A DNA stretch of 64,000 nt from contig NZ_CP086108.1 in the NCBI RefSeq assembly GCF_016765655.2, positions 186,001 through 250,000 on the forward strand, written 5' to 3'. Positions 1 through 64,000 of the stretch are shown here, piece by piece. Each line of letters begins with the position of its first letter. Position 1 is the stretch's first letter. The notes under the pieces were generated by a model, which saw nothing but the letters and a program-made list of their open reading frames with translations, had not been told where the DNA came from and ran no database searches. This stretch comes from Skermanella mucosa (GTDB taxonomy: Bacteria > Pseudomonadota > Alphaproteobacteria > Azospirillales > Azospirillaceae). The position numbers and the translations under genes were made by a program.

Positions 1-374
1 GCAAGGTGGTCGAGGCGTTCCGGCGCGGCGGCGGCGAAGGCAAGCCGGTCTATTTCAAGATGGATCTTTGCTGGGCGAGGAGCGAGGAGGAGGCCCTGCG
101 CCAGGCCCACGAGCAGTGGCGCTTCAACATCCTGGGCGGCAGCGTCAATTGGGACCTGCGCACGCCGGAGGAGTTCGAGGCCGCCGCCCGCTTCGTCCGG
201 CCTGAGGATTGCCGGGACGCCATCCACGTCTCCTCCGACCTGGGCCGGCTGGCCGGGTTGCTCGCCGAATACGCCGAGATCGGCTTCGCCGGCATCGACC
301 TGCACAATGTCGGGACGGACCAGGAAGCCTTCATCGACGCCTTCGGCGAGCGGGTCCTGCCCCAGTTCGGCTAG
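1..374 (+). CDS. LLM-class flavin-dependent oxidoreductase, C-terminal part
   Basis: Only the last ~123 codons lie in the window; the reading frame is open from the left edge, so the gene is 5'-truncated by the window. The tail has a pattern typical of the end of luciferase-like (TIM-barrel) monooxygenases of the F420/FMN group: a conserved H-V-S-S-D segment, then YAEIGFAGIDLHNVG and a final FGERVLPQF. Such proteins bind FMN or F420 and oxidise small organic substrates; the substrate cannot be told from this fragment. It converges with the minus-strand DUF808 gene, whose stop overlaps this one by 4 bases. Confidence 0.7.
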   Translation, partial: KVVEAFRRGGGEGKPVYFKMDLCWARSEEEALRQAHEQWRFNILGGSVNWDLRTPEEFEAAARFVRPEDCRDAIHVSSDLGRLAGLLAEYAEIGFAGIDLHNVGTDQEAFIDAFGERVLPQFG

Positions 375-1408
375 CCCCTCAGCTTCGCCACGGCCGGCAT
401 GGCGACGTTGTGGACCAGGGGGATCAGCACGGCGCCCACGGCGATCCCCAGCAGGCCCGCCGCGGCGGCGGCCACGAGCCATTCGAGCACCGCGGAGACC
501 GCGGGAACCGCGTGGCCGACCGCCGCCGCGAAATCATGGACCGCGTGCCCGATCGCCGTGAACCCGAACTCCTCCAGCCCGTGGATGATGATGCCGCCGC
601 CGACCCAGAGCATCGCGGCCGTCCCGATGATGCTCAGCGCCTTCAGGAAATAGGGCATGCCGATGACGAGGCCGCGCCCAATCCCCTTGGTCACGGGACG
701 AAGCGCGCGGTCGGCGCCGCCCGGCGGGTTGCCGCCGGCGCGCAGCCCCAGGATGCTGGAGACGGGGGTTTCGTTCTGGGCGAGGGACAGGCCGACGTCA
801 TCCGCCTTCACGATCAGCGCCACCGCCCCGTAGACGACCAGGGTGATGCCGGTGCCGACGATCGCCAGGACCAGCGCCTGGGTCCAGAACGAGGAGGTTG
901 TCGCCGCGACCGTGGACAGGGTGATCGCCATGATCTCCGCCGACAGGATCAGGTCGGTCTGGATGGCGCCGCTGACCCGCTGCTCCTCGACCTCGGCCGG
1001 GGTTCCGGCCGGCACCACGCCGTCCCCGCCGTGGCCGTGGCCCGGGGCGTGGGGCCATATGGCCTCGTACAGCTTCTCGGCGCCCTCGTAGCACAGGAAG
1101 GCTCCCCCCAGCATCAGCAGCGGGGTGATCGCCCACGGCGCCACCAGGCTGAGGAACAGCGCCGCCGGCAGCAGGTAGAGCAGCTTGTTCTTCAGGGAGC
1201 CCATCGCGATTCGGCCGACGATCGGCAGTTCCCGCTCCGCGGCGAGGCCGACCACGTAGCGGGGCGTGACCGCAGCGTCGTCCACCACCACGCCGGCGGC
1301 CTTGGCACCCGCCCGCGTGGCCTGCGCGGCGGCATCGTCCAACGACGCGGCGGCGACCTTCGCCAGCCCGACGACGTCGTCGATGAGTGCGATCAATCCT
1401 GTGCTCAA
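371..1408 (-). CDS. DUF808 family inner-membrane protein (YedI-like)
   Basis: The 345-residue protein opens with STGLIALIDDVVGLAKVAA, the hallmark beginning of the DUF808/YedI family, and continues with the family's DDAAVTPRYVVG and LPIVGRIAMGSLKNKL segments. Several long hydrophobic stretches (about residues 70-110, 145-200 and 255-340) predict a polytopic inner-membrane protein. A TTG start at 1408 is chosen because family similarity begins exactly there; the frame stays open upstream to 1666 but that part is low-complexity Arg/Pro sequence. Function of the family is unknown. A His/Gly-rich loop (HAPGHGHGGDG) near residue 120 could bind metal, which is only a guess. Confidence 0.88.
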   Translation of the reverse strand: MSTGLIALIDDVVGLAKVAAASLDDAAAQATRAGAKAAGVVVDDAAVTPRYVVGLAAERELPIVGRIAMGSLKNKLLYLLPAALFLSLVAPWAITPLLMLGGAFLCYEGAEKLYEAIWPHAPGHGHGGDGVVPAGTPAEVEEQRVSGAIQTDLILSAEIMAITLSTVAATTSSFWTQALVLAIVGTGITLVVYGAVALIVKADDVGLSLAQNETPVSSILGLRAGGNPPGGADRALRPVTKGIGRGLVIGMPYFLKALSIIGTAAMLWVGGGIIIHGLEEFGFTAIGHAVHDFAAAVGHAVPAVSAVLEWLVAAAAAGLLGIAVGAVLIPLVHNVAMPAVAKLRG

Positions 1409-1622
1409 CCTTGAAACTCCCGTAAATCCGCGACGAAGCCGCCGGCAGAGTACCTGCCTCCCGCATCCAACACCGTTCGAGCCGATCGGTTTCGGACAGG
1501 GACCGCGGACGGGGCCGGCTGCCGCGCGGCACCGATCATATACAGGATAAAGATCGCCTTTTGGATCAGGAACAGGGATGCTCCACCCCTGTTGCGAAAT
1601 GGGTATCCGCGAAAGGAGTGCG

Positions 1623-2951
1623 ATGACCGCCGTTACGGTCGATGAAGCGTTGAGCCGGATCGGCACCGGTTCCTTCCATTACCGCCTGCTGGCGATCTTC
1701 GGCCTGGTCTGGGCGGCGGACGCCATGCAGGTCCTGTCGATCGGCTTCGCCGCCCCGTCGCTCGCGGCCGGCTTCGGGCTGTCAATTCCGCAGGCGGTGC
1801 AGGCCGGGACGGCCCTGTTCCTGGGCATGCTGATCGGGGCCTGGGGGTTCGGCCGGCTGGCCGACCGGATCGGGCGAAGGCGCGTGCTGATCGTCACGGT
1901 CCTGATCGACGCGGTGTTCGGGCTCGCCTCCGCCTTCTCCACCAGCTTCGAGATGCTGCTGGTCCTGCGCCTGCTGACCGGGATCGGCGTCGGCGGCACC
2001 CTGCCGGTCGATTATGCCATGATGGCGGAATTCCTGCCGCCCGAGCGGCGCGGCCGCTGGCTGGTGGCGCTCGAAGGCTTCTGGGCGATCGGCACCATCA
2101 TGGTGGCCCTGGCGGCCTGGGGCGCCAGCCTGTGGGCCGGGCCGGACGCCTGGCGCTGGCTGTTCGTCCTGACCGCCCTGCCCGCGGCGGTCGGTATCTG
2201 GCTGCGGCTGTGGCTGCCGGAATCCCCCCATTACCTGCTGCGTCGGGGCGGGCCGGACCAGGCCCGCGCCGTGCTGGACCGGATCGCGCTCGCCAACGGC
2301 GCGGAGCCGGTCCGGGGCGACCTGACGGCGGTGGAGCGGCGGCGATCCCGCATGTCGGACCTGTTCTCGGGAGCGCTGCGGCGGCGCAGCCTGCTGATCC
2401 TGGCGACGTGGCTGTTCGTCTCGGCCGCCTATTACGGGGTCTTCGTCTGGCTGCCGAGCCGGCTGGTGACGGAAGGCTACGGATTCGTGCGCGGCTACGG
2501 CTTCCTGGTGCTGCTGGCCCTGGCCCAGGTGCCGGGCTACGCGCTGGCGGCGGTCGGGCTGGAGACGATCGGCCGGCGGCGCACGCTGATCCTGTTCCTG
2601 GTCGCCAGCGCCGCCGGCTGCTTCACCTTCATCATCGCCGGCGACCCGCTGCTGATCGCGGCGGCGCTGCTCGCCATGAGTTTCGCCCTGCTGGGCACCT
2701 GGGGCGCCCTCTACGCCTATACGCCGGAGCTCTACCCGACCGAGCTGCGGGCGACCGGCATGGGCATGGCCGGGGCCATGGCCCGTTTCGGCGGGTTGCT
2801 GGCCCCCTCGGCGGTGGCCCTGGTGGTCGGGGCCGGCTTCGAGGCGGCGATCGGGCTGTTCGCGGCGCTGCTGCTGGTGGCGGCGGTAGCGGTCGGCCGG
2901 ATCGACCTGGAAACCAGGGGACGGCCGCTGGACCCGGGAGCATCGGCATGA
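1623..2951 (+). CDS. niaP: MFS transporter, probable niacin transporter (NiaP-like)
   Basis: This 442-residue MFS protein of the SV2/sugar-porter type has about 12 membrane segments. Residues 77-87 carry motif A (RLADRIGRRR), and residues 120-139 carry a G-x-G-G-x-L-P-V-D-Y...E-F-L-P block typical of NiaP and related carriers. The N-terminus (SFHYRLLAIFGLVWAADAMQ) also resembles that subfamily. The ATG at 1623 is chosen over the upstream start at 1578 because AAGGAG lies just before it. The stop overlaps the pncB start (ATGA), so transporter and enzyme are translationally coupled. This context is the main reason to propose nicotinate/nicotinamide uptake; substrate specificity itself is not visible in the sequence. 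Confidence 0.8.
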   Translation: MTAVTVDEALSRIGTGSFHYRLLAIFGLVWAADAMQVLSIGFAAPSLAAGFGLSIPQAVQAGTALFLGMLIGAWGFGRLADRIGRRRVLIVTVLIDAVFGLASAFSTSFEMLLVLRLLTGIGVGGTLPVDYAMMAEFLPPERRGRWLVALEGFWAIGTIMVALAAWGASLWAGPDAWRWLFVLTALPAAVGIWLRLWLPESPHYLLRRGGPDQARAVLDRIALANGAEPVRGDLTAVERRRSRMSDLFSGALRRRSLLILATWLFVSAAYYGVFVWLPSRLVTEGYGFVRGYGFLVLLALAQVPGYALAAVGLETIGRRRTLILFLVASAAGCFTFIIAGDPLLIAAALLAMSFALLGTWGALYAYTPELYPTELRATGMGMAGAMARFGGLLAPSAVALVVGAGFEAAIGLFAALLLVAAVAVGRIDLETRGRPLDPGASA

Positions 2952-4276
2952 TCGATTTCGCCGCGCGGGCATACAATCAGAGCTTCAACATCGACCCCGT
3001 CATCCGGTCGCTGCTGGACACCGACGTCTACAAGCTGCTGATGCTCCAGTTCGTCTGGAAATGGTATCCGCGCATCCCGGTGACCTTCTCCCTGATCAAT
3101 CGGTCGCGCAACGTCCGGCTGGCCGACATCATCGACGAAGCCGAACTGCGGGACCAGCTCGACCATGCCCGGTCGCTGCGCTTCACCGAGAGCGAGACGG
3201 TCTGGCTGGCCGGCAACAAGCTGTATGGCAGGCGCGACCTGTTCGAACCCGACTTCATCGAGTTCCTGCGCGGCTTCCGGCTGCCGGAATACCGGTTCGA
3301 GACGAAGGGCGGTCAGTACGAGCTGACCTTCTCCGGCCCCTGGGTGGACGTGACCCTGTGGGAAATCTACGCGCTGACCATCGTCAACGAGCTGCGCAAC
3401 CGCGGGCGCCGGTCCCGGGACCGCGGCGCCCGCACGGGGCTGAACCGGCTGAGCAAGTACGAGCTGGACAAGCTCTACGCCCATGCCAAGACGAAGCTGT
3501 GGGCCAAGCTGGACCGGCTGCGCGGCGCCGGCGGGCTGAGGATCTCCGACTTCGGGACGCGGCGGCGCCACAGCCACCTGTGGCAGGAATGGGCGATCCT
3601 GGCCGCCGCCGAGGAGCTGGGTCCCGCCTTCACCGGCACGTCAAACGCCTTCTTCGCCCACAAGCATGGGTTCGAGGCGATCGGCACCAACGCCCACGAG
3701 CTGCCGATGGTGCTGGCCACCCTGGCGCAGGACGACGTCGGGCTGAAGCAGTCGCAGTACACGGTGCTGGACCGCTGGCAGCAGACCTACGCCGGGGCGC
3801 TGCTGGTGATGCTGCCGGACACCTACGGCTCGACCCAGTTCCTGCGGGACGCGCCGGACTGGGCCAAGAAGTGGACCGGCATCCGGATCGACAGTAAGGA
3901 CCCCTTCGTCGCCGCGGAGGAGGCGATCGCCTGGTGGACGGACCATGGCTGCGATCCCCGCGACAAGCGCATCCTGTTCTCGGACGGGCTCGACGTCGGC
4001 CAGATCCTGGCGCTGCACGGGCGGTTCCGGGACAGGGTCCGCGACGGCTACGGCTGGGGAACCCTGCTGACCAACGATTTCCGGGGGTGCCACCCGTCGG
4101 GGCGGGACGACCTGGACCCGATCTCCCTGGTCTGCAAGATCACCGCCGCCAACGGCCGCCCGGCGGTCAAGCTGAGCGACAACTACCTGAAGGCGTCGGG
4201 GCCGCCGGACGAGATCGCCCGCTACCGCGCCGTCTTCGGCACCGCCGGCGTGGAGAATGCCCCGCTGGTGGTGTGA
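2948..4276 (+). CDS. pncB: Nicotinate phosphoribosyltransferase
   Basis: PncB condenses nicotinate with PRPP, with ATP hydrolysis, to give nicotinate mononucleotide in the Preiss-Handler NAD salvage route. The 442-residue product has the family landmarks: LLDTDVYKLLMLQ near residue 22, DFGTRRRHSH near 201, and GTNAHELPM with His250 at the position of the autophosphorylated histidine. LFSDGLDVGQI and a DFRGCHP stretch follow toward the C-terminus. The start ATG overlaps the stop of the upstream NiaP-like transporter, forming a two-gene niacin uptake and salvage operon. Its 3' end overlaps the convergent minus-strand gene by about 55 bp. Confidence 0.95.
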   Translation: MIDFAARAYNQSFNIDPVIRSLLDTDVYKLLMLQFVWKWYPRIPVTFSLINRSRNVRLADIIDEAELRDQLDHARSLRFTESETVWLAGNKLYGRRDLFEPDFIEFLRGFRLPEYRFETKGGQYELTFSGPWVDVTLWEIYALTIVNELRNRGRRSRDRGARTGLNRLSKYELDKLYAHAKTKLWAKLDRLRGAGGLRISDFGTRRRHSHLWQEWAILAAAEELGPAFTGTSNAFFAHKHGFEAIGTNAHELPMVLATLAQDDVGLKQSQYTVLDRWQQTYAGALLVMLPDTYGSTQFLRDAPDWAKKWTGIRIDSKDPFVAAEEAIAWWTDHGCDPRDKRILFSDGLDVGQILALHGRFRDRVRDGYGWGTLLTNDFRGCHPSGRDDLDPISLVCKITAANGRPAVKLSDNYLKASGPPDEIARYRAVFGTAGVENAPLVV

Positions 4277-4809
4277 CCGCCGGCGTCACCCTGGCTTGAA
4301 TGGTCCCGGGGCTTGAACGACCAGGACATGCGTTCAACGATGCCGTAGTAGAAGGGCTTCTGCTCCTTCGGGAAATTGATCTGGAAGGTGCCCACCGTCC
4401 GCCCCCGGTGGGCCAGCACGGTCTTGCGATAGAAGATGTTGTCGCCGATGAAGCCGGACAGGACGAACCAGTCCGCCTTCCGGCGCCGGTAGGTGATCCG
4501 GGCACTCTCCTCGGCAAGCGCCGCCTCCGCCGCTTCCGACAGGTCGGCGACGCTCTGCTCCGGGTCGTTCTCCCGGCCGACGACGTAGAGGGTGGACAGG
4601 CGGTCGGTGGAAACGAACTTCGCGAACCGGCCGGTCCCGTCGTCCGCCCTCGTGAAGACGGACGCGGGATAGGTCAGGACGGTGCCGGACCCGGGATCCC
4701 GGAAGGTGGCATAGCGGTGGTCCTGCGGGGCCGCGCCGGGCGACGGCAGCGGCGCCGCCACGATGCTCGCGGCGAGCGCGCCCTGCCGGAGGATGGCGAG
4801 AAGGCCCAT
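4222..4809 (-). CDS. Secreted hypothetical protein
   Basis: The 195-residue product has a short N-terminal hydrophobic segment (LAILRQGALAASIVAAPLPSP) that looks like a signal peptide, then a compact soluble domain containing VLTYPASVFTRADDGTGRFAKF and FVLSGFIGDNIFYRKTVL. I do not recognise a named family; short periplasmic proteins of this form are common in Rhodospirillales. The last ~18 codons run antiparallel over the 3' end of pncB, so the C-terminal extension after MSWSFK may be non-conserved. It lies 27 bp downstream of the RlpA-like gene on the same strand and may be co-transcribed with it. Confidence 0.65.
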   Translation of the reverse strand: MGLLAILRQGALAASIVAAPLPSPGAAPQDHRYATFRDPGSGTVLTYPASVFTRADDGTGRFAKFVSTDRLSTLYVVGRENDPEQSVADLSEAAEAALAEESARITYRRRKADWFVLSGFIGDNIFYRKTVLAHRGRTVGTFQINFPKEQKPFYYGIVERMSWSFKPRDHSSQGDAGGHTTSGAFSTPAVPKTAR

Positions 4810-4836
4810 GGCACCGCCCGGGGGTCTGCCGCCGGC

Positions 4837-5259
4837 CTACCGGACCGCCGATTCCAGCTGGCTGCGGATTTCCGGGTCGTCCTGCCTGCCCGGGTCCGCC
4901 TCGACCGTGACGGGGGCCACGCCGGCCTCCTCCATGCCCAGGTCGCGGGCCGCCTGTTCGGACACGTCGATGATGCGGTCCGGCCGGGTCGGCCCGCGAT
5001 CGTTGATCCTGACGTCGACCGACTTGCCGGTCTCCCGGTTGGTCACCGTCACGACGGTGCCGAGCGGCAGGTCCCGCGACGCCGCTGTATAGCCCTGCGG
5101 GTTCACGGGTTCGCCGCTCTTGGTCAGCGTGTTCCCGCCTTCGCCGGCCTGGAAGTAGGATGCCTGTCCCTCCTGCCGGATGACCTTCGAGGACTCCTGC
5201 GCGGCGAGCGGCTGGGTCGTGAGCAGGATCGCCGCGATGGGCAGCATGAGCTTACGCAT
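4837..5259 (-). CDS. RlpA-like double-psi beta-barrel protein
   Basis: A signal peptide ([21 protein letters not shown]) precedes a single RlpA-type double-psi barrel, with [19 protein letters not shown] and [20 protein letters not shown]. The Asp of the NDRGP motif matches the catalytic acid of RlpA lytic transglycosylases, which cleave denuded glycan strands at the septum. At 140 residues it lacks the SPOR domain of full-length RlpA and has no lipobox Cys, so it is probably a free periplasmic version. ATG 5259 is preferred to the upstream start at 5292 because the signal peptide begins there. It overlaps the upstream histidine kinase gene by 8 bp. Confidence 0.85.
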
Positions 5260-6742
5260 CGGTGTGTTTCCCCTGAAATGGCGTGAGCTCAACAGGGCCC
5301 TTCAGAAAAAGGCACGGAGAGGTCGCCTCTGCCTGGATCCGGAAGACCGACCCCTTTCCCGGAACCGAGGAGACCTCGATGCGATGCCCCAGGAGGTTGG
5401 TCAGCCGGTCCACGACCGCCAGTCCGATGCCGAAGCCGTCCACCGCCTCGTGGTTCGTGCCCCGGCTGCGATGGAACTCGCGGAAGATCTCGCCGAACTG
5501 GTCCTTGGGGATGCCGATGCCGGTGTCCCAGACCTCGATGCTGACCTGGCCGCCCCGGCGCCGGCACCCGACCAGGACGCGCCCGCATTCCGTGTAGCGG
5601 ATGGCGTTGGAGATCAGGTTGCGCAGGATCCTCTCCAGCAGCAGCGGGTCGCTCTGCACCACCATGTCCGTGTTGACGGCGCGGAAATCGAGGCCTTTCC
5701 CGTCCGCCTGGTGGCTGAATTCCCCGACCAGCCGGCCGATCAGGTCGCCCAGCCGGGTCGGCCCGATGTTGGGCTCGACCTCCCCCGCTTCCAGCCGGGA
5801 CAGGTGGATTACGGCCTCCAGCAGGTCGGACAGCGACCTCGCCGACTGCTGGATCAGCCCGACGAGGTTCTTGGACGCCTGTCCGGTCACCCGCTTCTCC
5901 AGCAGCCTGGCGAACAGGGCGAGCGCCTGGATCGGCTGGCGCAGGTCATGGCTCGCGGCGGCGAGGAAGCTCGTCTTCGCCCGGCTCGCCTGTTCGGCGG
6001 CGAGCTTGTCCGTGACCAGCTTCTCCTCGGCCTTCTTCCGCTGCGTGACGTCCTGGGCGATGCACAGGATGCCGATGATTTCGCCGTCGGCGGCGCGAAG
6101 CGGCGCCTTGAGCTTCTCGATGCACCTGCCGCCCACCGCCAGTTCGAGCACCTGCTCGATGCTGACGAGGCTCTCGCCGGTCCGCATCACCTGCTCGTCT
6201 TCCCGGCGGACGGTCTCCGCGTCCGAGGATGCCATGATGTCGTCATCGGTGATGCCGGGAACGGCCTGCGACGAGCCGAGGCCGACGACCTCGGCGAACA
6301 TCCGGTTGCCGCCGAGATACCTGGAATGGCTGTCCTTCCAGTAGACGGCGCAGGGCAGCTGGTCGAGCACCAGGGACAGCATGTCGCGGTCCGGGAAGGT
6401 ACCGTGATTCTCGGTGGCGTGGATCACGGCCCCGGACACGGTGCCGGCTTCCGCGCGCAAGGGTTCGACCATGATGTCGAAGCGGCGGCCCCTGACCCGG
6501 ATCTCCAGTTCGACCGGTCGCCCCGACCCGACGGCGGACGCCGCGGCGTCCTGCAGGAGCGAGGAACGGCCGCCGATGTCGCGGAGGCGCTGCCCCTGGA
6601 GGGATTTCGGCGGCAGGTCGAACAGATCGTCCGCGGCACGGCTCGCCGCCTCCACCCTGCCGTCCCCGTCGACCACCAGCAGCGGGTACCTGACCGTCTC
6701 CAGGGCGAAGGCCGGGGATCCCCCTCCTGATCGGACCGTCAT
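5252..6742 (-). CDS. PAS-PAS sensor histidine kinase
   Basis: This is a soluble two-component kinase of about 496 residues with no obvious membrane segment. Two PAS-like domains (roughly 10-110 and 120-235) are followed by a HisKA domain with the H-box [15 protein letters not shown] (His about 265) and a HATPase_c domain with [19 protein letters not shown] and GFGIGLAVV boxes. The ASHDLRQPI form of the H-box is typical of orphan or hybrid kinases in alphaproteobacteria. No regulator gene adjoins it, so the partner is unknown. A GTG at 6832 in the same frame would add 30 residues; ATG 6742 was preferred, with moderate confidence. The 3' end overlaps the rlpA-like start, so the two are probably co-transcribed. 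Confidence 0.88.
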
Positions 6743-6889
6743 CGGCGACGCCCCCGACGGAGGGACAACCACATCCCCGGCGATGTCCGGGGGGAACGCG
6801 GCGCCGACGCCGGGGTCGTCCGGGCCCGGCACGCGCCTGCACCTGCTTCAGCGCGGGAAATCAACTGGATCTGCCTTGAATGACGATGA

Positions 6890-7099
6890 TCAGGATCTTT
6901 CGGAAGGCAGCGCCTGGCCACCTTTCCGGGAGCCGGGAAGGAGTCGTTCGCCGGATCGGCCGGGGCCGAGTTTCCGTTTCATTTCCTCAAGGAAACTCCT
7001 GACGTCCTCGACCCTCAGGCCATCCCTGGCCAGCAGGGTGCGCAGGATCGGATCATCCAGAAGATCGTCAATCGACGGTTCGCGTATCGCTTGGCGCAT
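6890..7099 (-). CDS. Small conserved hypothetical protein
   Basis: A 69-residue protein beginning MRQAIREPSIDDLLDDPILRTLLARDGL and continuing with VEDVRSFLEEMKRKL. The pattern of a short charged N-terminus followed by DDPILxxLLxRDGLxxxDVxxFL resembles a group of small cytoplasmic alphaproteobacterial proteins of unknown function. The C-terminal third is Gly/Arg/Ser-rich and probably unstructured. It lies upstream of the PAS kinase on the same strand. Confidence 0.6.
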   Translation of the reverse strand: MRQAIREPSIDDLLDDPILRTLLARDGLRVEDVRSFLEEMKRKLGPGRSGERLLPGSRKGGQALPSERS

Positions 7100-7590
7100 T
7101 GTCTGTCCTCGATGCTCGGTTGCCGGCCGTAGGCTTCAAGTCCGAAAGGGGTGTCAGCCCAGTTTCCCAGGAACCAGCACGTTTCGGATCCGGTACGGCA
7201 AAAGCATCATTCCCATGCCTGGCGCGCTTGAAAGTTTCTCATTGAACTTTACATCTCGCCGAAGGTTTTAATCTGCTCGAACACTTGTTTCCAAGCATGT
7301 ATTTTTAATTTCTCCGGACTCTTTCGGCGGAGGAATAGGACTTTCCGGAACTGTCCCTGATCTTCTCCTGTACTGGAGAGAGATGTACCGCTGAGCTTAC
7401 GATGAAGTCCCTCCTGATTTAGTAATACGTCAGGCTCTGGCGGGCTTTCCGAACCTGAATGCGATCGAACCGAAAAAGCGGGACGGCGGTCCGAGACGGC
7501 GCGCCGCGTTTGGAGCGGCCAGCCGGCAAGCATCTGCCGCTCGCCAGGGCAGTGCAGGATGTTGATCCGGGCAAACGGCAACCACAGGGC
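7100..7590. other. AT-richer divergent intergenic region
   Basis: This 490-bp gap separates the small minus-strand gene from the plus-strand GAF kinase and should carry both promoters. Its central part (about 7220-7440) is clearly less GC-rich than the flanks, with TTTTAATC and ATTTTTAATTTC tracts. I see no convincing sigma-70 or EcfG (GGAAC-N17-CGTT) pair and no RNA gene. The in-frame upstream extension of the GAF kinase from 7459 to 7590 is Arg/Pro-rich and is treated as non-coding. Confidence 0.4.
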
Positions 7591-8832
7591 ATGGAAGGGC
7601 AGATGGGCGAACGAGGGTCTGCGTCCCTGAACGCCTCGCAGCGGAGCGTCGGCACGGCGCCGGTGCCCGACGACGAGCCGCTGCGGCTCGTCGCGCTGAA
7701 ACGCTACGACCTGCTCGACACCTTGCCGGAGCAGGCTTTCGACCGCATCGCCCGGCTGGCCGCGACGGTGCTCGGCATGCCGGTCTCCCTGATCTCCCTG
7801 ATCGACGAGACACGGCAGTGGTTCAAGTCCCGCCATGGCTTCGACGCCCAATGGACCCGGCGGGAAATGGCCTTCTGCTCGCACGCGATCCTCGCCAGGG
7901 AACCGCTCGTGGTTCCGGACGCCGCGGCGGACGACCGCTTCGCCGGCAATCCGCTGGTGGTCGAGGATCCGCACATCCGGTTCTACGCCGGCGCCCCGCT
8001 GGTAACGCCCGAAGGGTACGTGCTCGGCACCCTGTGCGTGATCGACCACGCGCCGCACCCCGAATTCAGCGACGCGCAGCGGGAGATCCTGAAGGATTTC
8101 GCCGATCTGGTCATGACCGAGATCGAGGCCCGGTCGGCCACCCTGGCCCTGCGGCAGAAGGTCCGCGAGCAGCAGCAGGCGGAGCAGCGGCTGCAACGGC
8201 TGCTGAACGAGAAGGAGACGCTGCTGCGGGAAGTCTATCACCGGGTCAAGAACAACCTCCAGGTGGTCGATACCCTGCTGGCGCTCCAGAAGCGGCAGAC
8301 GCCGGCCATCGCGGAAAGCCTGGGCGATCTGCGCCACCGGGTCTATTGCCTGGGACTCGTCCACCAGAAGCTCATGCAGTCGGAAGACCTGGAGACGATC
8401 GACCAGGGCGAATTCCTGCGCGACCTGTGCCACTCGCTGGCCGCCCCCTATGCCGCCGGCCGGCCCGACATCACGATGGGCGTCAGGGTCGAGCCGCGGA
8501 ACAGCGCGATCACGATCGATTTCGCGATTTCCCTGGGGCTGCTGGTCAACGAACTGGTGACGAACGCCTTCAGGCACGCTTTCCCGGCCGGCCGCAAGGG
8601 GCGCGTGGACGTCTCGCTGACGGGCAGGGGAGACGGCACGGCCCTCCTGGTCGTCGCCGACGACGGCGTCGGATTGCCGCAGGCCATGCTTCCGGGAGCG
8701 CCTCCGGCCAAGATCGGACAGCAGATCATCGCGGAACTGGTCGATCAGCTGGGCGGCGAGATCGCGGTCGAGCAGGACCACGGGACGATCGTCTCGGTGA
8801 GCTTTCCATGCCCGGCGGAGCTGCCATGCTGA
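7591..8832 (+). CDS. GAF-domain sensor histidine kinase (HisKA_2 type)
   Basis: About 413 residues. A GAF domain occupies residues ~40-175, containing LISLIDETRQWFKSRHG and REMAFCSHAIL, a form common in GAF kinases and diguanylate cyclases. A short coiled linker leads to a HisKA_2 phosphoacceptor domain with EVYHRVKNNLQVVDTLLALQ, and then a HATPase domain (NELVTNAFRHAF, DDGVGLP). HisKA_2/HWE kinases often feed into stand-alone receivers or the general stress response in alphaproteobacteria. Its stop overlaps the next gene's start, pairing it with that receiver. The start is uncertain: ATG 7591 and ATG 7603 are both possible. Confidence 0.88.
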   Translation: MEGQMGERGSASLNASQRSVGTAPVPDDEPLRLVALKRYDLLDTLPEQAFDRIARLAATVLGMPVSLISLIDETRQWFKSRHGFDAQWTRREMAFCSHAILAREPLVVPDAAADDRFAGNPLVVEDPHIRFYAGAPLVTPEGYVLGTLCVIDHAPHPEFSDAQREILKDFADLVMTEIEARSATLALRQKVREQQQAEQRLQRLLNEKETLLREVYHRVKNNLQVVDTLLALQKRQTPAIAESLGDLRHRVYCLGLVHQKLMQSEDLETIDQGEFLRDLCHSLAAPYAAGRPDITMGVRVEPRNSAITIDFAISLGLLVNELVTNAFRHAFPAGRKGRVDVSLTGRGDGTALLVVADDGVGLPQAMLPGAPPAKIGQQIIAELVDQLGGEIAVEQDHGTIVSVSFPCPAELPC

Positions 8833-9200
8833 AATCCGACGATCCCATCCTGATCGTGGACGACGACAACCTGGTCCGCCTCGGCATCCGCATGACCCTG
8901 GAGGATGCGGGATTCCGCAACCTGTGCGTCGCCCGGAGCGGCTCGGCGGCCGTTGACCTCGCCCTGCGCCGACGTCCCGCCGTCGTCCTGATGGATGTGC
9001 GCCTGGGCACCGGGATGGACGGCATCGAGGCCGCGGAACGGATCCGCCGGGAACACCCCTGCAAGGTGATCTTCCTGACCGGGTCGAACGAGGTCGCGAC
9101 CCGCCTCCGGATCAGCGCCATGGACCCGCACGGCGTCCTGATGAAGCCGATCCTGCCCCATCACCTGATCGGCGCGATCGAGGCCCTCCGGGAAGGCTGA
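8826..9200 (+). CDS. Single-domain response regulator
   Basis: A 124-residue stand-alone receiver domain. The acidic pocket is VDDDN (residues 11-15), the phosphoacceptor is Asp57 in VVLMDVRLG, the switch Thr is in IFLTGSN, and the conserved Lys is in LMKPI. There is no output domain. It overlaps the GAF/HisKA_2 kinase by 7 bp (ATGCTGA), so the two should be made in a fixed ratio and act as a kinase-receiver pair. Such receivers usually signal by protein-protein contact; the target is not visible here. Confidence 0.92.
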   Translation: MLKSDDPILIVDDDNLVRLGIRMTLEDAGFRNLCVARSGSAAVDLALRRRPAVVLMDVRLGTGMDGIEAAERIRREHPCKVIFLTGSNEVATRLRISAMDPHGVLMKPILPHHLIGAIEALREG

Positions 9201-9225
9201 ATCCTCCGGTACCTGCGGCCAGGCG

Positions 9226-9675
9226 TCAGATGCCGCGCTCGGCCCGGATACGGTCGCCGGCCTCTGTCATGCGGGCGATCCGGTCGGGCGACAGGTCTTC
9301 CTGGATCATGGGAACGACCAGGGCCTGCTCCAGCTCGATCTGCTGCTCGTATTCCTGCTTCAGCCGCTGGAAATCGGCGAACCAGCGATCGTTGGCGACC
9401 GATTCGTCGGCCGCGCGCCGGGCTAGGTCGGCGATCGTCCCGCGCAGCCGGCGCTGGCCTTCCCGCAGCTGGTCCAACGCTTCCGACCGGTGCGTGTCCT
9501 CCCCCAGGACGGGAAGGACCGCCTCGTCCATCATGTCGGCGTGGGCCGTCCACCGGTCGGCGAACCGGGAGAACAGGCCGGCCCGCTCGGCGTAACCCTC
9601 GAACACTGAATTGCCGGCCAGCGCGAAGAAATCGCGGCCGGCCTGATGGTCTGTCAGCATCGTGTCCAGGATCAT
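9226..9675 (-). CDS. Hemerythrin HHE domain-like protein
   Basis: A 149-residue, mostly helical protein that looks like a divergent hemerythrin/HHE four-helix bundle. Possible di-iron ligands are H14 in LTDHQAG, H49 in WTAHADMMDEAVLP, and a C-terminal QQIELEQALVVPMIQEDLS helix. The third His cluster of classical hemerythrins is weak, so oxygen or iron binding is uncertain. ATG 9675 is chosen because GGAGAGGA lies upstream; the longer frame to 9810 is Arg-rich. A GGAACC element about 60 bp upstream could be an EcfG-type promoter. Confidence 0.65.
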   Translation of the reverse strand: MILDTMLTDHQAGRDFFALAGNSVFEGYAERAGLFSRFADRWTAHADMMDEAVLPVLGEDTHRSEALDQLREGQRRLRGTIADLARRAADESVANDRWFADFQRLKQEYEQQIELEQALVVPMIQEDLSPDRIARMTEAGDRIRAERGI

Positions 9676-9709
9676 GGCGGGGGTCCTCTCCGGGTTGACG
9701 TTCCCTTGA

Positions 9710-9738
9710 GGAAACCGCGATTGCCGCCGCAGGGTTCC
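9710..9738 (-). promoter_or_regulatory. Candidate EcfG (general stress) promoter
   Basis: On the minus strand GGAACC (9738-9733) is followed after about 17 bases by GGTT, close to the alphaproteobacterial EcfG consensus GGAAC-N17-CGTT. It lies about 35-60 bp upstream of the hemerythrin-like start at 9675. Three of four bases match in the -10 element, so this is only suggestive. Confidence 0.3.
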
Positions 9739-9830
9739 TGACCGATCCGCCGCGCGGCGCCCGTCACCTGAAACGATCATGGTTCCCGCGGGTTGAAGCG
9801 AGGCAATCAACGTGGGGAGCGGTCGTCACA

Positions 9831-10595
9831 ATGCAGGAACGTTGGCCCAGTAATCTCCGGATCGTCCGCCATGGCGAAAGTTCGGGCAACGTGGCCCGCG
9901 AGGCGGCCGATGCCGCCGGGCTAGGCCGGATCGACATCGCGGAGCGGGACGTCGACGTCCCGCTGAGCGCCCGGGGCGAGGAGCAGGCCCAGGCGCTCGG
10001 CGAGTGGTTCGCCCGGATGCCTGCGGAGGAGCGCCCGGACGTGGTGCTGACCTCGCCCTACGCCCGGGCCCGCCGCACCGCGGAGATCGTGCGGGAGTTC
10101 GGCAGGCTGGACGTGGACGTCGCCGATTTCGTGATCGACGAACGGCTGCGCGAGAAGGAGTTCGGGGTCCTGGACCGGCTGACCCGGCGCGGCATCCAGG
10201 AGGAGTTTCCCGACCAGGCGGAGTTCCGCCGCCTGCTGGGCAAGTTCTACCACCGGCCTCCCGCGGGGGAGAGCTGGTGCGACGTCATCCTGCGGCTGCG
10301 CAGCGCGCTCGACACGGTCAGCCTCCACCATGGCGGCCGCCGGGTGGTGATCGTCAGCCATCAGGTCGTCGTGCTGTGCCTGCGCTACCTGCTGGAAAAC
10401 CTGACCGAGGAACAGATCCTGGCGATCGACCGGGAAGCCGACGTGGCCAACTGCTCCGTCACCGAATACGCCTACAACCCTGATATCGGCAAGATCGGCG
10501 GCATGGAGCTGCGGCGATACAATTTCGTGGCTCCGCTGCGCCAGGCCGGCGCGCCGGTCACCGACGAACCGGACGAGAACGTGGCCTCCCGCTGA
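9831..10595 (+). CDS. Histidine phosphatase family protein (phosphoglycerate mutase-like)
   Basis: A 254-residue branch-1 histidine phosphatase. The catalytic RHG motif is IVRHGESSGN at residues 8-17, followed by LTSPYARARRTAEI (second catalytic Arg region), an acid-donor candidate in LREKEFG, and the second His in VSHQVVV. These enzymes dephosphorylate sugar phosphates, nucleotides or phosphoproteins; the substrate cannot be inferred. GGGGAG lies 11 bp before the ATG. The NAD(P)HX dehydratase gene follows after about 40 bp on the same strand, so the two may share a transcript. Confidence 0.88.
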   Translation: MQERWPSNLRIVRHGESSGNVAREAADAAGLGRIDIAERDVDVPLSARGEEQAQALGEWFARMPAEERPDVVLTSPYARARRTAEIVREFGRLDVDVADFVIDERLREKEFGVLDRLTRRGIQEEFPDQAEFRRLLGKFYHRPPAGESWCDVILRLRSALDTVSLHHGGRRVVIVSHQVVVLCLRYLLENLTEEQILAIDREADVANCSVTEYAYNPDIGKIGGMELRRYNFVAPLRQAGAPVTDEPDENVASR

Positions 10596-10636
10596 TCCCA
10601 AGCGTCGATACCGATGGACCGATGACCGGAGCTATG

Positions 10637-11530
10637 ATGACCGAAGCGACCAAGATCACGGCGGAACTCCTGCGCGGCATGCCACTGCCCGAACCTTCCG
10701 GTTCCGTCGACAAGAAGGCCAGGGGCAGCGTGCTGGTCGTCGCCGGCAGCGTCGAGGTACCCGGCGCCGCCCTGCTGGCGGGCACCGCCGCGCTGCGGGC
10801 CGGCGCCGGCAAGCTCCAGATCGCCACCTGCTCCAGCGTGGCGCCGCACCTCGGGCTTGCCGTCCCCGAAGCGCTGGTGCTGGGCCTGCCAGAGACGCCC
10901 TCCGGCGGCATCTCCCCGGAATCGGCCGACCTGCTGTGCGAGCGGGGCAAGCGCAGCGACGCGGTGCTGCTAGGCCCCGGCATGATGGACAAGGAGGCGG
11001 TCGCCGCCCTGACCACCGGGATGGTGAACGGCCTGGAAGGCCCGGCCCTGGTGATCGACGCCGAGGCGCTGGTCTGCCTCGACACCCTGCGCGAACCGCT
11101 GTGCCGGCGCCAGGGACGGACGATCATCACGCCCCATGCGGGCGAGATGGCGAGCCTGCTGGAGATCGACCGCGACGCCGTGGAGGCCGATCCGCTCGCC
11201 ACCGCGCGCCGGGTCGCCAGCGGGTTCAGCATGGTGGTGGCGCTGAAGGGCGGCTGCACGCACATCGTGGACCCGGACGGCAATGCCTGGTTCTACGAGA
11301 GCGGCAATGCCGGGCTGGCCACGTCCGGATCGGGCGACACGCTGGCCGGGGTCGTGGCCGGACTGGTGGCGCGGGGCGCCGAACCGGCGCAGGCGACGAT
11401 CTGGGCCGTCTACCTGCACGGCCAGGCCGGCAACCGCCTGGCGCGGAGCCGCGGCCCCATGGGCTTCCTCGCCCGCGAACTGCTGGCCGAGATCCCCGGC
11501 ATCATGGCGGAACTGGCACCGCCGGGATGA
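10637..11530 (+). CDS. nnrD: ADP-dependent NAD(P)H-hydrate dehydratase
   Basis: The protein matches the C-terminal YjeF/carbohydrate-kinase-like domain that dehydrates damaged (S)-NAD(P)HX with ADP as phosphate source. Visible landmarks are KKARGSVLVVAGS near the N-terminus, LLGPGM, TPHAGEMASLL, and the nucleotide-binding SGSGDTLAGV motif with its catalytic Asp. It is about 297 residues long and lacks the N-terminal NnrE epimerase domain, so an epimerase would have to be encoded elsewhere. ATG 10637 is preferred because GGAG lies 5 bases before it; ATGs at 10622 and 10634 are in frame. Confidence 0.88.
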   Translation: MTEATKITAELLRGMPLPEPSGSVDKKARGSVLVVAGSVEVPGAALLAGTAALRAGAGKLQIATCSSVAPHLGLAVPEALVLGLPETPSGGISPESADLLCERGKRSDAVLLGPGMMDKEAVAALTTGMVNGLEGPALVIDAEALVCLDTLREPLCRRQGRTIITPHAGEMASLLEIDRDAVEADPLATARRVASGFSMVVALKGGCTHIVDPDGNAWFYESGNAGLATSGSGDTLAGVVAGLVARGAEPAQATIWAVYLHGQAGNRLARSRGPMGFLARELLAEIPGIMAELAPPG

Positions 11531-11565
11531 GGGTTCACAAACCGGTTAAGTTGCAGAAAACGTAG

Positions 11566-11592
11566 GTCGGGTAGAGCGAAGCGGCACCCGAC
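11566..11592. repeat. Short inverted repeat, REP-like or bidirectional terminator
   Basis: GTCGGGT and ACCCGAC flank a 13-base GC-rich loop between the convergent nnrD and fadR-like genes. The TAGGTCGGGT...ACCCGAC form is widespread as an intergenic repeat in proteobacteria. It could also act as a weak terminator, but no T-run follows it. Confidence 0.45.
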
Positions 11593-11626
11593 AAAGCCGG
11601 CGCGATGATGTCGTAGCCAGCGATGC

Positions 11627-12406
11627 TCAGCGCGGCTGCGCCGCCAGGACGTCGGCGCGGGCGATCCGGTTGAGGCTGACTTCCAGGCGGGCATCCGCCT
11701 TGGCGATCTCCTTCAGGGCGCCCGACGTGAAGACCATGTGGTCGCGCGCGGCCTGCCGGGCGGTCTCGGGATCGCCGGCGATGATGCCGTCATGGATCGC
11801 CCGGTGCTGGGCCAGCAGCAGTTCCCGCACGTTGCGCCTCAGGTACAGGGTCGCCCGGTTATAGAAGACGTCGTTGCGCAGCATCTCCGACAGCGAGCGC
11901 ATGACGTGCAGCATGAAGAGGTTATGGGACGCCTCGTAGATCGCGAGGTGGAAGTCTGCGTCGGCGTTGGCCTCGTCGGTCGGGTCTTCCTTCTGGTGGG
12001 CGGCCTCCATCGCGGCGAAGCATTCCTGGATCAGTTCGCGGTCCACGCTGGTGCCGCGGAGGGCCGCCAGGTATGCCGCCGAGCTTTCGGCGATGCCGCG
12101 GAATTCCAGGTAATCGTAGGTCGCTTCGGGGTTGCTGTTCACCACGTCGGCGAGCGGCGCCGTGAAGCTCTCGTCGAGCAGCGGCGCCACCCGCGTGGCG
12201 CCGCCGCGCTCGCTGACCAGAAGGCCGCGCCGCTCCAGCTTCTCCAGCGCCTCGCGGAGACTCGGGCGGGAGACGTCGAACCGGTGGGCCAGTTCCCGTT
12301 CCGGCAGAAGACGCTCGCCGGGCCGCAGCGATCCTTCGAGGATGAGCTTTTCCAGGCGGTCGGCGATGGCATCCGCGAGCTTGGCGGGGCGGATCGGCTC
12401 GGTCAT
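11627..12406 (-). CDS. FCD-domain GntR family regulator (LldR/PdhR-like)
   Basis: A 259-residue FadR-subfamily repressor. The winged helix-turn-helix spans about residues 7-75 (LPERELAHRFDVSRPSLREAL). The FCD ligand domain spans about 100-230, with the metal-binding set expected for this group: DADFHLAIYEASHN, HRAIHDGII and ARDHM. FCD regulators of this type sense lactate, pyruvate or other carboxylates. It lies 96 bp downstream of lutC on the same strand, and the lutABC context makes an L-lactate sensor the best guess. A perfect 6-3-6 palindrome lies about 55-70 bp upstream of its ATG. Confidence 0.88.
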   Translation of the reverse strand: MTEPIRPAKLADAIADRLEKLILEGSLRPGERLLPERELAHRFDVSRPSLREALEKLERRGLLVSERGGATRVAPLLDESFTAPLADVVNSNPEATYDYLEFRGIAESSAAYLAALRGTSVDRELIQECFAAMEAAHQKEDPTDEANADADFHLAIYEASHNLFMLHVMRSLSEMLRNDVFYNRATLYLRRNVRELLLAQHRAIHDGIIAGDPETARQAARDHMVFTSGALKEIAKADARLEVSLNRIARADVLAAQPR

Positions 12407-12461
12407 GGCGATGCTCTGGCCCTGAGGTTACGGAAGCGGGTACTGCCTCCCAGTCAATTTG

Positions 12462-12476
12462 GCAAAGCATCTTTGC
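12462..12476. promoter_or_regulatory. Candidate operator for the FCD/GntR regulator
   Basis: GCAAAG-CAT-CTTTGC is a perfect inverted repeat, 6+3+6 bases, in the 96-bp gap between lutC and the regulator gene. FadR-family proteins bind short palindromes of this size, so autoregulation is plausible. It does not share sequence with the inverted repeat upstream of lutA. Confidence 0.4.
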
Positions 12477-12502
12477 AACGGCAAGTATCTTGGTGAAAGC
12501 TT

Positions 12503-13192
12503 TTATCCAGCGGCGGCGTAGGTCCTCCCGGCTCGCTTGAGCACCAGGACGATCAGTTCCTTCGGGCCGTGGACGCCGAAGGCCAGCGTCTGCTCGATGT
12601 CGGCGGTCTTCGACGGGCCGGAGACCAGGACGACGTTGGTCGGCATGCGCCCGGCCCAGCCCTGCTCCCGGACCACCTCGGCGAAGCTGTCGCGGATGGT
12701 ATCCTCCTCCACCAGCGCCACGTGGATCGGCGGCAGCAGCGACATCAGGCGGGGCTCCGCCGCGGTCGGCCACAGGATCAGCGTGCCGGTCTCGGCGATG
12801 CCCCCGATCGCAAGGGTGACGCCGGCATCCACCCCATGGACCAGCTCGCCCTTCCACTGCTCGACCGCCCGGTCGTAGGCGACCAGCCGCGGCGCCTGGG
12901 GATCGGCGCCCCAGGCCTCGCCGAGCTGCCGCGCCGCGTCGGAGCCGTCGCCGTGGACCACGGCCCGGACGCCGCGGTTGTCCAGCAGGGTGCGCAGGCG
13001 GCGCGGCCAGTCCGCCGCGTCGACCTCGTGGACCTCCGCCTTCATGGCTTCGAGCATGGTGCGGAACCGATCGAGCCGGGTCGGGGCGTCGAATCGGGGA
13101 GCGCGCCAGTCCGGCAGCGCGGGCGCCGGGGACGGCGGGGCGGCGCGCAGGCGGGACAGGATGCGGGCGCGGGTGCCGGAGGAGTCATGCAT
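12503..13192 (-). CDS. lutC: LUD-domain lactate utilisation protein C
   Basis: A 229-residue LUD-domain protein. The core shows VDAGVTLAIGGIAETGTLILWP, the typical glycine-rich LutC segment, then SLLPPIHVALVEEDTI and a C-terminal VLVSGPSKTADIEQTLAFGVHGPKEL block. LutC acts with LutA and LutB as an iron-sulfur L-lactate oxidising complex in the cytoplasm. The start overlaps the lutB stop by 8 bp, so the operon order on the minus strand is lutA-lutB-lutC-regulator. Confidence 0.93.
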   Translation of the reverse strand: MHDSSGTRARILSRLRAAPPSPAPALPDWRAPRFDAPTRLDRFRTMLEAMKAEVHEVDAADWPRRLRTLLDNRGVRAVVHGDGSDAARQLGEAWGADPQAPRLVAYDRAVEQWKGELVHGVDAGVTLAIGGIAETGTLILWPTAAEPRLMSLLPPIHVALVEEDTIRDSFAEVVREQGWAGRMPTNVVLVSGPSKTADIEQTLAFGVHGPKELIVLVLKRAGRTYAAAG

Positions 13193-14657
13193 CGTCGAAA
13201 CCCTTGTCGCGGGCGAGCTGGTGGAGGGTCCTGGGCGCGAACTTCGGTTTGGAACGGACGCTGGTCCAGGCCTTCAGCGGCGGCACGCCCGCCGGGATCA
13301 GGTTGCCGGCCAGGGCCAGGGCGCGGGCGCCCAGGCGGTACAGGGCGGGATTGGCGTGGAGCCATTTCCAGCCGGCCCAGACGGAGCTTTCCGACAGGGT
13401 CCAGCCGTCGCCGGCACCCTTCACCGCGGCCCCCTGCACGGAGTTCGAGGCGGACGGCCGCACGGCCTCCCGCCGCAGCCGGACCAGGATGTCGGCGATC
13501 GGGATCTTGACCGGGCAGACCTCGACGCAGGCGTTGCACAGGCTGGACGCGTGGGGCAGGTCGCCGGCCACGTCGAGCCCGGCGATCTGCGGCGTCAGGA
13601 TCTTGCCGATCGGGCCGGGATATACCGCGTCATAGGTGTGCCCGCCGACCCGGGCATAGACCGGGCAGTGGTTCATGCAGGCGCCGCAGCGGATGCAGCG
13701 CAAGGTCTCGCGCAGTTCCGGGTCGGCGTAGACGCGGGTCCGGCCGTTGTCGAGCAGCACCAGATGCACCTCGCGCGGGCCGTCCTTCTCCCCCTCGCAG
13801 CGGGGCGAGGTTATCATGTTGACATAGGTCGTGATCGGCTGGCCGGTCGCCGAGCGCGGCAGCAGCGCCAGCAGCGGCGGGATGTCGTCCAGGGTCTCGA
13901 CCAGCTTCTCGATCCCCATGACCGCGACGTGGAGCGGCGGCAGGGTGGTGGAAAGGCGGCCGTTACCCTCGTTCTCGACCAATACCAGGGTGCCGGTCTC
14001 CGCGACCGCGAAATTGACGCCGGAAATGCCGGCGTCGGCCTCCGCGAAGCGGTCGCGCAGCACGCGCCTCGCCGCGGCGGTCAGTTCGTCCACGTCCTCG
14101 GTGTAGCGCTGGCCCTCGATATGCTCCGCGAACAGGGCGCCGATCTGGCCCTTGTTCTTGTGGATGCAGGGCATGACGATGTGGCTGGGCATCTCGCCGG
14201 CGAGCTGGATGATGTACTCGCCCAGGTCGGATTCGATCGCCTGGATGCCGTGCTCGCCCAGGAAGGCGTTCAGGTGCATCTCCTCCGACACCATCGACTT
14301 GCCCTTGACCACGGTCTTCACGCCGTGCTCCCGGAAGATGCCGAGAACGATCCGGTTGGCCTCGTCGGTGGTCTCGGCCCAGTGGACCCTGATGCCGTTC
14401 TCGGCGCAGCGCGCCTCCAACTGTTCCAGCAGGTCGGGCAGCCGGGCCAGCGCCCGCTCCTTGATCGCGGCCCCCCGCGCCCGCAAGGCGGCCAGATCGG
14501 CGGCGTCGGGGAACTGCGCCGCCCGCTTGGCCATGAGCCCGTCCATGGCGCGGCGGAAATTGGCCCGCAACGGCTTGTCGTTCAGCGCCAGGTGGGCGCG
14601 CTCCGCGAAGCTGCCGGCCTTGGGCGCCCCGGCATCAGGCTGCGCGTCAACGGTCAT
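13185..14657 (-). CDS. lutB: LutB-type iron-sulfur lactate utilisation protein
   Basis: A 490-residue protein with an N-terminal LUD domain (about 60-300, including TETGTLV-like VAETGTLVLVENEGNGR) and two 4Fe-4S motifs: CIRCGACMNHCPVY and CNACVEVCPVKIP. This matches LutB/YkgF, the electron-transfer subunit of the lactate oxidase complex. It overlaps lutA by 11 bp and lutC by 8 bp. The C-terminus (after residue ~430) is the short helical tail usual for the family. Confidence 0.94.
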   Translation of the reverse strand: MTVDAQPDAGAPKAGSFAERAHLALNDKPLRANFRRAMDGLMAKRAAQFPDAADLAALRARGAAIKERALARLPDLLEQLEARCAENGIRVHWAETTDEANRIVLGIFREHGVKTVVKGKSMVSEEMHLNAFLGEHGIQAIESDLGEYIIQLAGEMPSHIVMPCIHKNKGQIGALFAEHIEGQRYTEDVDELTAAARRVLRDRFAEADAGISGVNFAVAETGTLVLVENEGNGRLSTTLPPLHVAVMGIEKLVETLDDIPPLLALLPRSATGQPITTYVNMITSPRCEGEKDGPREVHLVLLDNGRTRVYADPELRETLRCIRCGACMNHCPVYARVGGHTYDAVYPGPIGKILTPQIAGLDVAGDLPHASSLCNACVEVCPVKIPIADILVRLRREAVRPSASNSVQGAAVKGAGDGWTLSESSVWAGWKWLHANPALYRLGARALALAGNLIPAGVPPLKAWTSVRSKPKFAPRTLHQLARDKGFDDA

Positions 14658-15435
14658 CGCTGCGCTCCAGCAGGAATTCGGCGAGGTGCCGGCTGCGCAG
14701 CGGAGGACCGGCCTTACCGCCCATCCTGTCCAGGGCGCCCGAGATGTTCATCAGGCAGCCGCAGTCGCCGGTGACCATCTCAGCCGCGCCGGTGGACCGC
14801 AGGGCGTCGATCTTGTCCGCGACCATGGCGGCGGAAACCTCCGGCTGGCGGACCGAGAAGGTGCCGCCGAAGCCGCAGCATTCCCGCTCGCGCGGGTTCT
14901 CCACCAGCGTCACGTTGGCGAGCGAGCGGAGCAGCCGCTTGGGCTCGTCGGTCACGCCCATCTCGCGCATGGAATGGCAGGAGGCGTGCCACGTCACCGT
15001 CACCGGTTCGCCGTGGTCCGCCAGCTTGCAGTCGAGCACATGGACAAGGAACCAACTCAGCTCGTAGACCCGCGCGGCGAACGCCTCCGCCCGCTCCCGG
15101 TCGGGCTGGTCGGCGAACAGCTGGGGATAATGGACGCGCATCATCCCGGCGCAGCTTCCCGACGGGACGACGATCGGCCAGGGCTCGGGGAACGCGTCGA
15201 ACTGGGCGCGGGCGACGGCGCGCGCCTCCTCGAAAAAACCGCAGTTGCGGGCCGGCTGACCGCAGCAGGTCTGGTCCTGGGGAAACACCACCCGCAAACC
15301 CTGGCGCTTGAGCAGCTCCATGCCCGCCAAGCCGGCTTGGGGATAGAACAAATCGACCAGGCAGGTGCCGAAGAAATAGACCGTCTCCGGCCGCTCCGGA
15401 GGAACGGCGGCCGACGGCGTGGAAATGGCGCTCAA
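14647..15435 (-). CDS. lutA: LutA-type Fe-S oxidoreductase (CCG domains)
   Basis: The 262-residue product opens with VYFFGTCLVDLFYPQAGL and has the two cysteine-rich CCG domains of GlpC/LutA proteins: TCCGQPARNCG near residue 60 and ECCGFGGTFSV near 185, with a VPSGSCAGMM segment between. It is the first gene of the lutABC operon. An inverted repeat and a TTGACA element lie directly upstream. Confidence 0.94.
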   Translation of the reverse strand: MSAISTPSAAVPPERPETVYFFGTCLVDLFYPQAGLAGMELLKRQGLRVVFPQDQTCCGQPARNCGFFEEARAVARAQFDAFPEPWPIVVPSGSCAGMMRVHYPQLFADQPDRERAEAFAARVYELSWFLVHVLDCKLADHGEPVTVTWHASCHSMREMGVTDEPKRLLRSLANVTLVENPRERECCGFGGTFSVRQPEVSAAMVADKIDALRSTGAAEMVTGDCGCLMNISGALDRMGGKAGPPLRSRHLAEFLLERSDDR

Positions 15436-15454
15436 GAGCGTTCCCCCATCTTTG

Positions 15455-15485
15455 AATTTACCCTCTTTGAAATGACGGGTAAATT
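15455..15485. promoter_or_regulatory. Inverted repeat in the lutABC promoter, candidate operator
   Basis: AATTTACCC (15455-15463) and GGGTAAATT (15477-15485) form a perfect 9-bp inverted repeat with a 13-bp spacer, 20-50 bp upstream of the lutA ATG. The surrounding DNA is AT-rich. On the minus strand TTGACA (15504-15499) would be a -35 element, placing the repeat over the -10 and start region. This is a natural repressor position; the FCD/GntR regulator of the operon is the obvious candidate. Confidence 0.5.
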
Positions 15486-15538
15486 ATTTGACCAAAACTG
15501 TCAATGCGCCAATCTGTCTTGACCAGGAGGGGGGAACG

Positions 15539-15572
15539 AAAAAGCCCTCCCGCCCGGGCGGGCGGAAGGGCT
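15539..15572 (-). terminator. Rho-independent terminator of the secreted-protein gene
   Basis: On the minus strand an AGCCCTTCC...GGAGGGCT stem with a GC-rich core is followed by a run of five T residues. It lies about 75 bp after the stop of the minus-strand gene ending at 15648, as expected for an intrinsic terminator, and separates that gene from the lut promoter. Confidence 0.75.
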
Positions 15573-15647
15573 GTATGGAGGGTGCGCGTCCCGCGCACCT
15601 CAGGCGGCGGGACGCCGCCCCTCCGCATCAGGAAGGAGCGAAGGCTT

Positions 15648-16124
15648 TTACGCCTTGGCGGTGCTGCACAGCTTCCAGTCGCCGCCCTGAAGGGTGAAGA
15701 GCATCGCGAGCGGCTGCGGGGTGCTGCGGTCGAGCACGACGCGGAACCGGGTGCCGACACAGGCGCCCTCGGCCTTGGCAACCGGTAGCTTGACGCTCTT
15801 GGATTTCAGGCACCCGTCGGCCGACTTCGGGACGGCTGCGGTGAAGGGCTCGGGCGTCTTTCCGTTCAACTGCATGTAATAGTCGGTCGGCTGGCCGCCC
15901 TGGACCTTCGCCATCACGACGACCGAGCCGAAGCGCGACCGGTACAGGCCGGACTGCTGCTCGCCATCGGCCATGCCGGGCGGCAGCGGCCGGAACGAGA
16001 CGGCTCCACAGGCGGGCGGCGCCTTCTTGTCGGCCGCCTTCTGGGCCGAATTGCCGATGGAGGGGGAGACGAGCGCCGTGGCCACCAGCATCAGGGCGGC
16101 CAAGGCCAAGCGGAAAAGGATCAT
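15648..16124 (-). CDS. Secreted hypothetical protein
   Basis: A 158-residue protein with a clear signal peptide (MILFRLALAALMLVATALVSP). The mature domain has Cys in PACGAVSFRP, DGCLKSKSV, GACVGTRF and WKLCST, which could form two disulfides. I do not recognise the family. ATG 16124 is chosen over an upstream TTG because the signal peptide starts there and AGGG lies 9 bases before it. It is a single-gene unit ending at an intrinsic terminator. Confidence 0.7.
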   Translation of the reverse strand: MILFRLALAALMLVATALVSPSIGNSAQKAADKKAPPACGAVSFRPLPPGMADGEQQSGLYRSRFGSVVVMAKVQGGQPTDYYMQLNGKTPEPFTAAVPKSADGCLKSKSVKLPVAKAEGACVGTRFRVVLDRSTPQPLAMLFTLQGGDWKLCSTAKA

Positions 16125-16232
16125 AGTGCCCAACCCTCAGGAAATGACCCTGCCAGCGGATCGCGGCAGCGGTGCGGGATCGCTGCGCGGTATAGCCGCC
16201 GGATGGTTAAGGCTGGGTGAAGCCCCCTTGTC

Positions 16233-16931
16233 CTATTCGAACCGGCGGCGCAGTTCGGCGAAGGCGACGGTCGCACGGGCAGCATCGTCGGACGACGGCC
16301 GGCCGCTGACGTCGGGGTGGACCGATTTCAGCCGGACGCGATAGGCGGACTTCAAGTCGGCCAAGTTCGCCGGCAGGCTGGTCAGGCCGAGCGCGGCGAG
16401 ATGGCGCGCGGTCGCCGCGTCGGGCGTGGACGACCCGCCTCCGGGAGGCGCCGCCTCCTCCCGGCCGGAATCCCGGTCCGGGTCCCCGGCGCCCTCCTCC
16501 CCGGCGGCGCCGGAGGCGGCGTCGAAGAAGGCGAGGTCCGCCTCCAGCCGGGCGATCGTCTCCAGCAAGGCGTCGTGCTCGTCCAGCCAGCCGGTCAGCC
16601 GGTTCTCCAGGGCATCGAGCGATCGGCTCAGCACGGCGCGCTTGGCATCATCCGCCTCCGCCGCCACCTGGGCGATCAGGATGTCGCGCGCCTTGTCGTA
16701 GCGCCGGATCTCGTCGGCCAGGCGGGCGCATTCCGCCTTCCTGACGGCCAGCTCGCGGCGGCACAGGGCCGCGGAAGCACCCGGACCCGCTCCGGTTCCC
16801 TGCCTGTCCAGATAGGCCGCGACGGTCGCCGCGGCCGATCCGAAGACAAGGCGCAACAGCGTTCCGAACTCGCCCAGGGCTCCCCTGCGGGAGCGCCCCG
16901 ACCAGCGACGACGCCGGAAGGAGCGCGTCAC
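16233..16931 (-). CDS. J-domain protein with N-terminal coiled region
   Basis: A 232-residue protein. An Arg-rich N-terminus with a possible short membrane-associated helix (about 20-45) is followed by a helical, probably coiled-coil, region (about 55-135). An acidic Gly/Pro linker then leads to a C-terminal J-like domain (about 175-232) with LADLKSAYRVRLKSVHPDVSG. The HPD tripeptide is the signature that stimulates Hsp70 ATPase, so it probably recruits DnaK to a specific client. The start is GTG with GAAGGGA upstream. The gene points away from the Tad locus and shares its upstream region. Confidence 0.75.
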   Translation of the reverse strand: MTRSFRRRRWSGRSRRGALGEFGTLLRLVFGSAAATVAAYLDRQGTGAGPGASAALCRRELAVRKAECARLADEIRRYDKARDILIAQVAAEADDAKRAVLSRSLDALENRLTGWLDEHDALLETIARLEADLAFFDAASGAAGEEGAGDPDRDSGREEAAPPGGGSSTPDAATARHLAALGLTSLPANLADLKSAYRVRLKSVHPDVSGRPSSDDAARATVAFAELRRRFE

Positions 16932-17010
16932 GCCCGTGTCCCTTCGGGAACGGCGAGAGGGCAGATTTGCATATGCGAACGGATTAAAACCCGATCCAAG
17001 CGCATAACAC

Positions 17011-17025
17011 TTAAGATTTTGTTAA
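17011..17025. promoter_or_regulatory. CtrA-type box, perfect TTAA-N7-TTAA
   Basis: TTAA-GATTTTG-TTAA matches the full CtrA consensus. It lies in the AT-rich gap between the J-domain gene and flp, about 80 bp upstream of the former and 445 bp upstream of the latter. Confidence 0.6.
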
Positions 17026-17104
17026 GCTCACCCCACCCCGAAATCGCAGAACAATACGGCATTTTATCTAAAAACCCTTCTTTTTCAGGCGGTTATCACG
17101 TTGG

Positions 17105-17119
17105 TTAACAAGATGCTAA
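17105..17119. promoter_or_regulatory. CtrA-type box, 7 of 8 bases
   Basis: TTAA-CAAGATG-CTAA has the exact N7 spacing and one mismatch to the CtrA consensus. It is the second of three such sites in this intergenic region. Confidence 0.5.
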
Positions 17120-17258
17120 ATCGTTCGTGGTAGGAAAACTATGCCTATCGATAGTTTGAGCTTGCTTCGAAATTTAAGCACATTGAGTTCATCAAGCACG
17201 GAATGACACGAACCGCAAAGGAGCCGAAGTGAACATCAGGAAAACTCAGATAAACCGG

Positions 17259-17273
17259 TTAACGACAAGTTAG
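17259..17273. promoter_or_regulatory. CtrA-type box, 7 of 8 bases
   Basis: TTAA-CGACAAG-TTAG has the exact N7 spacing and one mismatch to the CtrA consensus. It is the site nearest the flp start, about 200 bp upstream. Confidence 0.5.
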
Positions 17274-17469
17274 ATAGCAGTGAAAATTTAAGCGAACACT
17301 TCCCAGTACAAAACAAACCCGCGATTTTCAAAGAAACCGTTCCTTAGGCAGTTTTCATCATGGCCGTTTCTCGCCGGCGCCCGGAGTCCTCCGGCCCGCG
17401 ACGAGGAACCCCCCGGACTGTCACCTCCCGCTTCCTCCCTAGACCTGATCGCATACAGGAGCCAGTACC

Positions 17470-17727
17470 ATGGAAAACGTCAAGATCGCCCTCTCCTTCG
17501 TCTCCAACCTGCCCACCGTCCGCCGTATCGCGCCGGCCCTGTCCAGCCGCCGCGGCGTCACCGCCCTGGAATACGGCCTGATCGCGAGCCTGATCGCCGT
17601 GGTCATCATGGTCGGCGTCGGCCAGCTCGGCACCAACCTGAACACCATGTTCAGCGGACTGGCGACCACGATCGGCGGCGTTTCGACCGGTGGCGCGGCT
17701 GCCGGCGGCGCCGGCGGCGGCAACTGA
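17470..17727 (+). CDS. flp: Flp family type IVb pilin
   Basis: An 85-residue major pilin precursor. The prepilin site is in RRGVTALEYGLIASLI: cleavage after Gly would leave a VTALEYG start with the conserved Glu5-Tyr6 pair of Flp pilins. A single hydrophobic helix and a Gly/Ala-rich tail follow. The leader, about 28 residues, is rather long. It is the first gene of the Tad operon and is likely the most highly expressed one. CpaA, encoded next, should process it. Confidence 0.95.
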   Translation: MENVKIALSFVSNLPTVRRIAPALSSRRGVTALEYGLIASLIAVVIMVGVGQLGTNLNTMFSGLATTIGGVSTGGAAAGGAGGGN

Positions 17728-17767
17728 TCCTCCGTTCCACCACCAGCCTGCCGCCGGAGGAAACGCC

Positions 17768-18304
17768 ATGACAGCCGTCGAACCGATCCTCCTGGCGGCC
17801 TGCCTGATCTACGCCCTGGCCGCGGCGCACGACGTCGCGGCGAGGACGATCCCGGACAGCTGTTCCATAGCACTTTTTCTGCTCGCTCTCCTCCGACTGA
17901 CACTCATAGACGGCGGCGCCTCGGCCTTCTTCGACGCCGCCGTTTCTTTCGGAGTGTTCGCGGCCCTGGTCATGCTGTGCGCGGCCGGCCTGCTCGGCGG
18001 CGGCGACGCGAAGCTGATCGGTTCAAGCACTTTCCTTCTAGGTTTCGACCGCCTCACGGATTTCCTGGCCGCCACCGCCCTGGCGGGCGGCATCCTGGCC
18101 CTGGCCTACCTGGCCGGATACCTGCTGCTGTCCGGCCTGCCCCATGCGGTCCCGGCCCCTTCCGGTCCCGCGCGACGGTCGGCACGCCGCCGTTTCGGCC
18201 TGGTGCTGGCGGCGGAACACCGGCGGGTCGCCCGCAAGCAATCCATTCCCTACGGCGTAGCCATCGCCGCCGGCGCCCTGGTGACGCTCGGCGGTCTCTC
18301 CTGA
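17768..18304 (+). CDS. cpaA: Prepilin peptidase CpaA/TadV
   Basis: A 178-residue inner-membrane aspartic protease of the A24 family, with five to six hydrophobic segments. The first catalytic Asp is in AAAHDVAARTIPD and the second in the GGGDAKLIG (GxGD) motif. It cleaves Flp and the TadE/F pseudopilin leaders. It is longer than minimal CpaA proteins because of a basic cytoplasmic loop (about 135-160, ARRSARRR). Confidence 0.93.
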   Translation: MTAVEPILLAACLIYALAAAHDVAARTIPDSCSIALFLLALLRLTLIDGGASAFFDAAVSFGVFAALVMLCAAGLLGGGDAKLIGSSTFLLGFDRLTDFLAATALAGGILALAYLAGYLLLSGLPHAVPAPSGPARRSARRRFGLVLAAEHRRVARKQSIPYGVAIAAGALVTLGGLS

Positions 18305-18317
18305 ACAGGGTGCCGTC

Positions 18318-19187
18318 ATGCTCATGCGAATTCTGCTCGTCGCTCTCGTCAGCCTGTCCGTCGGCATCGTCGGGCTCGTCGTGATGCGGTCCCTGCCCAA
18401 GGAGACCGGCACCGCCGTCGCGGCCCCCGCCCCGGTTCTGGGGCGCGCCATCCTGGTCGCCGCCCGCCCGGTCGCGGCGGGCTCCATGCTGCGGGCGGAC
18501 GACGTGCGCTGGCAGGACTGGACCTCGGGCGACCTCCCGGCCGGCTACATCAACCGCATGGATACCTCCGCCGAGACCGTCTTCGGCTCCGTCGCCCGGC
18601 GCAACATGGTGGCCGACGAGCCGCTGGTCCGCGGCCAGCTGGTCAGCCCGGGCGACCGCGGTTTCCTGGCCGCCGTCATGACGCCCGGCAACCGGGCCGT
18701 GGCGGTCGCGGTGGACGCGGTCAGCGCCGCCAGCGGCCTGATCTGGCCCGGTGACCGGGTGGACCTGATCCTGACCCAGACCTTCGAGCAGGAGGACACC
18801 AAGCCCACCCGGAAGGCCGTCGGCGAGACCGTGCTGAGCGACCTGCGGGTCCTGGCGATCGACCAGCACCTGAACGAGGCGTCCAGCGATCCCTCCGCCG
18901 CCGCCGAACTGCGGGTGCCGCGCACCGTGACGCTGGAGGCGACCTCCCGCCAGGCGGAGATGATCGCGGTGGCTTCCGGCCTCGGCCGGCTGGCCCTGGC
19001 GCTGCGCAGCGTCGCCACCGGGGGCGAGGCGGAGGCGGCCGACGCCGGCAAGGTCACGCCGACCTGGGCGGCCGACGTTTCCCCGGCGCTCGCCTTGCAG
19101 AAACCCCCGGCCCCCGCCGCCGCACCCGGCCCGTCCGCCCCGGCCGGCGTCCAGATCCTGCGCGGTTCGTCCCGCACCGGCCAATGA
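18318..19187 (+). CDS. cpaB: Flp pilus assembly protein CpaB/RcpC
   Basis: The 289-residue protein has an N-terminal membrane anchor (LLVALVSLSVGIVGLVVM) and a SAF/antifreeze-like domain from about residue 42 (ILVAARPVAAGSMLRADDV). An RcpC domain follows (VALVWPGDRV-like SGLIWPGDRVDLILTQT). CpaB is periplasmic and helps assemble or stabilise the CpaC secretin. It overlaps the longest possible cpaC frame by 4 bp. Confidence 0.93.
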   Translation: MLMRILLVALVSLSVGIVGLVVMRSLPKETGTAVAAPAPVLGRAILVAARPVAAGSMLRADDVRWQDWTSGDLPAGYINRMDTSAETVFGSVARRNMVADEPLVRGQLVSPGDRGFLAAVMTPGNRAVAVAVDAVSAASGLIWPGDRVDLILTQTFEQEDTKPTRKAVGETVLSDLRVLAIDQHLNEASSDPSAAAELRVPRTVTLEATSRQAEMIAVASGLGRLALALRSVATGGEAEAADAGKVTPTWAADVSPALALQKPPAPAAAPGPSAPAGVQILRGSSRTGQ

Positions 19188-19225
19188 AACCCGCCCCCGA
19201 CGCTGCCCGAAAGGAGCCACAGGTC

Positions 19226-20680
19226 ATGATCCAGACCATCGCCCGCCGACTGGGCCGGGCCGCGCTGGCCGGCATAGCCGCCACCCATGTCTCCCCGCTG
19301 CCCGTTTCCTTGCCGCTCGCTTCCCTGCTAGCCGTTTCTTGCCTGACGATCCCCGGCCCCGCCCTGGCCGACACGGAAGTGACGATCGAGGTCAACGCCG
19401 GCAAGACCGTCACCCTGGCCCGCCCGGCTTCCACCATCTTCGTCGCCAACCCGGAGATCGCCGACGTCCAGGCGCCGCCCGACGGGGCCTCCTTCTTCGT
19501 CTTCGGCAAAGCCGCCGGCCGCACCAGCGTCTTCGCGCTGGGCGCCGACGGCAAGCCGCTGGTGTCCTACACGGTCGCGGTGACCCAGCCGCTGGGCGAC
19601 CTGAAGCGCCGCCTGGCGACCCAGGTGCCGGACGTGCAGGCGGAGCTGGAATCGACCCCCGGCGGCATCATCCTGTCCGGCACGGCGCCCAGCCCGGCGA
19701 CGGCGTCCCAGGCCGCCGAGCTGGTGCGCCAGTATCTCGGCAAGGAACAGCAGGTGGTCAACCGGCTGCGCGTCAGCGCCGGCTCCCAGGTGAACCTGCG
19801 GGTCCGCATCGCCGAGGTGTCGCGGTCGGTCACCAAGGAGCTGGGCTTCAACTGGGAGAGCCTGTTCAACGTCGGCGCCTTCACCTTCGGCATCGCCACC
19901 GGCCGCGACGCCCTGGTCGCCGGCGGCTCCATCCTGCGGTCCGCCACCGGCGCCGCGACCCTGCCGGTCGGCTACCGGTCGAGCAACGGCCGGGTGGACG
20001 TCAACACGGTGATCGACGCCCTGGCGGAGGACGGACTGGTGTCGATCCTGGCGGAGCCGAACCTGACGGCCCTGTCGGGCGAGACGGCCAGCTTCCTCGC
20101 CGGCGGCGAGTTCCCGATCCCGGTCAACCAGCGCGACGGCCAGATCACCATCGAGTTCAAGCAGTTCGGCGTCAGCCTCGACTTCACCCCGACCGTCCTG
20201 TCGGGCGAGCGGATCAGCATGAAGGTCCGGCCGGAGGTCAGCGAGCTGACCGAGGAGGGCGCCGTGGTCATCGAGGACCTGAAGATCCCGGCGCTGAACG
20301 TGCGCCGCGCCGAGACGACGGTCGAGCTGGGCAGCGGCCAGAGCTTCGCGGTCGCCGGGCTGCTCCAGAACAACAGCCGCACCGTGGCCCAGCGGGTGCC
20401 CGGCCTGGGCGACGTGCCGGTGCTCGGCGGCCTGTTCAGCTCGACCCGGTTCCAGCGGAACGAGACCGAGCTGGTGATCGTCGTGACCCCCTACATGGTC
20501 ACCCCGGTGTCCCAGCCGGGAGCGATCCAGGCGCCGACCGACAACTATGTCCCGGCCTCCGACGTGGAGCGGATCTTCGCCGGCCGGATCAACAAGCCCG
20601 GCCGCTCCGACGGCGGCAACCTGCTGTTCGGCCCCGGCGGCGTGCGCCTGCGCGGCGATGTCGGCTTCATCCTCGACTGA
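19226..20680 (+). CDS. cpaC: Tad secretin CpaC/RcpA
   Basis: The outer-membrane secretin of the Tad secretion apparatus, about 484 residues. After a signal peptide ending near PGPALAD it has the pilus-assembly N-terminal domain (TVTLARPASTIFVANPEIADVQ), a BON-like segment and the C-terminal secretin domain (about 230-440) with VPGLGDVPVLGGLFSS. ATG 19226 is preferred because AAAGGAG precedes it; ATG 19184 would add 14 residues. It forms the channel through which Flp pili exit. Confidence 0.93.
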   Translation: MIQTIARRLGRAALAGIAATHVSPLPVSLPLASLLAVSCLTIPGPALADTEVTIEVNAGKTVTLARPASTIFVANPEIADVQAPPDGASFFVFGKAAGRTSVFALGADGKPLVSYTVAVTQPLGDLKRRLATQVPDVQAELESTPGGIILSGTAPSPATASQAAELVRQYLGKEQQVVNRLRVSAGSQVNLRVRIAEVSRSVTKELGFNWESLFNVGAFTFGIATGRDALVAGGSILRSATGAATLPVGYRSSNGRVDVNTVIDALAEDGLVSILAEPNLTALSGETASFLAGGEFPIPVNQRDGQITIEFKQFGVSLDFTPTVLSGERISMKVRPEVSELTEEGAVVIEDLKIPALNVRRAETTVELGSGQSFAVAGLLQNNSRTVAQRVPGLGDVPVLGGLFSSTRFQRNETELVIVVTPYMVTPVSQPGAIQAPTDNYVPASDVERIFAGRINKPGRSDGGNLLFGPGGVRLRGDVGFILD

Positions 20681-20723
20681 TCGATCCAAACCCGGCAGCC
20701 CGGCGCGTCACAGGAGACATCCC

Positions 20724-21380
20724 ATGCATCCCATTCCCCGCTTCGCCACCGTTCTCGCCGGCCTGCTGCTGGCCTCGGCCTGCGCCGCCACCCCGGACCA
20801 ACCCCTCGAACAGGCCCGGATCGGCAATGTCGGCGTGATCGACGCGATCGACGGAAACTTCCTGCTGCCGGTGGATGCCCAGGGACGGATCAACGGCGCC
20901 GACCGCGCCGCCGCCCTGCGGACCCTGGCCGATTTCGGCTCGCCGGCCACGACCCGGGCGCGCATCGCCGGCGCTCCGTCGGAGGCGCGGGCGGAACTGG
21001 TCCGGCTGCTGGCCGACGCCGGCGTGCCGCCGGGACATGTCAGCTTCGGCGACGATCCCGCGGCTTCCGCCCCGGCCTCCGGCAGCGTCCGCATCCTGCT
21101 CCAGCGGTTCGAGGTGACGCCGCCGACCTGCGCCGGCTGGCCCGACATCCAGAAGAACTACGTGGAGAACGGCCCGCTGCTGCCGCTCGGCTGCGTCACC
21201 AACCGCAACCTCCAGCTCATGGTGGAGGACCCGCGCGACCTGGTGATCGGCCGCACCCTCGGCCCGGCGGACGCCGCCCGCGAGGCCGGCGCCATCGCCC
21301 GGTACCAGACCGACAAGGTCAAGCCCTTCACCTCGACCACCGCGACCGGTGGACGCGGCGCAACCCTCTCGAAGCAGTGA
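20724..21380 (+). CDS. cpaD: Tad pilus lipoprotein CpaD
   Basis: A 218-residue lipoprotein with lipobox LLASAC (Cys about 19). It carries the CpaD-type FEVTPPTCAGWPDIQKNY and LGCVTNRNLQLMVEDPRDLV segments. It is an outer-membrane partner of the secretin, needed for its assembly. AGGAG lies before the ATG. It sits between cpaC and cpaE, the usual order. Confidence 0.9.
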   Translation: MHPIPRFATVLAGLLLASACAATPDQPLEQARIGNVGVIDAIDGNFLLPVDAQGRINGADRAAALRTLADFGSPATTRARIAGAPSEARAELVRLLADAGVPPGHVSFGDDPAASAPASGSVRILLQRFEVTPPTCAGWPDIQKNYVENGPLLPLGCVTNRNLQLMVEDPRDLVIGRTLGPADAAREAGAIARYQTDKVKPFTSTTATGGRGATLSKQ

Positions 21381-22639
21381 CCGCCATGACCGCCCTGGCC
21401 CAACCGTCCCATTCCCCCCTGGCGGCCCCCGCCCCTGCCCCCTCCCCCGCTTCGGCCGGCGAGCGCGGCGGCAAGGTCGTGGCCTACGTCACCGACGCCG
21501 CGACGGAAGCGACCCTGCGGCAGGCGGCGGCCCAGCTCCTGGTCGGCGAGTTCGAGGTCCGGCGCGGCGACGTCCGGACCGCGGCCCGCGACCTGGCCCG
21601 CCAGCGCTCGCCCGCCCTGCTGATCGTCGACATCAGCGGGATCGAGCTGCCGATCGGCGCCATGGAGGCCCTGTCCCAGGTGTGCGAGCCCAGCGTCACG
21701 GTCGTCGCGATCGGCGACCGCAACGACGTGGCGCTCTACCGCAACCTGCGCGGCCTGGGGGTCGCCGAGTACCTGTTCAAGCCGCTTCCCGCCGACCAGG
21801 TCGAGGCGCTGCTGGGCCGCGCCGCCGGGACCGCCGCGCGCGGCGAGGAGGCGGGGCGCCAGGGCAAGCTGATCGCGGTGACGGGTGCGCGCGGCGGCGT
21901 CGGGACCACCACGGTCGCGGTCAACCTGGCGGCCTACCTGGCCGACATCGACCGCCGCCGGATCGCGCTGGTCGATCTTGACCTCCACACCGGCACGGTC
22001 GCCCTGCACCTGAACCTGAAGCCGGGCCGCGGCCTGCGCGAGGCGGTCGAGGCGCCGGAACGGGTCGACGCCCTGTTCCTGGAACGCGCCATGCAGCAAG
22101 CCTCCGACCGGCTGGACGTGCTGGCGACCGAGGAGCCGATCCTGCCGCCGGTGGCCCAGAACCCGCGCGCGGTCCTGGACCTGCTGGACTGCCTGAAGGG
22201 CCGGTACCACTACGTGGTGGCCGACGTGCCGCACGGCCTGTCGGAGACCGCCCGCGCCGTGCTCGACCACGCGGCGCTGCGGATCATCGTGGCCGACGGC
22301 AACCTGGCGGGCGCCCGCGACGCGCTTCGGCTGCGCGGCGCCTTCGAGGCGTCCGGCACCGCCCGCCAGACCCTGACCGTCCATAACCGCCGCGGCGCGC
22401 CCGGCGCGCTGTCGCCCGCCGACTTCGGCCGCGCGCTGGGATCGCCGGCGGACTGCGCGATCGAGTGCCGGCCGAAGCCGCTGATCGAGGCGGCGACCCT
22501 GGGCGAACCGGCGATCCGCCGCTGCGCGCCGTTCAAGTCCGACATCTCCCGGCTGGCCGGGGCGGTGTCCGGCCAGTCCGCGACCGGCGCCGCCGGCCTG
22601 CTGGCCCGGCTGTTCCGCTCCGGGAGGGCCGCGCGATGA
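21377..22639 (+). CDS. cpaE: Pilus assembly ATPase CpaE/TadZ (ParA/MinD-like)
   Basis: A 420-residue protein with an N-terminal atypical receiver-like domain (about 35-150) and a C-terminal MinD-type ATPase. The deviant Walker A is GARGGVGTTTVAVNLAAYLA, followed by a VDLDLHTGTVALHL switch. TadZ/CpaE proteins localise the Tad machine, often to a cell pole. The GTG at 21377 overlaps the cpaD stop; ATG 21386 is equally possible. Confidence 0.92.
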   Translation: MTAMTALAQPSHSPLAAPAPAPSPASAGERGGKVVAYVTDAATEATLRQAAAQLLVGEFEVRRGDVRTAARDLARQRSPALLIVDISGIELPIGAMEALSQVCEPSVTVVAIGDRNDVALYRNLRGLGVAEYLFKPLPADQVEALLGRAAGTAARGEEAGRQGKLIAVTGARGGVGTTTVAVNLAAYLADIDRRRIALVDLDLHTGTVALHLNLKPGRGLREAVEAPERVDALFLERAMQQASDRLDVLATEEPILPPVAQNPRAVLDLLDCLKGRYHYVVADVPHGLSETARAVLDHAALRIIVADGNLAGARDALRLRGAFEASGTARQTLTVHNRRGAPGALSPADFGRALGSPADCAIECRPKPLIEAATLGEPAIRRCAPFKSDISRLAGAVSGQSATGAAGLLARLFRSGRAAR

Positions 22640-24024
22640 ACGCCCTGTTCGGCCGCAAGCCGGGAACGCTTCCGTCCGTCCCGCAGCCGGTGCCGGCGGC
22701 ATCCCCGGTCTCCGTGCCGCCCGCCGTCGAGGGGCCGGCCGCCCTCGACCCGGCATCGCCGCGCGCCCGCTCGCTCGACGGCATCCGGACCGAGGCGATG
22801 AACCGGATCGATCCGGCCGCCGTGTCGCGACTGGAACCGGCGGCGCTGCGGCCGCTGCTGGAATCCCTGATCGACGAGATCGCGACCGAGAACCGCTTCC
22901 AGCTCAACAGCCGGGAGCAGGGCCAGCTCGCCACCGAGCTGGTCCACGACATGCTGGGCTTCGGCCCGCTGGAACCGCTGCTGGAGGACGACCGGATCAC
23001 CGACATCATGGTGAACGGGCCGAACCGGGTGTTCGTCGAGCAGCAGGGCAAGCTTGTGCTGTCCAACGTCCGCTTCCGCGACCAGCAGCACGTGCTCAAC
23101 ATCGCCCAGCGGATCGCCGGCGGCATCGGCCGGAGGATCGACGAGTCCAGCCCGATGGTCGATGCCCGCCTGCCCGACGGCAGCCGCGTCAACATCGTGG
23201 TGCCGCCGCTGGCGCTCGACGGCACCTGCATCTCCATCCGCAAGTTCGCCCGCCGGCGCATCGATTTCGCGACGCTGGTCGGGTATCGCAGCCTGTCGGA
23301 GCCGATGGCCCGGGTGCTGGAGATCTTCGCGCGCGCCCGGCTCAACGTCATCATCTCGGGCGGCACCGGCTCGGGCAAGACGACGCTGCTCAACGCCATG
23401 TCGCGCATGATCGACGCCGGCGAGCGGGTGGTCACCATCGAGGACGCCGCCGAGCTTCAGCTCCAGCAGCCCCACGTGGTCCGGCTGGAGACCCGGCCGC
23501 CCAACCTGGAAGGCCACGGCCAGATCACCCAGCGCGACCTGGTGCGGAACGCGCTGCGGATGCGGCCCGACCGCATCATCATCGGCGAGGTGCGCGGGTC
23601 CGAGGCGTTCGACATGCTCCAGGCCATGAACACCGGCCACGACGGCTCGATGTCCACGGTCCACGCGAACAACACCCGCGACGCGCTCGCCCGGATCGAG
23701 AACATGGTGATGATGGGCAGCGTCAACCTGCCGCCCCGCGCGGTCCGCCACCAGATCGCCAGCGCCGTCCACCTGATCGTCCAGGTCCAGCGCATGCGCG
23801 ACGGCGTCCGCCGGGTGACCCAGGTGTCGGAACTGGCGGGGCTGGAGGGCGACGTCATGGTAACCCAGGATCTCTTCACCTTCGAGTTCCAGGGCGACAA
23901 CCGGGACGGCACCATCCGCGGCACCTTCCGGTCGGCCGGCGTCAGGCCGTCCTTCATGGACCGCCTGGAATATTTCGGTCTGGATGGCGCGTACCTGGCC
24001 GCCATCGACCAGGACCGCGGGTAA
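22636..24024 (+). CDS. cpaF: Tad secretion ATPase CpaF/TadA
   Basis: A 462-residue hexameric secretion ATPase that powers Flp pilus assembly. Visible motifs are Walker A ([14 protein letters not shown]), Walker B with the catalytic Glu ([19 protein letters not shown]), the [12 protein letters not shown] His box and IEDAAELQL. The N-terminal ~80 residues are Pro/Ala-rich, then a three-helix bundle. It overlaps cpaE by ATGA and feeds into tadB. Confidence 0.95.
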
Positions 24025-24037
24025 GGGGGCGGCCGCG

Positions 24038-25024
24038 ATGGACACTCTCGAACCGCTCGACCTCCTTCTGCTCGGCTTCGTCGCCACCCTGCTGGCGGCG
24101 GTGCCGCTGCTCGTATCGGCGCGGAACCGCCGCCAGCGGCTGAACCGCCGCATCGCGGACCTGCACGACGCCGGAAGCCGCGGCCTGCCGGCCCGCCCGG
24201 CCACCGGCCAGCCGGTCCGCATCACCCTGGGGCAGCAGGACGGGCGGCTGCGCCGGGTCCGCCGGGCGGTGTGCCGCGTCTTCGGCTACGACCCGCGGAT
24301 GCCCGGTGCCCGCGGTCCGCTGCTGGTGCGCGCCGCCGCCACCGGCGCCGCGGCGGCGGCGTTCGGCGCCTGGGCGGCCGGGCCGTTCGGCGGGCTGCCG
24401 GCGGCGGCGGTGCTGGGTGCTGCGGCCGGCGGCGGGGTCGCCGGCGCGCGCTTCGTCTTCACCCGCGCCCGGCGCGCGGTGAACGACCGGCTGCTCGACC
24501 AGTTCCCCGACGCGATCGGCCTGATCGTCCGCGCGGTCCGGGCCGGCGTCCCGGTGACCGAGGGAATCCGCATCGTCAGCGCCGAGCTGGCGGCGCCGGT
24601 CGGGCCGGAATTCAAGCGGGTGGTGGACGAATTGGCGGTCGGCGTCGACCTGGAAACCGCCCTGTGGGCGCTGGCCGCCCGTACCGGGCTGCCGGAATAC
24701 CGGTTCTTCGTCGTCACGGTGGTGCTCCAGCGCGAGACCGGCGGCAACCTGGCGGAGACCCTGGACAACCTCGCCGACATGATCCGCAAGCGCCGCGCCG
24801 TCCGCCAGCGCGCCCACGCGCTGTCGGCGGAGGCGCGGACCTCCAGCTACGTGCTGGCCGCCCTGCCCTTCGTTTCGGGCGCCGGCCTCTACGTCATCAA
24901 CCCCGATTACCTGGCCCGCCTGTTCACCGACCCCCAGGGCAAGCTGCTGCTGGCCACCGCCGCCGCAAGCCTGACCCTCGGCCTGGTCACCATGCGGATG
25001 CTGATCCGGAGGGCCCTGTCATGA
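24038..25024 (+). CDS. tadB: Tad inner-membrane platform protein TadB
   Basis: A 328-residue GspF-type membrane protein. One membrane segment lies at the N-terminus, two near residues 95-140, and two at the C-terminus. Between them is the T2SSF domain with [25 protein letters not shown] and [23 protein letters not shown]. It pairs with TadC as the inner-membrane platform on which CpaF acts. ATG 24038 is chosen because AAGGGGG precedes it. Confidence 0.93.
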
Positions 25025-25998
25025 ATACGGTCACCGACTCCGCCGCGGCGCTGACGCTGGGGCCATTGGCCCTCCAGCCGCTCGACGTCGTGCTGCTGGC
25101 ATCGGCATTCCTGGTGATGGCGGTGGTCGCCGCGACCCTCCAGGTCGGGCTTGCCCGGAAGCGGCTCAACGACCGGCTGGACCGGGTGCGCCGATCGGCC
25201 CTGGCGGCTTCGGGCGCCCCGGCGGCCGGGCAGCCGGGTCCGCTCCACCGGATCGGCGCCGCCCTGGCCAGGGGTCCGCTGGTCGGGCAGGCCGAGATGG
25301 CCCTGATCCGCGGCCACCTGGCGGCGGCGGGCTACGGCCAGCCGGGCGCCCCGGCCTTCTTCGTCGGCCTCAAGGCGACCCTGGCCGGAACGGCGGCGCT
25401 GCTCTGCTGGCTGTGGCTGGAGACCCGGCCCGTCGCTCCCCAGGCGCTGGTCCTGTTCGGTGGACTGGCCGGCGCGGCGCTGGCCGGCTGGCGCCTGCCC
25501 GACATCGCGCTTTCCCGGCTGGCCCGCAACCGGCGCGCGGCGATCGAGCGCGGCCTGCCCGACGCGCTCGACCTGCTGGTCATCTGCGGCGAGGCCGGCC
25601 TGGGCCTGGACATCGCCTTCGAGCGGGTCGCCCGCGAGATGAAGCAGGCCCATCCCGAACTGGGCAAGGAGCTGGCGATCACGGCGGCGGAGATGCGGGT
25701 GCTGCCCGACCGCTACGCGGCGCTCGCCGACATGGCCGACCGGCTGAAGCTGGAAACCCTGCGCAGCCTGGTCGCGACCCTGAGCCAGACCATGCGCTAC
25801 GGCACGCCGCTCGGCCAGGCGCTGCGCGTGCTCGCCAACGAGATGCGCCGGGAGCGCCTGGTCCGCTTCGAGGAGCGCGCCGCCAAGCTGCCCGTGCTGA
25901 TCACCCTGCCGATGGTGGGATTCATCCTGCCCTGCGTCTTCATCGTCGTCGCCGGGCCGGCGGCGCTCGACCTGCTCGCCGCCCTGGCCGCCCGCTGA
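25021..25998 (+). CDS. tadC: Tad inner-membrane platform protein TadC
   Basis: A 325-residue second GspF-type protein, with LPDALDLLVICGEAGLGLDIAFERVAREM and LSQTMRYGTPLGQALRVLANEMR in the T2SSF domain. Hydrophobic segments lie at about 20-42, 115-165 and 295-320. It is coupled to tadB by an ATGA overlap. Confidence 0.93.
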   Translation: MNTVTDSAAALTLGPLALQPLDVVLLASAFLVMAVVAATLQVGLARKRLNDRLDRVRRSALAASGAPAAGQPGPLHRIGAALARGPLVGQAEMALIRGHLAAAGYGQPGAPAFFVGLKATLAGTAALLCWLWLETRPVAPQALVLFGGLAGAALAGWRLPDIALSRLARNRRAAIERGLPDALDLLVICGEAGLGLDIAFERVAREMKQAHPELGKELAITAAEMRVLPDRYAALADMADRLKLETLRSLVATLSQTMRYGTPLGQALRVLANEMRRERLVRFEERAAKLPVLITLPMVGFILPCVFIVVAGPAALDLLAALAAR

Positions 25999-26024
25999 CC
26001 GCTTTCCCGAAGGATCCTTCCGCC

Positions 26025-26843
26025 ATGCCCCACGCCTCCGCTCCCCGCGGCTCCCGCCGGACCGCCGCTCTCGCCCTGATGCTGGGCTGCCTGCTGACCT
26101 CGGCCTGCGTCGGCACCGGCATGGACGCCCGCCCCGCGGTCGCGACCGCGCCGGCGGCGACGGTGCTGGACGACAAGGGACGCCTCCAGCTCAAGCTCGC
26201 CGAAAGCGCCCGCGCCGCCGGCAACTACGGCTATGCGGCCAAGCTGTACCGCGCCCTGGCCGAGGGCCGGCCGGGCAACGCGGCGCTCCAGGTCGGGCTG
26301 GGCGACGCCCTGACCGGGGCGGAGGAATTCGACGAGGCGGCGGAGGCCTACCGCGACGCCATCGCCGCCGACCGCTTCAACGTCGATGCCCGCCTGGGCC
26401 TGGGCCGCGTCGCCATGCAGCTGCGCCAGCCGGACCTGGCGGTGGTGCAGTTCGGAGCCGTGGTCGACCAGGCGCCGAACGACGCGCGCGCCCGGGTCGG
26501 GCTGGGCGTGGCGCTCGACACGCTGGGCCGCCACGGGGAAGCCCAGGCGCAGTACCGGTACGCGCTCGACATCACCCCGCGGAACCGCACGGCGATCAAC
26601 AACCTGGCCCTGTCCCTGGCGCTCGGGGGGCGGCTGGACGAGGCCGAGGCCCTGCTGCTGCCGCTGGTCGACGGCCCGGCGAGCACCGCGCGGATGCGGC
26701 AGAACTTGGCCCTGGTCGTGGGGCTGAAGGGGGACGCGGCCCGCGCCGCCCAGCTCGGACGCAGCGACCTGAGCGAGCAGGACGTCCGGAGCAACCTGGC
26801 CTTCTACGACGCCGTCCGGCACCTCGGCCCGGACGGGCATTGA
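26025..26843 (+). CDS. tadD: Tad TPR lipoprotein TadD
   Basis: A 272-residue lipoprotein (lipobox LLTSAC) with several tetratricopeptide repeats across about 50-235, for example NAALQVGLGDALTGAEEFDEAAEAYRDAI-type helices. TadD acts like a pilotin for assembly of the outer-membrane parts of Tad systems. It is separated from tadC by 26 bp, with AAGGAT upstream. Confidence 0.88.
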   Translation: MPHASAPRGSRRTAALALMLGCLLTSACVGTGMDARPAVATAPAATVLDDKGRLQLKLAESARAAGNYGYAAKLYRALAEGRPGNAALQVGLGDALTGAEEFDEAAEAYRDAIAADRFNVDARLGLGRVAMQLRQPDLAVVQFGAVVDQAPNDARARVGLGVALDTLGRHGEAQAQYRYALDITPRNRTAINNLALSLALGGRLDEAEALLLPLVDGPASTARMRQNLALVVGLKGDAARAAQLGRSDLSEQDVRSNLAFYDAVRHLGPDGH

Positions 26844-26861
26844 CGCCGGAGGATCACCGCC

Positions 26862-27446
26862 ATGAACCGGAGCAAGCCTGGACGATCGCCGACCCTGCGT
26901 GGTTTGGCGCGGCGGGGGACCACGGCCCTGGAGTTCGCCCTGGTGGCGCCTCTCCTGGTGCTGCTGGTCGTCGCCACGGTCGAGTTCGGCTATGCCCTGA
27001 CCGTGCAGAACCTGCTGGAACTGGCGGCCCGCAAGGCGTCGCGCACCGGCGTGACCGGCTCCCCCCCGCCGGCCGGCCTGACGCGGGAAGAGATGCTGCG
27101 CAACCTGGTGGTCGAGACCGGACTGGGCCTGATCGACCCGGCGCGCCTGACGATCGAGATGACGGCCTACAACGGGTTCGCCGGCATCGGCGTTCCGGAA
27201 CCCTGCATGGACGTCGACGGCAACGGCTTCTGCGATGCCGGGGAGTCGTTCACCGACGTCAACGGCAACGGGCGCTGGGACGCCGACCAGGGCGCTTCGG
27301 GCGCCGGCGTCGGCGGGCAGGTGGTGATCTACACGCTGAGCTACACGAGCCTGCCGCTGACCGGGATGGTCGCCGGGCTGGCCGCCCACGCGCCGCTGGC
27401 CTATTCCGCGCGGGTGGTCGTGCGCAACGAACCCTTCCGGAGCTGA
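26862..27446 (+). CDS. tadE: TadE-type pseudopilin with EF-hand-like loops
   Basis: A 194-residue TadE family protein. The prepilin-like site is RRGTTALEFALVAPLL (cleavage after Gly19), followed by one membrane helix. Residues 117-128 (DVDGNGFCDAGE) and 132-143 (DVNGNGRWDADQ) have the D-x-D-G-N-G-x-x-D spacing of calcium-binding EF-hand or dockerin-type loops, an insertion beyond a minimal TadE. Cys115 and Cys124 could form a disulfide there. As a minor pilin it probably joins or primes the Flp fibre. Confidence 0.88.
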   Translation: MNRSKPGRSPTLRGLARRGTTALEFALVAPLLVLLVVATVEFGYALTVQNLLELAARKASRTGVTGSPPPAGLTREEMLRNLVVETGLGLIDPARLTIEMTAYNGFAGIGVPEPCMDVDGNGFCDAGESFTDVNGNGRWDADQGASGAGVGGQVVIYTLSYTSLPLTGMVAGLAAHAPLAYSARVVVRNEPFRS

Positions 27447-27454
27447 GGCGCGCC

Positions 27455-28045
27455 ATGACCGGAGCAGCCAAGACCGTCCGAGGCGCCCTGGGGAACCGGC
27501 GCGGCGTGGCTGCGCTGGAGTTCGCCGCGGTCGCCCCCGTGCTGATCCTGCTGCTGGTCGGCATGGTCGACATGACCAGCTATGTCCTTGCCGCGCTGAG
27601 GCTGGAGCGGGTGGCTTCGGGCACCGCCGACGTGGGCGCCCAGTTCGACCGCCTGCGCGACGGCATGACCGTCGTCCAGGGCAACGAGGTCGGCGTGCTG
27701 TTCCTGGCGGCGGAGCAGATCGCCCGGCCGCTCGACCTCGCCGGCAACGGCTCCGTGATCATCACCTGCGTCGCCGACCAGGGCGGCGGACCCGTGGTGA
27801 TGTGGCAGCGCCGGTCCGGCCGCGCCGCCGCCGACGGGATCGGCGCCGCCGGCGGCGCCGCGACCCTGCCCGCCGGCTTCGCGCTCCGCTACGGCGAGAG
27901 CGCCCTCTTCGTCGAGGTCCATTACACCCTGCACCCCTACGTGTTCAGCGTCGGCTGGCTGACCGGCTCCGACGAGGCGGTGGATCTGCGCCGGATGGCC
28001 GTCTACCGCCCGCGCTTCGGCACCCTGACCGAGCTGGAGCGCTGA
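27455..28045 (+). CDS. tadF: TadE/TadF-like pseudopilin
   Basis: A 196-residue protein with the same N-terminal organisation, RRGVAALEFAAVAPVLILLLVGM, i.e. a basic leader, a Gly-type cleavage site with conserved Glu, and one membrane helix. The rest is a periplasmic domain (GGGPVVMWQRRSG; HYTLHPYVFSVG). It lies 8 bp after tadE and is best read as the second minor pseudopilin, in the TadF position. Confidence 0.85.
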   Translation: MTGAAKTVRGALGNRRGVAALEFAAVAPVLILLLVGMVDMTSYVLAALRLERVASGTADVGAQFDRLRDGMTVVQGNEVGVLFLAAEQIARPLDLAGNGSVIITCVADQGGGPVVMWQRRSGRAAADGIGAAGGAATLPAGFALRYGESALFVEVHYTLHPYVFSVGWLTGSDEAVDLRRMAVYRPRFGTLTELER

Positions 28046-28064
28046 CCCCTTGGAGAAACGCGAA

Positions 28065-29489
28065 ATGGCTGCATTCCTGCGCACCCTGCGCTCCCGGCTG
28101 GGCCGGCGTATCCGGCGAAGCCGGCGCGGCAACATCGCCGTCATGACGGCGCTCATGGCGGTCCCGGCGATCGGGGCCGTCGGGCTGGCGGTCGATCTCG
28201 GCCGCGCCTACATGCTGCACAACAGGATGAGCACCGCGATCGACGCCGCGGCGCTGGCGGGAGGGCGCGTGCTGACGACCGCCAACGTCGAGGCGGACGT
28301 CCGCATGTACTACTACGCGAACATCCCGCCGGACTTCCTGGGCGCCACGGTCGGCGCCCCGACGATCACGGTGGCCGCCGACAACGAGACCATGGTGGTG
28401 AGGGCAAGCGCCACCCTGCCGACCACCTTCATCCGGATCCTGGGGATCGACCATGTCCCGGTGTCGGTCGGCAACCAGGTCCGGCGCACCGTACGGGGCA
28501 TGGAGCTGGCCCTGGTGCTGGACGTCACCGGCTCCATGTGGAGCGGCAACAAGATCGGCCAGCTCCGGGATTCGGCGAAGGACCTGGTCGAGATCCTGTT
28601 CGGCAGCAACGAGTCGTCCCGGACGCTGTGGATCTCGCTGGTGCCCTATACCGCGACCGTGAACCTGGGCGCCGACCGCCAGGGCTGGCTGGGCGCCGCC
28701 TCGCCGACGGCCGCGGACTACCAGCCCGGCACCTGGCGCGGCTGCGTCGAGGCGCGGCCGAACCATGACGCCGACGAACTGCCGCCCGGGTCGGCACCCT
28801 TCACCGCCTTCCTCTACCGCTCGACGCTGGGCCAGTTTGCCGGCGGCGGTGACAACGACTGGCCGCCGATCAACGATCCGCTGCCCTATACCGACGACAA
28901 CAACCGCACCGGCCCCAACGTCGGCTGCGGCCCGCCGGTGCTTCCGCTGTCCAACGCCAAGGCGGAGATCCTCGGCCGGATCGATGCGCTCCGGGGAGTC
29001 AATCGCGGCGGGACCATGGCCAATCTCGGCCTCCAGGCCGGCTGGTTCACCCTGTCGCCGCTGTGGCGGGGGCTGTGGGGCGGGCCGACGCCCGCCGGCC
29101 TGCCGCTGGACTACGATACGCCCGACGTCGACAAGGCGGTCGTGCTGCTGACCGACGGCAGCAACGAGTGGCACGATTATTCGAAGCCGCCGACCGGCGA
29201 CTACACCGCCTATGGCCGGCTGTCGGACGGGCGGCTCGGCACCACCGCGGCAAGCCAGGCGACGTCCCGCATCAACAGCCGGATGACCGACCTGTGCACG
29301 GCGATGAAGGCGAAGAGGATCACGATCTACACGATCACCCTAATGGTCACCAGCGAGACCACCAAGGACCTGTACCGGTCCTGCGCCTCGCAGCCGACCT
29401 ATTATTTCAACTCGCCGACCTCGGCCGAGCTGCGCGGGATCTTCCAGCAGATCGGCTCGCAGCTCAGCAACCTGCGGCTCGACAAGTAA
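28065..29489 (+). CDS. tadG: TadG-type pilus protein with von Willebrand A domain
   Basis: A 474-residue protein. The N-terminal TadG-like helix (RRGNIAVMTALMAVPAIGAVGLAVDLGRA) is followed by a Flp-associated ectodomain and a VWA domain from about residue 148. Its MIDAS begins LDVTGSMWSGNK (Asp153, Thr155, Ser157). The end (YFNSPTSAELRGIFQQIG) is typical. It probably sits in the periplasm or outer envelope at the pilus base or tip and may bind ligand through a metal ion. ATG 28065 is used, with GGAGAAA upstream. It is the last gene of the Tad operon. Confidence 0.9.
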   Translation: MAAFLRTLRSRLGRRIRRSRRGNIAVMTALMAVPAIGAVGLAVDLGRAYMLHNRMSTAIDAAALAGGRVLTTANVEADVRMYYYANIPPDFLGATVGAPTITVAADNETMVVRASATLPTTFIRILGIDHVPVSVGNQVRRTVRGMELALVLDVTGSMWSGNKIGQLRDSAKDLVEILFGSNESSRTLWISLVPYTATVNLGADRQGWLGAASPTAADYQPGTWRGCVEARPNHDADELPPGSAPFTAFLYRSTLGQFAGGGDNDWPPINDPLPYTDDNNRTGPNVGCGPPVLPLSNAKAEILGRIDALRGVNRGGTMANLGLQAGWFTLSPLWRGLWGGPTPAGLPLDYDTPDVDKAVVLLTDGSNEWHDYSKPPTGDYTAYGRLSDGRLGTTAASQATSRINSRMTDLCTAMKAKRITIYTITLMVTSETTKDLYRSCASQPTYYFNSPTSAELRGIFQQIGSQLSNLRLDK

Positions 29490-29542
29490 GGGCCGGACTT
29501 GAGCCGCTCCGGTCCATGCGGCTTGCCGTTCCACTCGTCGCG

Positions 29543-29568
29543 ATGCGTTGGGCCGCGGCCCAACGCAT
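29543..29568. terminator. 26-bp perfect palindrome downstream of tadG
   Basis: A perfect inverted repeat with arms beginning ATGCGTTGGGCCG and no loop, followed by a second GC-rich hairpin (CCGCCCGACCCGGGCGG). It lies between convergent genes and may terminate transcription from both sides, but there is no T-run, so a protein-binding site is also possible. Confidence 0.45.
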
Positions 29569-29611
29569 ACGCCCGCCCGACCCGGGCGGATCGACCTGAT
29601 CGGGTACCGCT

Positions 29612-29905
29612 CTAGCGGGCGGCGTCGCGGGGGGTGAAGATGTGGACAAGGGTTTCCGGAGCGGCCTCGGACGGAGCCGCGGAGCGCGATTCGGCCGGCT
29701 CGTGATGCTCCGACGCCTGGCGGGCCAGGACGGCCGCGGCGGCGATCAGGATCGTCAGCGGCCAGACGAGCGCCAGGATCAGCCGCATGGAAATGCGGAC
29801 ACGGCGCTCGCCGTCCAGCTCGATCGCCATCCATTGCGCCAAGCCGAACCAAGCGATCCCAGCCACGTAATTGATTGCAAGCATTGTGATCGCTGCGCTG
29901 CCCAT
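29612..29905 (-). CDS. Small inner-membrane hypothetical protein
   Basis: A 97-residue protein with two hydrophobic segments (AITMLAINYVAGIAWFGLA and MRLILALVWPLTILIAAAAVLA) separated by a short charged loop, then an acidic Ala/Pro-rich tail ending FTPRDAAR. I do not recognise a family. Codon use fits the genome. It converges on the Tad operon. Confidence 0.6.
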   Translation of the reverse strand: MGSAAITMLAINYVAGIAWFGLAQWMAIELDGERRVRISMRLILALVWPLTILIAAAAVLARQASEHHEPAESRSAAPSEAAPETLVHIFTPRDAAR

Positions 29906-30360
29906 GTCTCGTGTCCCAAGTTGCCATGCGCCTGCCGGCGCGCCGCGAAGCGGCTATGTCACACATATTCCACGAGAGTAGGCACAATCGCCCCGTGCCG
30001 CCACGGAGCCTTTGTATCAGTGCATATTAAATTTTAGAAAATCAGGGCCATTTCCTCCGGTCACCGGCGAGGCCGCGAGGGGTACACCTTCCTCCGGGAT
30101 GCCATCCCGGTAGTGTTCACGCCTTCTCGACAACAAACGTGCCGGTCAGGAAAGTTGCCAAGCTCAACGGGTCTTTTTCGGATGAGTTTCGAAAGATATC
30201 CTCACTCCGAGCACCAACACAGTGTTCCATCGGGACTTCGGCGGTATTAACCCGGCGGTCAAGAAATCACTATTATCCGGCGCTCCCTTCGCACTCGTTT
30301 TTTTTCCTATTCCTTGCGTTAAATCTGCCAGCAACCGCCTTTAGCGTATGCGGAGCATGC
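29906..30360. other. Intergenic region upstream of the exopolysaccharide genes
   Basis: This 455-bp stretch is less GC-rich than its flanks, with CATATTAAATTTTAG near 30020 and a run of eight to nine T residues near 30300. A frame is open from 30139 into the priming transferase, but the peptide before residue 75 is unlike the family, so it is treated as leader DNA. I see no clear riboswitch or RNA gene. Confidence 0.4.
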
Positions 30361-31827
30361 ATGTCTCTCCTCTATCCACACGGCAAGGCTGATGCCGACC
30401 ATTTCAGCGCCGTGCAGCCTTCCTCCCCCGGAGAGGATCACACGTCCTTCACCACGGAGGTGATCGCCGTCTGCGACTATCTGGCGACCGTCATCGCCGG
30501 AGCTTCCGTCTTCGCGCTGGGCCACCTCCTTCAGGGAAGCGCGGCTCCCGTCTCCGCGGAGATGGCGACGCTGGCGATCAACCTGCTGGTCTTCATGCTG
30601 TGCGCCCGCATGCTCCGGTCGCATGCCCCCCACCGGCTGGGAAGCCTGGTTCGCCAGGTCGCCCGTACCGCCGCGGCGCTGGCCATCGGCATCGGGCTGA
30701 CCTTCGCCATCGTGTGGTCGATCGCGCGGCCCGACCACCTGACCGTGCCGGTGCTCGCGTCCTGGTTCGCCCTGGCGGTCTGGCTGTTCGTCGGATGGCG
30801 GTGCCTGCTCCTCTGGTTCGCCGGAAAGGCCAGCTTCCGTCCCCTGCTGCGGCGGCGGACGGTGCTCGTCGGCTCCGCCGGCTTCGTGCGCGAGATGAAC
30901 GCCCATCTGGGCTCCCGCATGCCGGGCGGGTTCCAGGTCGTCGGCACCTTCGACCCCGCGTCGGAGATCGACCGGGAAAGCGAAACCCCCTTCATCGGCG
31001 GCATCGGCAACCTGCGCTCCTGGTGCGTGCGGCACCGTGTGCGCACCGTCCTGATCGATAACTCGCCGGGCGCCGGCGCCGAACGGGTGCTGGGACTGCT
31101 GGACGGCCTGGCGGCGGACATCCGGCTGCTCGGCCGCGCCGACCTGCCGGCCGGGGCGGACGCGGCGCTCAGCCGGTTCGGCGGCTGGCTGGCCGTGCAG
31201 GTGCGCGACAAGCCGGTCCGGAACTGGGACGAGCTGGCCAAGCGGGCGCTCGACATCCTCGGCTCCGGCGCCCTGATCCTGGCGCTGGCGCCCCTGTTCG
31301 GGCTGATCGCGGCCGCCATAGCCCTGGAGAGCCCGGGCGGCGTCTTCTTCCGGCAGCGGCGCTTCGGTTTCCAGAACGAGGAGATCATCGTCCTCAAGTT
31401 CCGCTCGATGTATGTCCACAAGCAGGACGTGACCGGAGCCCAGCGGACGACCAAGGGCGATCCGCGCGTGACCAGGATCGGCCGCTTCCTTCGCAAGTCC
31501 AGCCTGGACGAGATCCCGCAGCTGTTCAACGTCTTCATGGGGACCATGTCGCTGGTCGGCCCGAGGCCCCATGCGACCGCCATGAGGGTGGGCGACCAGC
31601 TCTACCACGAGGCGGTGCCCCACTACGCGCGCCGGCACCGGGTCAAGCCCGGCATCACCGGGCTGGCCCAGGTCAGCGGCTTCCGCGGCGAGGTGGATAC
31701 CCTCGACCATGCCCGGGGCCGCATCGACCACGACCTCCGCTACATGGACCGCTGGTCGCTGGCCCTCGACATCAAGATCCTCCTGAAGACGGCCGGCTGC
31801 GTCTTCGGGGACCGCAACGCCTATTGA
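30361..31827 (+). CDS. Exopolysaccharide polyprenyl glycosylphosphotransferase (initiating sugar transferase)
   Basis: A 488-residue WcaJ/ExoY-type enzyme that transfers a sugar-1-phosphate from a nucleotide sugar to undecaprenyl phosphate, the first step of polysaccharide repeat assembly. Four N-terminal membrane segments and a CoA-binding-like middle domain ([17 protein letters not shown]) are followed, from about residue 287, by the bacterial sugar transferase domain with a membrane hairpin. Its motifs are [35 protein letters not shown] and [15 protein letters not shown] 30361 begins the recognisable protein. The GT4 gene follows after 22 bp. Confidence 0.92.
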
Positions 31828-31849
31828 GCGACAGATCAGGACTGAACCG

Positions 31850-32962
31850 ATGTACCGGATAATCCACGTTCTCAACGATGTCCGCAACCTTGGCAACGGC
31901 ATCATCAACGCCGCCCTCGACCTGGCCTGCGGCCAGGCCATGGCGGGCCACGAGGTCACGGTCGTTTCCGGCGGCGGCGAGTACGAGACCCTGCTGCGCG
32001 GCCGCGGCATCGATCATCAGCTGCTGGACCAGAGGCGAACGGTCGGGAACGTCCCGAAGTCGCTGTATCGCTTCAACAGCATCGTCGCCGCCCGGAAGCC
32101 CGACATCGTGCATTGCCACAACATGACGGGGACCGTGCTGGCGACCCTGTCGAAGCCCTTCCATTCCTACTCCGTCGTCGGCCACCTGCACAGCCTGCAC
32201 CAGCGCAGCTCGCGGGTGATGCGGATCGCCGACCGGACGATCGCGGTCAGCCGGGACGTCGGCAACGAGTTCATCCGGCTCGGCCTTCCGGCGGCGCGGA
32301 TGCGCTTCGTGGAGAACGCGGTGATCGGCAGCCCGCGCTATTCCGCCTACGGCGCGCCCGGCACGGAAGGCGACCCGGTCGAACTGGCCCAGCCCGCGAT
32401 CGTGACCGTCGCCGGCATGTTCCAGCGCAAGGGCATCACGGAGCTGCTGACCGCCTTCGAGGCGATCGCGGACAAGGTCCCCGGCGCCAACCTGTATCTG
32501 GTCGGCGACGGACCGGACCTGCCTGAGTTCAAGCGCCACGCCGCCACGCTGGGGAGCGGGCCGCGCATCCACTTCACCGGCTTCCGCAGCGACTTCCAGG
32601 CCTACATGCGGAAGGCCGCCGTGTTCGTCCTGGCGTCCCGGCTGGACAGCTTCCCGCTGGTCCTGATCGAGGCGCGCGAACTGGGCGCCCCGATCATCGG
32701 GACCCGGGTGGGCGGCGTGCCGGAACTGCTCGACCACGGCAAGGCCGGGCTGCTGGTGCCGCCGATGGACGCGACGGCGTTGGGCGACGCCCTGCTGCGG
32801 GTACTGACCGATCCGGACACCGCCGCTTCCCTCCGGCGCGCCGCGGTCGAGGGCCTGGACCGTTTCCGGCTGGAGCACATGGTGCGGAACGTCGACAGGG
32901 TCTACGAGGAGCTGGTGCCGAAGCCGCGCGCGATTCCGGCGGGCGCGGCGCCGCTGGGGTGA
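31850..32962 (+). CDS. GT4 family glycosyltransferase
   Basis: A 370-residue GT-B glycosyltransferase. The N-terminal half has the acceptor-side fold (LGNGIINAALDLACGQAMAG, VHCHNMTG-like IVHCHNMTGT). The C-terminal half has the donor site: VAGMFQRKGITELL, LVGDGPDLPE, and the E-x7-E region LASRLDSFPLVLIEARELG followed by GGVPELLDHGKAGLLV. It most likely adds a sugar to the lipid-linked intermediate made by the upstream priming transferase. CAGGA precedes the ATG. Confidence 0.9.
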   Translation: MYRIIHVLNDVRNLGNGIINAALDLACGQAMAGHEVTVVSGGGEYETLLRGRGIDHQLLDQRRTVGNVPKSLYRFNSIVAARKPDIVHCHNMTGTVLATLSKPFHSYSVVGHLHSLHQRSSRVMRIADRTIAVSRDVGNEFIRLGLPAARMRFVENAVIGSPRYSAYGAPGTEGDPVELAQPAIVTVAGMFQRKGITELLTAFEAIADKVPGANLYLVGDGPDLPEFKRHAATLGSGPRIHFTGFRSDFQAYMRKAAVFVLASRLDSFPLVLIEARELGAPIIGTRVGGVPELLDHGKAGLLVPPMDATALGDALLRVLTDPDTAASLRRAAVEGLDRFRLEHMVRNVDRVYEELVPKPRAIPAGAAPLG

Positions 32963-32998
32963 GGCGGGGCGGTCCCGAGGGCATAAGGCTTCGACACC

Positions 32999-34525
32999 TC
33001 AGACACGACCGGGTGGAGCAGGCGGCCGAATCTCGCCCTTGCGCTTGATCTTCGCCGCCACCCGGAAAATGTCCGGCATGTTGATCCTTCCGTTCGTCCT
33101 GCGCTCGACGACCTTCAAGTTGATCAACTCACGGAGGAGACAAGCTTCAGGATCGGAGGGATCGTCGGCCAGCAGGATCGGCGGCAAGCGCTTTCCACCG
33201 GCGGCGTCCCTCATGATCGTCTGAACGGTCCTGCTCTTCCTCCAGAGATCGAAAATCTCCTCGGGTGGCGATGGAACGATCAGGCCTTCGAGCCCTGCGA
33301 TCGCCCGCTGCACCCACCAGTGATCCTCCTGCAACTGTCCGAGCCTCGTTTGCGAGGCTTTCTGCACGCCGGCCTTTATGTCCCTGTATGTCATCACCAG
33401 GCTCTGGTCCTGTGCTTCCTGCGCCGCATGGATGACGGCGAGCAGGAAACTCTGGAGCGATGTTTCGCCGGCCGCGTCGGCCAGATGATCGTGCAGCCAG
33501 GAATAGGACTTTCCCTTGTTCGGGCCGGTTCCCATGAACTCCCCCGCCATGGCGGCGAAGACGCGCTGCTGCACCCGCTCGTCAGCCCTCAAAGGATAAG
33601 GCAACGTCGTTTCCATCGGTTCGGCCGCGATTTCGCGAAGGGGAAGCTCAGGTTTCGCCGGGTCGGCGCGGAAGTCGCCGGGATCGCCCACCAGTCTTCG
33701 AAAGGCTTCGCCGGCGTCGGCGGATGTCCAAAGACGATGGAACAGAAGGCCGTACAGGTCGCGGCGATGCCAATTGAGCGGCACCGACTCCATGCGAAGC
33801 TTCGACGCATCAGGAAAGGAAAAGGTACGGAGGTCGGCGAATTGGTCGGACCGCATGAAAATCTTGACACGGAGCGCACGGAACGACCGAAGCCTCAACG
33901 CGAGGCGAAGGATCGCTTCGGTACGGCTCCGGATTTCCTCCCAGTTCTCGCCAAGGCGATCGATCGCATCGAACAAAAGGACGAAGCGTCCTGATTTTTG
34001 ATGGAGAGCGAGGTCGGCCCTGCGCAATCCGGCCTCCAGATCCTCCGGAAATGACGCGGCCCAGCGCACCGCCCCATCCAGACCCCTGGAGGTGTCGTCG
34101 TGAGGAAAATTACCGGTTTGGCGCAGCGCTTCGACGAGGACTCCGGCCCAGATGTCCTGGTCGCCGAACCCGGCCTGCCCCAGGCGTGCCAGCATGGCCG
34201 TCGAGGGCGCGGGCCCCTCCGCAGCTCCATCCGCCGAGCCTTCGTGGAACCCTAGGACTATGGTGGCCCTTTCCAGGTTCAGCCTGGGATAAAGCGCGCT
34301 GACGTTCCGGCGTGACCCTTGATGGGCAAGAACACTCGACCAGAAGCTTTTTCCCACCCCCCGGTTCCCCACGACAAGCGCACGATCCGGATCCAGTGCG
34401 CCATCATGATCGACGGGTGCGAATATCTCCTTGAACGCCGGCTCGTCAGAAGCCTTCCAGGCCAGAGGGTCCTGCCTCATCTGCCGCAAGGCCGTTCGCA
34501 GAACCATGACGTCTTCGAAGTTCAT
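32999..34525 (-). CDS. P-loop ATPase of a HEPN/KGGVGR conflict-system cassette
   Basis: A 508-residue NTPase. Walker A is GNRGVGKS at residues 53-60 and Walker B is FVLLFDAIDR at 181-190, with a sensor-like IFMRSD near 237. A long helical C-terminal region contains AVIHAAQEAQDQSL and a winged-helix-like end (LLRELINLKVVERRTNGRINMPDIFRVAAKIKRKG). The layout resembles STAND or Sll1717-like ATPases seen in bacterial defence loci, but I cannot name it. Its ATG overlaps the stop of the KGGVGR ATPase gene, so the pair is coupled. Base composition is visibly lower in GC than the genes on either side, which suggests transfer. Confidence 0.78.
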   Translation of the reverse strand: MNFEDVMVLRTALRQMRQDPLAWKASDEPAFKEIFAPVDHDGALDPDRALVVGNRGVGKSFWSSVLAHQGSRRNVSALYPRLNLERATIVLGFHEGSADGAAEGPAPSTAMLARLGQAGFGDQDIWAGVLVEALRQTGNFPHDDTSRGLDGAVRWAASFPEDLEAGLRRADLALHQKSGRFVLLFDAIDRLGENWEEIRSRTEAILRLALRLRSFRALRVKIFMRSDQFADLRTFSFPDASKLRMESVPLNWHRRDLYGLLFHRLWTSADAGEAFRRLVGDPGDFRADPAKPELPLREIAAEPMETTLPYPLRADERVQQRVFAAMAGEFMGTGPNKGKSYSWLHDHLADAAGETSLQSFLLAVIHAAQEAQDQSLVMTYRDIKAGVQKASQTRLGQLQEDHWWVQRAIAGLEGLIVPSPPEEIFDLWRKSRTVQTIMRDAAGGKRLPPILLADDPSDPEACLLRELINLKVVERRTNGRINMPDIFRVAAKIKRKGEIRPPAPPGRV

Positions 34526-35859
34526 TGCACGGCGCCCTGCTTGATCAACTGTTCGATGCCCTGGATCAGGTCAATGAATGTACGCTCGAACACTTCCTGC
34601 TTCAGTTGCTCCGGGCGCACCAAAGGATCGAATTCGAAATAATTCATATCGTTGAGTACGTGCCATGCCTTATGAGGCCCATCGTCGGAATGACGCTCGA
34701 AATTGAAGAGGGGCGCTTGCCCCGAAGCCGATTCATCGACAAGATCGTATAGCGTCTCTGACAGAAGATCATAGGCATCGTCCTGGAACCGTTCCCACGC
34801 GAGGGGATTGGCAGGTGCCTTTGCATGCACGAAGCGCAGACGGTGGCGCCATTCCCCCACGTCGACAGTCCCGACCAGTCCCCGGTACCGCCCCAGGAAG
34901 CCGAGCAGATACCTGTAGCCCCTGAAAGTCTGCGGAGTATGGATGCCGAAGAGAAGCGTATGCGCTCCCAGGCCCAGGACTGCCGCCGCAGTCGACTCGT
35001 TGAGACCGGCCCGTGCATCGACGAAGATCGCATCGTACCTGGCACGCCTGCTGACGGCCTGGATGAGTTCCCTGGTCTGGTCGAGGAAGGATCTGGGCGG
35101 CTGGTCCGGGCACGGGTCCTCCAGATAGGCACGGGACAGCTTGCCGATGACGTTCTGAGGTCTCTCATCGCTGGTACGTCCGATCGCCGGTATCACATGG
35201 ATCAGGCCGCGCCCCGTGGTCAGTGGGCTTGAAGCGGTCATCTCCTCCAGGAACAAGTCATTGATCTCACGCAGGCCGTTCTCGACATAGAAGTCGAGCG
35301 CGCCGAATCTCGGCAACCTGTCGTCCGGCAGGAGCATCGATCCGAGGCCCGGCGCTTCCAGGTCAAGGTCCAGGACCAATATGTTCCGGCCTTCTTCCGC
35401 CATTTGCGCGGCGGCGACGCAGAGGGCCGTGGAACGGCCGACCCCTCCCTTGTGGCTGGCGAACACAATGACAGGCGGAACATCGGCGATCGGCCGCGCC
35501 GGCTCGCGAAGCCAGTCGCTGCCGACGATCCTCCGTTCCAGAATTCGGACGAATCCGGCGAAATCCCGATCCTCGGCCCATTCGATCAGCCCGATCCCAG
35601 GATGCCGGAGACCCTCATCGAAAAGCTGCTCCGGTGTCGCCACCGGGATCCGATCGACGTATGGTGCCAGTGCCTTGGCAGCCTCGGCGATCGAACCCAG
35701 CACGCCCTGGGGGATTTCCTGGTCCAGGACGACGAACGTCAGGACCCCGGACGCATCCCGAAGAATGACGTTCTCCAGCAGGGCTTGCTTACCGACATGA
35801 TCGGCAATGAGACGCGCAAACCGGGGGACGGCGTCATCGTACCAGACAGGACGCATCAT
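34522..35859 (-). CDS. KGGVGR-variant ParA/MinD-type ATPase
   Basis: A 445-residue protein. The N-terminal ~125 residues form an extra domain of unknown type. A SIMIBI-class ATPase follows with deviant Walker A SHKGGVGRS (137-143), where the usual second Lys is Arg, a switch-like VLDLDLEAPGLGS (162-174) and a Walker B-like AIFVDARAG. The K-to-R change is a known subfamily feature of ParA-like proteins found in conflict systems, and suggests altered ATP hydrolysis. It sits between the HEPN-like gene and a second NTPase, each joined by 4-base overlaps, so the three should act together. Confidence 0.8.
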   Translation of the reverse strand: MMRPVWYDDAVPRFARLIADHVGKQALLENVILRDASGVLTFVVLDQEIPQGVLGSIAEAAKALAPYVDRIPVATPEQLFDEGLRHPGIGLIEWAEDRDFAGFVRILERRIVGSDWLREPARPIADVPPVIVFASHKGGVGRSTALCVAAAQMAEEGRNILVLDLDLEAPGLGSMLLPDDRLPRFGALDFYVENGLREINDLFLEEMTASSPLTTGRGLIHVIPAIGRTSDERPQNVIGKLSRAYLEDPCPDQPPRSFLDQTRELIQAVSRRARYDAIFVDARAGLNESTAAAVLGLGAHTLLFGIHTPQTFRGYRYLLGFLGRYRGLVGTVDVGEWRHRLRFVHAKAPANPLAWERFQDDAYDLLSETLYDLVDESASGQAPLFNFERHSDDGPHKAWHVLNDMNYFEFDPLVRPEQLKQEVFERTFIDLIQGIEQLIKQGAVQ

Positions 35860-36233
35860 TCACTCCTCAACCGTGCAGCATGAAGTATGCGTTGAGCGTC
35901 ACGTTTCCATGACTGGTACTTTCCGTTGTCGATGGAGTTCGTCACTTCGTAACGCTGGTGAATTTGCCAACCCTCCAGAAACGCTGAGCGTAGCGTCACG
36001 TGCATAGCGGAGTCCCGTCTGCTTGCGAACATCTTTAGCGCAATATCGCGGATTTCCGGAAAGTGCTTATGATGTGGCTTGTCGGCAAGGTTGAAGGATA
36101 AAAGCGCAGATTTCACTGCGCATTCCGCCGCAAAGCCGATGAGGTATCCAGCATTATCATAGCACTCCTTCCCTGCGAGCACCTCCGCGTCTCGAAAATG
36201 CCTGAGCGCAGATGACTCATAATCCTCAGCCAT
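35856..36233 (-). CDS. HEPN domain-like protein
   Basis: A 125-residue all-helical protein. The first helices (SSALRHFRDAEVLAGKECYDNAGYLIGFAAECAVKSALL when read continuously; key residues H10, Y26 and the AAECAVK core) match the usual start of HEPN proteins. The end (RYEVTNSIDNGKYQSWKRDA) also fits. An R-x4-H occurs at RDSAMH but not clearly in the usual last-helix position, so RNase activity is unproven. ATG 36233 is chosen, with an AGGT-type site upstream; a TTG at 36278 would extend it. It is the promoter-proximal gene of the three-gene cassette and the least GC-rich one. Confidence 0.72.
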   Translation of the reverse strand: MAEDYESSALRHFRDAEVLAGKECYDNAGYLIGFAAECAVKSALLSFNLADKPHHKHFPEIRDIALKMFASRRDSAMHVTLRSAFLEGWQIHQRYEVTNSIDNGKYQSWKRDAQRILHAARLRSE

Positions 36234-36350
36234 ACACCTGACCTCAAGTCCGGACCAAAAATACGCATTGTCAATCAACGTTATTATGTAAAAAATTAAA
36301 ATTTTCTGTTTTTCTTCTCCAGCATCAACCTGATCTGGAAGTCTCCCGCG

Positions 36351-39204
36351 TTACCCCCCGGTCGAGCCGGCCCGCGCGCCCCCCGAGATCAGGTCGCCGA
36401 CCGCCGCCAGCAGGTTGTTGGCATTGACCGGCTTGCCCAGCACCGGAGCCTTGGGATGGCGCTCGCCGGCGGTGCCGCCGCTGTGGTAGCCGGTGCAGAA
36501 CAGGAAGGGCACGCCCATGTCCTCCAGGGTGGCCGCCACCGGATCGACCGTGGCGCCGAACAGGTTGACATCCAGCACGGCGGCGTCCGGCGGTCCCGAC
36601 CGCAGCAGGTCGAGCGCGTCCTCGACCCGTCCGACGGGACCCAGCACCGCGTAGCCGGCTTCCTCCAGAAGCAGCTGGATCGCCATCGCGGTGAGGGCTT
36701 CGTCCTCGACCACCAGCACCCGGCGGCCGGCATGGTCGGCCGGCCTGGAGACCGGCGCCGCGCTGACCGGCTGCGAGACTTCCTTCACCCCGACCGCCTG
36801 CCAAGTATCGCCGGGCAGGCAGATCCGGGAAGACAGGCCCTCCGGGAGCCAGTCCGTTTCCAGGACTCCGCCCAGCTGCGACTCCACCACCTGGCGCAGC
36901 AGCACGGAACCGAAACCCTCGCGGACGGGTTCGCCGCCGATCGGCCCCGCCGCCGCTCTCCTCCCACAGGATGCACAGGATCTCCTCGGGCCTGGGGAGG
37001 GTCCAGGAGACGCGCACCCGGCCCGCGCCGTCCGACAGGGCGCCATGCTTGACGGCGTTTGTCGTCAGCTCGTGCAGGGCCAGGGACACCGCCTGGGTCG
37101 CCTCCGGCCTGATCGAGACGGGCGGGCCTTCCAGCAGGAGCCTGTCGCCTCCGCCGTAGGCGGTCAGTTCCTCCATCAGCAGATGGCGCAGGTCGGCGCC
37201 GGACCAGCGGGCGGCGGCGAGCAGGGAATGCGCCCGGGACATCGCCTGGATCCGGCCCTCGACGGCCTCGGTGAAGCGGACCGGGTCCTCGGACCGGGAG
37301 AGCTGGACGATCGACTGGACGACCATCAGGGCGTTCTTCGCACGGTGATCGACCTCGCGCATCAGCAGCTTAAGACGCTCCTCGCTGTCGCGCCTCTCGG
37401 TGATGTCGGCCGCCATGCTGACGACCAGCCGCCGGCCCGACGCCTCGCCGCCCACCGGCGCCGACCGGAACGCCCAGATGCGCTTCTTTCCCTCGGCCGT
37501 GCGGATCATGTACTCGCCCTCGTCGACGGGCCGGTCGAGCGAATAAAGGCGGTCGATCTCGGTCAGCGTTCCGTTCCGGGTCCCGCCGTAGGCCCGCTCC
37601 GCCCATGCCTCCATCGTGGGGAGATCCTCGCGGGAATAGCCGGTGATGTCCAGCCAGGCCCGGCTCACATGCAGCACCTCGCCGGTGTCGGCATGGACGA
37701 TGGCGGGAAAAGGCGCGTTCTCGATGACGCGGCGCAGCCGGCTGCGTTCCTCCTCGACCTCGCGTTCGGCGGCCCGGCGCGACGAGATGTTCCGCATGAT
37801 CCCGGTGAAATAGCGCCCGCCGTCGAGGCCGCGCCATTCGGCTATCGACAGTTCCAGCGGGAACAGGGTGCCGTCGCTGCGCCGCCCCATGACTTCGCGG
37901 CCGATGCCGATGATGCGCCGGCTGCCGGTCCGCAGGTAGTTTTTCAGGTAACCGTCATGCCCGGCACGGTGATCGTCCGCCATCAGCATGGAGACGTTGC
38001 GGCCCAGCATCTCCGCTTCCGAATAGCCGAAGATCGTGGCCGCGGCCGGGTTGGAGCCGTGGATGGTTCCCTGCTCGTCGATCACCACCATGGCGTCCAC
38101 CGCAGTCTCGAACACGGCGCGGTGCTGCCCCTCGCTTGCCCGGAGCTCCCTGCCGCGGGCATCGAGGGAGTCGGCCATGGCGTTGAAGTCGTCGGCGAGT
38201 TCGGCGAATTCCACCGCGGTCGCCGGGACGGAGGCCCGCGCCGAGAGATCGCCGGACCGCCAACGATCGGCGGCTCCGGCCAGCAGGGCCGCAGGATCCT
38301 CGATATACCGGCGCCCGATCCAGAAGACGGCGGCGGCGGTGCATGCGGCGACCACGGCCAGCAGGGCCAATGCGCCGTCCCGGCCTCGCCGGATGTCGCC
38401 GAGAGCCGCTTCCTCGTCGACTCCGACCGACATGAACACCCCTTCGAGCGTATCATCGACGGGAGAGAAGGCGACCAGCCTGACGAGGCCGTCCGCCCCC
38501 TTCACCCGTTCCACCCCGGGGCCGCTTCGGTTCAGCAAGGCCAGTGATTCCCGGGAAAGTTTGCTGCCGACGGCCTCCGACCGATGGGGAGCCTGGGCGA
38601 TGATGGTGCCCTCCCGGTCGGCCACGGTGAGGATCGCGGTCGGCGGCAACGGTTTGCCCGCCAGGTGCGACTCCAGCCAAGCCGCATCGAGCAGCGCGAT
38701 CACCGCGCCCGAGACCTCGCCGGTGTCGAACGCCCGGTACGGCAGGGAGAACGGCAGGGCGCTCCGCTCGATCTTGCGCGCCACGATATGGTTGCCGACG
38801 AAGAAGCCCCCGCCCGCCAGCGCCGTCCGGACATGGACCCGTTGGGAGAGATCGACACCTAGCACCTTCCGGTCGGAGGCGCAGGTGACGGTTCCCTGGC
38901 GGTCCGTCACGTAGATGTCGAGATAGGACGGATACTCGGCCCGAAGCCGGTCCATGAGGGGCTGGCACGTGCCGGCATCGCCTTGCGCGACTGCGGGAGT
39001 CTGCCGCAGCGTCGCGAGGAGCCGATGGATCCCGGACACCGTTGCCCGCTGCTCGTCCTCGATCAGTTGAAGCAGGCGCCGGGCCTCGGCGTAGGTCTGC
39101 TCTGTCTGCTGCTTCTCGCGCTGCAGCGCGTTGAAGATCTGTAGCGCCGAGATCGGAAGCAGCGCCAGTGCTACGACCGCAAGCAGGCGGTGAGGAAGTT
39201 TCAT
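36351..39204 (-). pseudogene. Hybrid sensor histidine kinase (Cache-HAMP-PAS-PAS-HWE-REC), frameshifted
   Basis: The first frame gives an N-terminal membrane helix, a periplasmic double-Cache-like region (~30-275), a second helix (~280-298), HAMP, two PAS domains (about 375-490 and 500-620) and an HWE/HisKA_2 domain with REVDHRAKNALMVVQS, then the N-box HELTTNAVKHGAL. Near 36945-36956 the frame shifts by one base in a GGCGGGG run. The other frame carries the rest of the ATPase domain (EGFGSVLLRQVVES) and a C-terminal receiver domain (VLVVEDEALTAMAIQLLL; Asp in AVLDVNLFG; KPV). Without repair the first frame runs to 36325 with meaningless sequence. It may be a true lesion or a base-calling error in a GC homopolymer. 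Confidence 0.8.
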
Positions 39205-39601
39205 CTAGACCAAAAGGAAGTGAGAAAAGCTGAGCGCCAACCCTTGCGCCGGTTTGACACCTTATCCCGGACGGATCCGGTCGAGGCGGGTGGACCAGGA
39301 ACGTCGATCTGCCCATCCCAAGGCATCCGGATCGACGGAAGCAGGAATCGCGTGTCTTTTCAGTTCCATTGCGTGGTCCCCTTCCGCCCCGAGCCATCCA
39401 TTGGACTAAGCAGGTCGAGCCTGCCTCGTCAAATAATAACCTCTCACAGATCAGGTCGTTTCATTGCTGATGTCAAGAAAGTTTGTTCCACGACACCGTA
39501 ACGCCGTGCTCGGAAATGAATTTCGGCCAGAATCCGCTCTTCCGGCCAAATGATGCTATCGGCGGGAGTATACCTATTTACCAGAGTCCGTCGGCGCCGG
39601 T
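39205..39601. other. Intergenic region between the hybrid kinase and the biosynthetic operon end
   Basis: A gap of about 400 bp with lower GC than its flanks. It lies upstream of the kinase (minus strand) and downstream of the MFS gene (minus strand), so it should hold the kinase promoter. A 65-codon plus-strand frame (39483-39680) overlaps the MFS gene and is not supported. No hairpin terminator is evident. Confidence 0.35.
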
Positions 39602-40813
39602 TCAATCACTTTCCCGCACAATTTCTTTGTTAGCTATCCAACTATTTTTCATGAGCAGGCCCGCGATCAACACCACGTAACCGGCGCTGAGCGCGATCAT
39701 CAGGGTCCCGAAGCCGTATTCAACCAGCAGGAAGCCGCCCGCCGCCAGCAGGACCGCGTTGCAGACGCCGAAATTCCGCTCCATCGCGGAGAGCAGCAGG
39801 ATGCGTTCCTGGGGGCCGAGCGCCCCCATCCGGATGTTGCCCATGGTCACCGGGCGCACGCCGCCGGAACCGAGGCCGAGCAGGCCGATGGCGACCAGGC
39901 CGACCAGGAAATAATCCACCCCCCGCTCGGCGAACCAGGCACTGAAGCCGAACAGCCACATGGATCCGAGCATGCAGCCGATCGTGACGCCCATCAGCGC
40001 GTTCAGCCCGAAGCGCTTCAGGAAGGCGTTGCAGTACAGGGCCGCGATGAACCCCGCCATCGTGAACAGCCCAAGGACCGAGCCGAACAGGAACGGATCG
40101 ACTCCCAGCATGATGAAGAAGAACGGCAGGAAGCCTACGAAGGGAGCCATGGTGAAGGCCCGGGACAGCGAGTAGAAATCCATCCAGAACGACTGGTCCG
40201 GGTCCGGCCGGAGCTTCACCCGGACGGGCGGCGTGCCGGCGGCGGCCGGTGCCGCCCTGTCCTCCCGGATCGCGAAGATCAGCGCCGCCGACAGCAGGTT
40301 GGTGGCGAGCGCCGCGTAGAACGGCCAGTGCGCCTCGTAATCGTAGAGGATGCTGCCGATGCAGCCCGCCACCAGGGTGGCGATGAACATCAGGCTCTGC
40401 GAGCGGCTCTGGACCCGCATGAACAGGTCGTTCCCGCCGGTCGCGGTGACGGTCCGCAGCAGGCTGGAATCGGTCGAGATCGCGAGGCTGAAGCCGGTTC
40501 CGCCGATCACCTGGGCGGCCATCACGATCCAGAAGTCGGTGCCGCCGACGCTGGTCCCGACGATCACCAGGAACAGCCCGGCGCCCTTCATCAGCTCGCC
40601 CAGCGCCACGACGGCCTTCTGCCTCATGTGGCGCAGCAGGGCGCTGCCGAGCGTCGCCGTGACCGTGGTGACCAGGCCGTAGACGACCAGCAATGCGATC
40701 GTGTTGTACAGGCCCATCTGGACCATGTGCAGGTGCAGGAACAGCACGGGAAGCTGGAAATAGAGCCGGGAGACCACCCGGTACGAGATGAACAGGAGGA
40801 TGTCCCGCCGCAT
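39602..40813 (-). CDS. MFS transporter, probable exporter of the biosynthetic cluster
   Basis: A 403-residue, very hydrophobic protein with about 12 membrane segments and no other domain. The first half contains ALLRHMRQKAVVALGELMKG (motif A position) and VMAAQVIGGTGFSLAISTDSSLL. It is the last gene of the operon and follows the HlyD-like gene with about 15 bp between the HlyD stop and its ATG (a GTG overlapping that stop is also possible). The pairing of an MFS pump with a membrane-fusion protein suggests export of the cluster's product. Specificity is unknown. Confidence 0.82.
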   Translation of the reverse strand: MRRDILLFISYRVVSRLYFQLPVLFLHLHMVQMGLYNTIALLVVYGLVTTVTATLGSALLRHMRQKAVVALGELMKGAGLFLVIVGTSVGGTDFWIVMAAQVIGGTGFSLAISTDSSLLRTVTATGGNDLFMRVQSRSQSLMFIATLVAGCIGSILYDYEAHWPFYAALATNLLSAALIFAIREDRAAPAAAGTPPVRVKLRPDPDQSFWMDFYSLSRAFTMAPFVGFLPFFFIMLGVDPFLFGSVLGLFTMAGFIAALYCNAFLKRFGLNALMGVTIGCMLGSMWLFGFSAWFAERGVDYFLVGLVAIGLLGLGSGGVRPVTMGNIRMGALGPQERILLLSAMERNFGVCNAVLLAAGGFLLVEYGFGTLMIALSAGYVVLIAGLLMKNSWIANKEIVRESD

Positions 40814-40827
40814 GGTTCCGGCCCCGC

Positions 40828-42054
40828 TCACCGCAGCACGACCTCGACGCTGCTCCCGGCGAAGCAGAATTTCTCGGGCGCCAAGTCGGTTCCCCAGTCC
40901 ACCCTGACCCGCGCCGTCATGACCCGCACGGGAAGCTGGCGCCGCGCGATCTCCGGCGGCGGATCGACCACGTACTGGCCGACGGTGACCCGCCCGGCCC
41001 CGGCGCGCAGGGTCTCGATGGTGCCTTGCCACGTCCTGTCGCCGTAGAGCAGCTTCACCGTGACCGGCTCGCCGATCCCCATCCGGGCGGTGTCGGCCTC
41101 GTCGAAGAAGGCCTCGACCCAGACGTCGCGGCAATCGACCAGCTGGGCGATCCCGCCGTTGGCGGCGACGTTCTCGCCGGAATGGGCCTCGACCGACCAG
41201 ATGACGCCGGGTTTCTGGGATCGCACCGGGGTGCGCTGCTGGCTGGCGAGCTGCTCGCGCACCACGGCCAGCTCCCGGCGGGCGCCGTCCAGCCGGCGCT
41301 CCGTGTCCGCTCCCGCCTGCTCCAGGTCGACCAGTTCGGTGTGCAGGTCGCGGAGCCGGCTTTCCGGCTCGCTCAGGGTCCGCGGCCCGTCGAGCTGGAG
41401 ACCGGCGGCCGACGCCTCCAGCCCCGCCTCGAACTGGGCCAGCCGCGCCTTCTGCGCGCTGACGTTGGCGTTGGCCTCGCGGCCGGTGCCGACCACCCGC
41501 TCCAGCGCCACCCCGCTGGACACCCCGCGCTCGTACAGCTTCTCGGTCCGGCGCACCTCCGACGCGGCGACCTCGGCGCCGACCACGGCCCGGCGGAGCT
41601 CCTCGCGGACCGTGTTGATCTGCGAGCGGTAGTAGCGCTCCTGGAGGCGCTTCTGCTCCTCGTTCTCCCGGGCGAAGCGGGCGACCAGCTGCTGCCGCGC
41701 CTCGATGCGGAGCTTCGTCCCGGCGAGCTGCTGCTCCAGCGTCGCGACCAGCGCCTCGGTCTGGCGCTCCTGGACCAGGAGCTGGGAGACCAGCGGGTTC
41801 TCCACGTGGCTCTCGATCATCCCGAGCGTGTCCGACGCCTCGACCGACCGGCCGACGCGCACCTCGGGGTCCAGGTCGAGGCGGCCGGCGATCGGTGCCC
41901 GCACGACCGTGACGCCGGTATTGACGAAGGCCTGGATGCTGCGCGGCGGCCGCAGCACCCACCAGTAGAAGGCGACGCTTCCGGCCATGCCGACGGCGGC
42001 CAGGATCGCGGCGAAGCGCAGGATGCGCGAGGCTTTGGGGGACTCCGACGTCAT
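40828..42054 (-). CDS. HlyD family membrane-fusion protein
   Basis: A 408-residue periplasmic adaptor. An N-terminal membrane anchor (ILRFAAILAAVGMAGSVAFYWW) is followed by a biotinyl-lipoyl half (TVVRAPIAGRLDL), a long coiled-coil hairpin (about 85-290) and the second lipoyl/beta-barrel half (SQKPGVIWSVEAHSGENVAANGGIAQLVD). Such EmrA/HlyD adaptors bridge inner-membrane pumps to the outer membrane. Its partner is most likely the MFS protein encoded next. Confidence 0.88.
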   Translation of the reverse strand: MTSESPKASRILRFAAILAAVGMAGSVAFYWWVLRPPRSIQAFVNTGVTVVRAPIAGRLDLDPEVRVGRSVEASDTLGMIESHVENPLVSQLLVQERQTEALVATLEQQLAGTKLRIEARQQLVARFARENEEQKRLQERYYRSQINTVREELRRAVVGAEVAASEVRRTEKLYERGVSSGVALERVVGTGREANANVSAQKARLAQFEAGLEASAAGLQLDGPRTLSEPESRLRDLHTELVDLEQAGADTERRLDGARRELAVVREQLASQQRTPVRSQKPGVIWSVEAHSGENVAANGGIAQLVDCRDVWVEAFFDEADTARMGIGEPVTVKLLYGDRTWQGTIETLRAGAGRVTVGQYVVDPPPEIARRQLPVRVMTARVRVDWGTDLAPEKFCFAGSSVEVVLR

Positions 42055-42068
42055 GGCTGGCTTTCCGG

Positions 42069-42710
42069 TCAGGCGGCTTGCAGGCCGGGCAGGACCGCGC
42101 TCAGGTCCTCGGCCGAGATGTCGCCCTGGCGCAGGATGCGCGGCGGGCCGGACAGGTCGACGATGGTGCTCGACTTCGTCGTGCCGTCCGCTCCGCCCGC
42201 CAGGATATAGTCCACCGCGTCGCCGACCTGGGCGAGCGCCAGTTCCAGGTCGACCAGCACGCCGTCCGCCTGCCCCGACAGGTTGGCCGAGGTCATGGCG
42301 ACCGGCCGCTTCAGGTAGGACAGCAGGCCCCGCAGCACCGGGTTGGCGATGCAGCCGATCGCGACCGTCGGGCCGCCGCGCACGATGGTGTCGGGCACGG
42401 CGGCGTTGCGCGGCACCACGATGTTGAGCGGACCGGGCCAGAACCGCCCGACCACCCGGTCCACCGGCCCCGCGTCGGCGACGTCGGCATAGTTGCGCCA
42501 ATCGCCGGGCTCGCGGACGAACAGGGTCAGCGCCTGGGTCGGCGGCCGGCGCTTGATCTCGAACGCCCGGCGGATCGCGTCGTCGTTCCAGGGATCGAGC
42601 GTCAGCGCGAGGTTGGTGTCGCTGGGCGCTATGACGACGCCGCCCTCGGCGACGCAACGCGCCGCGATGGCGAAACTTTCCTCGCAGGGGTGGAGTATCG
42701 GTGCCGGCAT
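42069..42710 (-). CDS. Divergent TsaC/YrdC/Sua5-like protein
   Basis: A 213-residue YrdC-fold protein. Canonical TsaC makes threonylcarbamoyl-AMP from threonine, bicarbonate and ATP for tRNA t6A. The fold markers remain: KRRP at 53-56, PGPLNIVVPR at 92-101, TSANLSG at 140-146 and SSTIVDLSG at 180-188. The substrate-binding P-T-D-T-x-Y-G-L element is changed to PSDTNLAL (29-36), and the usual V-R-V-P block reads AIGCIANP (117-124), losing the conserved Arg. It lies inside the biosynthetic operon, 14 bp from the HlyD gene and 11 bp from the AMP-ligase gene. I infer a specialised paralogue that may activate a carbamoyl group for another acceptor; the housekeeping role cannot be excluded. Confidence 0.75.
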   Translation of the reverse strand: MPAPILHPCEESFAIAARCVAEGGVVIAPSDTNLALTLDPWNDDAIRRAFEIKRRPPTQALTLFVREPGDWRNYADVADAGPVDRVVGRFWPGPLNIVVPRNAAVPDTIVRGGPTVAIGCIANPVLRGLLSYLKRPVAMTSANLSGQADGVLVDLELALAQVGDAVDYILAGGADGTTKSSTIVDLSGPPRILRQGDISAEDLSAVLPGLQAA

Positions 42711-42721
42711 GGCAGCAGTTC

Positions 42722-44224
42722 CTATTTGTTGACGACCTTGAGGACGTCGGTAAAGCGGAAATCGCGGGGAATTTCTATCAGGCGCAGGCGTTGCCGGCAC
42801 CATTGCGTCAATTCGGCAGGGGTCGGCTCAAGGGCGCCGATCTCCACCTGTATGTCGGCGACCGGAACCTCTCCCAGGTCGCGGTCCGGCTTCGGGCTCA
42901 CGACCGCCTGGGCGATCAGGGGATGCTGCAGCAGGATCTCGCGGATATATCCCGCCGACAGCTTCTCGCCGCCTGACACGATCACCTTCTTCCGCCGCTC
43001 CAGGTACCGGTAGGTGCCGGTGGCCGGGTCGCGGATGAAGACGTCGTGGGTGCGCAGCCACTCCGCGCCGTCGCCGGCGGGTCGGATGAAGTCGTCGCGC
43101 ACGAAGCCGGACTCGCCGAGATAGCCCAGCATGGCGGTCGGCGTCTTCACCAGCAGCTCGCCGATCTCCAGCCCGTCGCGGTGCTCGGGTTCGTGCAGCG
43201 TGACCTCGATCCCTTCCATCGGCCGGCCGGCCGTGTTCCACAGGGTGCGGTCGTCGCCCAGCAGGTTGGTGAAAACCCGGGGGCCGGCTTCGGACAGGCC
43301 GTAGGTCAGGTAGATCTTGCCGTCGTAGACCCGGCGCAGCGCCTCCAGGTCGGCCGGCATCACCCGGTCGCCGCCGATGGTCAGCTTCCTGAGGGACTCC
43401 GGGAAGCGCTTCCCGACCGCCAGCAGCTTGCGGAGCTGGAACGGCGTGGTCGCGAACAGGCTGACCTGCTCCTCGTCGCAGACCTTGAACCAGTTGGCCG
43501 CCGAGAACGGCTGCTCGGACAGGATGATGTCCTTGTGCGACTGCATCGTCGCGATCACCCCGGCGACCAGGCCGTAGGAGAAATAGGCCGGCAGCGCCAG
43601 CAGCATGCGCCCGCCCGGCTCGAACTCGATCGACTCCGCATGGAGCCGCGCGTTCAGGAAGGCGCTCTCGGCGCGGTGGACCACCGCCTTCGGCACGCCG
43701 GTCGAGCCGGAGGACAGGATGATCAGGCAGCCCGCCAGCTCCGGCCGGGGACCGAGATAACGGCGGTCGAACAGCAGCGCCGTGTCGTCGCCGAACGGAT
43801 GCTCGGCCTGCTCCATCTCGGAGAAGTGCCGCGTCCGCGCCGCCGGCGCCACGACCGCGCCGGGCTTCACCAGCTCGCGCACCGCGTTGTAGCTGGCGGT
43901 GGGCAGCAGGTTGGAGGTCGGCACCGGCACCGCGCCGATCCGCAGCAGGGCCAGCAGGTGGCGGAGGAAGACCAGGTTGGTGCCGCAGGACAGCATGACC
44001 GGCGTCCCTTCGGAAACGCCGAGGGCCAGCCACTTCTCGGCGTCCAGGTCCGCCTGGGCGACCAGGTCGGACAGGCGGTGGATCGTGAACGGCGAGCGGG
44101 TCCGGTCCACCACGACGCTGTCGCTGGTCCGGGCCCACCGGAACCAGTCCTCGACCGATGGCGCGGATCGTTCCGGCGCCGTCCTCTCCAGCAGATCTTC
44201 AAGCATAGTCAAACACTCCGTCAT
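42722..44224 (-). CDS. AMP-dependent acyl ligase (ANL superfamily)
   Basis: A 500-residue adenylate-forming enzyme. The phosphate-binding loop is ILSSGSTGVPKAVVHR near 170-185, the A5-like motif is YGLSEAGPRVF, and the A7/A8 region reads WLRTHDVFIRD and LERRKKVIVSGGEKLS. The protein ends at VLKVVNK, so the catalytic Lys of the A10 motif is the last residue. The core W-x-x-T-G-D appears as RTHD, a small departure. It probably activates a starter or product acyl group and loads it on the cluster ACP. Its ATG overlaps the stop of the chain-length-factor-like gene. Confidence 0.85.
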   Translation of the reverse strand: MTECLTMLEDLLERTAPERSAPSVEDWFRWARTSDSVVVDRTRSPFTIHRLSDLVAQADLDAEKWLALGVSEGTPVMLSCGTNLVFLRHLLALLRIGAVPVPTSNLLPTASYNAVRELVKPGAVVAPAARTRHFSEMEQAEHPFGDDTALLFDRRYLGPRPELAGCLIILSSGSTGVPKAVVHRAESAFLNARLHAESIEFEPGGRMLLALPAYFSYGLVAGVIATMQSHKDIILSEQPFSAANWFKVCDEEQVSLFATTPFQLRKLLAVGKRFPESLRKLTIGGDRVMPADLEALRRVYDGKIYLTYGLSEAGPRVFTNLLGDDRTLWNTAGRPMEGIEVTLHEPEHRDGLEIGELLVKTPTAMLGYLGESGFVRDDFIRPAGDGAEWLRTHDVFIRDPATGTYRYLERRKKVIVSGGEKLSAGYIREILLQHPLIAQAVVSPKPDRDLGEVPVADIQVEIGALEPTPAELTQWCRQRLRLIEIPRDFRFTDVLKVVNK

Positions 44225-44991
44225 GCCTGTGTCAGGTCGACGCGCCGGACCGCGGCGGCGTCGGGAAAATCGAACCGCGCCGGGCGCGGGGACGCGCCGT
44301 CCTCCAGCGCCGATGCCAGGGCGAAGGGAAGCGCCAGCTCCGGAAGCCGGGCCAGCAGCAGCGCGGCGGCGGAGCCCGGCAGCGGGAGCGGCGCCGGCTC
44401 GCTCTCCAGGGCGGCGCCGAGGCGGAGCGCCGGGCGTCCCGCCATCGGCCGGGCGGTCACCGCCAGGAAGGCGCCTGCCCCACCCTTGCCGCTTTCCTCG
44501 ACCGCGACGGCGCCGATGATCATGGCGTCGGCGTCTCCCCGCATCATGTCGAAGGCGGCGATCCCCAGGGCGTCGCCCAGGTTGGCCGATCTCCCCGCCA
44601 GGGCCAGGGAGGGGCCGTTGACGCCGGCAGCCATCGCGGCGACGCCGGCGCAGACATTGTAGCCGGAGCCGGAGAACTGCACCGGCGAGCGGCTGCCGCG
44701 GCGGACCTTGCCCGAGAAGCTGTTGAGGATCTGGTAGTTGCCGATCCGGCTCGCGATCACGATGCCGATCCGCAGGTTGGAAACGCCGTCCAGGCAGGGC
44801 CGCAGCCGGGCGCAGGCCGCGGCGGACAGGGCGGTCGCCGGATCGATCTCCAGTACCTTCCCCTTCAGCGCGGGCGGGCGCAGGACCGACCGGTCCAGGG
44901 CTCCGCCCGCCGCCATGGCGGCCAGCCCGTCCGGGCCGAACCCGTGCAGCGTTCCGGTCAGGGCTCCCGCCACTCCGAGGGTCGCGATCAT
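44221..44991 (-). CDS. Ketosynthase chain-length-factor-like protein
   Basis: A 256-residue protein resembling the N-terminal half of a beta-ketoacyl synthase, of the ketoacyl-synt_2 / chain-length-factor type found in aryl-polyene-like clusters. The block SPVQFSGSGYNVCAGVAAMA and then NGPSLALAGRSANLGDAL align with the KS core, but the nucleophilic Cys position is Ser135 and the C-terminal His pair is absent. It should therefore be non-condensing and act with the complete KS encoded at 48503-49657. It overlaps both neighbours by 4 bp. Confidence 0.72.
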   Translation of the reverse strand: MIATLGVAGALTGTLHGFGPDGLAAMAAGGALDRSVLRPPALKGKVLEIDPATALSAAACARLRPCLDGVSNLRIGIVIASRIGNYQILNSFSGKVRRGSRSPVQFSGSGYNVCAGVAAMAAGVNGPSLALAGRSANLGDALGIAAFDMMRGDADAMIIGAVAVEESGKGGAGAFLAVTARPMAGRPALRLGAALESEPAPLPLPGSAAALLLARLPELALPFALASALEDGASPRPARFDFPDAAAVRRVDLTQA

Positions 44992-45401
44992 GCCGCCTCC
45001 TCCGCCTTTTCCGGGGTGCCTGCCCGCTGCTCGATGGCCGAGGTGGTGAAATGCCCGGACGCCACCACGGCGCCGTCGGGATCGACCAGCTCGCACCGGA
45101 CGGAACCGAACTGCCCCCGGCCGCCGACCGTGGCGACCAGCCGATACCGGCGCCCCTCCGGGACCGGCGCCAGGCCGAGGTCGGAGATCTGGGCCGGGAC
45201 CGTGCGCCGGCCGTCGAACAGGACGGCCGAGCTGGCGCGGCAGGCGTGCTGGGCCATGGCCTCGACCACCAGGTACGGCGCGATGCCGGGGCCGGCGAAG
45301 CCGGGATCGTGCAGGACGGCGTAGCTCTCCGGCCGGAACGGCGCGGTGAACACGCCGTCCTCCGCCCGCTGCTCGCCGCACAGGTCCAGGAAGCGCGTCA
45401 T
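44988..45401 (-). CDS. Hot-dog fold dehydratase-like protein (ApeP-like)
   Basis: A 137-residue hot-dog protein. The central helix LVVEAMAQHACRA retains Glu47 and the AMAQ pattern of 3-hydroxyacyl-ACP dehydratases, preceded by His31 in VLHDPGFAGPG. The His-to-Glu spacing (16) differs from FabZ (14) and the HFPG motif is missing, which is closer to ApeP-type proteins. It likely acts on ACP-bound 3-hydroxyacyl chains, alone or with the other dehydratase-like protein of the operon. Confidence 0.7.
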   Translation of the reverse strand: MTRFLDLCGEQRAEDGVFTAPFRPESYAVLHDPGFAGPGIAPYLVVEAMAQHACRASSAVLFDGRRTVPAQISDLGLAPVPEGRRYRLVATVGGRGQFGSVRCELVDPDGAVVASGHFTTSAIEQRAGTPEKAEEAA

Positions 45402-46201
45402 GCCGCACCCGCCCGGGCGTCGGCCTCGCTCCAGGAGCCCATGATGTTGTAGCCGGCATCGACCCACACGACCGACCCGGTGGTCGAGCGCGACATGTCG
45501 CTCAGCAGGAACAGGGCCGAATTGCCGATGTCCTCCAGCGAGACGTTGTAGGGCAGCGGCGACTGGCTGGCCCGCTTCTCCAGCATCTCGCGGAAGTTGG
45601 GCAATCCCAGCGCGGCCAGGGTGCGCACCGGTCCGGCCGAGATCACGTTGACCCGGATGCCGTCGGCGCCCAGGTCGGCGGCCAGGTAGCGGGCGGCCGA
45701 TTCCAGCGCGGCCTTGGCGACGCCCATCAGGTTGTAGCCGACGCAGACCCGCTCCGACCCCAGGTAGGACAGCGACAGCACGCTGGCGCCCGGCTTGAAG
45801 TGTGGCCGGGCGTGGCGGCACAGCGAGACCAGCGAATAGGCGCTGACGTCCATGGTCAGCTCGAAGGCGGCCCGGCTGGTGTTGATGAAACCGTTGGCCA
45901 GCTCGTCGCCGGGGGCGAAGGCCACGGCGTGGACGATGAAGTCGATCCCGCCATGGCGCTCGGCGAAGGCGTCGCAGGCGGCCTTGACCTGGCCGTCGTC
46001 GCGCACGTCGCACGGCGCCAGGAACTCGACGCCCAGGCGCGGCGCCAGTCCCCTCAGCTGCTTCTCGATCTGGGCGTTCGCATAGGTGAGGCCGATCGTG
46101 GCCCCCTGGTTCCGCAAGGTCTGAGCGATGCCCCAGGCGATCGACCGCTGGTTCGCGACCCCGACGATCAGCCCGGCCTTGCCGGCCATCATTCCAGTCA
46201 T
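45398..46201 (-). CDS. Enoyl-ACP reductase, FabI type
   Basis: A 267-residue NAD(P)H-dependent short-chain reductase. The cofactor motif GVANQRSIAWGIAQ and the active-site YLGSERVCVGYNLMGVAKAALE (Tyr-x6-Lys) and NVISAGPVRTLAA segments are FabI signatures. It reduces trans-2-enoyl-ACP. Its presence in this operon implies that the assembly line makes at least partly saturated chains. An additional ATG at 46192 is possible. The gene overlaps the ApeP-like gene by 4 bp. Confidence 0.93.
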   Translation of the reverse strand: MTGMMAGKAGLIVGVANQRSIAWGIAQTLRNQGATIGLTYANAQIEKQLRGLAPRLGVEFLAPCDVRDDGQVKAACDAFAERHGGIDFIVHAVAFAPGDELANGFINTSRAAFELTMDVSAYSLVSLCRHARPHFKPGASVLSLSYLGSERVCVGYNLMGVAKAALESAARYLAADLGADGIRVNVISAGPVRTLAALGLPNFREMLEKRASQSPLPYNVSLEDIGNSALFLLSDMSRSTTGSVVWVDAGYNIMGSWSEADARAGAA

Positions 46202-46259
46202 TTTCTCGTTCTTTCCTGTATCAAGCCCGTATCTTGAATTCCGTCCCGGATGGTTTGCC

Positions 46260-47021
46260 TCAGCAGACGATGTGCGCGCCGCCGCCGACCGGCAGGGTGA
46301 CGCCGATCAGCAGCGGGCGCCGCGCGGCCAGCATCAGAACGGCGTCCGCGACCTCCGCGGCCGTGGTCAGCCGGCGCAGCGGGATGCGCGACAGCAGGTC
46401 GCGGCGCGCCGGCCCGTCCAGGAACCCGGCGGTCAGCTCGGTCTCCACGAAGCCCGGCGCCACGGTGTTGACCGCGATGTTCGAGCGGGCGCATTCCACC
46501 GCCAGCGACTGGCCGAAGCGCTCGACCGCGGCCTTGGAGGCGCCGTACATCGCGTTGCCCGGACGGACGTTGCCGCTGGCCAGCGAGGATATGTTGACGA
46601 TGTCGCCGTAGCGGACGCGCCGCATCTGCGGCAGCACCGCCCGGCAGAAATGCACGGTGGCGCACAGGTTGTTGTCGATCACCGAGCTGACCTCGTCGGC
46701 GCCGACGCGGTCCACCAGGTTGTCCCGCGTGATGCCGGCATTGTTGACCAGCAGCGACACCGGCCCCTCCGCCTGGACCGAGCCGACGAAGGCCGAGACG
46801 GCGGAGGCGTCGGTGCCGTCTACGCCGGAGCCCCGGCAGCGGCCCGGCAGTTCCTCCTCCAGGGAGCGGGCCTCCGCCTCGCTGGTCCGGAAGGTGAAGC
46901 GCACGTCGTAGCCGGCCTCGACCAGCGACTTGACGAGCACCCGCCCGATGCCGCGGCTGCCGCCGGTCACGATCGCGAGCCGCGCCGGCATGCTCTCGGG
47001 GTTGACGGCCTGCGCGGTCAT
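46260..47021 (-). CDS. 3-oxoacyl-ACP reductase, FabG type
   Basis: A 253-residue SDR enzyme with TGGSRGIG near residue 19, NNAGITRDNL, the catalytic SSLASGNVRPGNAMYGASKAAVE (Ser-Tyr-x3-Lys) and NTVAPGFVETEL. It reduces 3-oxoacyl-ACP with NADPH. The start overlaps the stop of the FabZ-like gene. A 58-bp gap separates it from the fabI-like gene, the largest internal gap in this part of the operon. Confidence 0.93.
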   Translation of the reverse strand: MTAQAVNPESMPARLAIVTGGSRGIGRVLVKSLVEAGYDVRFTFRTSEAEARSLEEELPGRCRGSGVDGTDASAVSAFVGSVQAEGPVSLLVNNAGITRDNLVDRVGADEVSSVIDNNLCATVHFCRAVLPQMRRVRYGDIVNISSLASGNVRPGNAMYGASKAAVERFGQSLAVECARSNIAVNTVAPGFVETELTAGFLDGPARRDLLSRIPLRRLTTAAEVADAVLMLAARRPLLIGVTLPVGGGAHIVC

Positions 47022-47452
47022 GGCGCCACCTGCGCCAGCAGGATCGAGCCGTTGCCGAGCGGCGTGCCCTCGCCATCGCCGACGGTGTAGCGGACCTCCG
47101 CCGGCGCGCCGGCGGGAACGCCGTCCGGCGCGATGGTCGCCGTGATCGTCAGGATCCGGCCGGGCAGGCTGGGCCGGCGGAAGCTGGCGCGCTTGACGCC
47201 CGCCACCCGCCAGGCCGCGGGGCCGCCCTCCATCATCGCCCGGCCGGTCGCGAACACGCTGTTCAGCACCATCGATCCGGGATAAATCGGCATGCCGGGG
47301 AAATGCTCGGTGAAGATCGGGTCGCTGAACGACAGGTACTTCTGCGCGACGCATTTCCGGCCCGGCTCGCGCTCGACCACCCGGTCGATCGGCCAGTCGC
47401 GCGGAACGACGCCCGGCGCGGTGTCGGCCAGGGGAATGTCAGGATTTGACAT
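47018..47452 (-). CDS. FabZ-like hot-dog protein with altered active site
   Basis: A 144-residue hot-dog protein with the FabZ motif HFPGMPIYPG at 50-59, so the catalytic His is present. Fourteen residues later, where FabZ has the catalytic Glu, this protein has Asn64 (SMVLNSVFATG). It could be a weak or altered dehydratase, or a partner that needs the Glu of the ApeP-like protein. It overlaps both the FabG-like and reductase genes. Confidence 0.75.
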   Translation of the reverse strand: MSNPDIPLADTAPGVVPRDWPIDRVVEREPGRKCVAQKYLSFSDPIFTEHFPGMPIYPGSMVLNSVFATGRAMMEGGPAAWRVAGVKRASFRRPSLPGRILTITATIAPDGVPAGAPAEVRYTVGDGEGTPLGNGSILLAQVAP

Positions 47453-48506
47453 AGGCGGTGATCACGGCCTCCAGGCCGCTCCTTTCGAGCTTCGGGAGAT
47501 CGCCGACCGCCTCCGCCAGCCGGCGCATGTCGAAGCTGTGCCGGGTGCCCATGAAGCGGTTGTTGTCGGCGTTCACCTTGTTGAAGACCTGGTTGAAGCT
47601 TTTCTCGCCCGGTCCGTAGGCGATGCGCATGCGTCCGCCGGTGACCTCCTCGAAGGTCCGGAAATGCTCGGCCACGGTCATCAGGCCGGTATCGCAGATG
47701 TGGAAGACCTCGCGGTCCCCGGGTGCCGCGCGGCGGCGGAGCCTGGCGCACAGGTCGCCCATGTGGTCGATATGGATCACCGGGAAGGTGCGTTCCGGAT
47801 CAATGTCCACGTGGAACACCGGCTCGCGGCCGAGGAACCGCTTGAACGCCTGGAGATAGGAGTAATAGCCGTAGCGGGTGTCGTTGACCCAGCCGGTGAC
47901 GCTGTGCCCGATCACCGAGCCGAGCCGCAGCACGGTCAGCGGGATCCCCGTCTCGGAGGAGACGTGCCACAGCATGTATTCCGCCATGGTCTTCGACACG
48001 GTGTAGGGATTGATCGCCTCGAAATCCTCCAGCGGCCGTTCCGGGACCAGGCAGCCCGCGGAATCGCGGTCGCCCGGGCCGGCGACGCCGGTGGTCGAGA
48101 CGAAATAGAAGCGTCCGATCCGGCCCGTCGCGCGCATCAGCCGCGTCGTGCCGACCGCGTTGAAGGCGAAGGCCTCCGCGATCCGCAGCGGGTCGTAGCT
48201 CATGTGGGCCGCGACATGCCACAGCTCGTCGGCCTCGACGCCGGCGAGGATCTCCGAGGCGGCCTCGGCCCGCGTCAAGTCGATCGCGACCGGCTCGATC
48301 GCCTCGACAAGGCGGGGGGAGCCGTTGAAGCCGGCCAGCGCTTTGGAAACCGCCTGGCGGACCCGGCTGCCGTCGGGATCGTCGTGGGCCAGCGACAGGA
48401 TGCGGAGCGGCTCGTCGCCCAGCAGGAAGGAGGAGACCAGCGCGCTTCCGACGAAGCCGCTCGCCCCGGTGACGGCGATGGTCTTGCGCGGGACGGGGCG
48501 GGTCAT
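47439..48506 (-). CDS. NAD-dependent epimerase / thioester-reductase-like protein
   Basis: A 355-residue extended SDR with TGASGFVGSAL (Rossmann G-x-x-G-x-x-G) at 12-22, LWHVAAHMSYDP, STTGVAGPG and the catalytic YTVSKTMAEYML. The hydrophobic WHVAAHMSYD region and the size resemble the NAD-binding-4 (male-sterility) reductase domains that release acyl-ACP as aldehyde or alcohol, but a sugar epimerase-type role is also possible. In this operon reductive release of the acyl chain is the attractive reading. Confidence 0.7.
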   Translation of the reverse strand: MTRPVPRKTIAVTGASGFVGSALVSSFLLGDEPLRILSLAHDDPDGSRVRQAVSKALAGFNGSPRLVEAIEPVAIDLTRAEAASEILAGVEADELWHVAAHMSYDPLRIAEAFAFNAVGTTRLMRATGRIGRFYFVSTTGVAGPGDRDSAGCLVPERPLEDFEAINPYTVSKTMAEYMLWHVSSETGIPLTVLRLGSVIGHSVTGWVNDTRYGYYSYLQAFKRFLGREPVFHVDIDPERTFPVIHIDHMGDLCARLRRRAAPGDREVFHICDTGLMTVAEHFRTFEEVTGGRMRIAYGPGEKSFNQVFNKVNADNNRFMGTRHSFDMRRLAEAVGDLPKLERSGLEAVITAYVKS

Positions 48507-49657
48507 GACGGCGACGCCTCCGGCCGGCGGAACAGCAGCGCCACGTTGGCTCCGCCGAACCCGTAGGTGACGCTCAGGGCCGCCCGGCCGGGCGGCAGCG
48601 GCGCCCGGTCGCCCGGCAGCACGACGGCGGCGCGGCGCCAGTCCTCGTGGACGGCGGCGAGGCCGGAGGTCGGCGGCGCCTCGCCGCGTTCCAGAGCCAG
48701 GATCGCGATGCCCGCCTCGATCGCGCCGGTGGCGCCCAGCGTGTGGCCGAACGCCGCCTTGGTGGAGGAGATCGCCGGCCGGTGCTTCCCGAACATCCCG
48801 GCATAGACCTGCGCCTCCATGGCGTCGTTCACCGGGGTGCCGGAACCATGGGCGTTGACATAGGCGATGTCGGCGGCCGTACCGCCGTCCTGGGCCAGGG
48901 CGTTGTCGATCGCCCGCATGGCCCCCGCGCCGGTCAGGTCGGGCGAGGTCAGGGTATTGGTGTCGGTGGTCGAGGCGCGGCCGGTCAGGACCGAGCGCAC
49001 GCGGGCGCCGCGGCGCGCCGCGTCGGCCGGCGCCTCCAGCACCAGCAGGGCGGCGCCCTCGCCCAGGGCGGTGCCGTCGCCGTCCGCCGAGAACGGCGTG
49101 CAGCGGGGCGGCGACAGCGTGCCGAGCGCGGAATGGCCGACCATCTTGTAGATGTCCAGCACGTCGACCCCGCCGCACAGCACGACGTCGAAACCGGCGA
49201 AATCGATCAGGTCGGCGCCGGTCGCGATGGCGTCGCTGCCGGACGAGCAGGCCGACGACACGCTGATCACCGGAAGGTCCAGCCCCAGCCCGCCGAGCAG
49301 CGGCCTTATATAGTGGTCCAGCTCGACCGGGCCGTTCTCGGTCTGGAAGATGTTGCCGAAGCTCGATCCGACGACCAGGGCCGCCCGGCGGCCCGCCAGG
49401 TCGCCGATCGCCAGGTCGGCGTCGGCCAGGGCCGCGCGCAGGGCGCCCTCCAGCAGCGCCGCCATGCGGGCGCCGCCGTCGGACGGCAGCCCGTCCTTGA
49501 TCTCGCCGCCGGAGCCGTTCAGGCACTGGGCGGTATCGAACGCCTCGATCGGGGCCACGCCGGATTCCCCGGCCATCAGCCGCGACCAGACCGCGTCCTG
49601 GTCCCTGCCGAGGCAGGTGACCAGGCCGGCGCCGGTGACGACGGGTTGGCAGGTCAT
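48503..49657 (-). CDS. Beta-ketoacyl-ACP synthase (FabF-like), complete active site
   Basis: A 384-residue condensing enzyme with a full catalytic set: Cys137 in SVSSACSSGSDAI, His270 in VNAHGSGTPVND, Lys300 and His305 in STKAAFGHTLGATG. The C-terminal GFGGANVALLF is typical. It is the only complete ketosynthase in the cluster and probably forms a heterodimer with the chain-length-factor-like protein. It overlaps the reductase and thioesterase genes by 4 bp each. Confidence 0.92.
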   Translation of the reverse strand: MTCQPVVTGAGLVTCLGRDQDAVWSRLMAGESGVAPIEAFDTAQCLNGSGGEIKDGLPSDGGARMAALLEGALRAALADADLAIGDLAGRRAALVVGSSFGNIFQTENGPVELDHYIRPLLGGLGLDLPVISVSSACSSGSDAIATGADLIDFAGFDVVLCGGVDVLDIYKMVGHSALGTLSPPRCTPFSADGDGTALGEGAALLVLEAPADAARRGARVRSVLTGRASTTDTNTLTSPDLTGAGAMRAIDNALAQDGGTAADIAYVNAHGSGTPVNDAMEAQVYAGMFGKHRPAISSTKAAFGHTLGATGAIEAGIAILALERGEAPPTSGLAAVHEDWRRAAVVLPGDRAPLPPGRAALSVTYGFGGANVALLFRRPEASPS

Positions 49658-50118
49658 GCCGCCCTCCCCCGCGCCAGCGCCGCGCGCACCTCGTCCGGAA
49701 CAGGCGTCAGGGCGCCGGTGGCCGACAGGACGAAGGCGATGGTCAGCCGCCCGCGCGACAGGACGCGACCGTTGGCCTGCACGGCGCAGCCCAGGATCAT
49801 GCTGGACCGGTCGAACTCCACCGACCGGATCGACGCCTCGATCGGGTCGCCCAGCCGGGCCGACGAGACGTAGGCCATCTGGGCGCGGCCGACCCGGATC
49901 TCGACGGTGCCGTCGCAGAAGCGGCCCGGCCCCAGGCCGGCCTTCTCGAACAGCTCCATCAGGGCGGCGCTCACCCAGCGCAGGTAGTTCGAGAAATGGA
50001 CGACGTTGAAGCCGTCCACCTCGGCCGGGCACACCCGGTGGCTGTAGAGCACGTCCGCTACCGCCAGACGGACCCGTGCCGGAGGGGCTGCCTCCGCGAT
50101 GATTTCCGAGCCGGTCAT
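49654..50118 (-). CDS. Hot-dog thioesterase (4HBT-like)
   Basis: A 154-residue protein with the 4HBT-type segment CPAEVDGFNVVHFSNYLRWVS, where the acidic residue before GFNVVHFSNYL takes the position of the catalytic Asp, then GDPIEASIRSVEFDRSSMIL. ApeK/FcbC-like thioesterases of this size are common in type II polyketide and aryl-polyene clusters, where they edit or release ACP-bound chains. It starts 5 bp after the ACP stop. Confidence 0.8.
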   Translation of the reverse strand: MTGSEIIAEAAPPARVRLAVADVLYSHRVCPAEVDGFNVVHFSNYLRWVSAALMELFEKAGLGPGRFCDGTVEIRVGRAQMAYVSSARLGDPIEASIRSVEFDRSSMILGCAVQANGRVLSRGRLTIAFVLSATGALTPVPDEVRAALARGRAA

Positions 50119-50123
50119 GGTGG

Positions 50124-50408
50124 TCAGCCCAGCTTGGACAGGACCAGGGCGACGACGGTGTCGAGGCTGCGGAAATTCTCCGGGACGAATTCGTCCTGGC
50201 TGATGCTGACGCCGTACTTGTCCTCCAGGTGGGCCATCAGCTCGGTGAAGCCCAGGCTGTCGACGCCGATCTCGCTGGCCAGCCCCATGTCGGTCCGGAT
50301 GGTATCGACGGGCATGTCCACGAACAGCTGGTCCACCAGGAACTGCTTCAGCTCCTGCTTCATGACGTCCTGGTCGAGAGCTTCCTTGGTGAGCGACATC
50401 GGAGACAC
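50124..50408 (-). CDS. Acyl carrier protein
   Basis: A 94-residue ACP. The phosphopantetheine site is Ser51 in SEIGVDSLGFTELMAHLE, in the usual DSL context, within a four-helix bundle; the protein is acidic as expected. It carries the growing chain for the cluster's enzymes. An internal ATG at 50399 (MSLTKEAL) is possible. A 175-bp gap with hairpins separates it from the HbpS-like gene upstream, so it may have its own promoter. Confidence 0.93.
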   Translation of the reverse strand: MSPMSLTKEALDQDVMKQELKQFLVDQLFVDMPVDTIRTDMGLASEIGVDSLGFTELMAHLEDKYGVSISQDEFVPENFRSLDTVVALVLSKLG

Positions 50409-50478
50409 CTTTCAAAATGGTCCGGGCCGGTCTTGATGCCGGGCCGGGGGAAGGAATTCAGGGCGAGCGGGAGCGTCG

Positions 50479-50492
50479 CCCTCCGCGGAGGG
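50479..50492. repeat. GC-rich palindrome between ACP and HbpS-like genes
   Basis: CCCTCCGCGGAGGG is a perfect 14-bp palindrome, preceded by a GGGCGA...TCGCCC pair. It may attenuate transcription from the HbpS-like gene into the biosynthetic operon. No T-run is present. Confidence 0.35.
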
Positions 50493-50583
50493 CCTTGGAA
50501 ACAGGCCGGTGTTGTTTCGCTTGGACGGGATCGGCGGCCAGCCGGCGGGAGCCGGTCAGGAGGCGCCGTTCAGGGGATTGCGG

Positions 50584-51006
50584 TCAGGAAACGGCCGCCA
50601 GGGCCGCCTCGGCGACCTTCATGTCGTCGCTGTAGTGGCCGCCGCTGACGCCGATGGCTCCGATGACGGCGTCCCCGGCCTTGATCGGATAGCCGCCGCC
50701 GAAGACGACCAGGCCGTCGATGTGCGGGGCGCCCAGGGCCAGCGGCGCGTCGTCTTTGATGAAATCGTGCCAGACATGGGTCGGGATGCCGAAGCCGGCG
50801 GCGGTCTTGGCCTTGTTGACGGCGACCTGGATCGCGAGCAGCGGCGCGCCGTCCATGCGGACGAAGGCCTTCTGCACGCCGCTCTCGTCGGCGATGCTGA
50901 TCGCCATGGGAATGCCCAGCTCGACTGCCTTGGCCTCCGCCGCCGCGATCATCCGCCCGGCCATCGCCGTGCCGATGCTCTTCTTGGTCAGGATGTCGGA
51001 ACTCAT
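50584..51006 (-). CDS. HbpS/GlcG family protein (DUF336)
   Basis: A 140-residue protein of the GlcG/HbpS fold. The landmarks are AEAKAVELGIPMAISIADESG, FVRMDGAPLLAIQVAVNKAKTAAGF, and the glycine-rich FGGGYPIKAGDAVIGAIGVSGGHYSDD. Relatives bind haem or sit with glycolate and diol metabolism; the role here is unknown. ATG 51006 is chosen since family similarity begins there. It is the most upstream gene of the minus-strand block and a 20-bp imperfect palindrome lies about 65-85 bp before it. Confidence 0.85.
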   Translation of the reverse strand: MSSDILTKKSIGTAMAGRMIAAAEAKAVELGIPMAISIADESGVQKAFVRMDGAPLLAIQVAVNKAKTAAGFGIPTHVWHDFIKDDAPLALGAPHIDGLVVFGGGYPIKAGDAVIGAIGVSGGHYSDDMKVAEAALAAVS

Positions 51007-51578
51007 TCGCCAATGTCTCCTTCGGTACAGGGCCCGGTATGCGGAAGGCATCCGGCCGGGAAAAACTCTATCGAACGTCGTACTACGTTCGGCCGATGAG
51101 AAAGTTTCTATACTTATCTTAGGAATGAGTCAAACTAGAAAGAGAGCTAAATTTTAGAGAGTTTTATTGCAGTTGCAGGTGGGTGGGCTGGTATCCTAAA
51201 AACAAGAAAAAGTTACAGATAATACACCCGTATGGATATTTCTGGGCTGCGACTCGCTGAAACTCCAAGGAAAATGTCGAAACCGACATAATGGCCGCCC
51301 CCGGTCCCGGCCGTCGCGGGCAAGCCGCCGGAACAACCGCAAGCTCATCAGATCCGATCGATATCTATCGAAGATAATCCGGTGCCTCCTGAAAAGGCGA
51401 TTCTGTCGCAGACCGTTCGCTCACCAGATTGTGCGCAACCGCCGCACTTGCCCACTGCGGGAATAATTTGCGATTCATTCGATTTATATGCGATAGAGCC
51501 TATCCCGAACGGCCGAGCCGGGAGAGGCCGGCGCGCAGCACCCCGGCCGAGGGACCGGACCCGCAGAAGAGGTGATCG
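51007..51578. other. Divergent promoter region, AT-rich
   Basis: A 570-bp gap between the minus-strand biosynthetic block and the plus-strand isomerase-type operon. From about 51095 to 51260 it is AT-rich (for example CTAAATTTTAGAGAG). Besides the palindrome at 51072 it contains GATCGATATCTATCGA near 51355. AAGAGGTGAT precedes the 51579 ATG. I see no RNA gene or coding frame with support. Confidence 0.4.
51072..51091. promoter_or_regulatory. 20-bp near-perfect palindrome upstream of the HbpS-like gene
   Basis: CGAACGT and ACGTTCG form a 7-bp inverted repeat around CGTACT, whose centre GTAC is also palindromic. Size and symmetry suit a dimeric regulator. It lies where a promoter for the HbpS-biosynthetic block is expected. 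Confidence 0.45.
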
Positions 51579-52880
51579 ATGGGACAGACTTTGACGGAGA
51601 AGATCCTCGCGCGCGGCGCGGGCCGCGCGTCGGTGCGGCCGGGGGAGACGATATGGGTGCAGGCCGACCTGTTCATGACCCATGACGTGTTCGGACCCGA
51701 GGTCTTCCGGATCTTCGAGCGCGAGTTCGGCGCCGACGCGGCCGCCTGGGACCGCGACAAGGTCGTCGTCATCCCCGACCACTACATCTTCACGGAAGAC
51801 CCGCTGGCGCGCCGCAACATCGACGTGCTGGCCGGCTTCGTCGAGAAGCACGGCATCACCCACTTCTTCAAGCCGGGCACCCCGGACTACAAGGGCGTCT
51901 GCCACGTCACCCTGGCGTCGGAGGGCTTCAACCGGCCCGGCGGCATCCTGTTCGGCACGGACTCGCACACCTGCACCGCCGGCGCCTTCGGCATGTTCGC
52001 GACCGGCATCGGCAACACCGACGGCGCCTTCGTGCTGGGCACCGGCCGGCAGTGGCTGAAGGTGCCGGAGACCATGCGGTTCGACTTCGACGGCTCGCTG
52101 CCGCCCTACCTGATGGCCAAGGACCTGATCCTGCGGATCATCGGCGACATCGGCTGCGACGGCGCCGCCTACCGCGCGATGGAGTTCGGCGGCGACGGCA
52201 TCGCCTCGCTCTCCATGGAGGAGCGGATGACGCTCTGCAACATGGTGATCGAGGCCGGCGGCAAGAACGGCATCGTCGCCGCCGATTCCGTGACCGAGGC
52301 CTATATGCGCGGGCGCGGCAAGGCCGTGGGCGAGTTCCTGGAGCCCGATCCCGACGCCGACTATCACAGCCGCCGCCGCTACGTCAGCGCCGACCTCGCC
52401 CCCGGCGTCGCCAAGCCCCACAGCCCGGACAATTACGAGGAGGCGCGCAACCTCGGCGACGTCGCGCTCGACCGCTGCTACATCGGCTCCTGCACCGGCG
52501 GCAAGATCGAGGATTTCACCGCAGCCGCCCGCATCCTGGCGGGACGCAAGGTCGCGATCGACACCTTCGTGGTGCCAGCCACGACCGACGTCGAGCGCGC
52601 GCTGGCGACCGAGGCGGTGGACGGAAGGCCGCTGCTCGACATCTTCGCCGAGGCCGGCTGCCGGGTCGGCCCGCCGTCCTGCGGCGCCTGCCTCGGCGGA
52701 CCGCTCGACACCTTCGGCCGGGCGCTTGACACGCAGAAGGTGCTCTCCACCACCAACCGCAATTTCCCCGGCCGCATGGGCGCGCGCAGCGCCGAGGTCT
52801 TCCTGGCCAGCCCGCTGACGGTCGCCGCCAGCGCCGTGACCGGCCGCATCACCGACCCGCGCGAATTCCTGAAGCACTGA
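51579..52880 (+). CDS. LeuC-like hydro-lyase large subunit (first copy)
   Basis: A 433-residue aconitase-superfamily large subunit. The three iron-sulfur cysteines are in IGSCTGGKIEDF (about 305) and PSCGACLGG (about 367 and 370); TDSHTCTAGAFG is the usual active-site block. These enzymes dehydrate and rehydrate 2- or 3-hydroxy acids such as isopropylmalate, homocitrate or methylcitrate-like compounds. The 3-isopropylmalate dehydratase label is possible, but the gene sits in an operon with a second, different large subunit and two small subunits, which is unusual for leucine synthesis. Confidence 0.85.
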   Translation: MGQTLTEKILARGAGRASVRPGETIWVQADLFMTHDVFGPEVFRIFEREFGADAAAWDRDKVVVIPDHYIFTEDPLARRNIDVLAGFVEKHGITHFFKPGTPDYKGVCHVTLASEGFNRPGGILFGTDSHTCTAGAFGMFATGIGNTDGAFVLGTGRQWLKVPETMRFDFDGSLPPYLMAKDLILRIIGDIGCDGAAYRAMEFGGDGIASLSMEERMTLCNMVIEAGGKNGIVAADSVTEAYMRGRGKAVGEFLEPDPDADYHSRRRYVSADLAPGVAKPHSPDNYEEARNLGDVALDRCYIGSCTGGKIEDFTAAARILAGRKVAIDTFVVPATTDVERALATEAVDGRPLLDIFAEAGCRVGPPSCGACLGGPLDTFGRALDTQKVLSTTNRNFPGRMGARSAEVFLASPLTVAASAVTGRITDPREFLKH

Positions 52881-52900
52881 AGAACCGGGAGGATTCCACA

Positions 52901-54169
52901 ATGGGCATGACGCTCACCGAGAAGATCATCGCGCGGCACGCCGGGCTGGACCATGTCAAGCCGGGGCAGATCGTCTCGGCCAAGGTCGACCTGTGCATGG
53001 CCAACGACGCGACCATGCGGCTCAACGTCGACATCTTCGAGAACAAGGTCAAGGCGACCCGGGTGTTCGACCCCGACCGGGTGATCCTGATCATGGACCA
53101 CCAGGTGCCGGCCGACTCGCCCCAGACCGCCGAGGTCCACGACCTGTCCCGCCGGTTCGCCGAGCGCTACGGCCTGACATATTTCTACGAGACCGAGGGC
53201 ATCTGCCACCAGGTCATGGTCGAGAAGCATGTCGAGCCCGGCATGCTGGTGGTCGGCGCCGACAGCCACACCAATTCCTACGGCGTGATCGGCGCGGTCT
53301 CCTGCGGGATGGGCTCGACCGACGTGGTCGCCGTGATGGTCCGGGGCGAGACCTGGCTCCAGGTGCCCCACTCGGTCAAGGTCGAGCTGACCGGCAGCCT
53401 CGGCGCCGGGGTCTACAGCAAGGACGTGATCCTCAACTTGGTCAAGCGGACGACGGTCAGCGGCCTGACCTACAAGGCGGTGGAGTTCACCGGCCCAGGC
53501 CTGGACGGCATCGCCGTGCCGCAGCGCTTCACGCTGTGCAACATGACGACCGAGACCGGCGCCAAGTCCAGCATGATCGCCCCGGACGCCGCGACCTACG
53601 ACTATATCCGCGCGGTTCGCGGCTCCGCACCCGAGCCGGACCCGACCCTGTTCTCCGACCCGGACGCCGTTTACGAGCAGACCTACCGGATCGACCTCGG
53701 CTCCCTGACGCCCCAGGTGGCCCGCCCCCACTCGGTCGACAATGTCGTCGATGTCGGCGAGACCGCCGGAGTCGCGATCGACCAGGCGTTCCTCGGCGCC
53801 TGCACCAACGCCCGGATCGAGGACCTGCGGGAGGCGGCCAAGGTCATGGACGGACGCAAGGTCGCCAAGGGCGTCCGCTTCATGGTCACGCCGGCGTCGC
53901 GCTCGGTCTATCTCCAGGGCATGCGCGAAGGGCTGCTGGACACCTTCATGAGCGCCGGCGCGATCGTCAACCATCCCGGCTGCTCGGCCTGCTGGGGCGC
54001 CTGCCAGGGCGTGCTGGCGGCCGGCCAGACCATGATCTCCAGCGGAAACCGCAACTTCAAGGGCCGGGCCGGCAGCGCCGACAGCAACATCTACCTGTCC
54101 AGCCCCGCCACCGTCGCCGCCTCCGCCATCGCCGGCAAGATCACCGATCCCAGGGAATTCCTCCGATGA
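52901..54169 (+). CDS. LeuC-like hydro-lyase large subunit (second copy)
   Basis: A 422-residue aconitase-superfamily large subunit, clearly diverged from the first copy. Cluster ligands are in FLGACTNARIEDL and HPGCSACWGAC; GADSHTNSYGVIGAVSCGMG is the active-site block. GGGAGGA lies before the ATG, 20 bp after the first large subunit. The start overlap with the first small subunit suggests that this copy pairs with it. Substrate not assignable. Confidence 0.85.
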   Translation: MGMTLTEKIIARHAGLDHVKPGQIVSAKVDLCMANDATMRLNVDIFENKVKATRVFDPDRVILIMDHQVPADSPQTAEVHDLSRRFAERYGLTYFYETEGICHQVMVEKHVEPGMLVVGADSHTNSYGVIGAVSCGMGSTDVVAVMVRGETWLQVPHSVKVELTGSLGAGVYSKDVILNLVKRTTVSGLTYKAVEFTGPGLDGIAVPQRFTLCNMTTETGAKSSMIAPDAATYDYIRAVRGSAPEPDPTLFSDPDAVYEQTYRIDLGSLTPQVARPHSVDNVVDVGETAGVAIDQAFLGACTNARIEDLREAAKVMDGRKVAKGVRFMVTPASRSVYLQGMREGLLDTFMSAGAIVNHPGCSACWGACQGVLAAGQTMISSGNRNFKGRAGSADSNIYLSSPATVAASAIAGKITDPREFLR

Positions 54170-54678
54170 CCGACAAGACCATTGCGGACCCCATCGCCGG
54201 CCGGAGCTGGAAGCTCGGCCACGACATCGACACCGACCAGATCATCCCGTCCCAGTACCTGGTGCTGGGATCGCTGGCCCAGATGGCGACCCACTGCCTG
54301 GAGACCCAGCGCGGCGACTTCGCCAAGGAATGCCGTCCGGGCGACATCGTCGTCGCCGGGCGCAACTTCGGCTGCGGCTCCAGCCGCGAGCAGGCGCCCA
54401 TCGTCCTGAAGACGCTGGGGGTCGGCGCGATCGTGGCGCTGGGCTACGCCCGCATCTTCGCCCGCAACGCGATCAACAACGCGCTGCCGGTGATCGTGCT
54501 TCCGGAAGCGGAGCAGATTGCCGACGGCAGCCGGCTGCGGCTCGACCTCGCGGAGGGCGTGCTGGAGGACCTGGACGCCGGCAGGACCTACCGCTTCGAG
54601 CCCCTCGCCGGCCTGCCCGGCAGGATCCTGGAGGCCGGCGGCCTGATCAACTACCTGCGCGCGGAGCAGACGGCATGA
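54166..54678 (+). CDS. LeuD-like hydro-lyase small subunit (first copy)
   Basis: A 170-residue swivel-domain subunit with DIDTDQIIPSQYLV and RNFGCGSSREQAPIVLKTLGV, both family signatures. The loop after DQIIPSQYL decides substrate choice in LeuD and homoaconitase small subunits and differs here from the second copy. It overlaps its neighbours by 4 bp on both sides. Confidence 0.88.
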   Translation: MTDKTIADPIAGRSWKLGHDIDTDQIIPSQYLVLGSLAQMATHCLETQRGDFAKECRPGDIVVAGRNFGCGSSREQAPIVLKTLGVGAIVALGYARIFARNAINNALPVIVLPEAEQIADGSRLRLDLAEGVLEDLDAGRTYRFEPLAGLPGRILEAGGLINYLRAEQTA

Positions 54679-55229
54679 AGACCCGCATCGAAGGGCTGGC
54701 CTACGTGCTCGGTGACGACATCGACACCGACCAGATCATCCCCGCCCACCACCTTGTCTATTCCCTGTCCGACCCGGAGGAGCGCAAGCAGTACGGCCGC
54801 TTCGCCCTGTCGGGCGTTCCCGACCACCAGTGCGACGGCCCGTTCGTTCCGGAAGGCTGGCGGAGCCCCTACACGATCATCGTCGCGGGCGACAATTTCG
54901 GTAGCGGGTCGAGCCGCGAGCACGCCCCGGCCTGCCTGGAGATCGCCGGTGTCGAGGCGGTGATCGCCAACAGCTACGCCCGCATCTTCTACCGCAACGT
55001 CGTCGCCGGCGCCCGGTTCAGCCCGTTGGAGACGGAGGAGGCGCTGAACAAGGCGACCAGGACCGGTGACCGCCTGGCGATCGACCTGGAGAAGCTCGAG
55101 GTGGAGAACCTGACCCGCGGCACCCGCCATGCCCTGCTGCCCCTGGGCGAGGTCCAAGGCATCCTGGAAGCCGGCGGCCTCTTCGCCTTCGCCCGCCGGC
55201 ACGGCCTGATCGCCACGGCGGCGGGCTGA
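54675..55229 (+). CDS. LeuD-like hydro-lyase small subunit (second copy)
   Basis: A 184-residue swivel-domain subunit with DIDTDQIIPAHHLVYSLSD and DNFGSGSSREHAPACLEIAGV. The loop after the DTDQIIP element is longer (EERKQYGRFALSGVPDHQ) than in the first copy. It is the last gene of the four-gene operon. Large-small pairing between the four subunits cannot be read from the sequence alone. Confidence 0.88.
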   Translation: MKTRIEGLAYVLGDDIDTDQIIPAHHLVYSLSDPEERKQYGRFALSGVPDHQCDGPFVPEGWRSPYTIIVAGDNFGSGSSREHAPACLEIAGVEAVIANSYARIFYRNVVAGARFSPLETEEALNKATRTGDRLAIDLEKLEVENLTRGTRHALLPLGEVQGILEAGGLFAFARRHGLIATAAG

Positions 55230-55610
55230 AATTCAATCATCAACCAGGCAGGGCCTTCCCGGTAGAGTGCTAAGCCTTTGTTCGTTATGTCCGGACTTGA
55301 TCCACGGCTGTCCGGCAGGGTGATTGCCTATCCTGCCAAAGGGTTAATCACAGGCAGTAATACTTCGTTTTCGTCATGGCCGGACTTGATCCGGCCATCG
55401 TTCGCGGGAAGCATCGAAGCCTCCGTGCCTTGAGATCCGCGGGTCAAGCCCGCGGATGACGAACCGAAGGAGAAAACGGTCGCCAGGAATGTTCTCAATG
55501 GTTGACCGGCAAGTACCGTGCCGGACGAAGCATGGCACGGAATCGAGACAGGCCGTGAAGCCCCCCATCCGTGTCCAGACGGTAGGACGACTTCACGGCA
55601 TCCGCCGGCG
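55230..55610. other. Intergenic region with palindromic repeat
   Basis: A gap of about 380 bp between convergent genes. It contains the composite palindromic element at 55372-55461 and, near 55290-55316, a partial relative (TCCGGACTTGATCC...). No gene is evident; a 64-codon minus-strand frame here only reads through the repeat. Confidence 0.5.
55372..55461. repeat. Composite alphaproteobacterial palindromic repeat
   Basis: Two hairpins, with arms ATGGCCGGA/TCCGGCCAT-like (55376-55398) and ATCCGCGGG/CCCGCGGAT (55435-55457), lie between outer CGTCAT and ATGACG ends. The GTCATGGCCGGACTTGATCC form is well known as an interspersed repeat in alphaproteobacterial genomes. It may be mobilised by a RAYT-like or similar mechanism, and may also stabilise or end transcripts. 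Confidence 0.7.
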
Positions 55611-56168
55611 TCAGCGCCCGTAGAGCGCCGTCACCGACGCCTTCGCGATCGTGTTGGCGTTCACGAAGAAACCCACCATCGCGCCCGACGCCTGGCTGTC
55701 GAGCGGCAGGCTGTCCACCTTCAGGGCGTGGACCGAGAAGACGTAGCGGTGCGGCTTGTCGCCCGCCGGCGGGCACGCGCCGCCGAAGCCCGGTCCGCCG
55801 AAATCGGTGCGCCCCTCGACGGCGCCCGTCGGCAGCAGGCGCTTGGCGGAGTCGCCGGCCCCGGCCGGCAGGCTCGTCACCGACGGCGGCAGGTTGAACA
55901 CGACCCAGTGCCACCAGCCGCTCCCGGTCGGCGCGTCGGGGTCGTAGACGGTCACGGCGAAGCTGCGGGTGTCGGCGGGCGCTCCCGTCCACGACAGCGC
56001 CGGCGAGACGTTGCCCCCGGTGCAGCCGAACCCGTTCAGCACCTGGGCGGCGGCGAGGGTCTTGCCCTCCGCCACGTCGGGGCTGGACAGGCGGAACTCT
56101 TCCGCGGCGAGGGCGGGACCGGCCAGCAAGGCGCCGGCGAGAGCCAGCGGCAGCAATGCGGCTTTCAT
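55611..56168 (-). CDS. YbhB/YbcL family PEBP-like protein, secreted
   Basis: A 185-residue protein with signal peptide (LLPLALAGALLAGPALAAE) and the phosphatidylethanolamine-binding-protein fold. The core shows NVSPALSWTGAPADTRSFAVTVYDPDAPTG (D-P-D-A-P motif), WWHWVVFNLPPSV and GPGFGGACPPAGDKPHRYVF. Bacterial members are of uncertain function, proposed to bind lipids or small ligands. It lies convergent to the isomerase operon and shares no operon. Confidence 0.92.
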   Translation of the reverse strand: MKAALLPLALAGALLAGPALAAEEFRLSSPDVAEGKTLAAAQVLNGFGCTGGNVSPALSWTGAPADTRSFAVTVYDPDAPTGSGWWHWVVFNLPPSVTSLPAGAGDSAKRLLPTGAVEGRTDFGGPGFGGACPPAGDKPHRYVFSVHALKVDSLPLDSQASGAMVGFFVNANTIAKASVTALYGR

Positions 56169-56263
56169 GCGCTTTATCTCCCATATGGATGGATGGCCGG
56201 AAAGCTACCCCGATCCGCCCCCGGCTTTCGCGCCGCTGCCGCTCACAGCCTGTCCCGCTTCGC

Positions 56264-57157
56264 TCACCCTTCCCGGCCCCGTACTTCGGACGGCGGCATG
56301 CCGAACCGTTCCCGGAACCGGCTGGAGAACCGGGACGGCGAATCATACCCGCAGGCGAGGGCCACGTCGGCGATGCCGGCCCGCGTGGTCTGAAGAAGCC
56401 CCAGCCCGTGGGACAGCCTGCTTTCCGCCAGGATCTCGCGGAAGCAGGTACCCTCCGCCGCCAGCCGCCGCCGCAGGGTGGCCTCCGAGATCCCCAGCAG
56501 CCGCGCCGCTTCCGCCGCCGACCAGGGGAACTGCGGACGGGCCGAGATCATCAGCCGCACCTTCTGGATCGGTCCCTCGGCATCGGCCGGCGACCAGCCG
56601 ACGCCCCGCTCGGCCAGGGCCAGCAGCACTTCCGCAAGCCGGTGCCGGGCAAGGTCTTCCGACAGGGCCGGCGACGCCAGGCCGGCGACGGCGTGGATGA
56701 ACGACTCGGCGAGCGCCGGATCGTCCGGCAGCACCGCATGGCCCGGCGGGGGCCGGCGCCCCGCCAGGCGCGGCGGCGCCGGCACGGCCAGCGTCTCCCG
56801 GTCGAAGACCAGGGCGACGGCGCGGTAGAGGCCGGTCCCGGGATCGGGCAGGTTGGCGATGTTGGGTCTCTCCCCCGCCCGCAGGGCCACGAACCAACCG
56901 GCCGGGGCGACGGCGGTCCCGCCCTCCCCGTCATCCCTGATGTGCTTGACGCCGTCGATCACCGCCACCAGGCAGTGCTTGAGCACCGGCACGGCCCGGA
57001 GCCGCTGGGGCAGCGTGGCCGAGACGACCGCGACCGACCCGACCTCCGTCCGGCCGACGCCGCCCTCCCGCCCGTCGAGCAGGGACGGCAGCCGGCGCAA
57101 CGGCGTTTCCGCGCGCTGGAACTGTTCGGCGAAAGCTGGTCCGGTGGCTGCTGTCAT
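56264..57157 (-). CDS. AraC family transcriptional regulator
   Basis: A 297-residue regulator. The N-terminal two-thirds is an AraC_binding-like cupin or ToxR-regulated type domain (about 20-180). The C-terminal HTH_18 pair is at about 205-290, with AAEAARLLGISEATLRRRLAAEG and ADVALACGYDSPSRFSSRFRERFGMPP. ATG 57157 is selected over 57217, whose added residues are non-conserved. It lies upstream of the PEBP-like gene in the same direction with a 95-bp gap. Effector unknown. Confidence 0.88.
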   Translation of the reverse strand: MTAATGPAFAEQFQRAETPLRRLPSLLDGREGGVGRTEVGSVAVVSATLPQRLRAVPVLKHCLVAVIDGVKHIRDDGEGGTAVAPAGWFVALRAGERPNIANLPDPGTGLYRAVALVFDRETLAVPAPPRLAGRRPPPGHAVLPDDPALAESFIHAVAGLASPALSEDLARHRLAEVLLALAERGVGWSPADAEGPIQKVRLMISARPQFPWSAAEAARLLGISEATLRRRLAAEGTCFREILAESRLSHGLGLLQTTRAGIADVALACGYDSPSRFSSRFRERFGMPPSEVRGREG

Positions 57158-57414
57158 GGTCGGCGACGACCATACACCTTGTCGAAGGCCGGCGGCACCC
57201 AAGACACGTGAATGCACCCCGAGGGCACCGGCAGGGCCGCCGAACGCCTGGAACGCCTCGTGACGGAAAGGTTCGGGCGCGAACCGTACCCGGAGGAGAA
57301 TGCCGTCCGAAACCCCGGCCGGGTCAGAAGGTCGCGGCGGCCGTCCGACCCTTGCCGATGGTTGCGAAAGTATGCTGTTGTTCGCGCGACACCCCTCGAC
57401 CGGCGCCCGCGACC

Positions 57415-58452
57415 ATGCAAGCCTCCGACTCCCTGTACCACCGCCTGTTCTCCGACCCGGTGATGATCGAGCAGCTCGTGCGCGGCTTCCTGCCCGCCGG
57501 GATCGCCGCCCTGCTGGACTTCACCCGGCTGGAACGGGTCAACGCCAAGTTCCACGCCGCCTGGGGCGACCGGCGCGAGGGCGACGTGATCTGGCGCGTG
57601 CCGACCCTGGCGGGAGAGATGGTCCACATCTACCTGCTGCTGGAGTTCCAGGCGACCCCGGAGCGGTTCATGCCGGTGCGGGTGCAGGTCTATTCCGGCC
57701 TGCTCTGGCAGCAGATCATCGACGGGCGCGCCCTGGCGCCGGGCGGCCGGCTGCCGCCGCTGCTGCCGATCGTGCTCTATGCCGGCGAGGCCCGCTGGAA
57801 CAGCCCCGCCGCCACGACCGACCTCGTGGCCCTGCCGGAGGACTCGCCGCTCTGGCCTTGGCAGCCGCAGGTCCGCTATCATCTGATCGACGAGAAGCGG
57901 CTGCGCGCCGAGGACCTCGCCCGGCACGACAGCCTGGTGGCGCTGCTGTTCCGGATCGAGATCTGCGACCGGCCGGAGGACCTGCCCGGCTTGGTCGCCC
58001 AGGCGGTGGCCTGGTTCAAGGACCATCCGGGCCACGCGACGCTGCGGCTGGCGTTCGGCGATCTGGTGGCGCACGCGGTCGCGGGTCTGGTCGGCGGCTC
58101 ACAGGCCACGATGGTGCCGATGGATATCGAGGAGGTTCAGGGCATGCTGGCGGAACGCATCAAGAAGTGGGAAGAGGAACTCATCGCCAAGGGCAAGGCC
58201 GAAGGCATCGCCGAGGGCGAGGCCAAAGGCATTGCCCAGGGCGAGGTCAGGGGCGAGGCCAAGGGCAGGGCCGCCCTGCTCAAGCGCCAGTTCACCCGAC
58301 GCTTCGGTGTCCTGCCGGCGGATGTGGAACGGTTGATCGATACCGCGACGCCGGATCAACACGACGCCTACATGGACCGCCTGATGGACGCCCGCGCACC
58401 GGAAGACGCTTTCCCCGACCTCCTCCGCCCCGGAGCCGGCGTTCAACATTAG
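57415..58452 (+). CDS. Rpn family recombination-promoting nuclease/putative transposase
   Basis: A 345-residue protein of the Rpn (YhgA-like) PD-(D/E)xK group. The nuclease core lies near residues 10-120: HRLFSDPVMIEQLVRGFL, EGDVIWRV (Asp) and YLLLEFQATPE (Glu-x-Gln). Residues ~255-290 contain a run of KGxAEGxAxGEA-type repeats, a charged linker typical of these proteins, then a DUF4351-like tail (LKRQFTRRFGVLPADVERLI). Rpn proteins cut DNA and promote RecA-independent recombination. The intergenic DNA upstream (57158-57414) contains no other support for a gene. Confidence 0.88.
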   Translation: MQASDSLYHRLFSDPVMIEQLVRGFLPAGIAALLDFTRLERVNAKFHAAWGDRREGDVIWRVPTLAGEMVHIYLLLEFQATPERFMPVRVQVYSGLLWQQIIDGRALAPGGRLPPLLPIVLYAGEARWNSPAATTDLVALPEDSPLWPWQPQVRYHLIDEKRLRAEDLARHDSLVALLFRIEICDRPEDLPGLVAQAVAWFKDHPGHATLRLAFGDLVAHAVAGLVGGSQATMVPMDIEEVQGMLAERIKKWEEELIAKGKAEGIAEGEAKGIAQGEVRGEAKGRAALLKRQFTRRFGVLPADVERLIDTATPDQHDAYMDRLMDARAPEDAFPDLLRPGAGVQH

Positions 58453-58606
58453 GTCGGCCTTCGCCCGTCAGGGCGAACGCCGACACCCTGCACCGGCGCT
58501 CCGCCACGCTTTCGGCGTGAGCCGGCGCCCGAGGCCGGCATGCGACGACTGCCACCCATCGGCGCCGCACCCGCCTCACCACCAGGGCGCTTGAAAAATT
58601 TCCGAT

Positions 58607-58637
58607 CATAGGATAAAAAGCCGTTATCGATCCTATG
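58607..58637. promoter_or_regulatory. Inverted repeat upstream of the terminase-like gene
   Basis: CATAGGAT and ATCCTATG are perfect 8-bp arms separated by 15 AT-rich bases, 20-50 bp before the ATG at 58657. Position and symmetry suit an operator or a 5'-leader hairpin. Confidence 0.4.
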
Positions 58638-59191
58638 CAATCGAAGGCGCACCCCGATGACCGCAGCGGCCTCCCCGTCCCCCTCCATGTCCCGCCTCAC
58701 GCCGCGTCAGGAGGAGTTCTGCCAGGCCATGTCCATCGCCGGCGTCGGCGGGGCGGAGGCGGCGCGGCGTGCCGGTTACTCGCCCAACGGCGCGAAGCAG
58801 CGCGGCGCCTTCCTGATGCGCCAGCCGGAAATCCGCCTGCGCATCGACGCCATCCGGGCATCGCGCTGCAAGCTGCACCAGTCCCGGCTCGACGAGGCGG
58901 AAGGCCAGATCGCGGCCATCATCGACATGGCGCTGGAATCCAAACGCCCGGCCCTGGCGCTCCGCGCCGTCGAACTGCGCCTCAGGCTGTGCGGCGTGAT
59001 CCAGGACAAGCGTATCGCCCACCACTATCACGGCTGCCTCGACGGCGCCGCCCACCCCGACGCCGATCTCGAAAGCCTCGCCGCCGACCCGCAGGAGGAG
59101 TTGGACTTCCTGCGCACCTTCCCCGCCGCGGTTCCAGCCGCCGGGCCGGCCGCCGCTCCCGCCGGGGCGGATGACGCCGGAATGACCAAGG

Positions 59192-59196
59192 ATGAC
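59192..59196. repeat. IS target-site duplication, left copy
   Basis: ATGAC immediately left of the left inverted repeat; repeated at 60991-60995 immediately right of the right inverted repeat. Confidence 0.8.
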
Positions 59197-59228
59197 CTCG
59201 ACTTTGGCCATCCTAAATGGGACTTTGA

Positions 59229-59510
59229 TCAGGCCCTGATCCAGAAGAAGGGTTCCTCGGCGATGAAGTCGAGGGCGTCATCAAGGGGCATGATGGCGCC
59301 GAAGGGACCGGCGGGTCCCCAGGCGTCGCGTCGCCACCAGAGGACCTCGACCTCGTCGTCCTCGCCGGTCGGGCACAGGCGGGCGACCGGCGCGCCGGTG
59401 CGGGTGCTGACCAGCGAGTAGCCGTGACCGGCGCGCCGGGCGCGGACGCCACCTTGCGGCCAGGGGTGGGCGTGGATGCGCTGGAGCACGGGGTCGGTCT
59501 TGGCGGCCAT
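59229..59510 (-). CDS. Small passenger protein of the IS element
   Basis: A 93-residue protein beginning MAAKTDPVLQRIHAHPWPQG, with a Trp-rich VEVLWWRRDAWG middle and an acidic PLDDALDFIAEEPFFWI end. I do not recognise it. It is encoded inside the IS, divergent from the transposase with a 58-bp gap, and ends 6 bp from the left inverted repeat. Its good codon use argues that it is real. Confidence 0.55.
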   Translation of the reverse strand: MAAKTDPVLQRIHAHPWPQGGVRARRAGHGYSLVSTRTGAPVARLCPTGEDDEVEVLWWRRDAWGPAGPFGAIMPLDDALDFIAEEPFFWIRA

Positions 59511-59568
59511 GGCGATCTCCGCGGGGCGGGACTGTTGGGTCCAACACTCCAACCGCCCGGAGGGGACC

Positions 59569-60933
59569 ATGGACCGCCCTGACCCGCCGCTGCCCGAGGC
59601 GTTCTGCCGCTGGCTCGCCCCGGCGCTCGCTGTGTTCTCGCCGACCTGCCGGCCCCAGGCCGCCGCGCTGGCGGTCGGCGCCCTGCTGGCGCTTGGCCCG
59701 CGCACCGTGGCCGGCGCGCTACGCGCGCTCGGCCTGGCCGGACGGGCCGATTTCGCCACCTTCCACCGGGTGCTCAGCCGCGACGTGTGGTCCGGGCTGG
59801 CGCTGGCCCGGCGGCTCACCCGGGCGCTGGTGCGCGTGTTCGCCCCGCTCGGCCCGGTGGTGGTCGGGCTCGACCACACCCTGGAGCGCCGGCGCGGTCC
59901 CCGGGTCCGGCCGGCGGCACACTACTACGACCCGGTGCGCTCCTCGCGCGGGCGCAAGGTCACCAGCCGCGGCCTGCGCTGGGTCTCGGCCATGCTGCTG
60001 GCCGAGGTGCCGTTCGCCCGCAAGGTCTGGGCGCTGCCGATGCTCAGCGCGCTGGCGCCGAGCCAAGCCTTCTGCCAGGCCGAGGGCCGGCGATACCGGC
60101 CGGTCACGGCGTGGGCGCTCAGCCTGCTGCGCCTGGTGCGGCGCTGGCTGCCGGGGCGCGCCATGGTCGCGGTGATGGACGGCGAGTTCGCCTCGGTCGG
60201 CCTGCTGCGCGAGTTGGGCCGCGCAATGACCGTGGTGACCCGGCTCCGCCTGGACGCCCGGCTGTTCGACTTCCCGGCCCCGCGCCCGCCCGGCCGGGGC
60301 GGTCGGCCCGCCACCAAGGGCAAGGCCCAAACCAAGCTGGCCAAGCGGCGGCACGACGCGGGCGAGCCCTGGCAGCGCTTCGCCCTGCTGGTCCGCACCG
60401 GGCGTCGCCACGCGCGGGAGGCGGAGTTCATCTCCGGCACCGCGCTGTGGCACCACCCGGGGGAGCCGCCGGTCGCGGTCCGCTGGATCCTGGTGCGCTA
60501 TCCCGGGTCCAAGCGCGACCCCGACGCGTTGGCGTGCACCGACTTGACGGCCGACCCGCTGGTCATCCTCGGCTGGTTCTCCAGGCGCTGGCTGATGGAA
60601 CTCACCTATGAAGAGGCGCGCGCCCACCTCGGCGTCGAGACCCAGCGCCAGCACGCCGACAAGGCGGTGTTCCGCACCACCCCGGTGCTGTTCGGCCTGT
60701 ACTCGCTGGTCGCGCTCCATGTCCAGGCCTTCGCCGGCCAACTCGACCTGACCCCGCGCCGGGCGGCCTGGTACCCCAAGACCGCCCCGACCTTCGCCGA
60801 CGCCCTGGCTGCCGTACGCATCGCCCTGTGGACCGACCTGAATTTCGTCACAGCCCTGGATCCCGGCGAAACCGTCCAAATTCCTCGCACCGTCTACGTC
60901 AGGCTCGTCCAGGCCGCCGCTTATGCCCCCTGA
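59569..60933 (+). CDS. DDE-type transposase
   Basis: A 454-residue transposase. DDE candidates are Asp in VVVGLDHTLERR (about 104), Asp in AMVAVMDGEFASVG (about 205) and Glu in MELTYEEARAHLGVETQRQ (about 346), the last in a Y-x-x-E-x-x-x-H setting typical of IS4-clan enzymes. It ends 30 bp before the right inverted repeat. GGAGGGG precedes the ATG. It appears intact. Confidence 0.9.
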   Translation: MDRPDPPLPEAFCRWLAPALAVFSPTCRPQAAALAVGALLALGPRTVAGALRALGLAGRADFATFHRVLSRDVWSGLALARRLTRALVRVFAPLGPVVVGLDHTLERRRGPRVRPAAHYYDPVRSSRGRKVTSRGLRWVSAMLLAEVPFARKVWALPMLSALAPSQAFCQAEGRRYRPVTAWALSLLRLVRRWLPGRAMVAVMDGEFASVGLLRELGRAMTVVTRLRLDARLFDFPAPRPPGRGGRPATKGKAQTKLAKRRHDAGEPWQRFALLVRTGRRHAREAEFISGTALWHHPGEPPVAVRWILVRYPGSKRDPDALACTDLTADPLVILGWFSRRWLMELTYEEARAHLGVETQRQHADKAVFRTTPVLFGLYSLVALHVQAFAGQLDLTPRRAAWYPKTAPTFADALAAVRIALWTDLNFVTALDPGETVQIPRTVYVRLVQAAAYAP

Positions 60934-61186
60934 CCTATCAAAACCAATCCGAAGCCGCTCGTAGTCCCATTTAGGATGGCCAAAGTCGAGATGACCTTTC
61001 CGACGAACCGGCGCCGGCCGAAGCCGCTCCCACGCCACCCGCTCCCCGGAAACCCGTGGCCCGCCATCCCGTCCCGGATGACCCCATGATGACCGCCAGT
61101 GACCTTCCCGCGGTTTCGCACAGGATGACCTTCCCGCCGACCCGGGCCGCCGCCGGCCCCGCAAGCCCCTGAGTCCGGAGACACCG

Positions 61187-61825
61187 ATGACCCTGGACAC
61201 TCCGGAACCGCCCCCCGACCCCGACCGCCTGCGCCATCCCCGGCACGAGCTCTTCGCCCTGCATCACGCGCGCGGCGCCGGTCTGGCCGCGGCGGTCCGG
61301 CTCGCGGGATATTCGCCCCAAGGCGCCCGCCAGCGCGGCTGCATCCTGATGACCTGCGCCACCATCCGCCGCCGGGTCGAGGAGCACCGCGCCCGATACA
61401 TGGCGGAGCGCGCCCGCCATGTCGCCCGCGCCCTGGACCGCCTGGACCGCATCGCCGAAATCGCGCTGGAGTCCGGCCGCCCGGCCACCGCCCTCCAGGC
61501 GACCCGCCTCCAGCTCAAGCTGGCCGGCGTGGTCCGCGACCGCGACATCATGCTCTACCGGCCGTCGCCCGACGACGACCTCGCCCCCGTCATCTTCGAC
61601 CCGCGCGAGGACGAGGACCCGCCCTTCCCCGCCGAGGTCAATCCGTCCGGCCGGGCCACCCGCCCCGACGGCCCCGAACACCTCTATGCCGAAGAGATCT
61701 GGGCCGGCTTCCAGCCGCCGCCCGCCACCAAGCCCGCCGTACCGCCCGCCACCACGCCCGCCGCGCCGGAAGACCAGGCCGACGCGCCGCCCGCCGCCCC
61801 GTCCCGGCCACCGCTGCTGCATTGA
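61187..61825 (+). CDS. Terminase-small-subunit-like protein, paralogue of the IS-split gene
   Basis: A 212-residue protein. The N-terminal part (RHELFALHHARGAGLAAAVR, LAGYSPQGARQRG) aligns clearly with the upstream interrupted gene (RQEEFCQAM..., RAGYSPNGAKQRG). A second shared block is ALESGRPATALQATRLQLKLAGVVRD versus ALESKRPALALRAVELRLRL. The tail is Pro/Ala-rich. It has the size and HTH-like start of phage terminase small subunits, but no large terminase, portal or capsid gene is nearby, so the phage role is doubtful. Confidence 0.7.
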   Translation: MTLDTPEPPPDPDRLRHPRHELFALHHARGAGLAAAVRLAGYSPQGARQRGCILMTCATIRRRVEEHRARYMAERARHVARALDRLDRIAEIALESGRPATALQATRLQLKLAGVVRDRDIMLYRPSPDDDLAPVIFDPREDEDPPFPAEVNPSGRATRPDGPEHLYAEEIWAGFQPPPATKPAVPPATTPAAPEDQADAPPAAPSRPPLLH

Positions 61826-61841
61826 CCGTCCCGGCCGCCGG

Positions 61842-61856
61842 TTAATCATATTTTAG
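61842..61856. promoter_or_regulatory. CtrA-type box, 7 of 8 bases, upstream of the HlyD gene
   Basis: TTAA-TCATATT-TTAG has exact N7 spacing and one mismatch. It is 70-85 bp upstream of the secretion operon start, a usual promoter distance, in the only AT-rich patch of this gap. Confidence 0.35.
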
Positions 61857-61926
61857 AGGTAATGTTCCATTATCCCCTGCCGCCCGCCGGCAGCGTCAGG
61901 AAGCAGGGAAGATTCCGGAACAGCCG

Positions 61927-63292
61927 ATGGCCACCAAGAAAAGCCGGCCCGTCAAGATCGACACGATCGCGTCGGGCAAGCTGCGGCATCCGATCCAGGC
62001 CGGCAACCTGCTCAATTCGGCGCCGAACGTGATCATGCACGGGCCGGTCTACCTGATGGTGGTCTCGGCCTTCGCGATGCTGGTCTATTCCCTGTTCGCC
62101 TCCAAGGACATACTGGTGATGGCACCGCTGACGCTCCAGCGCCAGGCGGTGTCGATCCAGGCGGTCGGCGGCGGCCTGATCGAGGCGCTGGAGGTCGGCC
62201 CGAATTCCCCCCTGTCCGCCGGGCGACCCGATCGTCACGATCCAGGAGAAGATCCGCGCCGCCTCCACCCCCGAGCAGGAGGCGATCCAGCGCCAGATCG
62301 ACGACCTCCAGATCCAGGAGCGGGAATCGCTGAAGGAGTACGAGTTCCGCTCCAACCAGCTGGAGCTGGACCGGCGCAACCTGTCGCAGCGCCGCTCGAC
62401 CGAGCAGGCGGCGATCGACAACCGCATCCGCCAGATCGAGATCCAGGTCCAGACCGCCCAGCGCACCCGCGCCGGGATCGAGGAGGACCTGAGCAACGCG
62501 CGCCACGACCTTTCCGGCAAGCAGGAGCTGTTCGCCAACCGCGACATCCCTCAGATCGATCTCCAGCGCGCCCAGAACCGGGTCAGCGACCTCCAACGCG
62601 CCGCCAACAACGCGGAGGCCGAGATCCAGAACGTCCGCCTCGCGCTGGAGACCGCCCGGGGCGAGCGCCGCCAGATCGCCGAGACCTATTCCCAGGAACG
62701 GCTCGACAACGAGATCCAGAACGTCCGGCAGGCCCGCGAGCGGGACCAGAAGCTGATCGCCGAGAAGGTGCTGGAACTGAACAACCGGCTGCTCCAGTCG
62801 CGCACGCTGGTCCCCGGCGTCCGCTACGAGGGCGACAAGGCCTATTACGCCAGCCTGGAGGACGGGATCGTCACCGCGGTCCATGTCCAGCGCGGCGTGA
62901 TCGTCAATGCCGGCACGCCGATGATCACCATGGTCCGCAACACGGCCCCGCTGGAAGCCCAGGTGTTCGTCCAGAACCGCGACATCGGCAAGATACGGCG
63001 CGGCCAGAAGGTGCAGGTCAAGTATTTCGCCTATCCCTACCAGGAATACGGCATCCAGGACGGCGTGATCGCCGACATCGGGACCCGCCCCGGCGCCGAG
63101 CCGGAGAACCGGTCCCGCTACCTCGTCACCGTGGCGCTGGAGCGCGAGACGATCGCCGCCCGCGCCGGCACGCCCAAGGCGCTGGAGATCGGCCTGGAAG
63201 GCGTGGCCGAGATCAAGACCGGCGAGAAGCGCTTCATCGAGCTGTTCTTCGCCCCCGCCTCCCGCTTCTTCCAGGGGCAGGAGGAGGAATGA
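61927..63292 (+). pseudogene. HlyD family type I secretion adaptor, frameshifted
   Basis: The first frame gives a cytoplasmic start, a membrane helix (about 36-58) and the first lipoyl half (VSIQAVGGGLIEALEVGP). Between 62209 and 62223, in a C6 or GGG run, the frame shifts by one base. The next frame reads GDPIVTIQEKIR, a long coiled-coil (to about 62770) and the second lipoyl and barrel half (YASLEDGIVTAVHVQRGVIVNAG), ending at 63292. The intact protein would be about 454 residues. In the unshifted frame translation continues with meaningless sequence to 63324. A homopolymer base-calling error is as likely as a real mutation. Confidence 0.8.
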
Positions 63293-63322
63293 ACTCGTCT
63301 CCCCCCGCCACCCCGGGACACT

Positions 63323-63376
63323 GACCCAAGGCACCGAGACCCAAGGCACCGACCCAAGGCACCGACCCAAGGCACC
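63323..63376. repeat. 13-bp tandem repeat, four copies
   Basis: GACCCAAGGCACC occurs four times (63323, 63338, 63351 and 63364), the last three head to tail and the first offset by an extra GA. It fills nearly the whole gap between the HlyD stop and the next ATG (63380), so copy number sets the spacing and the leader of the downstream gene. Confidence 0.85.
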
Positions 63377-63379
63377 GAA

Positions 63380-64000
63380 ATGGACACGATCGAGACCGTC
63401 AGGAACACCGCAGCACTCGAAGCGATCCGCTCCGTGCTCCAGACCCATGTCCTGTTCAACGTGCTGCCGGGCGCCGAGAAGCGCGCGATCGAGCTGCTGC
63501 TGGAGGTGCGCCAGATCCCGGCCGGCAAGCGCCTGTTCACCCAGGGCGCCAATGCCGACGGCATGTACGTGATCCACGACGGCACCGCGCGCCTGAAGGA
63601 GAATACCGGCACCAAGCTGGTCAGCGTCGGCCTGATCGAGCCGGGCGCCACCATCGGCCAGACCTCCCTGCTGGAGGAGACCAAATGGCCGCACCACGTG
63701 ATCGCCGAGACGCCGCTGACGCTGGTCTGCCTGCGCGCCGACCGCGCCCGGCTGCTGATCGCCGAGAGCCGGGTGGTGGACGAGCATTTCCGCCGCTATG
63801 TCGGCCTGGTGGAGGTCGGCGAGCGGCTCCGCGCCATGCTCGGCAACGCGACCTATTCGGCGGAGGAATTCTCCGACCTGCTGTCCAAGATGGGCGTCAA
63901 GCTGATCCGGGCGGACAGCGCGGTCTTCACCCAGGGCGACCACGACCCGCGCCTCTATTTCATCGAGAGCGGCGCCGTCGAGCTGATCCGCGCCCCGATC
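63380..64000 (+). CDS. Cyclic-nucleotide-binding domain protein, N-terminal part (probably of a type I secretion ABC transporter)
   Basis: The 207 codons present encode one complete cNMP-binding domain (about 25-135, ARLFTQGANADGMYVIHDGTARLKE-like and GATIGQTSLLEE) and the start of a second (from about 165, SAVFTQGDHDPRLYFIESGAVELI). The frame runs off the right edge. With an HlyD adaptor gene just upstream, the likely whole is a large ABC exporter with N-terminal cNMP-binding domains, a known arrangement in Rhodospirillales; this part is inference. No strong Shine-Dalgarno is visible because the tandem repeat occupies the leader. Confidence 0.72.
   Translation, partial: MDTIETVRNTAALEAIRSVLQTHVLFNVLPGAEKRAIELLLEVRQIPAGKRLFTQGANADGMYVIHDGTARLKENTGTKLVSVGLIEPGATIGQTSLLEETKWPHHVIAETPLTLVCLRADRARLLIAESRVVDEHFRRYVGLVEVGERLRAMLGNATYSAEEFSDLLSKMGVKLIRADSAVFTQGDHDPRLYFIESGAVELIRAPI

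Follow-up and report, generated by a model that had tools for sequence, protein, structure and literature searches.

A divergent eighteen-gene cluster of Skermanella mucosa with a putative KS-CYF-like, ring-forming type II polyketide synthase core

The window, a 64,000-nucleotide stretch of Skermanella mucosa contig NZ_CP086108.1, contains an operon of 14 genes (positions 39602-51006), located where originally predicted and all on the minus strand. The description of these genes as mostly overlapping by 4 bases was generous, since such overlaps occur at 6 of the 13 junctions, with a 14-bp overlap at one and gaps of 5-175 bp at the other six. The gene identities first proposed are supported by a fitting Pfam family for 13 of the 14 genes; the exception is DH2, which shows a hot-dog fold in its AlphaFold2 model. 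The limits of the locus had been drawn too narrowly, missing a divergent arm of four plus-strand, aconitase-family genes (51579-55229) that form two isopropylmalate-isomerase/homoaconitase-type (IPMI-type) pairs. LeuC1, LeuC2, LeuD1, and LeuD2 are counted in the cluster, giving 18 genes, because two such pairs sit within the homologous cluster of Anaeromicropila populeti and because, among five Skermanella genomes compared, a LeuC2 relative (E<=1e-60) is confined to the two that carry the operon. No sigma-70-like site was found in the intergenic region between the two arms. A foreign base composition was dismissed, as the cluster has a GC content of 69.4%, against 69.2% in the window.

Table 1. 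Features of the cluster, in order of position in the window
Feature	Position	Strand	Evidence
MFS exporter	39602..40813	-	PF07690 E 7.3e-11; Anaeromicropila copy 33% identical
HlyD/EmrA-type periplasmic adaptor	40828..42054	-	PF13437 E 6.8e-13
TsaC/YrdC-like protein, altered motifs	42069..42710	-	PF01300 E 9.8e-40
Adenylate-forming ligase, AmcH-like	42722..44224	-	AmcH 241.2 bits (cut-off 370), next model 156
CLF/CYF-type KS partner, 256 aa	44221..44991	-	PF00109 21.8 bits; AmcG best NCBIfam model
DH2, orphan hot-dog protein	44988..45401	-	AlphaFold2 model and Foldseek
FabI-type enoyl reductase, cluster-dedicated	45398..46201	-	FabI models up to 318 bits, below equivalog cut-offs
FabG-like ketoreductase	46260..47021	-	PF00106 E 2.7e-46
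DH1, FabZ/AmcE-like hot-dog protein	47018..47452	-	fabZ 51.5 bits, AmcE 19.9, both below cut-off
Extended SDR, thioester-reductase-like	47439..48506	-	TIGR01746 68 bits, cut-off 213
Ketosynthase (KS), AmcF-like	48503..49657	-	AmcF model 322.4 bits (cut-off 325) vs FabF 227.8
4HBT_2 hot-dog thioesterase, YbgC-like	49654..50118	-	PF13279 E 4.1e-13; Anaeromicropila copy 42% identical
Acyl carrier protein (ACP), AmcB type	50124..50408	-	NCBIfam cispen_ACP_AmcB 87.4 bits, cut-off 80
HbpS/GlcG-like protein, 140 aa, accessory	50584..51006	-	PF03928 E 1.2e-34; 88.6% in SB22
Divergent intergenic region	51007..51578		Presumed promoters of both arms
LeuC1, IPMI/homoaconitase-family large subunit	51579..52880	+	hacA_fam 430 bits, cut-off 385.7
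LeuC2, IPMI/homoaconitase-family large subunit	52901..54169	+	hacA_fam 498 bits, cut-off 385.7
LeuD1, small subunit	54166..54678	+	50% identical to Anaeromicropila LeuD1; 85% in SB22
LeuD2, small subunit	54675..55229	+	leud model 112 bits, below cut-off; 87% in SB22

The best-scoring models for the ACP, KS, CLF, and ligase are AmcB, AmcF, AmcG, and AmcH, respectively, in Skermanella and again in Anaeromicropila, with only the AmcB match passing its curated cut-off in Skermanella. The Anaeromicropila ACP is 53% identical and scores 89.8 bits with the AmcB model. Judged from these models, the closest characterised kin of the core are the KS-CYF ("cyclization factor") type II polyketide synthases of cispentacin and coronafacic acid. 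The KS has Cys137, His270, Lys300, and His305 all present, and in a midpoint-rooted tree that includes 18 of the 78 other loci, the three KSs of this lineage form a clade (98/95) adjoining 16 KS-CYF-type KSs (100/100); these 19 KSs are together separated (100/100) from seven FabF/NodE-type rows. The aryl-polyene clusters originally seen as the nearest resemblance were dismissed as kin on the model scores, which favor the Amc models, and on the grouping of the KS with the KS-CYF clade, in a tree that holds no aryl-polyene KS.

The CLF scores 36.7 bits with the AmcG model, under its cut-off of 80, and in hhalign comparisons it is closer to 32 CYFs, each taken as the first open reading frame after the KS (E 3.9e-10), than to seven FabF-type KSs (E 3.3e-7). 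At 256 residues it is longer than the CYFs (134-225) and has only 5 near-invariant CYF positions in common with them; structure prediction gave no usable model (pLDDT 37.5). The ligase tree has the shape of the KS tree, with a long-branch warning attached. Compared with 16 AmcH-type ligases, 39 near-invariant positions are common, whereas 21, including three Arg, a His, and an Asp, differ in all three ligases of this lineage. Therefore, the starter may not be 2-oxoglutarate, a choice that these residue differences do not by themselves settle. The KS clade, the short AmcG-like partner, the AmcB-type ACP, and the AmcH-type ligase together place the core, by sequence, in the broad family of KS-CYF type II polyketide synthases.

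The operon carries its own enoyl reductase, as originally proposed for a type II polyketide or fatty acid synthase-like gene set. Among the other FabI-like proteins encoded in the genome, the closest shares 48% identity with this FabI, which led us to dismiss a recent duplication; the Anaeromicropila copy is 50% identical. The gene has the lowest dN/dS of the 18 (0.085). A clear FabI is found within only 3 of the 81 loci examined, all from the two genera of this lineage. The FabG-like protein scores 190.7 bits with the top FabG model, below the cut-off, and is 50% identical to its Anaeromicropila counterpart. Three other FabI-like genes and a fabG-fabF locus (contig C1) lie elsewhere in the genome, so identity with the housekeeping fatty acid synthase was dismissed; the cluster is not the only such set of the organism, as the original prediction presupposed.

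DH1 of Anaeromicropila resembles that of Skermanella in scoring higher with fabZ (60.9 bits) than with AmcE (41.4), both below cut-off. Alignments of the three species show that DH1 keeps the catalytic His and lacks the FabZ Glu. DH2 has no match to any Pfam or NCBIfam model. Its AlphaFold2 model (pLDDT 83.6) matches hot-dog proteins in Foldseek, including FabZ and thioesterases, with the ApeI:P dehydratase heterocomplex following these at rank 41; Glu47 is invariant and no His is conserved in the three species. In all three species compared, the pair presents His without Glu on DH1 and Glu without a conserved His on DH2, and it may form a split-dyad dehydratase heterodimer like ApeI:P. An atypical dehydratase is a reasonable reading of DH2, for which the predicted fold alone is no proof. 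The thioesterase presumably acts in release or editing. The SDR falls short of the thioester reductase domain cut-off, and MxaA, a terminal reductase domain, is the sole PDB entry that it matches at E<=1e-8; Tyr168 and Lys172 are invariant in three sequences, and the SDR may act in reductive release.

The TsaC-like protein is 55% identical to the Anaeromicropila copy and 36% to the other TsaC of the genome, a distance on which a recent duplication was dismissed. The motif PTETVYGLG, found in all six housekeeping copies, is replaced by PSDTN[L/V]ALT in all three operon copies, and the protein scores 121.5 bits against a curated cut-off of 123.2 for the threonylcarbamoyl-AMP synthase TsaC. It is a conserved, specialised member of the gene set, and an ATP/bicarbonate-dependent carbamoylation is proposed. 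LeuC1 and LeuC2 both score above the hacA family cut-off and show cluster-ligand Cys motifs in the alignment, and all single-substrate equivalog cut-offs are missed. LeuC1 is 91% identical in S. stibiiresistens SB22 and 36-38% identical to the Anaeromicropila large subunits, without a clear ortholog; LeuC2 is 47% identical to Anaeromicropila LeuC1. Neither the HbpS/GlcG-like protein nor the HlyD/EmrA-type adaptor has a match in the Anaeromicropila locus (L048).

All 18 genes are kept in SB22, in the same order and with 69-94% identity, and dN/dS between the two species is 0.085-0.40; on these grounds the gene set is not a chance assembly. In A. populeti, which belongs to another phylum, 12 of the 14 operon genes recur together with two IPMI-type pairs, only one of which is clearly orthologous. 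Searches of plasmids by tblastn gave no match for the CLF and only sites of <60% identity for the ligase, KS, SDR, and MFS queries, and scans of viral contigs found no relatives of the cluster. On balance, the pathway appears to be of the KS-CYF kind and horizontally shared.

A KS-CYF-kind pathway, in which a ring is built from a 2-oxo-dicarboxylic acid, reduced, tailored, and exported, is the explanation that we favor with moderate confidence. For cispentacin, loading of 2-oxoglutarate followed by one C2 extension and cyclisation has been demonstrated, with AmcE acting as the decarboxylase and FabI reducing the ring (Hibi et al. 2023; PMC10698177). For the present cluster, the genes, their families, their kinship, and their conservation are observed, and from these we infer each reaction, the ring, and the identity of the starter. 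The AmcH-like ligase would activate 2-oxoglutarate or a close relative and load it on the AmcB-like ACP, and the KS and its short partner would add one malonyl unit and close a small carbocycle. The ring enone would be reduced by the FabI of the cluster, a step performed in cispentacin by the FabI of fatty acid synthesis, and FabG would turn the ketone of the ring into an alcohol, in place of the transamination of the cispentacin route. DH1, perhaps with DH2, would remove CO2, as AmcE does, or water, and the product would be released by the thioesterase or the SDR. The two aconitase-family hydro-lyases may supply the starter or hydrate a cyclic cis-dicarboxylate, the TsaC-like enzyme may add a carbamoyl-type group, and the MFS and HlyD proteins would export the product, which is most likely a small reduced carbocycle. 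A match to a characterised pathway, which would have counted against novelty, thus holds in kind for the small-ring chemistry of the core, but the scores with AmcF, AmcG, and AmcH stay under the cut-offs (322.4/325, 36.7/80, and 241.2/370 bits) and no aminotransferase AmcC was recognised among the 18 genes.

The higher score of DH1 with FabZ than with AmcE in both genera, and the presence of KR-, DH-, and ER-type genes within a single operon, a set that also fits ordinary chain reduction, speak against a ring. They would suit a linear reduced acyl chain, built on a ligase-loaded primer by iterative KS/CLF-FabG-DH1/DH2-FabI cycles, turned into an aldehyde or alcohol by the thioester-reductase-like SDR, and exported. 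We regard such a chain as a rather unlikely product, because the KS, CLF, ligase, and ACP are all closest to ring-forming KS-CYF proteins and an acyltransferase and a second ACP were not recognised among the 18 genes. Since the core matches small-ring-forming chemistry, a small carbocycle is a likelier product than the saturated lipid or fatty alcohol originally suggested. A larger ring, with the IPMI/homoaconitase pairs lengthening a 2-oxo acid to 2-oxoadipate and the KS-CYF closing a six-membered ring, would account for the two HacAB-family pairs in both clusters and the ligase residue differences from the AmcH type. A NifV elsewhere in the Skermanella genome and, in Anaeromicropila, a third pair with a homocitrate/isopropylmalate-synthase-like gene ~4-7 kb away are also consistent with it. 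It is nevertheless improbable, as a synthase and a decarboxylating dehydrogenase were not seen adjoining the Skermanella cluster, and the additional Anaeromicropila genes may form a separate cluster. That FabI and the TsaC-like protein, additional copies of housekeeping-type proteins, are self-resistance variants of product targets with no pathway role is very improbable. The two are distant from the other copies in the genome (48% and 36%) yet conserved across the phyla (50% and 55%), and the altered motif of the TsaC-like protein is common to both phyla, which marks them as old, specialised lineages and not as spare targets.

Cispentacin and, through homology, coronafacate were the basis for defining the KS-CYF class in 2023, and the study reports no common gene able to replace FabI around amcG clusters (Hibi et al. 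2023; PMC10698177). This was the only relevant report among the literature matches listed; Skermanella, Clostridium, and Anaeromicropila are not named in its main text. No description of the cluster was found in the literature searches made, in line with its original designation as unrecognised. The in-cluster FabI, the second hot-dog protein, the thioester-reductase-like SDR, the altered-motif TsaC-like enzyme, and the aconitase-family pairs are new for the class. A separate lineage with other tailoring genes would show KS-CYF chemistry to be older and wider, offering a natural test of what determines ring size and starter and an example of a KS-CYF cassette that brings its enoyl reductase along. 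For a polyketide pathway to include a repurposed TsaC-like enzyme and aconitase-family enzymes would be enzymologically unusual. More tentatively, the cluster could represent a second branch of ring-forming type II polyketide synthases, an inter-phylum cassette making a new carbocycle, possibly not five-membered. Such a branch would reduce the ring with its own FabI, employ aconitase-family hydro-lyases whose substrates are cyclic cis-dicarboxylates, and decorate the natural product with a carbamoyl-type group by means of a YrdC-fold enzyme recruited from tRNA modification.

Aryl polyene clusters have two ACPs, acyltransferases, and an MMPL transporter and lack an enoyl reductase. The present cluster shares with this description a KS and partner, a KR, and two hot-dog proteins (possibly ApeI:P-like), and differs in its FabI and in a KS nearer to AmcF; as the original prediction had noted, a second ACP, an acyltransferase, and an MMPL transporter were not recognised among its 18 genes. 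With type II fatty acid synthases it has the FabG, FabZ-like, FabI, and FabF folds in common, but it has an AmcF-like KS and its own loading ligase. The core families are also those of the coronafacic acid cfa1-5 cassette, with identities to the cfa-type set of Azospirillum sp. B510 of 42% (KS), 47% (ACP), 32% (ligase), and 27% (CLF). Unlike that cassette, the cluster has extra reductases and tailoring genes, and none of the genes at 39602-55229 encodes a modular type I polyketide synthase, a feature of coronafacic acid. With cispentacin amcB-H (Hibi et al. 2023) it shares the AmcB-type ACP, the AmcF-like KS, the AmcG-like short partner, the AmcH-like ligase, FabI chemistry, a thioesterase, and a hot-dog protein that has the His and lacks the FabZ Glu. 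In contrast to amcB-H, it forms a separate lineage under the AmcF, AmcG, and AmcH cut-offs, has no aminotransferase, and adds its own FabI and FabG, DH2, the thioester-reductase-like SDR, the TsaC-like protein, two IPMI-type pairs, and the MFS/HlyD proteins.

The cluster comprises 14 operon genes, which sit where the original prediction placed them and all lie on the minus strand, and four divergent plus-strand genes for aconitase-family subunits of the isopropylmalate isomerase (IPMI)/homoaconitase type, adjoined by a PEBP-family gene and an AraC-type regulator. The 4-base overlaps described earlier as prevailing occur at 6 of 13 junctions, the other seven being one 14-bp overlap and six gaps of 5 to 175 bp. 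Pfam fits the gene names first proposed in 13 of 14 cases, the exception being DH2. YhgA-like (PF04754) and DDE_5 transposase-type genes are found to the right of the cluster. The PAS/histidine-kinase open reading frame (ORF), with a receiver domain in 36351-37046, apparently ends in another frame, and the homologous stretch of Skermanella stibiiresistens SB22 holds one 998-aa frame; a frameshift or sequencing error is possible. The HlyD-like ORF shows an apparent frame change, with ORF 62768-63292 as its continuation, possibly by a frameshift.

Coordinates of features in the Skermanella mucosa window
Feature	Position	Strand	Description
Operon	39602-51006	-	Gene order: HbpS-like, ACP, 4HBT thioesterase (TE), KS, extended SDR, FabZ-like DH1, FabG, FabI, DH2, CLF-like, AMP ligase, TsaC-like, HlyD, MFS
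LeuC1	51579-52880	+	Aconitase-family large subunit
LeuC2	52901-54169	+	Aconitase-family large subunit
LeuD1	54166-54678	+	Aconitase-family small subunit, by similarity only
LeuD2	54675-55229	+	Aconitase-family small subunit
PAS/histidine-kinase ORF	36325-39204	-	Labels by eye
YhgA-like and DDE_5 genes	57208-60933	+	
HlyD-like ORF	61927-63324	+	Label by eye
53-bp stretch	11561-11613		

The cluster probably works like a KS-CYF ("cyclization factor") system and is, by descent, a member of the broad KS-CYF family. Its ACP is identified by NCBIfam as AmcB of the cispentacin cassette (87.4 bits; cut-off, 80), and the top models are AmcF for the KS (322.4 bits; cut-off, 325; FabF, 227.8), AmcG for the CLF (36.7 bits; cut-off, 80; runner-up, 27.3), and AmcH for the ligase (241.2 bits; cut-off, 370; runner-up, 155.6). 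The proteins of Anaeromicropila rank identically (AmcB, 89.8; AmcF, 295.7; AmcG, 27.0; AmcH, 212.6 bits). In a midpoint-rooted KS tree of 26 rows, which took in 18 of the 78 other loci and left out aryl-polyene KSs, the two Skermanella KSs and that of Anaeromicropila form a clade (branch supports, 98/95) beside 16 KS-CYF-type KSs (100/100). These 19 KSs are separate from seven FabF/NodE-type rows (100/100), and three Chloroflexota loci group with FabF. The KS has Cys137, His270, Lys300, and His305 in common with the KS-CYF clade. The ligase tree agrees in shape, with very long outgroup branches and a program warning of possibly false joins; at positions near-invariant among 16 AmcH-type ligases, 39 residues are the same and 21 differ, including three Arg, one His, and one Asp. 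A three-CLF profile alignment matched 32 CYFs, each defined as the ORF directly after a KS, with an E value of 3.9e-10, compared with 3.3e-7 for seven FabF-type KSs and a poor match to KS-CYF-type KSs. One-to-one comparison of the CLF with the CYF of Azospirillum sp. B510 gave 27% identity (E, 1.8e-5).

The S. mucosa genome spans 7.84 Mb in five contigs. SB22 carries all genes from ACP to MFS on one contig (72 to 94% identity) and HbpS with all four Leu genes at the edge of a second contig (85 to 92%); dN/dS (NG86) across the 18 genes runs from 0.085 (FabI) to 0.40 (DH2). Of the order's 82 genomes, two have the CLF at full length; eight further matches (E ≤ 0.001) are of partial coverage and 19.6 to 24.5 bits. 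Among 385 genomes sampled across the class, only S. mucosa itself has it at E ≤ 1e-6, and plasmid records gave no CLF match. LeuC2 relatives (E ≤ 1e-60) occur in two of five Skermanella genomes, exactly the two with the operon. A 53-bp stretch of the window is 92% identical to L133 3721-3773, directly downstream of LeuD2 in SB22, and is possibly a dispersed repeat.

Scanning contigs with an alignment of four KSs yielded 348 pattern matches and 205 relatives, and 80 loci were kept. SB22 (81%) heads these, followed by locus L048 of Anaeromicropila populeti 743A, a Lachnospiraceae formerly named Clostridium populeti. L048 encodes counterparts of TsaC (55% identity), ACP (53%), FabG and FabI (50% each), KS, SDR, and DH1 (44% each), TE (42%), ligase (38%), MFS and CLF (33% each), and DH2 (30%), and has no match to HlyD or HbpS. 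Inside it are a metallo-hydrolase and two LeuD-LeuC pairs, one of them clearly orthologous to LeuC2/LeuD1 (47% and 50%). LeuC1, at 38% identity to the other pair, is no nearer to it than to its paralog. Among the 81 loci examined (62 of at least 18 kb), L048 alone has LeuC/D matches, those of SB22 sitting on another contig. The 79 loci other than SB22 and L048 (78 kept loci plus B510) contain no match to SDR, DH2, CLF, TsaC, or MFS at E ≤ 1e-3, and their FabI matches (≤52 bits, 24 to 29% identity) amount to general SDR background. The SDR profile (E ≤ 1e-40) matched a single genome among 397 sampled from the Anaeromicropila family and a single one among 398 from its phylum, in both cases the source of L048. 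The locus scan and this distribution show that the cassette is rare, patchy, and common to two phyla. Transfer between phyla is the simplest explanation; no foreign base composition was seen in the cluster.

Other biosynthetic-looking gene sets were also seen. A few kilobases from the Anaeromicropila cluster, L140 6290-16863 holds a third LeuC/D pair with homocitrate/IPM-synthase-like, MbdU-like, NifB-like radical SAM, and MenE-like ligase genes (all under curated cut-offs), and Etf and KAS III-like genes labeled by eye. A short PKS set on a plasmid of Streptomyces sp. NBC_00690 (L020 11968-16818) comprises an LnmK-like acyltransferase/decarboxylase, SDR (27% identical to that of S. mucosa), ACP, KS, and acyl-CoA dehydrogenase. 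In B510 pAB510a (L021 14182-26235), a coronafacic acid (CFA)-type cassette of ACP, AmcE-like protein, KS, CYF, and ligase overlaps a 3157-aa reading frame containing a further KS match.

In the pathway account of Hibi et al. (2023, PMC10698177), AmcH loads 2-oxoglutarate onto AmcB, AmcF-AmcG add one C2 unit and cyclize with water loss to 3-oxocyclopent-1-ene-1,2-dicarboxyl-ACP, AmcE performs the decarboxylation step, AmcC the amination, and AmcD the release. AmcE-type proteins of KS-CYF loci mostly carry HFPERA[IV][FY]P[GA]S..L.QA.AQ, or an HLPERG... variant, with Gln at the FabZ Glu position. DH1 likewise has the His without the Glu: in the alignment the catalytic His is retained in EHFP...IYPGS and Asn or Ala occupies the Glu position, both as numbered by the FabZ residues. 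These motifs would fit an AmcE-like decarboxylase; by profile score DH1 is nearer to FabZ than to AmcE. DH2 retains Glu47 in E[AG][MF]AQ and has no His that is conserved; its predicted structure is a hot-dog fold (pLDDT, 83.6). Among the structural matches are thioesterases and FabZ, and the ApeI:P heterocomplex ranks 41st. One His/Glu site split between DH1 and DH2 would also fit.

MxaA, a terminal reductase domain, is the sole PDB match of the SDR at E ≤ 1e-8, and the SDR score falls far below the thioester-reductase cut-off. The TsaC-like protein is 55% identical between the phyla, compared with 36% and 28% to the remaining TsaC copies in the two genomes. The operon copies have PSDTN[LV]ALT in place of PTETVYGLG and IGC in place of the AVR region, and retain K.RP and SAN. 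From these motifs it looks like a repurposed enzyme, which, by analogy with the TsaC reaction, may carbamoylate a substrate.

LeuC1 and LeuC2 retain the cysteine motifs in the alignment. Substrate choice in the IPMI/homoaconitase family is attributed in PMC7308503 to a recognition region of the small subunit. The putative recognition stretches, QYLVLG and HHLVYS, are unlike each other, and the two pairs may therefore act on different acids. The substrates of aconitase-family enzymes are cis-olefinic 1,2-dicarboxylates and the corresponding hydrates. Because the KS-CYF intermediate 3-oxocyclopent-1-ene-1,2-dicarboxylate is such a compound, a role after cyclization is attractive. The alternative is starter supply; ~4 to 7 kb beyond the Anaeromicropila cluster are the third LeuC/D pair and the homocitrate/isopropylmalate-synthase-like gene.

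On balance, a ring-forming reading of the cluster is somewhat favored. The cluster is not the cispentacin or coronafacate pathway: for each, defining features were checked and are lacking in the Skermanella cluster. The in-operon enoyl reductase of the original prediction is borne out by a FabI-type gene, which falls below the curated FabI equivalog cut-offs and is 48% identical to the nearest of three other FabI-like proteins in the genome. Where they treat amcG cluster surroundings, Hibi et al. (2023, PMC10698177) report no common FabD/FabI replacement genes, and their pathway account assigns cispentacin ring reduction to FabI from the fatty-acid machinery, whereas the Skermanella operon carries a FabI-type gene of its own.
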